Assembly (NCBI GenBank): GCA_902384685.1
Contig: CABMCU010000007.1
Span: forward strand, 1-40,686
Direction of reading: 5' to 3'
Source: an uncultured archaeon
Lineage (GTDB): Archaea; Thermoplasmatota; E2; DHVEG-1
DNA: 40,686 bases
The position numbers were made by a program, and so were the translations under genes. How positions within the stretch are numbered: the stretch's first letter is position 1; the number at the start of each line of letters is the position of its first letter. The notes below the pieces were generated by a model. The model had not been told where the DNA came from, searched no databases, and saw only the letters and a list, made by a program, of their open reading frames with translations. This document shows positions 1 through 40,686 of this stretch, in pieces.

Positions 1-999
1 GGTTTTAAACTAGCTGAACTTGTCGCTTTGACAAACTAATCAGAGAGAATAGCAAAAGTCATCAAAGAAGGGCAAATGTTTATTTTAGAATCAACCGTAC
101 CACCTGGAACTTCTGAAAATCTCGTCATTCCCATATTACGAAAGAATATGAAGAAATATTTTTATTATGCTCATTGTCCGGAACGCGCGATCCCTGGAAA
201 AACACTTACTGAAATGGTTTTTAACGATCGAATAATCGGAGGATTGGACGTAAAATCCGCTAAATTAACTCAACATCTCTATTCGTCTTTCGTCAAAGGT
301 ACTATCTATATTACGAATACAAAAACTGCAGAATTTGTAAAGTTGATGGAAAACACCTTCCGAGACATCAATATTGCTTTAGCAAATGAATTTGCATTGA
401 TGGCCGAGGAATTCGAAATCGATGTGTGGAAAGCCATCGAAATGGCCAATAGGCACCCTCGGGTGGATATCCTTAAACCTGGACCTGGTGTTGGTGGTCA
501 CTGCATCGCGGTAGATCCGTTATTTTTAGCAGAAAAAAGCAGTAGATCTCGAATTGTGAGCTTGGCAAGAGAAATCAATGACTCCATGCCTGCTTATGTC
601 ATAAAAGTAGTAAAAGATATATTAAAGGATATTGAAAATCCAACTATCACACTTCTTGGTTTAGCGTATAAAGGAAACGTTGATGATACGAGAGAAAGCC
701 CCTCGTTTAAGATAAAAAAGATAGCAGAAAGTGAAGGAATGACTGTTAAATTGTATGATCCGCTCATCCGAAATTTTCCGGGAAATCTACACACTATTAA
801 CGAAGCGGTACAAGATGCCGATTGTATTGTCTTAGTAACAGACCACGATATTTTTAAAACCATTGACCCAAAATCTTTACCGGTACGAAAGAAAAATCTG
901 ATTGATACTCGGAACATCCTGAATCATCCTCTCTGGAGAGATGCAGGGTACCACGTAAGAATATTAGGAGTTGGATCACTCTCGGAGATATTAACATAA
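1..999 (+). pseudogene. UDP-N-acetyl-D-mannosamine/glucosamine 6-dehydrogenase family (WecC-like), 5' truncated by the window edge and carrying an in-frame TAA at 37-39
   Basis: ORF 76-999 has ILESTVPPGT, KLMENTFRDINIALANE, GPGVGGHCIAVDP and LGLAYKGNVDDTRESPS, typical of the family. The same frame upstream reads GFKLAELVALTN*SERIAKVIKEGQM, which looks like family sequence interrupted by TAA. Confidence 0.75.
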
Positions 1000-1055
1000 A
1001 AGATACTTTTTGTTTTAAGTTGGAGTAAATAAAAAAAGAAGAAAAAAGACCGTGG

Positions 1056-1160
1056 TTATTTCTCCGCGAGCTCATCGTAGGGCTCATCCCGGTATTTATC
1101 AGAGACCTCTATGATTTCTAATACCAATCCTTGTGGCGTGATTTTTACGAATTCAACCAT
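1056..1160 (-). CDS. 34-aa small ORF MVEFVKITPQGLVLEIIEVSDKYRDEPYDELAEK
   Basis: Below the ORF-track cutoff. GGAGGAGG Shine-Dalgarno just upstream of ATG; TATA-like ATTTATATAT upstream on the minus strand; charged, protein-like composition. Confidence 0.5.
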   Translation of the reverse strand: MVEFVKITPQGLVLEIIEVSDKYRDEPYDELAEK

Positions 1161-1255
1161 TGTTCCTCCTCCAAGAGCAACATCATTGTGGTTATACCAT
1201 TGTATGGTGGTGATGTGTAGAATGTCGCCTCCTTATGTACTTAATATGAAAGGTC

Positions 1256-1265
1256 ATATATAAAT
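1256..1265 (-). promoter_or_regulatory. Putative archaeal TATA box for the 1056-1160 small ORF
   Basis: Minus strand ATTTATATAT, about 22 nt upstream of an AAGGAGG motif (1228-1234). Confidence 0.35.
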
Positions 1266-1476
1266 CTTCATAAAAAATATAATAAATATATTTGCTGCAT
1301 TTCATCAGGGTTAATCTATACAGAAAGCTTCCTATATGAAATAAACTTGAATTGCATTAAATAATATACACAGATTTTGTATCCCTTTTTGATGTAGAGT
1401 TTTTCAGGATGAAGCTTGGTATGTTGAAAATAATTTGAGCTTACAGCTGTCCTTACGAAATGATTTTCTTTACGAT

Positions 1477-1650
1477 TTAAACGCTTTTTCCAACATCCCA
1501 GACAGTTATGAGTGCGAGCAAACCTACTACAGGTGTGATGAACATCGCGAGACTCGATGAGACACCGATGAACAATCCACCAAGATAAGGGTGTAGGATA
1601 AAATTTTTGTTAACAATCTTCTTCAGTACAATAGAAAGTTTTATTAAAAG
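1477..1650 (-). pseudogene. C-terminal remnant of a membrane protein
   Basis: Stop-to-stop reading ...ILHPYLGGLFIGVSSSLAMFITPVVGLLALITVWDVGKSV* with two hydrophobic stretches; no plausible ATG/GTG start. Confidence 0.3.
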
Positions 1651-1698
1651 AGAGTAGTATTATTTTAACGTAAATAATTTTATATTTTTGGATATAAA

Positions 1699-2145
1699 AT
1701 GAGGAAAAAAATAATTCTTATAATAATGATTCTGCTATTAATTACGATTACTGTATTTTTTATAGGTTTATCAAGCAATCCCACTAATCACCAGGGTTAC
1801 ACTAATATTACTGTTGAACAAGCCTATAATCTTTTGACGAATGCCTCAAATGGTATACAGATACCCATTGATGTACGAACAGATTCCGAGTGGACAATCG
1901 CACACATTGACACCCCCGCTCCAGAAAACCCACAACATTGGCCGAATTTACAACAAGGAGTAAATCTCACTGAATTCATGGAATTATACAAAGGGAAAGA
2001 AATCATCCTCTACTGCAGAGCAGGAGTGAGGAGCAAAACTGCTGCAAACATGCTTGTTGAACATCATTTCAATGGCACTATTTACAATATGATCGGCGGG
2101 ATTGACGCATGGATACTTGCAGGATATCCAACGAAAGCAAGTTAA
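1699..2145 (+). CDS. Secreted or membrane-anchored rhodanese-like domain protein
   Basis: N-terminal hydrophobic segment; PIDVRTDSEWTIAHI and active-site-like loop YCRAGVRSKTAANML followed by GGIDAWILAGYP. Confidence 0.85.
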   Translation: MRKKIILIIMILLLITITVFFIGLSSNPTNHQGYTNITVEQAYNLLTNASNGIQIPIDVRTDSEWTIAHIDTPAPENPQHWPNLQQGVNLTEFMELYKGKEIILYCRAGVRSKTAANMLVEHHFNGTIYNMIGGIDAWILAGYPTKAS

Positions 2146-2268
2146 AAATAAAAACTAGATTAAAGGACCCTGAGGGAATTGTGTCTAAAGATAGTACATC
2201 TTATGCTGATCGGTAATAAGTAATATCAAAGTCAATCTGGAAGCGTGGAGAAGAGATCGGAAATGTTT

Positions 2269-2406
2269 TTATACCTTTTTCTCCGGTTTTTTCCTCAGGT
2301 AGTAGCTCGATGCTCCATGCACTTTTTTTCTTTGTGCCATGGTCACTGCAGCAAAGATCCATAACACCATGGCAAAAAACCATTCAAGAATTTCTTTTGG
2401 TGTCAT
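2269..2406 (-). CDS. 45-aa single-TM small protein MTPKEILEWFFAMVLWIFAAVTMAQRKKVHGASSYYLRKKPEKKV
   Basis: Below the ORF-track cutoff; GGTGAGAGG upstream of ATG; hydrophobic helix then basic tail; resembles the 4912-5069 reading. Confidence 0.5.
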   Translation of the reverse strand: MTPKEILEWFFAMVLWIFAAVTMAQRKKVHGASSYYLRKKPEKKV

Positions 2407-2756
2407 CCTCTCACCTTTTCACTACGGGAAAATTATGATATTCTATCTCCTCAACATCTCATTTACTTATTATTTTCCCTTTCTAGTGTCTAATGAGGAT
2501 ATGTCTTAATATAAAATAAGCTTATCGGTTTTTCTTCCAATCAACTAAAAATGAGCCGCTTTTTTCTGTTTGTTGAAAACGAAGGAACTCTGAAACGTTT
2601 TGTCCGACAAGACCTGAGATGTTTTAGGAAGAGTGTGTTATTTAAGGAAGGATGATAGAACGAGTGAGTTCAAAGGATTCTTCATCTCATTGTCTCATTA
2701 TTTTTGTTCTGGGAAGATCTGCATGGCTGATGATCGTAGGCGAGGAATGTTTGCTT

Positions 2757-3095
2757 TTAGAATTTGCGTTTGCAATACCTGAATATTCCGACGGTGCTAA
2801 TCCCTATCACCATTATAATGATCCCGATCGAAAGTTTTGAGCCGACTTGAAACTATGGCGACTTGACGTCCATCTGTGATGTTTCTCTGTCGACATTTCT
2901 TGAGGCGCAATGGACGGTGAGTGTGACGGTATAGGGGCCAGTTGCTGAAAACGAATCAGTTACGGTTTTACCAGATCCGGTGGTGCCGTCTCCGAAATCC
3001 TTTTAGTAGCGTACAATACCGATATCATCGTTTGAACCGCAGCAGCAAATGTGAGGATATAGGTTATAGGTAGAACAATACATCCCATTGGAATC
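2757..3095 (-). pseudogene. PKD domain plus C-terminal transmembrane anchor remnant
   Basis: Minus-strand frame reads GSNDDIGIVRY*KDFGDGTTGSGKTVTDSFSATGPYTVTLTVHCASRNVDRETSQMDVKSP*FQVGSKLSIGIIIMVIGISTVGIFRYCKRKF*. TAA at 3003-3005 and TAG at 2853-2855; same frame as the 3096-4688 ORF. Confidence 0.7.
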
Positions 3096-4688
3096 CTATT
3101 TTGCTATAAATAATGCTTCTTTTGCATGAACCGTAAATGATTGTCCATCAGGTAATATCCCTGAATAATCATATGCAGTCGAGAGGCTCGGACAAATATT
3201 AACAATGACCCAGTAATTCTGAAACTCTCTGACGAACACGCCACCGTAATAATTGTGCGTCGAACCACTAATGACGCCTGGATTTGGATGCGCATATACT
3301 TGAAGCGAAGAATTTTGTATATCCCCTTTATAATTCTGGACTGGTTGCCCAAAGTCTGTGTCCATCATCGGATGGTACCCATTAATGATACTTCCAGTGG
3401 TCTCCTGTTCGAAAAACATCCAAGAATAGTACGCCTTTGAAATATCTGTTCCAATTGCAAGTAGAAAGCAGCCTATAGTGTATCTCATCCATTTCACCCT
3501 TTCATCATTAGGGGAGTCTATTGTACATCCGCTGTTAACTGCTATGATGTTCCCGAGTTGTGCCTGTTCATGGAGAAGATTAATCGGTACACATCCATAA
3601 TCCCATGAACCATCATATCCACCTGGCTGTGAGGAACTATCCCATCTCGCATGGATGAAACCTTCCCAGGTATGGATATGTGTTATTTGTTCACAGAACT
3701 GAGGAAATATCCATGCGTTTGGCATAATCATGTTACGGCTTGGAACAGAATTCAGTGCTGTCTTTACATTATGAATATGCGCTAGCATAAGAGTATTCCA
3801 ATTGTCTAGAAGGATCTGATCCCAATCTGAGAATGTTAATGTTCTTCTAAGAATAGTATCACCGTAATCGCTGTGCATCACCTTGGGATCTACACCTCCC
3901 CGGTCTAGCCAATAATATGCATCATCTAGAAACACACCGTCCGCACTTGGCGTGTCCTGAAGGAATTCGAGACACATAGTATTCGCAAAATAATCCGTCC
4001 ATGAGTTAACCATTACACTCGGATTCATGTAATACCCCTTATATGTGCCCTCATTTCTCCATATACGATGGTCAGAAGTTGTCCCATATATATCATGAAT
4101 AAACCAGTTCTCGTGAGTATTAATCACTGGCCATTCTTCCATCCAATCAGCCACCCAAATAAGATCGGCATATCCAATAATTTTTATATTTGGGTTGTAG
4201 GTTTTGATTTCAGACCCGTAATTGGTTGCCGCATCGCGGTTACAATCCAATAAATCAAAATGCTGTGCAACATACTGCCGATTGGCTGGGTTCTTCATCG
4301 TAAGGCTATATGCTATCGACATCTTCTGCAGTCTTCCAGACAATAAAGGAGGAGTATAAGTAGTAATATCGATATATCCGATGATAAATCGTGATGTAAA
4401 GTACGTCTTTGCAGTATCTTTGAAGTATGTGATATTCTGTCCAACAGTATAGTGAAGGAATTGAAGTGGTTTAACTATAGGAATCACCCATAAATCAACT
4501 GCATCGATGGTGATATATCCTCCTTCACCAGATCGATGGGTATAGCTGCCGAATATGAACCCTTTCTGTGATTCATACACATTGAAAGCTGAGGGATCTG
4601 ACCAATTACTTCCTGGTGTCACACTTACCTTAAAAAATAATAAAATTGTCGCAAAAACAATAACTTTCTTTCCCCAATTCTTTTCCAT
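3096..4688 (-). CDS. Secreted putative glycoside hydrolase (GHL-like TIM-barrel family)
   Basis: N-terminal signal-like segment; ADGVFLDDAYYWLDRGG, LMLAHIHNVKTALN, NYWVIVNICPS and C-terminal KEALFIAK resemble putative glycosidase (GHL) proteins. Confidence 0.55.
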   Translation of the reverse strand: MEKNWGKKVIVFATILLFFKVSVTPGSNWSDPSAFNVYESQKGFIFGSYTHRSGEGGYITIDAVDLWVIPIVKPLQFLHYTVGQNITYFKDTAKTYFTSRFIIGYIDITTYTPPLLSGRLQKMSIAYSLTMKNPANRQYVAQHFDLLDCNRDAATNYGSEIKTYNPNIKIIGYADLIWVADWMEEWPVINTHENWFIHDIYGTTSDHRIWRNEGTYKGYYMNPSVMVNSWTDYFANTMCLEFLQDTPSADGVFLDDAYYWLDRGGVDPKVMHSDYGDTILRRTLTFSDWDQILLDNWNTLMLAHIHNVKTALNSVPSRNMIMPNAWIFPQFCEQITHIHTWEGFIHARWDSSSQPGGYDGSWDYGCVPINLLHEQAQLGNIIAVNSGCTIDSPNDERVKWMRYTIGCFLLAIGTDISKAYYSWMFFEQETTGSIINGYHPMMDTDFGQPVQNYKGDIQNSSLQVYAHPNPGVISGSTHNYYGGVFVREFQNYWVIVNICPSLSTAYDYSGILPDGQSFTVHAKEALFIAK

Positions 4689-4911
4689 GTTTCTTTCAGC
4701 TACCCCGTAATAAAAAGGATAAAGTTGTCATCCAATCGTTATATTTAATAGTTATCAGAAAGATAAATATAGGGTGATTAAAAGGGAATACTTATAACAA
4801 TGTTCAACAAATGGAGAAAAAAACAGTTTTTTTTGGTAGATTGTCGGAAAGAGTTGACTTTAGACTTCATATATCATATTTCTTTCTCGCTAACTAGAGT
4901 GGAGTGAGAAG

Positions 4912-5069
4912 ATGAAATCGAAGGAAATAGTCGAATGGTTTTTACCACTGTGCTCTATATCTTCTTTACGCTAATGATGCATGACACACAAAAACAAAAG
5001 CGTGTGATGAAAGAAATAGAGACCCAGAATGCAAACTTGAGCTATAGCCAGCGACCACTTTTCAATTAA
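4912..5069 (+). pseudogene. Small single-TM protein, possible paralogue of 2269-2406, with an apparent 1-nt deletion in a T run
   Basis: GGAGTGAG then ATG gives MKSKEIVEWF; the reading continues only after a shift at TTTTT (4938-4942): FTTVLYIFFTLMMHDTQKQKRVMKEIETQNANLSYSQRPLFN*. The second frame also has its own ATG at 4935. Confidence 0.45.
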
Positions 5070-5165
5070 TTTGTAGAGGAAGAATGGAATGCGCTAAGCG
5101 ACTGAGAAAATTATAATAAAAAAAACTGCGGATGAACCATTGACAATAATAAAAAAACTATATAA

Positions 5166-6332
5166 TTAAGTATTAGTAAGACGGGTAAAATAATAGCTAT
5201 GACCTTTTTCTAATAAGAAAAACGTGTCACCGTTGGCTACTCCAATTTTATTCCCAGCTTCACTGAAGAGTTCCCATTGATCATTATCTGGAGGGGAAAA
5301 AAGGACATTATGAGTAAATTGACACAATGATAGATCTATGGTATAATTACCTTCATTGTTTTTTCTAACTTTAAAATTGTTTCTATCTACTTTATATTCG
5401 ATTGCTTGAGTGTGATTAATATTAATGAGGTTATGTTGATAAATCCAATCAATGTAGTCTTGCCAAAGCGTAAGATTATTCTTTTGATTTGGATCATTTA
5501 ATAACCCTGGATGGCATCGCATGAAGATAATTTCTCGATTTTTTATATAATCTCCATATAATTTTTGTGCTTCTGGTAGTGTTTTACATGTGCCCCAATC
5601 CCAACCAAAGCCTGGATCACATGAACTCCCTATGTATTCTACAGCAGGGATATTTCCATCTGGAAACCGACCGTTATTGTTTATATTGGAAAAACCCTCA
5701 CCATAAATAGGCCAGTACGTTTCACTGAAACTTTTAAGAGCCAGAGTTATATTGTAATTTCCCCAGGAACTCCGTCCTAACCAGAAATGTGGTTTTACAT
5801 GGTAATTATTGTATAAGTTCCAAAGCGCAAAATAAATTGTTTTATTTGCTTGACTTAAATTGACATTATTCAAATCTTCTGCTTGTGAATGATTCCAATC
5901 ATGACAGGTCACAAATATATAACTTCTATTAAGGAACTCTATACTTTTATCAATATTTATTTGTGAAAATGCCGGGTATATAGGACCGAATTCTTTTACG
6001 ACTGAATAATTACGAAACTCATTTCCAAAATATTCGAGAATCCATGGAGAAGCAAAAATGACTAGGATATTGACGTATCCCCCGTAACTATGAATTTGTT
6101 GAGAAAGACCATCAAATCCTTTATTAGGGGGGTAATTATCCTCTGGATAGTAATCATCAAATGACCAAGTGATTTTTTTTATAGTAAAATATTTGCTAAT
6201 AGGACTTTCTGGTGCGTCTGCATTTATAATTTTTATGCCTTTTAGATCATTATTTGTTGTGTTAGTACATCCAGTTAATAATCCTGTAAGAATTATTATT
6301 GAAGTAACTAACACTATTACCAGTTTTTTCAT
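5166..6332 (-). CDS. Predicted lipoprotein, NodB/polysaccharide-deacetylase-like
   Basis: Lipobox-like LTGLLTGCTN; ITWSFDDY (FDD motif) and CHDWNH (HxxxH motif). Confidence 0.55.
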   Translation of the reverse strand: MKKLVIVLVTSIIILTGLLTGCTNTTNNDLKGIKIINADAPESPISKYFTIKKITWSFDDYYPEDNYPPNKGFDGLSQQIHSYGGYVNILVIFASPWILEYFGNEFRNYSVVKEFGPIYPAFSQINIDKSIEFLNRSYIFVTCHDWNHSQAEDLNNVNLSQANKTIYFALWNLYNNYHVKPHFWLGRSSWGNYNITLALKSFSETYWPIYGEGFSNINNNGRFPDGNIPAVEYIGSSCDPGFGWDWGTCKTLPEAQKLYGDYIKNREIIFMRCHPGLLNDPNQKNNLTLWQDYIDWIYQHNLININHTQAIEYKVDRNNFKVRKNNEGNYTIDLSLCQFTHNVLFSPPDNDQWELFSEAGNKIGVANGDTFFLLEKGHSYYFTRLTNT

Positions 6333-6579
6333 ATATTTTCTCTCCTGACAAAATAAATTTGATTATTTAAATCTTATTGAATTTGGTAATTTTTATCTTT
6401 TCATGTTATTACTTTCTCATTTCAAATAAACATGGTCCTATGATCTTAATGCATTTACATCTGAAAACTTCGAAAACGATGATATCGAAGATGTGTTTCT
6501 TAATTGTCGTTTTTAGCCATAGAAAATCGATTTATAAGATGGTGAAGATGATTTTCCGTAGATTTCGTATATATTTTTT

Positions 6580-8394
6580 TTAGGTGATAATAATCGTCTT
6601 GGAAATCGAATCAATTTGGCCGTTTTCATTTGTTATAGTAAGTCTCACGTTATAAGAACCTGGATTCCTATATATATGGCTTGCTTGATTTATTTGGTTA
6701 GATCCATAGATAATTCCGTTATTGCGTCCCATTGAATCGTAGGCGATTTTTCCGTTATCATTCATCATCCACCAACTCACAAGACCATCGGTAGTAATAT
6801 TTCCATTGTAGTTCTTCTGTATTTCTGTTCCATTTAGGGTGCGGTTATAAATCCTCATGTCTTTAATAGAGCCATTGAAAGCTTCTGACCAAACTGGAGG
6901 AGCCATTGCTCCAATCCGTTTAGGAAACTTATTTCCCGCGGGAGTAATATTTTTACTTTGGGTTTCTTTTAGCCAACCATCTATATAGAATCCAACATTT
7001 GAACTGTTCCATGTAGCTGTCACATAATACCATGTGTATGGTTTAAAATCAGTTAAAAACGTATGCTGTTCTAGTTGAGTATTATTTGTAAGAACGAGTC
7101 GTAACATATTATTAATGATGATAAAACTTGGGTGTCTTTCTCCATAATCAGCGCTCGTTGTAAAAATTGTTCTCGTTCCAAGTAATTCTTTTGGGTAGAT
7201 CCATGCTTCGATTGTTCCTTCAACTGGTTGCATATTTGAATCATTTCCGCAATCAATATAGTTATCGATTCCGTCAAAATCTAAACCGATAGTGTTTCCG
7301 TAACTAATGTTTCTATCTCCGAAGTCCCATTTCCATTCAATAATTCTGCCTTCTGGACTTGTGGTGTTGCTTGTGAAATAGATGAGGTCATTTAAATTAG
7401 GAATTTCTGGTGAGTAGGTGAAATTTGCTTTAGGTGGTGTATGATAATAAACATTTATCCATTGATGTATTTCTCTATATGCATTGCTAATTTTTTGTTT
7501 TGCTATATCGATATAATCTTTATCTCTGTTATATTGAGGTGTTTGCATTTTATTTAACAAAAAGGTCAGTGTGAATGTGCCGTTTCTATTTATAATAAAA
7601 CTCTTGGAAGAATAATTTATATCCATATGATTTAGTGTGCAGTTAGTTTTATAAATAAACCACATATTTTGCATAGCATATTCGATTTTATTTGCTGACT
7701 CATTATAAACTTGAGTATAATTGATAAGCCATAATTCAACAGTATAATTAATAGTTTTATATTCATGGTTCATGATTTCTATGATTCTTGTAGTGTTAAC
7801 TCCATTGGTCAGATTCTTTGAGAATTTTTCTGAATTTTTATCTAACCCTACAAGGTAGAATTCTGTGAATTTTTCTCCTGTTTTTGGCATCAATATAATA
7901 TAGGAAGATAATATCACAGCTATTATTATTGAGATGATTATTACTATATTAAGCGTATAATTTAATTTATTTTGCGACTTTTGGAGAGGTAGATGAAGAG
8001 ATATCCTGAATCGTTCATCCGGACTGATTTTCATCCAGCGATACACAGCAACAAACCCAATGCTTATAATAAAAATGCAAATAGAGAACAGGACAGATTC
8101 TAAGCGTATTCCCCATGGCGTATAATTTAACACGAAACAGAAAAGGGGAACAAGAGCTATCGAAAAACCAAAGCTTAACGAAATTCTTTCTATTATATTC
8201 ATACCTTGATTGTTTTTCCGAGGAGGGAATAATGCATAAATTAGTATATACCCTGGTATGAAAAGAATGAAGGGAAAACCTAGTATAATCCTAATGAATC
8301 CCTCAATATTGAACAAGGATATCGGGACTAATATAATACTCCATAGCATACATAGAATTATATCGATTGGTAAACTCTTATATAGAATATTCAT
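6580..8394 (-). CDS. DUF1616-like membrane protein with C-terminal PKD domain interrupted by a LamG/ConA-like domain
   Basis: N-terminal FILFIPGYILIYALFPP...IERISLSFGFSIALVPL; PKD halves IIEWKWDFGDRNISYG and ASHIYRNPGSYNVRLTITNENG separated by LDFDGIDNYIDCGN...GTIEAWIYP...WYYVTATWNSS...IKDMRIYNRTLNGTEI. Confidence 0.75.
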   Translation of the reverse strand: MNILYKSLPIDIILCMLWSIILVPISLFNIEGFIRIILGFPFILFIPGYILIYALFPPRKNNQGMNIIERISLSFGFSIALVPLFCFVLNYTPWGIRLESVLFSICIFIISIGFVAVYRWMKISPDERFRISLHLPLQKSQNKLNYTLNIVIIISIIIAVILSSYIILMPKTGEKFTEFYLVGLDKNSEKFSKNLTNGVNTTRIIEIMNHEYKTINYTVELWLINYTQVYNESANKIEYAMQNMWFIYKTNCTLNHMDINYSSKSFIINRNGTFTLTFLLNKMQTPQYNRDKDYIDIAKQKISNAYREIHQWINVYYHTPPKANFTYSPEIPNLNDLIYFTSNTTSPEGRIIEWKWDFGDRNISYGNTIGLDFDGIDNYIDCGNDSNMQPVEGTIEAWIYPKELLGTRTIFTTSADYGERHPSFIIINNMLRLVLTNNTQLEQHTFLTDFKPYTWYYVTATWNSSNVGFYIDGWLKETQSKNITPAGNKFPKRIGAMAPPVWSEAFNGSIKDMRIYNRTLNGTEIQKNYNGNITTDGLVSWWMMNDNGKIAYDSMGRNNGIIYGSNQINQASHIYRNPGSYNVRLTITNENGQIDSISKTIIIT

Positions 8395-8710
8395 TTATTC
8401 ATGGTAAATGTGATAGATATTTAATATTTTTTTCTAATAATTGGTATTAAGATTAAAAACTATAGACTGATGAAGACAACAGTTATTTTAGTATTAAAAA
8501 TAATCAAATTCTCAACTAACTTTCATTCGATGAAAAAGAACTTTTATAAATAAAAACGATAGATTAAAAAAAAGTTTCTCTATATTATTTCTCTAATTTT
8601 TATTTTATAAATCTATAATTCTTTTTTAAAAACGAAGATTTTTATATGATTCTACTATTTTCAATATGCCTATATAATACTCCAAACTTTCCTTCCAATG
8701 TTATCAATAT

Positions 8711-8718
8711 TATATAAG
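8711..8718 (+). promoter_or_regulatory. Putative TATA box of the flippase gene
   Basis: TATATAAG about 35-42 nt upstream of the ATG at 8753. Confidence 0.3.
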
Positions 8719-8752
8719 AATTCAAAAAATCAATGATTAAACTTGTGTAAAT

Positions 8753-10291
8753 ATGTCTACCGATATAGAAAAATCACTGGGAACCGTTGCAAAGGGGGCA
8801 GGTGTAATATTTCTTGGTTTGATATTTGGTAACTTGCTAGGTATAATAAATCAATCTTTGTTAGGAAGATTTTTAGGAGTCGATATATATGGGACATTTA
8901 ATTTAGCTTTCTCTCTGGTGACTATTGCTTCAGATATTGCGGTATTTGGTTTATTAGGGGGTTTATCTCGTTTTATACCCTTTCATTTGAAAAAAAGAGA
9001 AAAGGATATTGTAAAAAGTTCCATCAATTTTAGTTTTAGATTTGTATTGTGTACAAGTATATTAATTGGGATTATCTTGTATGTTTTGTCTGGGTATTTA
9101 TCAGTTAATATTTTCAAAGAAAATAATCTTGATATGATATTAAAATATTTACTAATTAGTATACCTCTCCTTTCTCTAGCAACTATCCTAGGAGCAATAA
9201 TAAGAGGATTTAAGGCAGTAAAATACAAAGTAGTTGTCAATGATATCGGTATGAGTCTAAGTAAAGTAATTATTTTCATTTTATTCGTCGGGATTGGTTA
9301 TACGTTATTCGGAGCTATTGCTGCGTATATCTTAGCATTAATTTTCGTAATATTTACTTCAATGATTATTTTTAGAAAAAAATTATTCCCTGATCATTCA
9401 ATTTATAAAAATGTTCCAATCGCAAAAAATTTACTTGCTTTCTCATGGCCCCTCGCGCTTACCGGAATAACAAATCTTTTTGCCACTAAAACAGATGTCC
9501 TTTTTATAGGGTTTTATTTAACTTCTAAAGATATAGGTATTTATATGTCTGCTTTAGTAATTGGTTCATCTTTAATATTTGTAGGCACTGCTTATGAATA
9601 TATTTTTTTACCTGTTGTCTCAGAGCTTTATGCAGAAAAAAAAATAAGTGACCTAAAGATTCTTTTCAAATCGGCATCAAAATGGATGTTTTTATCAATT
9701 TTAATAATATTATTATATATAATATTATTCCCAAAAGAAATTATCACTCTGCTATATGGAGCTGAATATTCAGAGGGTTTCTTAGCTCTGATTATTTTAT
9801 CATTTGGTATTTCTATGAACGCATTTACAGGTTTGACTGGAAATATGTTGGTTGCAGGCGGTTATACAAAATTAAATCTAGTAACAACAGTTATTGGTGC
9901 AATTGTTAACTTATCCTTAGATATTTTATTAATCCCGATTCTTGGTATTATAGGTGCTGCTATCGCCACCAGTGTTTCTTATTCTGCTAGTAATATTTTT
10001 TCTTTACTATTTGTTTATAAAACTTCAAAAATACACCCCTATAACATGTCGTATCTAAAAATGATATTAGTGAGTATTGGAGTCCTGATCATTATCTATC
10101 TAATAAAGACTTATATTGCTAGCTTTTTGTATTGGCCAATAATGATTATATTACTTGGTTCTCTGATGTTATTTTTATTTATTGGGCTCTTACTTCTCAC
10201 TCATGTTTTAGATGAAAATGATAAATTTATTTTAAGTATCATTGAAAAAAAATTAGGTATAAAACTTAATTTTATCCGGAAATATATTTAA
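8753..10291 (+). CDS. Wzx-type polysaccharide flippase (MATE/MVF superfamily)
   Basis: 512 aa, about 12-14 hydrophobic helices; N-terminal KGAGVIFLGLIFGNLLGIINQSLLGRFLGVDIYGTFNLAFS typical of oligosaccharide flippases. Confidence 0.85.
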   Translation: MSTDIEKSLGTVAKGAGVIFLGLIFGNLLGIINQSLLGRFLGVDIYGTFNLAFSLVTIASDIAVFGLLGGLSRFIPFHLKKREKDIVKSSINFSFRFVLCTSILIGIILYVLSGYLSVNIFKENNLDMILKYLLISIPLLSLATILGAIIRGFKAVKYKVVVNDIGMSLSKVIIFILFVGIGYTLFGAIAAYILALIFVIFTSMIIFRKKLFPDHSIYKNVPIAKNLLAFSWPLALTGITNLFATKTDVLFIGFYLTSKDIGIYMSALVIGSSLIFVGTAYEYIFLPVVSELYAEKKISDLKILFKSASKWMFLSILIILLYIILFPKEIITLLYGAEYSEGFLALIILSFGISMNAFTGLTGNMLVAGGYTKLNLVTTVIGAIVNLSLDILLIPILGIIGAAIATSVSYSASNIFSLLFVYKTSKIHPYNMSYLKMILVSIGVLIIIYLIKTYIASFLYWPIMIILLGSLMLFLFIGLLLLTHVLDENDKFILSIIEKKLGIKLNFIRKYI

Positions 10292-10341
10292 ATCGTTCAG
10301 AATTTTTACATGTATATACTGGTAATTTCAAAGATGTTATT

Positions 10342-11556
10342 TTAAAGGGATAATTTAATTGTATAAAATAGTTTAACTCCAATTAGAATGATTCTGCTGA
10401 GGGGGGCAATAATTTTTTTCTTTTGATACGAATATATTGTAAGAAGAAATAAAAAACCATTTTTATACTTGATTTTAATCTCAGATCCAGTTTTTCCATT
10501 CCAATATAAACCAGGTCCAATTCTTTTTATTCTGGAGGGATTTTCTCCTGGTAAATTTTTCAGAGTTTTCCGTATATTATCTAAATCTCTACCAGTTGTT
10601 GATGATAGATAACCAATTTCTGAGGCAATGTTTAAAGCTGTGGTTGTAACCGCCCCTCCAGGCCAACATAAAAATTTAACTTTTTTATCAAGTTTTGTTT
10701 CAATAATATTTTTTGATACTTGTAGCTCATAAAAAATTCGTTTTTCATATTCTTCTTCTGATTCATATCTTTCCTCTAGTTGATTTTTTTCCTTGTATTT
10801 TCCTACAATCTCAAATAATTCTTTTCTCCAATTTTCAGATCTGAAAAAATCATTGCCACCTTTTTGTGTTACATAATTTATCATGTATTCATTCAGATTT
10901 TTATCAGGAAAAAAACGTTTTATTCCAATGGCTCTACCAGATTCATACACAGGTTGTCCGTATCTTACAATTTTTTTATTATCCATTTGTAAAAAGGGTT
11001 TTTCGGTTGGATTTTCATTCCATGTCATCCAAATGTATGAATCGTCAGGATTTCGAAAATCAATAATATTATTATTAATTGGGTACCATGTATGGGACAT
11101 AGTATGCGATTGTATGTCTACAAACCCTTCAGTCTCCATTTTCCGCAGCTCGTTCCAGGATAAATAACCACTAGTTTCTAACTCATCAAGTTTTACATCT
11201 TTTTTCCACACATCATCTAAATTTTTCCTAATGATATTTCTAGGATCAATAAATTCAGGATTGACATAAATTGTAGCTTGAAAACCATATTTTTTCAGTA
11301 AAGGATAAGCAAATACCCAATTGTCTAAATAGCTATCATCAAAAGTAAGGATAATCGAATTCTTTGGTAATCTTACGCCATTTTTCATGTAGTCATATAA
11401 GTGTTGTAAAGAGATAGTATGAAATTTTTTTTTTTGCATCCATCTTAATTGATTCTCAAAAATCGGATAAGGGCAAATCAAGTTATTCCATTGCCACATA
11501 TTGTTTTGAATTCCAATACTATGATACATAATTACAGGTACACCTGGCTTATCCAT
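10342..11556 (-). CDS. Polysaccharide deacetylase family protein (NodB fold)
   Basis: VIMYHSIG, ILTFDDSYLDNW, QSHTMSHTW, FLCWPGG motifs. Confidence 0.85.
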   Translation of the reverse strand: MDKPGVPVIMYHSIGIQNNMWQWNNLICPYPIFENQLRWMQKKKFHTISLQHLYDYMKNGVRLPKNSIILTFDDSYLDNWVFAYPLLKKYGFQATIYVNPEFIDPRNIIRKNLDDVWKKDVKLDELETSGYLSWNELRKMETEGFVDIQSHTMSHTWYPINNNIIDFRNPDDSYIWMTWNENPTEKPFLQMDNKKIVRYGQPVYESGRAIGIKRFFPDKNLNEYMINYVTQKGGNDFFRSENWRKELFEIVGKYKEKNQLEERYESEEEYEKRIFYELQVSKNIIETKLDKKVKFLCWPGGAVTTTALNIASEIGYLSSTTGRDLDNIRKTLKNLPGENPSRIKRIGPGLYWNGKTGSEIKIKYKNGFLFLLTIYSYQKKKIIAPLSRIILIGVKLFYTIKLSL

Positions 11557-11585
11557 TTCATACTCCTCGAGAACAAACAGAATAA

Positions 11586-11829
11586 TTATAACATTAATAA
11601 TTTTTCAATTTCTTTTTTCGGATCAATTTTTGGTTTCCAACCCAACAACTTCTTTGCTAATTTTCCTTGATTTATTAGGCAGTATCTCTATTAATCTAAA
11701 ATTATTTTGGGAATTATATCTAACGAATGTAGTGACTTCCGCCCCTAGATATACGAATTTTTCTATTAAATGACTGCCTATAAAATCGCCGGCTCCGGTT
11801 ACTAAAATTTTTTTATTTCTTAAAGTCAT
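11586..11829 (-). pseudogene. NAD-dependent epimerase/dehydratase (SDR) with large internal deletion and frame change
   Basis: N-terminus NKKILVTGAGDFIGSHLIEKFVYLGAEVTTFVRYNS in one frame; the overlapping frame gives the C-terminal NQGKLAKKLLGWKPKIDPKKEIEKLLML*. Confidence 0.8.
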
Positions 11830-11881
11830 TAAATCATTACCTGAATATTTTCAAGTTTATTAATATCTTTGCTGAATTCAT

Positions 11882-12988
11882 CTATTTTAATGAAGATGCA
11901 TAAATTTGTATTAATTTTTTTAACCATTCATCATAGTTAAAATGTTTATTGTAATAATTCTCTGATTTCCTACTAAAATCTAGGCGTAAATTTTCGTTAT
12001 CAATTAATAACATTAATTTATTTTTAAGAGCATCTTGATTATCAACCGGAAAGAGTAATCCATTATCACCATCGGTTATAATATTATTTATACCTTTGGT
12101 ATCCGATCCGATTATCGCGAGACCGTTATACATTGCTTCAAAAAGGGAGATGGATTGCGCTTCAAAATGAGATGGAATAACATAGATATCAGACATCTTT
12201 AAATATTCTAACTTTTGTTTCTCATTTATATAACCTAAAAATTTTATATATTCTTTAAATCCCATCAAATCTACTCTTTCATCTAAAGATTTCTTTAAAG
12301 GTCCATTACCACAAATTATTAATTTAACTTTTTTATTTTCTACATATTCCAACCCCAAATTCATAAAAGCATTAATAAGATTATCAATTCCTTTAATTTT
12401 TTTAATTGCACCCAGATAAAGAATAATTATATTATTTTTTAAATTATATTTCTGTAATAACTCAATTTTGTTTTCCTGTGAATGTTTAAAAGGTATTAAA
12501 TTCGGCATAACAATTATTTTTTTTTTGCTACGTTTTTCATATTCTGTTTTTATATTTTCAGAAACAGCAATAATAGTATCAGCACTTTGAAAAAAAAGTT
12601 GTTGTATTTTTTTTCTCGTCCAGGTATACATTCCTCCCCCATGAATAAAGATGACGTAAGGTATTTTATAATTTTTATAAGCAAGATATATAGGAAAAGC
12701 AAACTGTGAATTACTAGTATAGGGGACGTGGATAACATCAATTTGATGTTTCAATTTTTTAAGTGCTAAGAGAGTATGAAAAATCATAGTTGGAACAACA
12801 AATAGTAATGATCGTCTCGATAATTTTACGTTAGTAATATTTTCATTTTTCCAATCATATTCAAACCATGTAAAAACCCATATTTTATGTCCTTGAGCAG
12901 CAAGTTCCTGCATAAGGTGATAATTAAAAAACTCAACACCACCATCGCAATGTGGATATATAGCTGGGGAAATAATAGCAATGTTCAC
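11882..12988 (-). CDS. Glycosyltransferase family 4
   Basis: GGVEFFNYHLMQELAAQGHKIWVFT, LYLGAIKKIKGIDNLINAF, VIPSHFEAQSISLFEAMYNGLAIIGSDTKGI, DNGLLFPVDN. Confidence 0.9.
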   Translation of the reverse strand: MNIAIISPAIYPHCDGGVEFFNYHLMQELAAQGHKIWVFTWFEYDWKNENITNVKLSRRSLLFVVPTMIFHTLLALKKLKHQIDVIHVPYTSNSQFAFPIYLAYKNYKIPYVIFIHGGGMYTWTRKKIQQLFFQSADTIIAVSENIKTEYEKRSKKKIIVMPNLIPFKHSQENKIELLQKYNLKNNIIILYLGAIKKIKGIDNLINAFMNLGLEYVENKKVKLIICGNGPLKKSLDERVDLMGFKEYIKFLGYINEKQKLEYLKMSDIYVIPSHFEAQSISLFEAMYNGLAIIGSDTKGINNIITDGDNGLLFPVDNQDALKNKLMLLIDNENLRLDFSRKSENYYNKHFNYDEWLKKLIQIYASSLK

Positions 12989-12992
12989 CTAA

Positions 12993-14753
12993 TTAAACTC
13001 CTTTCAATATATAAATACTACCAAGATCATAGAATTTATCAATATTTTTTTTATCTTTATAAGATAAAATCTCATTAATTATATTGTACTGTTCTTCCGA
13101 TTTTATTTTTAAATTTTCTCTTTGATTTAACAAGGGTATCTCATTTATCACGGCTAAGGTAGAAGAATTGTGAGTATAAACCATTTTATTAAGATCTAAT
13201 CCCCCTATCCTCTGTGGAATTCCTTGTATATCGTAAACAGCTGCAACTATACTTGGATATCCATAATATAATTTAGGAAAATTAATTTTTTCTGCAATTA
13301 AATATTCTTTTTCTGTAACGACACTACCATCGGTAACCACTTTACCTGTATAGTAATCAGATTCAATATTATATAAATTAAAAATAATGAAAGAAATAAA
13401 AAAAACCATAAGTATTTTTTTTAACATTGGTTTTTTAATATTTATGAGTAATGCAATTAAAGGAAATATTCCAAATATCCATCCGTATGTTAATAGTCTA
13501 TCTGGATTTATTGATGAATTCAGGACAAAGAGTGATAAAAAACCATAACCTAAACCAAAATAGAATAATATTGAAAAAGAGATATCAGTGATTTTTTCAA
13601 TATTTTTTATAATAATTAGTTTCATTAATAAAATTAATGAAAACAGAATATGAAAGAAAAGAAAACCATAGAAAATTATTTTACCAGTTAAAGTGACTAT
13701 GGGCAATCCTAATCCTATCACACTTGAATATGAGCCAGAGATTGATGGACTAATAACGTTTTCAATATTACCTAAAATGAACATTCGAGTCCAATCACCT
13801 CCTTTGAGATAAACCCAATAAGAGATTACTGATATTAAGACAATTAATGAAATTATCTTAATATCAAAGATATCTGAAAATTCTATCTTTTTTTTAATTA
13901 ATAAACGGTAAATAAACGGGACTACAAAAGAGACAGTAAAATATACACACAAGAAAACTAATAGTATCAGACTAGCAAAGTGATGAGAAAATAAAAGAAC
14001 CGGAATTAAAAGTATTACTAAACCAATATACCGAATGTCATTTTTTCTTTTATAAATAAAAAGAGTATAAACGAATAAAATCATAATAAAAAGACCAAAA
14101 GTTTCTCTGACAAAAAGCGCATCAAAATTCACGAATTGGGGAATAAAACTAAAAAAAAGACACGACAACAAAGCATATTTTTTTTCTTTGTACGCAATAT
14201 ATGATATCAGATAGATAGGTAAAACAATAATAGATGATATAAAAGAAGGAATGTATTTTGCTATCAGCAAGATATCTATTTTTGTGATTAAAGAGACTGC
14301 ATCAGAAAAAAGATGAATCATTGGCCATCCGCTAACACCCGGCTCTATAGTGAAATGATTCGTATATAATATAGTTTTTAAAAGATTATAATCGATATAA
14401 GAATCACTTCCACGTAATCCTAAATATCCTATCTGATAAACCAGATGCAGGAAAAAATAAATAATAAAAATTTCAATAAGAACAAAAGTGTTATTTTTCA
14501 AGAAAAAAATCTGATATAAAATAGTACTAACCATTAAAAGGATTGATAACCAAAAAATTAATATAATATATTCATTCGGTAGGTGATAGAATAAATTAAC
14601 GAAAAATAGTAATGCACTCCAAATAAAAATTATTATAGATAGTTTTTGTTTTTGAGTTTCCATTATGACATTATGTTTCGCTGAATTTGTTAAAGAAATA
14701 TCATTCATCAATTGATTATCCAACCATATTTTCACTTCGATATTATTTACCAA
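12993..14753 (-). CDS. Multi-pass membrane protein, GT-C/dolichyl-phosphate-mannosyltransferase-like
   Basis: 586 aa with many hydrophobic helices; 4-bp spacing to the downstream GT4 gene; glycan cluster context. Confidence 0.5.
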   Translation of the reverse strand: MVNNIEVKIWLDNQLMNDISLTNSAKHNVIMETQKQKLSIIIFIWSALLFFVNLFYHLPNEYIILIFWLSILLMVSTILYQIFFLKNNTFVLIEIFIIYFFLHLVYQIGYLGLRGSDSYIDYNLLKTILYTNHFTIEPGVSGWPMIHLFSDAVSLITKIDILLIAKYIPSFISSIIVLPIYLISYIAYKEKKYALLSCLFFSFIPQFVNFDALFVRETFGLFIMILFVYTLFIYKRKNDIRYIGLVILLIPVLLFSHHFASLILLVFLCVYFTVSFVVPFIYRLLIKKKIEFSDIFDIKIISLIVLISVISYWVYLKGGDWTRMFILGNIENVISPSISGSYSSVIGLGLPIVTLTGKIIFYGFLFFHILFSLILLMKLIIIKNIEKITDISFSILFYFGLGYGFLSLFVLNSSINPDRLLTYGWIFGIFPLIALLINIKKPMLKKILMVFFISFIIFNLYNIESDYYTGKVVTDGSVVTEKEYLIAEKINFPKLYYGYPSIVAAVYDIQGIPQRIGGLDLNKMVYTHNSSTLAVINEIPLLNQRENLKIKSEEQYNIINEILSYKDKKNIDKFYDLGSIYILKGV

Positions 14754-15147
14754 TTCAACTATTTTTCTACTTTTTAATGAATATGATTATCAATCAATTG
14801 AAATTGTTTTTATCAGAACTAGAAAATCTATGTACAGTAATTTTAGATATTTTTTAATGTATTATTGATCTATTTGTCTCGAGGATATATGAGAGATTGA
14901 CGATTGTTTTTGTAGAAAATAGGCCAGATATGTTATTATTCAGATTAAATGACAGCCCCTCTGTAAAAAGGTGGCATTTTATATCGCACAAAATGTTTAA
15001 GAAAAATTTATCAATAAAATATATTAGAGTTGTTTATGTGTATGTAATACTTTCAGTTCTTTATAGTCGCACATTATTTCCTATCGCAACCGAAAAAAAT
15101 CTTTATATCCTCAAATATATTAGATAAAGTTAAAAGGTAAAAAGAAA

Positions 15148-16185
15148 ATGATATTTAAAAAAATATTTATTTTTATTAAAATTTTTGATATATTCGGTAT
15201 TAATTCATTTTTTAGACAATTAAATAGGAAGAAATGTATTATTTTATGGTACCATGGAATATGTGAAGATAGTGATAATGATCTAGAAGATTATGATGAA
15301 AGGCACATTCAAAAATCAATATTTCGACAACAATTAAGATTTTTAAAACAAAAAGGGTATATATTTATGACAATGTCTGAGTTAATAGACACATATAAAA
15401 ATAAAAGAAAATTGGGAAAAATAGTAGTTTTAACCTTTGATGACGGCTTTCGAAATATTATTACACATGCATATCCCATCATGAAAGAATTTAATGCAAA
15501 AGGATGTGTATATCTGGTATCTGGATTAGTTGGAAGCGGAAAATTATTATGGACAGATTATATTGAAACGATGATAAAGAACTCAAAAAAGGGAAAATTT
15601 GAATTTATTTTTAAAGGAGAAAAATTAGTCTATTTAATGAATGATAAAAAATCATACCAAAATACCATGCGAGATGTAAAAAATAAACTCAAAACACTTT
15701 CAAATAAAGAGAGACTTAATCATTTAAAACAGTTCAATAATATTAAAACAACAAATTTTCCAAAGAAATTTATGATTGCTGATTGGAAAGAAATACAAAG
15801 TCTAGATATGAAAATTCTCGAGGTAGGATCTCATACAAAGAACCATCCTAATCTCTCAACATTATCATCATCAGAAGAATTTGAGGAAGAACTTAAAAAC
15901 TCCAAAGATGAAATTGAAAAAATGGTTGGCTATGATATAAACCATTTTTGTTATCCAGCAGGTAAATATAATGAAGATATTATTCGATATTTAAATGAAT
16001 ATGGATATAAATCTGCAGTCACTATAACACGTGATTTTAATAATAAAAACACTAATTTGTATCAATTAAAACGCATAGAAGCTTCAGAAAATTTTTTAGA
16101 ATTTAAATTTTTAATAAGTGGAACTTGTATATTTCTTTCTAAGTGTAAATATATTTTTTTTCGAAAAAAAAATGTGAATTATTAA
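15148..16185 (+). CDS. Polysaccharide deacetylase family protein
   Basis: ILWYHGI, VVLTFDDGFRNI, EVGSHTKNHPNLS, FCYPAGKYNED. Confidence 0.85.
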   Translation: MIFKKIFIFIKIFDIFGINSFFRQLNRKKCIILWYHGICEDSDNDLEDYDERHIQKSIFRQQLRFLKQKGYIFMTMSELIDTYKNKRKLGKIVVLTFDDGFRNIITHAYPIMKEFNAKGCVYLVSGLVGSGKLLWTDYIETMIKNSKKGKFEFIFKGEKLVYLMNDKKSYQNTMRDVKNKLKTLSNKERLNHLKQFNNIKTTNFPKKFMIADWKEIQSLDMKILEVGSHTKNHPNLSTLSSSEEFEEELKNSKDEIEKMVGYDINHFCYPAGKYNEDIIRYLNEYGYKSAVTITRDFNNKNTNLYQLKRIEASENFLEFKFLISGTCIFLSKCKYIFFRKKNVNY

Positions 16186-16398
16186 ATCTTATTATTAAAA
16201 CTTGATGTTAGACCAATAATACCTTCTTTTTAATTATAGCTGTTTGGGAGGTTATTTAATTAAGATAAAAATTCTACAGTTTCCTATCGTATGAAGAAAA
16301 GAAAGTAAAATATTTTTTAGAAAAAAATACTATATTTTAATTATTATCAAAAATTATTTATTTCATATCTAATTAATACTAGTGTCCGAACGAGAGAG

Positions 16399-17445
16399 TT
16401 ATTTATCTCTTATTTTTTTAATTTGTTGTGGTAAGTTAAAATATTTATACATATTATAACCCATTCGAAAAGCAAACGAGAAAGGAAAGACATAAGAGTA
16501 TATATTTTCGTAAGAACACCCGAAACTTTTTTTGTATTTATAAACCGTTTCATTAGGATCATTAGGAGTCTCCCCGAAACATACTGTATCAAAATTTATA
16601 TCTGAAGCAAATCGTATACTTTGCCAACACAAATAAACATCTAATTTATATCGCGCTCCTAAATTTCTATCTATCGCTATATGTCTTAGATATACTGTTC
16701 TTGATGGTGGGTAAATAAAGAGTAACAATCCTCCATGGACTTTTTCATCTCTACACAATAATATTATTCGCATTTCAGTTAAAGAATATGTATCCCATAA
16801 TCTCTCAAAATGAGAGAAATGATAAGGAATCCTATTTCTATATTCTAGATTCATTTTATAATACTTATAAAAAAATTTAAGATCATCAATTGAAGTAGCT
16901 TCTCTAATTGTAAATCCATCTTTTTCAAATTTTCTAATACTATTTCTTGTTTTCCATTTAAAATTTTCCTGCCAAATTTTTTCAGGAGGATTTTCTTTCA
17001 AATTAAGGACGAAATTTCCAGTTCCACGAAAGAAGGGATATGGAAGAGAACTATTTTTCTTTAGATAATCTTTTACCTCTTGATTTATTGTGGTAATCAT
17101 GACAAAAGAATTTTTATCCTTTCTTGAAATCTCGATGATTTTCTTTATTATTTCTTCTAAATGATTAAAATCTTGTTTACCTATTAATAGATGTCGATAA
17201 TCTGAAGGAGATATCGGTATTAATCCTCTAAATCCTTTTATGGTATTTTCACAAAAGGGACATATTGCAATCACTTTGTCATCAAAATAAATCAGATAAT
17301 AATGTAATTTAGAGTTAAAAGAATTTTCAATAATATTTTTCCATTTTAAAGTATGAAAAAAACTACCGCCATCAGTTTTTTTGTTAAATTCCTCCCAATC
17401 ATTTTCATTAGAATGATTTAATTCTTCAATGTTGTAAATAGTCAT
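16399..17445 (-). CDS. FemAB/GNAT-like acyl or aminoacyl transferase
   Basis: GSFFHTLKWKNIIENSF, VIAICPF, NFKWKTRNSIRKFEKDGFTIREA, HGGLLLFIYPPSRTVYLRH, DTVCFGETPNDPNETVYKYKKSFG. Confidence 0.7.
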   Translation of the reverse strand: MTIYNIEELNHSNENDWEEFNKKTDGGSFFHTLKWKNIIENSFNSKLHYYLIYFDDKVIAICPFCENTIKGFRGLIPISPSDYRHLLIGKQDFNHLEEIIKKIIEISRKDKNSFVMITTINQEVKDYLKKNSSLPYPFFRGTGNFVLNLKENPPEKIWQENFKWKTRNSIRKFEKDGFTIREATSIDDLKFFYKYYKMNLEYRNRIPYHFSHFERLWDTYSLTEMRIILLCRDEKVHGGLLLFIYPPSRTVYLRHIAIDRNLGARYKLDVYLCWQSIRFASDINFDTVCFGETPNDPNETVYKYKKSFGCSYENIYSYVFPFSFAFRMGYNMYKYFNLPQQIKKIRDK

Positions 17446-17596
17446 TTTTTCAAACCATTAATATTAAGTATTTGTTGGTATTAATATTATATTCATAACT
17501 TATATCGAAATATAGGGTTTTTAAGGTTTTCTTAATATGAAGATTATCTCTAAAAATCATAAATGAAGGCTTTATACATAAAGATGATATTACTTT

Positions 17597-18694
17597 ATGC
17601 TAAAAGACTTTGAGAAAGAAATTGCAAATTTTTTTGGAACTGAGCACGCAATTGTAACAGGTTCAGGAAGAATTGCTTTACAGATTGCACTGCAATCTTT
17701 TGAACTTTCAGAGGGAAATGTTATCGTCCCAAACCTTATCTGTTCTATGGTACCTCAAACTATAATTTCTACAGGATTGACTCCCCTCCTTGTTGATCTA
17801 AATAAAGATTTATCATTAAATGTAGATGTTTTAGAAAATGAAGTCAATCAGAATACAAAGGTGCTTCTTGTCAATTATCTTTATGGTTGTCCTACTGATG
17901 ATATCAAAAAATTGATGATTTATTTAAAAGATAAAAATATGTTAATTATCGAAGATGTGGCTCAAGCATTTGGATTAAAAATAAAGGGAAAATATGCGGG
18001 AACTTTTGGTGATTTTGGAATTCTAAGTTTTCCAAAACTTTTCTTCCCATTTTTTAGGGGTGGAGCTATAATAACTAACGATGAAAAACTTGCTAGAAGA
18101 GCATATTCTATTCGAAAAAAAACTCAGACAAAACCAAATTTATTCTACATTATGGCGGAATATATTTATTATAGATCAATGAAACACCTTCCAAAAGTAC
18201 TAAAAAAAAGATTAACCTCAATAAATACTACTCCTCGAGATTCTACTAAATTATATGAACGCAAAGAGACTTCATCCCCTTATCATCTCCAAAATTTAAC
18301 TAATTTTGAAACTATGATTGGAATTCAAACACTTCATAACCTTAAACGGTTAATAGTAAGTAGACAAAAAATTATTGAAAAAATATATTCAATAATATTA
18401 AATAGTAATAATTTACATCTTAAACCTCTCTTCCCCTATAGAGATGATTATCTCTATTTTAGAATACCTGTATTTGTCAAGAATGCTAGTATTCAGAAAT
18501 GGAGAAACTCTTTTTATAAACAAGGTGAAATTATCAATATGATTTATCGCCCTCTTTCAAATAATACCCTACTTCGTCATAAATGTGTATTATTGAAAGA
18601 TTATTCTAATTCTGAATATTTATCCGCCAATCTTCTACCATTACCTGTCACCCCTAACGTAATAAAAATTTTAAAAAAATTAGACACTACATAA
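17597..18694 (+). CDS. DegT/DnrJ/EryC1/StrS-family aminotransferase
   Basis: GSGRIALQIALQSF, VIVPNLICSMVPQTIISTGLTPLLVDL, IIEDVAQAFG, FGDFGILSFPK, GGAIITND. Confidence 0.85.
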   Translation: MLKDFEKEIANFFGTEHAIVTGSGRIALQIALQSFELSEGNVIVPNLICSMVPQTIISTGLTPLLVDLNKDLSLNVDVLENEVNQNTKVLLVNYLYGCPTDDIKKLMIYLKDKNMLIIEDVAQAFGLKIKGKYAGTFGDFGILSFPKLFFPFFRGGAIITNDEKLARRAYSIRKKTQTKPNLFYIMAEYIYYRSMKHLPKVLKKRLTSINTTPRDSTKLYERKETSSPYHLQNLTNFETMIGIQTLHNLKRLIVSRQKIIEKIYSIILNSNNLHLKPLFPYRDDYLYFRIPVFVKNASIQKWRNSFYKQGEIINMIYRPLSNNTLLRHKCVLLKDYSNSEYLSANLLPLPVTPNVIKILKKLDTT

Positions 18695-18759
18695 ATGACC
18701 GTTCTTCATCATAAACAAGGGGACTTCACAGATTCGGGTTTGGATATTTTTACAGAGGT

Positions 18760-19090
18760 TATTTTAGTAGTCGTAGATTTCTAACATATGTCAACACAAT
18801 ATTATTTCTTTATTGACGGCACTTTATTTAAAATTTCCAGATCCCAGAAAATTCCATATAGGATGTCGCTTGAATAGGTCATAGGAAAATGCTCTCATTA
18901 TCAAATGTAATGCTTGGGAGACGCTTATTGTCGGAGTGAATTACACGACAGTTTAAATATAGTCAGGCCTCATACTCAGTTCGATGATTACGATGTTATA
19001 TCGTTGAACGATTTCACATAAAATATTTTTACAAAGTTTTTTTCTTCTTTTTCCCAAACATATTGTAACTTTTCTTGGAGCATTATTTAA
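18760..19090 (-). pseudogene. Degenerate IS200/IS605-family TnpA (Y1 transposase) remnant
   Basis: Minus-strand frame: GKRRKKLCKNILCEIVQRYNIVIIELSMRPDYI*TVV*FTPTISVSQALHLIMRAFSYDLFKRHPIWNFLGSGNFK*. Matches my memory of the TnpA pattern MPDHIHLLV...PPTxSVSxALxLxKGxSSxxLFKRxP, with several stops. Confidence 0.7.
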
Positions 19091-19245
19091 GATGGAGGAG
19101 ATTCTGACCTATCCTATGGTAATCGTTAAATAAACTCATAATTTTGCCACTGGACAGATATTTCATACTCCTACCGAAGCGGGCACATCCGTCATTAATT
19201 AAAACCAATAAGTCTTGAAAGAAAATGAAACGTATATCCAACAAA

Positions 19246-20646
19246 CTAAAGTATGGCGTCTTCTTGCTGGTAGTGTGTTAAAAAGGGTGAGATTTTAGAT
19301 ATTACAAATCTATGCTTGCCAGATCCTGTTAAAGGAATCGTATCCATCAATTGAATAACAATAGTCATATCTTCACCACATTTTCCATGAATAACTTTCA
19401 ATAATTTTTTCTTTTCATTTTCAGTAAAAGAATCATCAACTACTAATTTAATAATTATTTCTCTATTATTTTCTTGTAAAACTTGAAATTGTTCTATTCC
19501 ATTTACATATGTTCTGAAAAGAATAGTCCAAAAAGTCCCAGTAAAATATTTTCCATTTGTTCCGACAATTACATCAAATGTTCGCCCCTCCACCTTTTCT
19601 AAAAGAGGTAGTCCTCTCCCACACTCACATCCTTTATCAGAAAAGATACCAATATCCCCAATATCATATCGAATAAATGGAAAACAGTAATTATCCAAAT
19701 CGGTAATAATAATTTTCCCAAGTTTACCAGGTTTGCAAGGATTTCCTTCTTCATCGAGTATCTCAACAAAAATATTTTCAGAACTAATATGCAAGCCTTG
19801 ATGAGCCATACATTCTTGTGCTATTGTCCCAAACTCTCTACTGCCATATAATTCGAAAACCCTACATTGAAAAACTTTTTCAATTTTTTCTCTTTGAAAT
19901 TGAAATAGAGTTTCTGCAGAGCTTACAACACCATTAATCTCGGGTATTTTTATTTTTTTTTCCTCTAAATAATTTGCAAACAAATATAATGCAGAAGCAT
20001 AACCAAGTATAATTTTAGGATTAAATGAAATTATTTTTTTTGCATAATTGTTCATCATTGCTGGATTTAAATTATAAGAGGATAAAAACAATGTAGGAAA
20101 GATAAAGTTCGTTATTTGATTTTTTACTCTTGTTATGATAGTATTATTCATCTGAGAACCCCAAAGAAATGCCTGTTTATCATATCGATCAAATTCTAAC
20201 CATTCTATACATCTCAAGGATGCTGCTTCATTTAAATAATCACTCCTCGTAAATCGTTTTTTCTCTTTGTAAAATACTAACTTTTTTCCAGTAGACCCGC
20301 TTGTCATATCAACAGTTAATTCTGACGGTTTATATAATTTTGATAACAGTGTTTCTCTATTTTTATCTATTATTTGTCTGTTTAATAATGGAATTTTTCG
20401 AAAATCATCTATAGAAATGTCGTTTTCAACATTAATTGCATTATTGTCAAAAAGAATTCTATAGAAAGGTACATTCTTATAAGCATGTCGTAAAATATTT
20501 TCCAATCTCGACCATTGAAATTTCTTTAATTCCTCTCCAGAGAGCCATTGGGTTTTTCTTAATTCATCTAAACATTCGGTAGTTTTATAATTCCTTACTC
20601 GTTCATATATTGAATATATAAATCTTCGTGGGAAAATAGATACCAT
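19246..20646 (-). CDS. PaaK/CapK-like adenylate-forming ligase
   Basis: LENILRHAYKNVPFYRILFD, DMTSGSTGKKLVFYK, FELYGSREFGTIAQEC, FIRYDIGDIG, LTGSGKHRFVIS. Confidence 0.9.
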   Translation of the reverse strand: MVSIFPRRFIYSIYERVRNYKTTECLDELRKTQWLSGEELKKFQWSRLENILRHAYKNVPFYRILFDNNAINVENDISIDDFRKIPLLNRQIIDKNRETLLSKLYKPSELTVDMTSGSTGKKLVFYKEKKRFTRSDYLNEAASLRCIEWLEFDRYDKQAFLWGSQMNNTIITRVKNQITNFIFPTLFLSSYNLNPAMMNNYAKKIISFNPKIILGYASALYLFANYLEEKKIKIPEINGVVSSAETLFQFQREKIEKVFQCRVFELYGSREFGTIAQECMAHQGLHISSENIFVEILDEEGNPCKPGKLGKIIITDLDNYCFPFIRYDIGDIGIFSDKGCECGRGLPLLEKVEGRTFDVIVGTNGKYFTGTFWTILFRTYVNGIEQFQVLQENNREIIIKLVVDDSFTENEKKKLLKVIHGKCGEDMTIVIQLMDTIPLTGSGKHRFVISKISPFLTHYQQEDAIL

Positions 20647-20656
20647 AAACTAACAA

Positions 20657-21799
20657 CTATTTCTGATATTCTTTATTTTTAATAAGTTGAATCTCATTAA
20701 ATAACTTTTCATATCCATCTAATATTCTGTCTAAATTGTGTTCTTTTTCTACATATTTTCTACTTTGTGCTCCCATTTTATTTCTCAAGTGGTCATTTTT
20801 AAGAAGTATATCAATGTTTTCAAATAAATCATCTAAATTCTCTACGTGTATCCCTAATCCATGTTTACATATTATTTCATCTGGATCAAAACCAAATGAA
20901 ATCACAGGGATAGAATTTCCCCATGCTTCAAGAAATGTGTTTGGAAAACCTTCAAATGCTGAAGTATGTACAAGGAGCGAAGACATTCGATAAAATTCAT
21001 CTATTTTATTGTGTTCTACAAAACCGATGAATTCTAAATTTTTTATTTTATCGGCTGCCTCTTTTATTCTATTGAAATATTCGAGTTCTATACCGGCAAC
21101 AATCATCCAAAAATTATAATTGGGAAAAATTTTGGCTAATTTTAAAAAAATTTCTACTCGTTTTCCTTTAGTTAATCTCCCAACCCAAAGAATTTTTAAA
21201 TTTGAAGATTTACGTTGTTTAAGTATTTTTTCAGATTGGAGATATAAATTTTTAATAATTCGGCCGTCTCTACCAATTTTTTGCTTCAGTAAATTTTTCT
21301 GATGATTTGTTTGACATACAATTATTGATGAATTCTTTACTCCATATCTATAAAAAATATTTTTCAGATTATAAGGAGTCGAGATATCCAAATTACTAGT
21401 AACATTCTTGTCGGATGAGGCGATAAATAAAAATTTTTTGTTTTTTAACAACGCATAAAAAGCAATTATACCTGTTAATGGTGAGTAACCCTTTTTAATA
21501 TAAATATCTGCATTTATTTTATTTAAAACTTTCATTAATTTATATAGATTTTGAGGAAGTAAAAATGTATAGCCACGTTTTTTATTATAAAAAGCATGAT
21601 GTATTTTGACATCATCAATTAATTCACTTGAAAGATTAGATTTTTCAAATGTAACAAAGAAAACATTATATTGTCTTTTAGCTAGATTCTTAGCAAGTAA
21701 ACTCATCTGTAATTCAGAGCCACCTACAATTTCACCGCTTCCAGTAAATATTGAATAACCAAATTCAGATAAAATACAAATTTTCAGTTTACTTGACAT
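20657..21799 (-). CDS. Glycosyltransferase family 4
   Basis: GGSELQMSLLAKNLAKRQYNVFFVT, ILWVGRLTKGKRVEIFLKLA, VHTSAFEGFPNTFLEAWGNSIPVISFGFDPD. Confidence 0.9.
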   Translation of the reverse strand: MSSKLKICILSEFGYSIFTGSGEIVGGSELQMSLLAKNLAKRQYNVFFVTFEKSNLSSELIDDVKIHHAFYNKKRGYTFLLPQNLYKLMKVLNKINADIYIKKGYSPLTGIIAFYALLKNKKFLFIASSDKNVTSNLDISTPYNLKNIFYRYGVKNSSIIVCQTNHQKNLLKQKIGRDGRIIKNLYLQSEKILKQRKSSNLKILWVGRLTKGKRVEIFLKLAKIFPNYNFWMIVAGIELEYFNRIKEAADKIKNLEFIGFVEHNKIDEFYRMSSLLVHTSAFEGFPNTFLEAWGNSIPVISFGFDPDEIICKHGLGIHVENLDDLFENIDILLKNDHLRNKMGAQSRKYVEKEHNLDRILDGYEKLFNEIQLIKNKEYQK

Positions 21800-21917
21800 T
21801 ATCAGTCCACTTTAAGTTTTTGTTTGAGAGATATTTACCTCTTTAATGACGTTTGTAAATTAAAGTAAATATATAACGATATCGAAATCCTACTAAATAC
21901 TAAATCAATGGCCATAT

Positions 21918-23153
21918 TTAGTATGCAGCATACGCCTCCCTATAAACATCCAAAATCCTATTGACAATATTATCCATAGTAAACAACTCTGAATATTGTC
22001 CAATTTTTTGATAATCCCATTTCTTGTCTAAAGCAAATAATAGTTTTTCTGATAATTCTTTGAAATCACTAGGATTAACAAGTAATCCATAATCATCAGA
22101 AGAAATGATCTCTGGAATACCACCAACTCTAGTGGCTATAACAGGTTTACCACACCCTAATGCCTCAAACATAACTGTTGGATTTCCTTCGTTTAGGCTT
22201 GGTATAACAAAAATATCACAAGCGTTCATCCAAAGGGGAATTTCATCATGGGGTTTCCCACCAAGTAATTTTATATGGTTCTCTAAACCAAGTTTTTTAA
22301 TTTGTTTAAAGAGTTTATTTTTTAATGGTCCAACTCCGATGATAAAACATATGATGTCTTTTTTGTATTGTATTAGTTCATATACTGCTTTAAGAAGAAA
22401 ATCATAACCTTTTACCTCTAATAAATTTCCTACACTTAAAATTATTTTTTTATTGAATTGTATTTGAAGATTTCTTTGGCATTCATCGGAATTTTTTTGG
22501 TTGAAAAGATTCCGTCTAAATCCATTTGGTATGATATGCACTGGAACATTACAATTTAACTTTTGTATATAACTTAAATTTTTTTGGCTAACAGTTATGA
22601 TCTGATTTGCACCATTTAAAACGTATTTAATCTTATTTTTCCATTCATCATCCTTAAAAGGCCACAGATATATATCAAAACCATGAGTTGTGACGACAAA
22701 TGGTTTTCCATATTTTTCTTTGAGTTTTGCCCCTACATATCCAGAACTCCAGGTAAAATGTGAATGAATTAAGTCGAATTTAATTTTATTTTTATTGATT
22801 ATATTTTCAACAATTTTGAAATGTTTATGGCCGAGTTGTTTATAATGATAATCAGTTGGAGCATATAAAAGAGATGTGGGAATGACGATGACATTTTCTG
22901 GTTTATCATCTAGACATATCATTGTTTTTTTTCTAAATCTCTTTAAATAATTTATTGGAAGAAAATTTGATATTTCTGCTATGGGATTCAAAGCTACTAA
23001 GACATAGATTTTATGAAAAAAATGTGATAATAAATCAACCTGATCTTTTACAAAAAAATTATACACTGGAGAAATAATAAGTAGATTTTTGTCTTGAAAC
23101 ATATTATCCAAGTATTCGCACCTTCTCATTAAATTTCTAGGTACTAGATTCAA
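21918..23153 (-). CDS. Glycosyltransferase family 4
   Basis: DLIHSHFTWSSGYVGAKLKEKYGKPFVVTTHGFDIY, ILSVGNLLEVKGYDFLLKAV, VIPSLNEGNPTVMFEALGCGKPVIATRVGGIPEII. Confidence 0.93.
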   Translation of the reverse strand: MNLVPRNLMRRCEYLDNMFQDKNLLIISPVYNFFVKDQVDLLSHFFHKIYVLVALNPIAEISNFLPINYLKRFRKKTMICLDDKPENVIVIPTSLLYAPTDYHYKQLGHKHFKIVENIINKNKIKFDLIHSHFTWSSGYVGAKLKEKYGKPFVVTTHGFDIYLWPFKDDEWKNKIKYVLNGANQIITVSQKNLSYIQKLNCNVPVHIIPNGFRRNLFNQKNSDECQRNLQIQFNKKIILSVGNLLEVKGYDFLLKAVYELIQYKKDIICFIIGVGPLKNKLFKQIKKLGLENHIKLLGGKPHDEIPLWMNACDIFVIPSLNEGNPTVMFEALGCGKPVIATRVGGIPEIISSDDYGLLVNPSDFKELSEKLLFALDKKWDYQKIGQYSELFTMDNIVNRILDVYREAYAAY

Positions 23154-23188
23154 TCACGTTAGATTATCTAGCACACGTATGACATCTT

Positions 23189-24268
23189 TTATTTAAACTT
23201 GTATTGCATATCTGGTTTTTCTTTTATTTCTTTGAAGCTTTGAGGATAATTTTCTATAAACCAAACCATAAATTGAATCATATTGACTTTGTTTTTAAGG
23301 AATACGTCTTTCTTTTTTTTCCATTCGTCTTTTAGATTTGTCTGTTGAATTAATTCAACTGCTTTATCTATTGCCTCTTTCGTATTTTCATATTTGAAAA
23401 TTAAGGAATTCTTTTCACCAAGTTCTATAAAGTTCCCAATCTGATTTACTTTAGGGTGAGCAACGATGCTGGGAGTTCCTAAAACAGCTGATTCAGTTAT
23501 AATAGTATTAGAATCAGCAACAACCATCTGAGCATAATACAAAACATCATGGATTCTATGCTTTGGTATTTTAAGAGAATATTTAGCCATATCAGGTGGG
23601 AGCATACCTTCAAAAGAAATGAAAATTTTAGCATGCTTCTCTAATTTAGTTACTAATTCTTTTTTTTCTTTGTAAGAAAAACCTTTGGTACCAGTGTCAT
23701 GGACTGCATCAAATGCATTAAAGCGAAGTAGAACAAATTTTTCTTTTGGTGAGATATTCATAAGATTTAAAATATTCTTATCCGGGCTAAAATAATCAGG
23801 ATGTAAATAAGCGATTTCTTTGAAACTGTCAACTCTTATTTGTTTTTCACCTAAATCTCTTTTAAAACATTTCGGTGTAATTATCGCATTTACAAATGGT
23901 ATTATGATAACAAATTGAATCGGAGCAAAGTCGTTATCATTAAATACGATAGATGGTTTTTTTAATAATTGGGCAGTAAAAACTGCATCAACGGAATGCC
24001 CGATAACCAAATCCGGTTTAAATCTCCTTAAATATTTATATGAAACTAAAACATCATGAGGAAATGATAGCAAAATTTTTGTATATTTTGATTTCGGTGA
24101 TTTGGTGTACAAGATGTAATTTATACCTTTTCCATTTAATACATCAATTGTCTCCCTATAACTTCTTGCTAGTATAATAGTTTCATGACCTTTTTCTTTC
24201 AATATCTTCGTAATAGGGATAAATAGATGAGCTTGAGCGGGCGTGTTAACAAAAAACGCAATTTTCAT
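23189..24268 (-). CDS. DUF354 family protein (UDP-GlcNAc 2-epimerase/GT-B-like)
   Basis: MKIAFFVNTPAQAHLFIPITKILKEKGHETIILAR, FKPDLVIGHSVDAVFTAQLLKKPSIVFNDNDFA, LVTKLEKHAKIFISFEG. Confidence 0.85.
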   Translation of the reverse strand: MKIAFFVNTPAQAHLFIPITKILKEKGHETIILARSYRETIDVLNGKGINYILYTKSPKSKYTKILLSFPHDVLVSYKYLRRFKPDLVIGHSVDAVFTAQLLKKPSIVFNDNDFAPIQFVIIIPFVNAIITPKCFKRDLGEKQIRVDSFKEIAYLHPDYFSPDKNILNLMNISPKEKFVLLRFNAFDAVHDTGTKGFSYKEKKELVTKLEKHAKIFISFEGMLPPDMAKYSLKIPKHRIHDVLYYAQMVVADSNTIITESAVLGTPSIVAHPKVNQIGNFIELGEKNSLIFKYENTKEAIDKAVELIQQTNLKDEWKKKKDVFLKNKVNMIQFMVWFIENYPQSFKEIKEKPDMQYKFK

Positions 24269-24306
24269 ATTCTTCTCTGATGCAATACTTTAAATTTTTT
24301 ATTAAA

Positions 24307-25164
24307 TTATCTATTTTTAAAGATATCTGCCAATTCCGATAAATGTTTCTCTGATGAGGCGCCTACAACACAAAATTTTATATCACCTAATGTCGTCAGA
24401 TAGTCATGGACTATATTCACAGAAAAAGCACCGCCCCCCAAAATATTCATCGCAATAATTTCTCCCCTGTACTTTTTGATCGCTACCTCTACAGCTGCTT
24501 TTGATGGATTCATATCATAACCGCCAGGATTTATCGGTGTCATCACTAATTGAGGTTTCATATGCCATTTTTCAAAATTCCTTTGAAAAAGTTCAAAATT
24601 TAAAGTGATAAAACCTGGGTTCAACCCCATGTCATACTGTACATGATCAATATAGGTTTTCATACAATCGGATATTCCTAGAGATAAGAGCACATCAGTA
24701 AATACATTATGCAAAAGCACTGCCTTTATGTTCAAATCCATAAAAGGTTTTATTTCAAGCTCGAGAAAAGATACTGCTAAAGAAAAAAAATCCTTCTTCA
24801 CAAGATTAACAATGTTTTTTACTGCGATAATCGATGTATTCTTTAGACCACTTCTATGAATTATGTCTTGAATCAAACTCAATAATCCATTTTCATTCAT
24901 TTTTTGAATATAGTTTTGAACATAGGGAAATTGTAAATATAACTCCATATCGAAAGTTCTGTTGCGCTCATAGTATTTCAAAAATTCTAACATACGCGGA
25001 AGGGTTTCAATAATCATACCCCGATATCCAAGCTCTGCTGCCTTTTCCACCACGTTATAAATATTTTTCACATCTGAAAAATATTTTTCCCGTTCTCTAC
25101 TTCTTTCATCAGATATATGACTAATACCAATAAATTGATTATGACCTAAAATTAATTCCATCAT
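24307..25164 (-). CDS. Uncharacterised protein, possibly TIM-barrel/aldo-keto-reductase-like
   Basis: ILGHNQFIGISHISDERSREREKYFSDV; C-terminal NILGGGAFSVNIVHDYLTTLGDIKFCVVGASSEKHLSELADIF; directly abuts the Gfo/Idh gene. Confidence 0.5.
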   Translation of the reverse strand: MMELILGHNQFIGISHISDERSREREKYFSDVKNIYNVVEKAAELGYRGMIIETLPRMLEFLKYYERNRTFDMELYLQFPYVQNYIQKMNENGLLSLIQDIIHRSGLKNTSIIAVKNIVNLVKKDFFSLAVSFLELEIKPFMDLNIKAVLLHNVFTDVLLSLGISDCMKTYIDHVQYDMGLNPGFITLNFELFQRNFEKWHMKPQLVMTPINPGGYDMNPSKAAVEVAIKKYRGEIIAMNILGGGAFSVNIVHDYLTTLGDIKFCVVGASSEKHLSELADIFKNR

Positions 25165-26199
25165 TTACACCTTGTAGTTAACGCTCTCAATTTGATTGTT
25201 ATCCATTGATGAATAGATTTTATCAATAGCAGAGTGAACTTTAGCAGCCTCTCTGAAATCACACAAAGATCGTCTATTATCAATAACACAATTTAATAAA
25301 TGCAAATCCTCAGAGGTATATTCAGAACCCCCAACATTAATCGGAATATTTTTAACTAAGTTTTGTTTATAAAAAATGTTCGATCCTTTTTTATAATTAG
25401 TAGTTTCTTTTTCAGAATATATATCAATATATTTTTCTGTTACTGTTACTATTCCGTCCTCTAATTGGAATTTAATCATCAATTCAGGGAGACGATAATT
25501 TCGTACCGACCAAGAAAGTTGAAGTAGACCAAAAATCTCATTTTTAAATTTCAAGTTAACAGAAACATAATCCTCAACATCTTTGTTAAACACTGGTTTT
25601 CCAAAAGCATGAACCGTATCGATATCCCCAAATAAATAATGAAATAAATCTATTGCATGAGAACCGAGATCCATTAAAACACCTCCTCCACTCATCTCCT
25701 GATTATATTGCCATCCTTTCTGCTGTTTAAACACTTGGCTAACAAATAATTGCGAATAAAAATAATGAACCTTGCCAAGATCTGTGTTTTCAATTATTTT
25801 TTTTGCTAAAGTATAAGTTTCCATGAATCTTCTACAGTATCCCACTAATGATTTGCATTCAAATCTCTTACTTAACAATATTTGGCATTCCTCCGTATTC
25901 ATTGCCAAAGGTTTTTCCACAAAAATATGTAAATTGTGTTCCATAGCACACTCAACCATCATTTTATGAAGAAAAACAGGAGTAGTAATAACAACAACAT
26001 CCAAATTTTCTTTATCTACCATTTCTCTAAAATCGCGATAGATGTTTACAGAAGAAATAAAATTTTTTAAGATATTTGATACTAGCAATTTTTTTTCACA
26101 AATTGCGGTGAGCATACTGTTATCAAGGCTATTAAAAATGCAGGCATGGAGCAGACCCATTTTCCCGGCCCCAATTACACCAACCTTTAATTTTTCCAT
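25165..26199 (-). CDS. Gfo/Idh/MocA-family sugar oxidoreductase
   Basis: KVGVIGAGKMGLLHACIFN, DVVVITTPVFLHKMMVECAMEHNLHIFVEKPLA, GGGVLMDLGSHAIDLFHYLFGDI. Confidence 0.93.
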   Translation of the reverse strand: MEKLKVGVIGAGKMGLLHACIFNSLDNSMLTAICEKKLLVSNILKNFISSVNIYRDFREMVDKENLDVVVITTPVFLHKMMVECAMEHNLHIFVEKPLAMNTEECQILLSKRFECKSLVGYCRRFMETYTLAKKIIENTDLGKVHYFYSQLFVSQVFKQQKGWQYNQEMSGGGVLMDLGSHAIDLFHYLFGDIDTVHAFGKPVFNKDVEDYVSVNLKFKNEIFGLLQLSWSVRNYRLPELMIKFQLEDGIVTVTEKYIDIYSEKETTNYKKGSNIFYKQNLVKNIPINVGGSEYTSEDLHLLNCVIDNRRSLCDFREAAKVHSAIDKIYSSMDNNQIESVNYKV

Positions 26200-26619
26200 T
26201 TTACCGCATCAACATATTATTAACATTATAAAAAAACTTCGTATTGATTACAATTGGTTGATTAATACTTTGTATTTTAGTTTACCAAATAAAAACCGTG
26301 CCAAACAAGATATCTTTTATTTTACTCATCTAAGTATGCTCAAGAGAATATTCACCACCGACTCCTTAGATTACACTAGATCGTTAAATTTTAAAAATCA
26401 CCCTATTCAATAAAGAGCTTATTCTATAATAAGAACAATAATTTAAATTCTTATGATTCATTATGTTATCTGAGACTTGGAGGAATCCAATACATTGCCA
26501 AACCTTAGAAAATGGTTAAGGCTGAACACTAAGAAAAAATCACTCAAAACATTATTCAATAAAAATTCTTGAAATCAGAGTAGTTATCTTCTCTTATCAA
26601 AAATTGGAGCGAAAAAATA

Positions 26620-27204
26620 TTGAAAGTGAATATGGAAAAAAATCAGATGACTATCATTCCATGTCCGTCATGTACGACACAATTATCCTATAAAAAAAGC
26701 CATGATAATGACATTCTACTTAGCTGCCCAGTCTGCGGACAAGTTGTACTGTTTAAAGGTAAAAAGTCCCTAATAAATCAACCAAGCGAAAAATCATTAT
26801 TCAAAAAAATCTTATTAGATAAAAGAATTTTGGGGTTAATATTAATTATAGTTGGTCTTATTTTTTTTAATTTTTCCAACCCTATGATTATAAGAATAGG
26901 AATTACAATCATTGTAATAGGAATTTTAATAACCTTATTAAAAACAAAAGAGAGTAGCACGATTATTAGTTGGGATAAACATATTTTTTTATTATTAATT
27001 GGATGGATACTAATAATGTTCGTTCTAACTAGTAATTCAGATGTAACTCTCTTTATCATCCTGATAATTATAGGGATACTCGTAATAAGAGAACTTGCAA
27101 CACAATTTATCACCATCGATTTTAAAAAAAGGTTAAATATCATTATTATCATTTTTCTAATAATCTATATCCTAATAATTATCCATATAATGAAAATTAT
27201 ATAA
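26620..27204 (+). CDS. Zinc-ribbon plus multi-TM small membrane protein
   Basis: CPSCTTQLSYKKSHDNDILLSCPVCGQVV followed by five or so hydrophobic helices. Confidence 0.65.
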   Translation: MKVNMEKNQMTIIPCPSCTTQLSYKKSHDNDILLSCPVCGQVVLFKGKKSLINQPSEKSLFKKILLDKRILGLILIIVGLIFFNFSNPMIIRIGITIIVIGILITLLKTKESSTIISWDKHIFLLLIGWILIMFVLTSNSDVTLFIILIIIGILVIRELATQFITIDFKKRLNIIIIIFLIIYILIIIHIMKII

Positions 27205-27209
27205 TTTAT

Positions 27210-28193
27210 TTAATGAAAAAATCTCTTAAAAATCCAGTTAACGAGAATTCCATTTGAAATTATAATATTAAAAAATTCTATACAATCCTTCGAATTACGA
27301 TATCCATAGAAATTGAATCTGCCAAATTTCATATAGGAATTATCAAGACTATCTACTGGCAAATAGTTTTTTTTAAACTCCCCAGAAAATCCTAGTTTTA
27401 AACCAATTTTTTTTGTTTCTTCGATGATTTCCTTCGAGTAAACACCATCAGGATATGAAATCGCTAAGGGAGTAATACCTGTAAAATCATAAATATCTCT
27501 TTGAGAATAGAGAATAAGGGAATTACGCTCCTTAGATGAATATGACGATAAGATATTGTGATTACAGGTATGATTTCCTAAAAAAATAAGTCGGTCCTCA
27601 GAAAATTCCTTTAGTTCAGAAGGGCTAAAAGGTCTATCAATATCGCTTACGGGTTCTAATGCTTCATATCCAAATAAATCTATAAGATATTCTTCACATT
27701 TCTCACTTGTTTTTATTTTCATTTGGTCTTTCATTTTTACAATTTGTTTTATTGACAGATTATTTTTTATTCCTTCTCTGTAAAGAACATCCCACCAGAA
27801 GGGTTTGTTATATTTTACATGTTTTGTCGAAATAAAAAAACAAGCAGGAATTTTATATTTTCTTAAAATCGATAAAACGTGTTTATTATTATAGTATCCG
27901 TCATCAAAGGTTAAAAGAATATAATTTTTCGTATTATCTAAGCCTTTTAAAATATCATTTGGAGATATGAATGTATAGTCTTTATCTATAGAATATTCTA
28001 AAAATTTGGAAAAATTTTCGATAGAAATAAATAATTTTGGATCTACAAAATTTAAAGATCTTTCTGTTTCATTTAAAAATATTCCATGAAAAGTTAATAC
28101 TAGTATAGATTTTTTATATTGTAATCTAGGATCGATGATTTGAGTAAATATAGAATCAGTTATTTGAACAATTTTCATCAATTTTTTTTTCAT
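27210..28193 (-). CDS. Polysaccharide deacetylase family protein
   Basis: VLTFHGIF, ILLTFDDGYYNNKHVLSILRKYKIPACFFIS, GNHTCNHNILS, ISYPDGVYS. Confidence 0.85.
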   Translation of the reverse strand: MKKKLMKIVQITDSIFTQIIDPRLQYKKSILVLTFHGIFLNETERSLNFVDPKLFISIENFSKFLEYSIDKDYTFISPNDILKGLDNTKNYILLTFDDGYYNNKHVLSILRKYKIPACFFISTKHVKYNKPFWWDVLYREGIKNNLSIKQIVKMKDQMKIKTSEKCEEYLIDLFGYEALEPVSDIDRPFSPSELKEFSEDRLIFLGNHTCNHNILSSYSSKERNSLILYSQRDIYDFTGITPLAISYPDGVYSKEIIEETKKIGLKLGFSGEFKKNYLPVDSLDNSYMKFGRFNFYGYRNSKDCIEFFNIIISNGILVNWIFKRFFH

Positions 28194-28513
28194 ACAAATA
28201 CATTATTGATAACTTTTTTTAGATTTTATATCCCCTTAACAATACTCTTATATATTAAATATATTCTCCCGAAATGTAAGATGAAATAGGGGGGATATTA
28301 CCTAAATATTATATTGCGATTGCGACTGGTAGTTGGTTATCGATGTCTTCTGAAATTTTTTTAGGGTTATCGCACTTAAATTGTTAAAATCAGTTTAAAT
28401 ATAAAATTTGAAAAAGATTTGCAAACCCCACTACTTTTTAAGTATTTGAATAATATCCTAGAAGTAAATGATTCATTTCAAGTTGGTAAGTTATTGCACA
28501 TACCAAATTCAGG

Positions 28514-29284
28514 TTGGATTATTCAATGTTGGTATTAGATAAAAAAATTATTATATTCAACATTAAGGAAGTATATTTTTCAGGAAAACCTTTCGATATC
28601 AGAGGATGCGATAGCGTGAGATTCTATTATTGTAAGGACGAAGTTAATTTGAAAGGATTTGCTTGCCAAAGAAAACTTACCTCAATAATTGATTTAACTC
28701 AAAATTTAGAAAAAATATGGTTAGATATCGATGGAAACTCATCTCGTAAACGCATAAAAATAGCGAAAGAAAAAGGAATTGAAGTAAAAATTAATGAGGA
28801 TTATAATCAATTTCACACTATTTTAAAATCATTTATGCGTCAAAAAAGATTTGGATCATTCTTGCTAATGGGGGAATTAGATCTCCTAACGATGAAAAAA
28901 TATGGAACTTGTCTTACTGCAAGATATAAAGATGAGGTTTTAGGAGGACAATTATATCTTGAAGACGAGGAAAATATTCTTTTCAGATATGGTGCCTCTA
29001 AAAGGTTAGAATTAGATAAAAAAGATATAAATAAATCAAAATTAATCAGTGACGCAAATCGTTTACTGCACTGGGAGGCAATACAATATGCAAAAAACAA
29101 AGGTATTAAAATATATAATTGGGGTGGATTATGGCCTAAAGAAGATGTGGAAAAAGATCCACAAAAAATGGGAGTAAATTTGTTTAAATTAAGTTTTGGT
29201 GGCGAAGTAGTAACTCGTTTTGAATATCATAAGATTTATTCTAAGATTTATAATATTGTATATCGTTCATTTTCTTTATATTAA
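28514..29284 (+). CDS. FemAB/GNAT-like transferase, TTG start
   Basis: RKRIKIAKEKGIEVKINEDYNQFHTILK, ARYKDEVLGGQLYLEDEENILFRYGAS, LLHWEAIQYAKNKGIKIYNWGGL. Confidence 0.65.
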   Translation: MDYSMLVLDKKIIIFNIKEVYFSGKPFDIRGCDSVRFYYCKDEVNLKGFACQRKLTSIIDLTQNLEKIWLDIDGNSSRKRIKIAKEKGIEVKINEDYNQFHTILKSFMRQKRFGSFLLMGELDLLTMKKYGTCLTARYKDEVLGGQLYLEDEENILFRYGASKRLELDKKDINKSKLISDANRLLHWEAIQYAKNKGIKIYNWGGLWPKEDVEKDPQKMGVNLFKLSFGGEVVTRFEYHKIYSKIYNIVYRSFSLY

Positions 29285-29489
29285 GGATGGTATATTTGAT
29301 ATGTTTTGGTTATATATATTAAATTATTAGATTTTAATGAAGGAGACATTATATCGAGGGTATTTTACTTAACAAAAATTATATTTTTACATATCTTAAT
29401 TTAATTAAAAGATAAGTATTCTTAAATAAGTTTAATAACCTTTAGTTTATAACTTTATTTTAGTAAATCACAGTAATAGGAAAACATGA

Positions 29490-30686
29490 GTGATTCCTTT
29501 TATGATAAATAAAAATTATACAATTGAAACCATTAAAACATTAGAAGAAATTAAAGAAATAAAAGAGGATTGGCAAAAGTTATTTTATCTGAAAAAGGAC
29601 ATTCCTATTTTATTCTCGTTTGAGGTATTCAAAATTTATTACGAGACAATTATTAAAAATTTTCATAATGTTAAAATAGAGATCATTGTAATAAAAAATA
29701 AAGATAAAAAAATCATAGCGATATTACCATTTACATTTGAAACAAAAAGATATTTTAATATTTTATCATGGCGAGAATTGTCAGTGAAGGACGAATTTTT
29801 GATTAGATTCTACAATTTTCTTATTGATCCTGAAGAAAAACCAGAGATAATTTTTCAAGAATTTTTAGCACATATAAAAGAAAATAAGCGGAAATGGGAT
29901 ATTATTAAGATTTATTCTCTCGCTGAAGATGAAAAATTAATTAAGATTTTTACATCAATTATTGGCAAGTATTACAAAATAATAGAAAACGTAACAAATA
30001 CATTAGTTATAGATTGCCAGAGAGAATTTGAAGAGTATGTAAAAAATGATTTGGATGGAAAAGATCTTAGAGAACTGAAAAGAAAATGTCGACGATTAGA
30101 TGAGAAAGGCACAATAACACTTTTAGAAATGAGCGAATCGCAGGAAATTGAAAAGGGATTACCCTATTTCTATGAAATTGAAGATAGCGGGTGGAAGGGA
30201 ACTGGTGGAACTTCACTAAAACGTTCTTACTATGGTGAGTTCTATCAAAAGATAGCGTCTCATCTTACTAAGGAGGACAAGTTTCGGTTATATTTTTTGC
30301 AAATAAATAATGAATACATCGCAGGAATTTATGCGATCATTGACCGTGATATTTTGTATCTGATCAAAATAGGCTATTCTGATGCGTTTTCTAAATATTC
30401 TCCATCAAAGGTATTATTTTATCGCGTCTTTGAAAAATTATTTTCAGAGAAAAAAATTAAAAAAATTGATTTTCATGCTCCCTATCAACCTTTCGAAAAA
30501 ATTTTTGGAACGCAAACAAAGAAAACATATAATATCACTATTTGTAATAGGAAAGTTCTACCTACAATATATTATATTTATTTAAGAATTCTAAAAAAGT
30601 TCGGATATCCCTTTGCAGAAGATTCCAGAAGGTGGAAAATATTTACTACAATAACCAAACGTTTTTATACGAGATATAATAAATAG
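29490..30686 (+). CDS. GNAT (BcsL/CelD/FemAB-like) acetyltransferase
   Basis: AILPFTFETKRYFNILSWRELSVKDEF, LRELKRKCRRLDEKGTITLLEM, YFYEIEDSGWKGTGGTSLKRSYYGEFY, IDFHAPYQPFEKIFGTQTKKTYNI. Confidence 0.75.
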   Translation: MIPFMINKNYTIETIKTLEEIKEIKEDWQKLFYLKKDIPILFSFEVFKIYYETIIKNFHNVKIEIIVIKNKDKKIIAILPFTFETKRYFNILSWRELSVKDEFLIRFYNFLIDPEEKPEIIFQEFLAHIKENKRKWDIIKIYSLAEDEKLIKIFTSIIGKYYKIIENVTNTLVIDCQREFEEYVKNDLDGKDLRELKRKCRRLDEKGTITLLEMSESQEIEKGLPYFYEIEDSGWKGTGGTSLKRSYYGEFYQKIASHLTKEDKFRLYFLQINNEYIAGIYAIIDRDILYLIKIGYSDAFSKYSPSKVLFYRVFEKLFSEKKIKKIDFHAPYQPFEKIFGTQTKKTYNITICNRKVLPTIYYIYLRILKKFGYPFAEDSRRWKIFTTITKRFYTRYNK

Positions 30687-30753
30687 TGATTTCATCCTGC
30701 AGGAAATAACGTACCAATCTCGATATATAGAGTAATACATCTAATGTGATCTT

Positions 30754-31251
30754 ATGTGTCAAATCAACACCATAAATGAAATGGGGTTAGATGATCCTTC
30801 CCTTAAAATTAAAAAACATTTTGGGATTACAGTACGAATGAGTGGAATATTTCTCTTTATTCGGGAAATAAGAAAATTCAAAACAAAGAAAATGATTTCA
30901 CAAAAGGAAGATGCAAAAGATACACCTTCTCCTCCTGCGATAGATCTGAAACCGGAGAACCTTGTCAGGGTTCGTTCTAGAGAACAAATCCTTCAGACTC
31001 TAGATGAAAATCATAAGTTAGATGGGTGCCTTTTTATGGAGGAAATGTGGCAATATTGTGGAAGTCAACATAAGGTATTGAAGAGAGTGAATTATTTCTT
31101 TGATGAACGTGGAGCAAAACTGTACAAAGCTTGTAATATTGTTCTCCTTGAAGGGATTCATTGCTCAGGAAAACAGGGAACTTTTTTGCCCCAATGTGAT
31201 AGAAATTGTTACGTGTTTTGGAAAGAAAAATGGTTAGAAAAAATCGAATGA
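30754..31251 (+). CDS. Small conserved hypothetical protein with C-terminal Cys/FWKE motif
   Basis: LVRVRSREQILQTLDENHKLDGCLFMEEMWQYCGSQHKVLKRV ... LEGIHCSGKQGTFLPQCDRNCYVFWKEKWL; pattern recalls a widespread small uncharacterised family. Confidence 0.6.
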   Translation: MCQINTINEMGLDDPSLKIKKHFGITVRMSGIFLFIREIRKFKTKKMISQKEDAKDTPSPPAIDLKPENLVRVRSREQILQTLDENHKLDGCLFMEEMWQYCGSQHKVLKRVNYFFDERGAKLYKACNIVLLEGIHCSGKQGTFLPQCDRNCYVFWKEKWLEKIE

Positions 31252-31540
31252 TTCCATGTTACTAAAATTTTAATTATCCTATGTATATGACACATGCTAT
31301 TTCTTAAATGCTATTCATACTGTAATAAAATTATGTAAACACAAAGGTTAAATTTTTTGAAATGCCATCCTTTAATAATATAAATGAGATAAGATTTTTT
31401 CTTAATTATAACAATCCTTAATTGAATAAAAGATGTTATTTAAATTTTAGAAAAAAGAATAAAAAAAATTAAATATTTATTGAATGTAAAGATTTAATAA
31501 GGAGCGAAAAATCCTTCATTGTCAAAGTTTAAAAGAGGGT

Positions 31541-32503
31541 TTGATGAAAAATAACAATCTTCAACGAGGACTTGAAGCTATTAAATTTGTAAAATCCTTT
31601 AAAGACCTAAAAATTTTTTACCAGAAACTAGCGTACTCCCGAGTAAGTGGAACTCGCAATAAACATTTCAACGTTCCGCCTAGTCTTCAAATAGAACCAA
31701 CAAATTATTGTAATTCTGACTGCATATGTTGTTGTTCGTCAAGAAGTACTAGAAAAAAAGGATATATGGATTTACATTTATTCAAAAAAATCATCGATGA
31801 CGCAGCACAAATAAGAATAAAAAAAATACATTTATACCTTCATGGTGAGCCCTTATTACACCCTCAAATAGTTGAAATGATTAGTTATATTAAATCAAAA
31901 AATTTAGGTATCCACATATCAACCAATGGTATGTCACTGAATAAAGAAAAAATTGAAAATATTCTTCGTACAGGAATAAACAGTGCAGATCTTCTTACTT
32001 TCTCAATATACGGATACTCAAAAGATATTCATGAAAAGATCATGAGAGGAGTCAAGCATGATGTTGTATTAAAAAACATTTTTGATTTTATAGAACTAAG
32101 AAATAAGTTACATATAAATGGTCCTGCTATTGAGACAGCTCTTTTTATTATACCTGAAAATTATAACGAACGAGACCCATTTACAAAATACTGGCAAGGT
32201 AAAGTAGATCATATAACAGTTTATGAAAATATATCAGAATATTTTTCTAATTTCGGTAAAATGGTACCTCTAAATATCCACCGAGACCACACCTGTCTGC
32301 ACCTCTGGGAACGAATGTGTATCTATTGGAATGGAGATGTCACTATATGTTGTGCAGATATTAACGGAGAGTATATTGTTGGGAACTTAGAAAACCAATC
32401 AATAAAGGAGATCTGGAATAGTAAACAGTTATTGTCAATAAAAAAATTACATAATGAAAAACAATTCCAAAAACATCCTCTCTGTTCTATATGCGATATG
32501 TAA
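31541..32503 (+). CDS. Radical SAM/SPASM-like domain protein
   Basis: LQIEPTNYCNSDCICCCSSRS (CxxxCxxC), LHGEPLLHPQIVEMI, HISTNGMSLNKE; C-terminal Cys motifs GDVTICCADINGEYIVGNLENQSIKEIWNS ... HPLCSICDM. Confidence 0.9.
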   Translation: MMKNNNLQRGLEAIKFVKSFKDLKIFYQKLAYSRVSGTRNKHFNVPPSLQIEPTNYCNSDCICCCSSRSTRKKGYMDLHLFKKIIDDAAQIRIKKIHLYLHGEPLLHPQIVEMISYIKSKNLGIHISTNGMSLNKEKIENILRTGINSADLLTFSIYGYSKDIHEKIMRGVKHDVVLKNIFDFIELRNKLHINGPAIETALFIIPENYNERDPFTKYWQGKVDHITVYENISEYFSNFGKMVPLNIHRDHTCLHLWERMCIYWNGDVTICCADINGEYIVGNLENQSIKEIWNSKQLLSIKKLHNEKQFQKHPLCSICDM

Positions 32504-32739
32504 TTAATGAAATAGGGGGTTCCACCCCAATAGCCTCTTTCTACCTTTGTTCCTTGGGAAGCTCTTTTGCAGTTACCATTTCTCACTCGGAAGGAAACAT
32601 CTAACAATTTAGAGGGGGACGAAGACTATTAGCTAGATAATATACTCTTTTTTTATTTTTTAATCAATTCAGCAAGATAAAAAAAGCATTCAGATAACAA
32701 TTGTAAAACATCATTTAAATAGATATAAAAAAACATCTA

Positions 32740-34308
32740 TTGATGAAACCCATTTTGACGATAACGAGAAACGAAAAGAAACCAAGTATCAATTCAAAAA
32801 CACAAGGAGGAAATACCAATTATCGGATTTTATTAATTTATCCACCATCGCACACTCAACAACACAACAGCTGCCCGATGGGAATTCAAATGATTGCCGC
32901 TGTTTTAGAAAACGCTGGTTACCAAGTATCTCTATTAGACGCTAATGCAGCAAAAAAAAGATATAATCTTGAGGAAATTGTTCAAATTGTACATCAATTA
33001 AAACCAGATATTATAGGAATGACCCTTCTTACATCGATAGTAAAAGAAGCATATACTCTTTTATCGCATTTAAAGTCCACCAATGCAAAATTCATTGCTG
33101 GTGGACCACATGCAACTATCATGCCTGAAGAAGTAATTCATCATGGTTTTGATGCGGTAGTTCTCGGTGAGGGTGAAGCTATAATCGAAGAAGCAGTTAA
33201 GGCATTATTAGGACAAATACCAAAAGACACAGTATCAGGCTGGGTGTATAAAGATGATAAGGGCGTCCCAATACATACAAAGGAGAGACCCTTTATAACT
33301 AATCTAGACGACCTTCCTCTGCCAGCAAGACATTTAGTAAATCCTCATAACTATGGATCAAGGAAAAATCAAAATCTCCATCGTAATATTTTTAGTTCAA
33401 GAGGATGCCCCGCCAAGTGTGCATTTTGTTCCGGGGGATTATTTGGAAGAAAGTTTCGGTTCAGATCTGCTCAGAATATTCTTGATGAAATAATTTACGT
33501 TTACAAAACCTATCATTCTAAACATTTTTGCTTCGTGGATGATGCAATGATGGTGGATAAAAATCGTATAAAACAACTCTGTGAAAAACTGATAGAATAT
33601 GACTTACCTATTTCTTGGAGTGTCATGACACGAATCGATACAATCAACGAAGAACTTCTCACACTATTAGCAAGAGCGAAGTGCATTCAAATTGATCTTG
33701 GTGTGGAAAGTGGAGACCCCCAGACTTTAAGAAAAATCCATAAACCACACACAGTGGAAATGGTACAAAAAATCATTCCAATGATAGCAAAATTTAAGAT
33801 AAAACCTGTGGTATTTTTTATTTTTGGATTTCCATGAGATGACATTAGGAGTATAGAAAATACATCACATCTCATGCAGGAACTATCTCCTTATGTTGAA
33901 TTTCATCCAGCGATAGCATCCATATTACTTCCGTTCCCAGGAACCGAAATCTACGAGAACTATAAAAATGAATATCATCTTGAGAATTGGTGGTTGAGGG
34001 AAGATAAAACACAATCGTCTACTACAAATTTCAAACGTCCGTATTTTGATACGAAACTATTTACCACGGGTAACATGCTTGATTTTGATTTTTTTCATTA
34101 TTCAGATGAAATGAAACAAAAAATACAGGATTTATTTATGTTCATGTATACCCACAATGGTAAAAAATATCCTCTTCCACTGAGATATCTCTTAATAACA
34201 TTCGTCAATCTTTCCCAAAAATTATATGCAAACTCTCCTAACATAGAATATTTTTTCTTTATGCCACTCAAAAATTGCGAACAATATATTAGAAATAGAA
34301 TATCATAA
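32740..34308 (+). pseudogene. B12-binding-domain radical SAM protein interrupted by an in-frame TGA at 33835-33837
   Basis: ORFs 32740-33837 and 33874-34308 are one frame: ...KPVVFFIFGFP*DDIRSIENTSHLMQELSPYVEFHPAIASILLPFPGTEIYENY. Upstream half has PPSHTQQHNSCPMGIQMIAAVLENAGYQVSLLDANA, GGPHATIMPEEV, SSRGCPAKCAFCSGG. Confidence 0.85.
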
Positions 34309-34440
34309 ATATCAATAATGATTCAAAAAAATAAAACTATCCTGTTTTTAATACACAAAAAAATCATCTAGTGGAAACTGATTTATCTTTATAAATAAGT
34401 AAATATAAATGAAAAAAATATAACTAACCTCGCTTATTCT

Positions 34441-36438
34441 CTACGTCCACCACGATGTACCATAATGATCCGAAATATACACCAGATCTAACACCGTGAT
34501 CTGTCCATCATTATCTACATCCTCACGAATCCACCCGCTCGCTCCAGTTCCACCATAATGATTTGATATAAGAATTAGATCATAAATCAAACAATTACCA
34601 TCCAGATTCACATCCCAGTTTGGTGCTAAGGAGAACATAAAAGTGGATGATAGCGCAATATTATTACTTGAATCAGTAGCTTGAATTCGGTAACTATAAT
34701 TCCCATGTATATTGAGACTTCGATTCACATAGTAGGTCGTTGTACTAGTTCTTTTCGTCATGGGTATGTTCGTAGTTGATTGATCTGGATTCGTAAACTT
34801 TAACACAGCAGATAATACTCCAACATTATCAGTTATTCCGCAGGTAAAATTTTCCCAGCCATATCCCGTCTGGGTATCAAGCGGATTTGAGATTATAACT
34901 CCCACTTGAGAAATTACTGGTAGGGTCGAATCTCCCGAACTTAAGATTTCATATGCCCCAATATCATAACCTGCACCTTGTGGCCGAGGTACTCCGCGTA
35001 TATCATAAAAAATAGTATAAATTTCATTTGCTGCATCAATACAAGGAGATGTTTCTTTTAAAAGAAAATTGTATGATGTATAATCCATAAATTCAGGGGA
35101 AGCGATAATTGCTGTTGTTTCTGCTAGATGCGTATCTCCTTCCCATCTTCCTAAATTTGTAACACCGTGTGTATAATTATAGGTGTTATTATACAAAAAT
35201 ACTATTCCCTCTCGCTCAGTCCAACTCATATGTGAAGATAAAATCTGATATGTTGTCAATCGTGTTTCATTTGTGACAAGAATATTATTGGCTATAATTA
35301 TCCTAGCAAGTGTAGTTCTATATGGATGAATAGCAATAGGTTTCCCATTACCTTGTCCAATAAAGATAGTATTATGTTTTATGGTTACATCCTTATAAGT
35401 GCTAGTACTCGATTCACTTTGAAGCTTTAGTTCTATCCCAGCTAAATAAATATTACTAGGATCCACAACATTGTCACAAGAAAGATTGATAATATTGTTA
35501 TAAATACTAATATTATCTATCTTTCCCCCATTAAATTCCCCACATATATTGATTCCTCCAGCGGAAACCGTGTCGGTAAGATATCCAAAGATAACATTAT
35601 TAAAAATATTTATATGTGATGCTGTTTGTCCGTTATATGTAGCTGAGTCAATATAAATACCCTCACCACTTGATGAACGATTTAGCTGCAGACTATTATT
35701 ATAAATCTGCCCATTCTTTACTCCTTCACCGACTCCTAAAACTATTTTATTACAATATCGGAAGGTATTATTATAGATGTAAAAATTCCTGACTCCAGTA
35801 AAAACGTTACTTTCTCCCATCGATTCTCCCATCTGAATTTTATAGAAATTGCAATCACGGACAGTGACATTCTCAATCCAACCAAGTGTTATTGCATCAT
35901 AAGTAAAGACTTGAACCCCTGAATATGTGACATTATTGAATTTACAATTTATAATGTTGATATCTTTAATTGGACCAGTTTCATCTCCGTTGACAGCTAC
36001 TGCATCCCTTGTGATATTTTCAATTGTCAGATCACGTAATGTTATATTATGATAGGGAGGACGGATTTCCAAAAAAGCACGATAAAGATTAAGGTTTTTT
36101 CCATTTCCATTAAGAATTACCTTTTCATGGTTATAGGCCATAATCGTGTATGGATTTGTTTTTGTACCGCTTCTATTGATCTGGAATCCATTCGAATTAT
36201 CCGCTATGACGTTATTATAGTTTCCAACACGAAGACAAATTGTATCTCCATTACTTGACATATCAACTGCTTTTCGTAAAGTCGCAAAAGGCTTTCCTAT
36301 ACGCCCATCACCAGTCGTGTCATTGCCTGTTATCGCAACAAACCAAGTAGATGGAGCCGCCGTTACAACAGGTATGAAAGCTGGAATTACACTAATCAAC
36401 AATAATAACGCAAGTAACCCTGATGTTAATTTATTCAT
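34441..36438 (-). CDS. Secreted right-handed beta-helix repeat protein with C-terminal dockerin-like domain
   Basis: Signal peptide; GNDTTGDGRIGKPFATLRKAVDMSSNGDTICLRVGNY; multiple NxxI/YNN repeats; C-terminal NWDVNLDGNCLIYDLILISNHYG...EDVDNDGQITVLDLVYISDHYG. Confidence 0.85.
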   Translation of the reverse strand: MNKLTSGLLALLLLISVIPAFIPVVTAAPSTWFVAITGNDTTGDGRIGKPFATLRKAVDMSSNGDTICLRVGNYNNVIADNSNGFQINRSGTKTNPYTIMAYNHEKVILNGNGKNLNLYRAFLEIRPPYHNITLRDLTIENITRDAVAVNGDETGPIKDINIINCKFNNVTYSGVQVFTYDAITLGWIENVTVRDCNFYKIQMGESMGESNVFTGVRNFYIYNNTFRYCNKIVLGVGEGVKNGQIYNNSLQLNRSSSGEGIYIDSATYNGQTASHINIFNNVIFGYLTDTVSAGGINICGEFNGGKIDNISIYNNIINLSCDNVVDPSNIYLAGIELKLQSESSTSTYKDVTIKHNTIFIGQGNGKPIAIHPYRTTLARIIIANNILVTNETRLTTYQILSSHMSWTEREGIVFLYNNTYNYTHGVTNLGRWEGDTHLAETTAIIASPEFMDYTSYNFLLKETSPCIDAANEIYTIFYDIRGVPRPQGAGYDIGAYEILSSGDSTLPVISQVGVIISNPLDTQTGYGWENFTCGITDNVGVLSAVLKFTNPDQSTTNIPMTKRTSTTTYYVNRSLNIHGNYSYRIQATDSSNNIALSSTFMFSLAPNWDVNLDGNCLIYDLILISNHYGGTGASGWIREDVDNDGQITVLDLVYISDHYGTSWWT

Positions 36439-36553
36439 TTTTTACCCACTCCGCATTTTTTTTATCCAGGAGGTTCCCCCACCGCGAATCTAGATAGAAC
36501 CCCGTCGCCTCGATAGATCAGCTATCCATACCCTAATCGTTGTATTCAGACAC

Positions 36554-36748
36554 TTATCTTTTTGTCAATGAACCCTTATTAATCTGAGGGGTGAAAATGC
36601 CAAAATGAACAAAATCATTAGTGAAATTCCCTCGTTTCAATTGCCTCGTCAGCTCATACTGTAACGTGATTTGTTCTTTTAATCTTTGCCACCATATCTC
36701 ATCTATAGATTTGTACCTCTCTTTAAAACGTTGTAAACAACTTAGCAA
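36554..36748 (-). CDS. Possible 64-aa hypothetical protein
   Basis: MLSCLQRFKERYKSIDEIWWQRLKEQITLQYELTRQLKRGNF...; charged, protein-like composition; no family recognised. Confidence 0.3.
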   Translation of the reverse strand: MLSCLQRFKERYKSIDEIWWQRLKEQITLQYELTRQLKRGNFTNDFVHFGIFTPQINKGSLTKR

Positions 36749-37172
36749 TACACAACACCTCCATCAGGATCATCTGCTTGAATACGTAGAGGCACTACAA
36801 TTATGAAGAAAAAAATATTTATAATTACTGTTGATAATAAAGCGAATCCCTTATTGCGTCCCTTTATTTGACATCACCACCATCACGTATACAATGTAAT
36901 AGTTAAAAATTATAAAAAAGTTTTGATTTAAGAACTTTTTTTTATCCGTCAATACTCTTTCCCCTACTTGCATATCATTGCATTCAGGAGAAATTAAAAA
37001 GAAAGGAAAGAACGTGTTCTGAATCGATTATATTTATAGGGATAATACAAAAAGAGGAAGGCGTAGATAATGCAACGAACTTGACTCCTGTCATAAATAC
37101 TCTCGTGGGAAGATTATTTACACATACTCTATAGGAGATACGCTTGACCCGTAAACACAAGCGAGAATAAAA

Positions 37173-39848
37173 TCACAATTTAAAGACCGTGAGTTCATCA
37201 GAAGCTGTATTGCCATGATTGTCGTATGCTTGAACCATAATATTGTGTTTAAACAATTTAAGAGTAATCCAATGATACGTATAGGGTGGTATGGTGTCGG
37301 TTTTTTTGAGTTTTCCGTCGATATAGAATTCCACTCGATCTACGCCGGCATCGGCCGTTACTTTTGCAGTAATTTTAATTGAACCGAAAACAATGGTATT
37401 TCGCGGTAACGAAAACAGGCGTATATTGCGAAGGTAGAATGAGTGATTTAAGGGGCGTGTGATATTCACTACAATTTTTTCTTCGTTTTTCTGTTGTGTG
37501 GTAAAATGCCAGAGAGGTCCTGTTGTTGAGGCGCCATGGTTATCCCAGGCAACAATTTTCCAGTAAAAACTTGTGTTATACAAAAGTATCCCGGGATCAT
37601 AGCTGAGAGCTGATTGATTACTTCTCACTTTTGGAGGTGAATTTGATGTTCCAAAGTAGACATCATACAAGACGGTATCATCTGGGTTAGGATCGCCTCC
37701 GTTCCATCCAAGATCTATCGTAACGCTGACAGCGTTCTCCCCATCATCAGGGTTTGGATAACTAGGCATATTCGGGGGAGTATTGACAGGTTTAACCGTG
37801 ATAACGACAGTTGCGGAAGAATTTCCGCCCTTACCGTCGCTAATGTTGTACTGAAAAGAATCCGAACCGATATACGATGTTAAGGGCGTATAATAGACAT
37901 AGGAACCAATCTGAGACGAGATACCATGTAAGGGTTGGGTGACCGATAGAATCGTCAGGTTATCCCCATTAAGGTCGTAATCATTTGTAAGAACATCAAT
38001 TGAGTTGTTCGAGGAGTTTTCAAAAACCATTGCAGAATCATTCACTGCGACCGGAGGCTTATTTTCAGAAATAAAGGAAGCAGTGACATTCTGATTCCCA
38101 TTAATACTGAGGGTTGCTGGGTTTTGATTTCCAGTGAGGTTGCCGGTCCAGTGGTCGAATATCCATCCTGTTGATGGGTGTGCGGTAAGGTTGACAACCT
38201 GGCCATAGGAGTATGAGGGTTGATCTGGATTCTTCGTCACCGTTCCTGACCCCTGAATAGTGATCGTTAACGAGTACCCCAGCGTAAATTGAGCATTTAC
38301 TACCTTATTCCCATTCATCACAAGAGGCTGCGGCGTGATCATCCCTGCAAAAGCCCCACTAAAACCCGCAAAGGTAGATCCAACACTCGCATTCGCCCAA
38401 ATCGTCACCACAGTCCCATACGAATACGGTCCACCAGGACTCGCCTGTATCGTACCACTCCCAGTCCCACTTATAGTAAGCGTTAGCGTAAAACCACTTT
38501 GCAGCGTAAATTGAGCATTTACTACCTTATTCCCATTCATCACAAGAGGCTGCGGCGTGATCGTCCCTGTAAGAGCCCCACTGAAGCCCGCAAAGGTAGA
38601 TCCAACACTCGCATTCGCCCAAATCGTCACCACAGTCCCATACGAATACGGTCCACCAGGACTCGCCTGTATCGTACCGCTCCCCGTTCCGCTGTTGGTG
38701 AGTGTTAGAGTATATTGATATAGCTCTTCAGACCCAATAGAAATAAAGGATTCGGGATTGTTTTGATTCTTATACGATGTGCTTAACCAGCTATTGTTTC
38801 TTGCGATATTAGAAATCCGAACTTCATCTAAACTGCCTCCATAATAATTATCACCCCAATATTTCGTAAGCCCAAGATTTACAGACCCGTTCGAAGGAGT
38901 TACTTTTGGAACGCTGACTGGATTATTATCAGAAGTACCATCAAGGAATAAACGCATTTCGACTCCATTAAAATTTCCGACGATGTAATGCCAGCTGGTA
39001 TCGGTGATCGACGTATTTCCATATAGATCACTCCCTGCATTAAACTTGAAATCCAGTTTATTTGAAGCAGCCCATCCGAACCAGAATTCTGAAGTCTTAC
39101 CGGTTCCCCCCGTATCTTTCGTAACAGTAGATCTCCATGTACCAAAGTTATTAGTTTTTGTCCAGGCTTCCACGGTAAACGCATTTTCCATTGCATGATA
39201 TAAACTCGAACTATTTGCGATATCGATATAATCATTCATTTGATCGAAATAATACCCGCCATCTATTTTCCCAGGAGCACTTCGATTCATCTCTCCATAA
39301 GAAGTACCATCGTTATTGTATTGCGTACTATCATAAATTGTTCCACTTTTTTCTTCTAAATGGTGGACTATCACATAATGTGAATCCCAGGTAGCGGCAA
39401 CCTTCTGCTGGCTTGAGCATATACTGTTGCCATAATATAACCAGATCTTCGTATCAATTGTTGAACTCAAGGATGGAATCTTCACCCAGCCTACCATATT
39501 TCCTGTTGTACCATTAAAAAGTTCAAGTTCATGGTTCAGTTGGGTAGTATTATCAGAGTAGAGAACAAACGTAATATCATCTCCATCATCTTGCGCCCTG
39601 GTTGCTAAATCAGTATCTGAGGAAATGCTGATTAAAACAGTAAAATCTGGAAGATCAGAAGCGACTTTGGTATGATCTATCGTTATGAGTTTTCTATATG
39701 GCCATGTTGTATTCCACCAATTTATATTTTCTAGAAGCAAAGGGTTAGTAAGGTTTTCTTGCGAATTTATTACTGGAAAAAACAGCACTGCTACAAGCGT
39801 GAACATGATTGCAAAGGTGTATATCTTCTTGTTAACATCGTTCTGCAT
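37173..39848 (-). CDS. Large secreted multidomain protein: DUF2341, LamG, InlB-like repeats, Big_9/cadherin-like, FN3-like, Ig-like C-terminus
   Basis: WWNTTWPYRKLITIDHTKV (DUF2341); AFTVEAWTKTNNFGTW...LDEVRISNIARN (LamG); YTLTLTNSGTGSGTIQASPGGPYSYGTVVTIWANASVGSTFAGFSGAL repeats; NKPPVAVNDSAMVFENSSNNSIDVLTNDYDLNGDNLTI. Confidence 0.85.
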   Translation of the reverse strand: MQNDVNKKIYTFAIMFTLVAVLFFPVINSQENLTNPLLLENINWWNTTWPYRKLITIDHTKVASDLPDFTVLISISSDTDLATRAQDDGDDITFVLYSDNTTQLNHELELFNGTTGNMVGWVKIPSLSSTIDTKIWLYYGNSICSSQQKVAATWDSHYVIVHHLEEKSGTIYDSTQYNNDGTSYGEMNRSAPGKIDGGYYFDQMNDYIDIANSSSLYHAMENAFTVEAWTKTNNFGTWRSTVTKDTGGTGKTSEFWFGWAASNKLDFKFNAGSDLYGNTSITDTSWHYIVGNFNGVEMRLFLDGTSDNNPVSVPKVTPSNGSVNLGLTKYWGDNYYGGSLDEVRISNIARNNSWLSTSYKNQNNPESFISIGSEELYQYTLTLTNSGTGSGTIQASPGGPYSYGTVVTIWANASVGSTFAGFSGALTGTITPQPLVMNGNKVVNAQFTLQSGFTLTLTISGTGSGTIQASPGGPYSYGTVVTIWANASVGSTFAGFSGAFAGMITPQPLVMNGNKVVNAQFTLGYSLTITIQGSGTVTKNPDQPSYSYGQVVNLTAHPSTGWIFDHWTGNLTGNQNPATLSINGNQNVTASFISENKPPVAVNDSAMVFENSSNNSIDVLTNDYDLNGDNLTILSVTQPLHGISSQIGSYVYYTPLTSYIGSDSFQYNISDGKGGNSSATVVITVKPVNTPPNMPSYPNPDDGENAVSVTIDLGWNGGDPNPDDTVLYDVYFGTSNSPPKVRSNQSALSYDPGILLYNTSFYWKIVAWDNHGASTTGPLWHFTTQQKNEEKIVVNITRPLNHSFYLRNIRLFSLPRNTIVFGSIKITAKVTADAGVDRVEFYIDGKLKKTDTIPPYTYHWITLKLFKHNIMVQAYDNHGNTASDELTVFKL
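38281..38724. repeat. Tandem duplication, 222-bp period (74 codons), inside the 891-aa surface protein gene
   Basis: AGCGTAAATTGAGCATTTACTACC... starts at 38281 and again at 38503; about 6 mismatches over the first ~185 bp. Confidence 0.9.
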
Positions 39849-40299
39849 ATTATTTTTTCTCCAACATCTAATAATATTATTTAGTTATTATATAAATATT
39901 TTGAAAGAAAAGAGGAATTGAATAACACGCGTAAAACATCAGTTAACTATTGATTTGACAGAATACTGTATTGAGGAAATCTCAAACAACAAAAACAAAG
40001 GAACTAACAAGTCATACCGATCTACCATACAAACCTAATCAGAGATGTGAGAACTAATTATAGCCTATAACCCTCCTAGAACATCAGGCAGTTTCCAGAT
40101 AAACTCACAGCATGCACAAAGCACGCACGCACATCCCTATAAACACCACAAGACACGCCCTCCCAACAAGCGACAAGTCTCCAACAAACTCACTGAACAT
40201 ACACCTAAATACAATGAACACCATAGGCGAACACCTTAGAACCCTGTAAAATCACCCTTCAGCATACTACTCGCTAGAGTCCTATAAACCCCGTTGCTC

Positions 40300-40640
40300 A
40301 GTGAACCAAGCTACGCGGTGAGCCGCACGAACTGCCGCTACCAGAGAAACCTTCACGGTTGTGCCCCGCCGTCGTCAACACAAGCTCATTATAGAGCTGT
40401 ATAACACGCCTATAATGTCTATAGGGAAATCCACCGCAGAGCACCACGTCCTAAAGCATCGTGAATCTCTCGCTGTTAGCTGACTGCGGGTGAGTCGAAC
40501 GAGCTGCGAGGCGAACCGCGACAGCAAACAGGCGGGGCTGGTGGAGCCCAACAGGAGCCCAGTGGAGCCCAGCCGGGAGCACGGTGATGATGCAATGCAA
40601 CATTTCACCACAACACAACCTGCCGCTCCCAAAGAAACCC
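40300..40640. other. GC-rich non-coding region with several potential hairpins and direct repeats
   Basis: AGCTC-ATTATA-GAGCT (383-398 past 40000), CCTATA-ATGTC-TATAGG (40409-40425), CCGCAG/CTGCGG, GGCTGG/CCAGCC around a triple GGAGCCCA repeat; no convincing protein. Confidence 0.35.
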
Positions 40641-40686
40641 TGACATAACAATATTAATGACTATAAATTAAAACCATGGGACTCTA

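Follow-up and report, generated by a model that had tools for sequence, protein, structure and literature searches.

The open reading frame considered here raises the question of whether one protein domain can lie within a loop of another, with its own segments in a rearranged order. The frame belongs to an uncultured archaeon of the DHVEG-1 lineage (Thermoplasmatota) and lies in a stretch of 40,686 nucleotides that was analyzed as a whole (assembly GCA_902384685.1, contig CABMCU010000007.1, positions 1 to 40,686; hereafter the window). An initial annotation, made from the sequence alone, proposed that a LamG block had been inserted into a PKD loop and circularly permuted, on a DUF1616 membrane protein. 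The layout that we favor is given below, with the evidence for each feature in brackets.

6580..8394, minus strand: open reading frame of 604 aa; DUF1616 membrane part first, C-terminal PKD domain interrupted by the permuted LamG cassette
7453..8346, minus strand: DUF1616, residues 17-314 (Pfam PF07760, hydropathy, sequon count)
7291..7437, minus strand: N-terminal half of the PKD domain, residues 320-368, ending in WDFGDRNISYGNT (Pfam, joining test, model)
6805..7287, minus strand: LamG core, here called segment B, residues 370-530, from LDFDGIDNYIDCGN to EIQKNYN (PF13385, alignment)
6694..6804, minus strand: permuted segment A, residues 531-567, from GNITTDGLVSWW to GIIYGSN (canonical-A profile, rotation test)
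6583..6684, minus strand: C-terminal half of the PKD domain, residues 571-604, from ASHIYRNPGSYNVRLTI to the end (Pfam, joining test, model)

A PKD domain on both sides of a LamG core

The host was rightly called a DUF1616 membrane protein. Pfam PF07760 matches it at 227.8 bits (2e-67, profile positions 5-307 of 307, above the curated cut-off), and by hydropathy its strongly hydrophobic segments are confined to the first 173 of the 604 residues, where they fall within DUF1616 at about residues 3-58, 67-92, 94-123, and 142-173. The DUF1616 ectodomain that follows them is rich in N-glycosylation sequons, and residues 171-604 hold 19 sequons where shuffling gives an expectation of 7.8. The Haloferax DUF1616 protein HVO_2173 is N-glycosylated via the AglB pathway (PMC8241124). 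Because of this precedent and the sequon excess, we place the tail on the outer face of the membrane.

The PKD domain is interrupted by a LamG-type cassette of 198 residues, at about positions 6694-7287; the block originally delimited, 6686-7298, was correct within a few residues. In the intact protein, PKD_4 is matched in two stretches that flank the LamG and together reach 45.0 bits. Scored alone, the halves give 23.7 bits (profile 4-48) and 30.3 bits (profile 53-81), with a cut-off of 27 bits in the test against PF18911 and PF00801. When residues 369-570 are left out, the joined halves yield a single PKD_4 match of 63.6 bits that covers profile positions 4-81 of 85, and we therefore regard them as one interrupted PKD domain. 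The insertion point is the loop following WDFGDRNISYG. Between these complementary halves lies a complete Laminin_G_3 domain (PF13385) at residues 374-526 (profile 1-151 of 151, 2e-21), which scores 76.9 bits where the cut-off is 27.6. The profile searches thus bear out the proposed insertion.

Structure prediction points the same way, returning a nested arrangement and not the sequential one that would have spoken against it. The AlphaFold model of the 286-residue tail, built on an alignment with more rows covering segment A, has a pLDDT of 89.2, a pTM of 0.82, and no segment below 50; a shallower alignment (36 other rows) gave a pLDDT of 81.6 and the same order of elements. PKD strands flank the insert on both sides at high confidence (7-10, 19-24, and 33-39 before the cassette and 248-256, 261-271, and 276-285 after it, in the numbering of the modeled piece). 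Judging from the sequence and this model, the PKD fold would close around the inserted cassette.

Segment order and its structural precedents

The PF13385 model spans core B alone, and GLVSWW lies outside it. A profile made from 16 segments that precede LamG cores in ordinary (A-B) domains, and from nothing else, matches residues 534-565 at 30.7 bits (E 1.4e-11 in a search of this single protein), and segment A carries the LamG-type motif DSxGxNNGxIYG. Against a second profile, built from ten domains of the ordinary A-B order, the cassette reaches 81.0 bits in its native order and 107.5 bits once rotated to A-B, a gain of 26.5, compared with at most 90.8 bits for rotated cassettes with a shuffled A (100 shuffles). 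A clear gain on rotation is seen in 16 of the 17 B-A cassettes, the window's own and its relatives. Chance resemblance of GLVSWW to a LamG start is ruled out by the canonical-only profile and the shuffles. The claim that the GLVSWW segment normally precedes LamG, and here comes after the strand set, is thus upheld by the profile match and the rotation test: A stands behind the core and not ahead of it as in the common A-B order, an order that membership in PF13385 does not require.

Sequential domains (a truncated PKD, a full LamG core, a degenerate second LamG start at GLVSWW, and another truncated PKD) would recall ordinary tandem (ABAB) arrays, where a GLV.W segment behind a core opens the next repeat. 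This reading is very improbable. Neither in the window nor in the other seven complete nested cases described below does a second core come after A. The two PKD halves complement each other and, once joined, make up nearly the whole domain, and the model has high-confidence PKD strands on either side of the cassette. In the alignment across different hosts, the link from B to A, EIxxNYxGNxxTxGLVSWW, is conserved without gaps. GLVSWW is accordingly no separate repeat in the nested homologs. We are confident that the LamG cassette is nested in a PKD loop and that its segments run in the order B-A, not A-B.

The term "permuted" holds relative to the A-B domains of Laminin_G_3 but should not suggest rarity, since the B-A order also occurs in pentraxins, in PDB 4DQA, and in Bacteroidota. 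The A-B domains, for example PDB 4QVS, have the same core and a homologous A, which there stands ahead of it (core at chain residues 49-217, A part at 7-14, the latter match being weak by itself). In 4DQA (BACOVA_03559 of Bacteroides ovatus), an A-like segment comes after core B, which is again the B-A order; 4DQA matches in sequence at 2e-8 and is also the top Foldseek match, although the protein is bacterial and no PKD domain was identified in it. A B-A profile found matches at 1e-20 or better in 40 of a sample of 248 Bacteroidota genomes; the majority of the matches listed extend through A, and most proteins in the loci examined have the architecture BA or BABA. Both orders are present in the phylum of a Pacearchaeota genome, and in that phylum two loci (L315 and L319) hold B-A LamG units that by eye seem to be inserted in repeat-type beta domains. 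A viral origin of the cassette is disfavored, as the B-A profile matched no viral contig, whereas A-B LamG domains are common in viral contigs. The permutation by itself is a common variant and less exotic than it seems at first sight.

Foldseek against the PDB returns 4DQA, dimethylformamidase, PAPP-A, and N-acetyl-(R)-beta-phenylalanine acylase first, and then pentraxins. The alignment to PTX3 (8pvq) is sequential over 218 columns (TM 0.77 by target, rmsd 3.4) and shows the pentraxin connectivity, with terminal strands after the helix; that to the neurexin LNS2 (LamG) domain covers 171 columns only. Pentraxins (SAP, CRP, PTX3) resemble the cassette in their jelly roll and in the strands behind the helix, which are the counterparts of A, but they are free-standing, oligomeric animal proteins. 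They nevertheless raise the alternative that the cassette is a true pentraxin relative that has always been B-A, the LamG likeness of A reflecting the common descent of concanavalin A-like folds. Pentraxins do align through the A region in both sequence and structure, and Pfam Pentaxin (PF00354) matches weakly across the B-A joint, at 17.4 bits where its cut-off is 25. We consider this origin unlikely, in view of a full-length Laminin_G_3 core that scores 81.2 bits against those 17.4 and of an A segment that has both the LamG-type motif and the match to the canonical LamG A profile.

The nesting itself also has a parallel. In the large subunit of dimethylformamidase (PDB 6LVB), a pentraxin-fold domain at residues 74-337 lies between the two parts of an Ig-like domain, residues 1-73 and 338-383 (PMC7686228). 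Our sequence comparisons and model would likewise put a jelly roll between the two halves of one Ig-like sandwich. The Foldseek alignments to dimethylformamidase and to the acylase 8HUY, where nesting is suggested by the Foldseek match alone, run over 368-387 columns at about 10% identity. Both differ from the archaeal protein in being soluble enzyme subunits whose host domain is Ig-like rather than PKD and which have no membrane anchor. Because 4DQA is B-A and dimethylformamidase is nested, there are solved precedents for both the order and the nesting.

In the nested B-A arrangement that we favor, a concanavalin A-like jelly roll with pentraxin-type connectivity is inserted in the loop between the WxFGD and HxY strands of the PKD domain. 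In the model, with support from the fold matches, A would supply edge strands of the jelly roll, much as the C-terminal strands do in pentraxins. The B-A order would bring the two ends of the domain together and may in this way fit it to the loop of another beta-sandwich. For annotators there is a caution here: Laminin_G_3 in Pfam describes the core only, and permuted or nested domains are consequently split or misread.

Gene context and putative function

The neighborhood of the gene is summarized by one further feature.

8753..23153 (no strand assigned): surface-polysaccharide gene cluster, with a flippase, group 1 glycosyltransferases, polysaccharide deacetylases, and a DegT-type aminotransferase

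In addition, in another genome of the class (G040), one protein combines a homologous module with a GH123 glycoside hydrolase. In our view, the most likely role is that of a glycan-binding module displayed outside the cell, which we put forward with middling confidence: DUF1616 would anchor the module outside the membrane, where it may bind a surface polymer or a glycan produced by the neighboring polysaccharide genes. Proteins and calcium are further ligands of LamG and pentraxin domains. The main rival to glycan binding is that the module serves as a structural spacer or as an adhesin for a protein partner, for example the S-layer. In archaeal surface proteins, PKD domains often act as spacers, and the LamG domains of neurexin and laminin bind proteins; the glycan gene context and the GH123 fusion favor glycans, and neither is decisive. 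We regard a spacer or protein-binding role as a possibility of some weight, though not a probable one.

Three other genes of the window, all on the minus strand, deserve mention. Near the split-PKD gene, positions 3096-4688 encode a putative glycosyl hydrolase of the GHL15 type. A secreted protein at 34441-36438 is by eye probably a parallel beta-helix and has a weak terminal match to type I dockerin, below the cut-off. A large surface protein at 37173-39848 combines DUF2341, an A-B LamG, three InlB-like B repeats, and cadherin/Ig-like domains.

Recurrence and probable exchange of the cassette

The same architecture is found in other archaea. A profile of four nested modules, run over 80 genomes of the class, retrieved complete nested PKD(LamG) modules in eight cases from six genomes, which include the window's (G000) and comprise one case each in G040, G072, and G073 and two genes each in G055 and G075; an additional nested case in G055 is cut by a contig end. 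The insertion point in PKD is identical in all of them, while the proteins that bear the module are diverse: DUF1616 proteins, a multi-pass membrane protein of 857-888 aa, the GH123-containing protein of G040, which has a weak dockerin match, and a protein of 2628 aa with parts that by eye are peptidase-like and beta-helical.

Nor is PKD the only host domain. In DUF1616 genes of G072, G073, and G075, the cassette sits inside the ectodomain of DUF1616 itself; Pfam DUF1616 is split in two stretches in G072 and G075, and the G075 halves, once joined, give one match of 274.8 bits. In G088, the cassette lies in a BACON-like domain whose score rises from 20.9 to 33.3 bits on joining. Other B-A units flanked by non-LamG sequence occur in G071, G089, G098, G345, and others. 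Our searches of the open literature found no description of a recurrent B-A cassette in several hosts, and nothing direct on permutation or nesting of LamG or PKD. What is new appears to be this recurrence, of one B-A cassette in the PKD domains of several unrelated proteins, in DUF1616, and in a BACON-like domain.

Several relatives have peculiarities of their own. In L044 (G040:C2), in unit 3 of the L038 array, and in the DUF1616 proteins of L152 and L154, the LamG core itself carries an inserted stretch of about 140-150 residues, in which no Pfam family scored above its cut-off; three levels of nesting are possible in these proteins. L038, a 2307-aa frame with four B-A LamG units, has a weak Hint/Vint-like (intein-type) match at residues ~1845-1916. 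A 500-aa DUF1616 protein of G017 (L011) has its C-terminal part (query 176-310) repeated in tandem.

The relationships among the bearers are not those of simple co-inheritance. Both the window's DUF1616 protein and that of G055 bear the PKD(LamG) tail, yet the DUF1616 part of the former groups with its own family and that of the latter with another (support 100/99). That the two are sister genes which inherited the tail together is disfavored (p-AU 0.012), and the tail is missing from the related DUF1616 proteins found within the same genus and family as the window. The single insertion point fits one insertion into PKD followed by shuffling of the whole module, which would have passed between proteins by recombination among homologous cassettes.

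There are also signs of copying. The PKD-nested cassette of G040 is closest to unit 3 in a row of four tandem units that another protein of that genome carries (51% identity over 347 columns; support 95/93). In neighboring genes of L152 (4693-4846 and 7406-7559 of that locus), the cassette ends, that is the A segments, share 95% DNA identity over 154 bp, and in L154 (4047-4182 and 6761-6896) they share 97% over 136 bp. The neighboring genes that share these segments, in G072 (95%) and G073 (97%), have different host domains, and at the protein level the PKD cassettes that are orthologous between G072 and G073 share 71% identity. Near-identical ends in neighboring genes are compatible with recent copying or with local gene conversion. 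Resolution in the cassette tree is poor, and most of the genomes are metagenome assemblies.

We tentatively propose, with confidence a little short of even, that the B-A LamG is an insertable lectin cassette. Its permuted ends, lying at one edge, would have led to repeated independent insertion in the loops of unrelated beta-domains (PKD, the DUF1616 ectodomain, BACON-like, and others) of archaeal surface proteins, and copying would have occurred by local gene conversion or from tandem B-A arrays. The cassette would have entered several host domains within the phylum, a history that the present data show in part. The relation between permutation and insertability is usually addressed with engineered proteins. 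If the cassette has truly been inserted repeatedly, the surface proteins of Thermoplasmatota offer a single permuted domain in a set of naturally occurring hosts, and with them one could test directly whether a domain becomes insertable through circular permutation.
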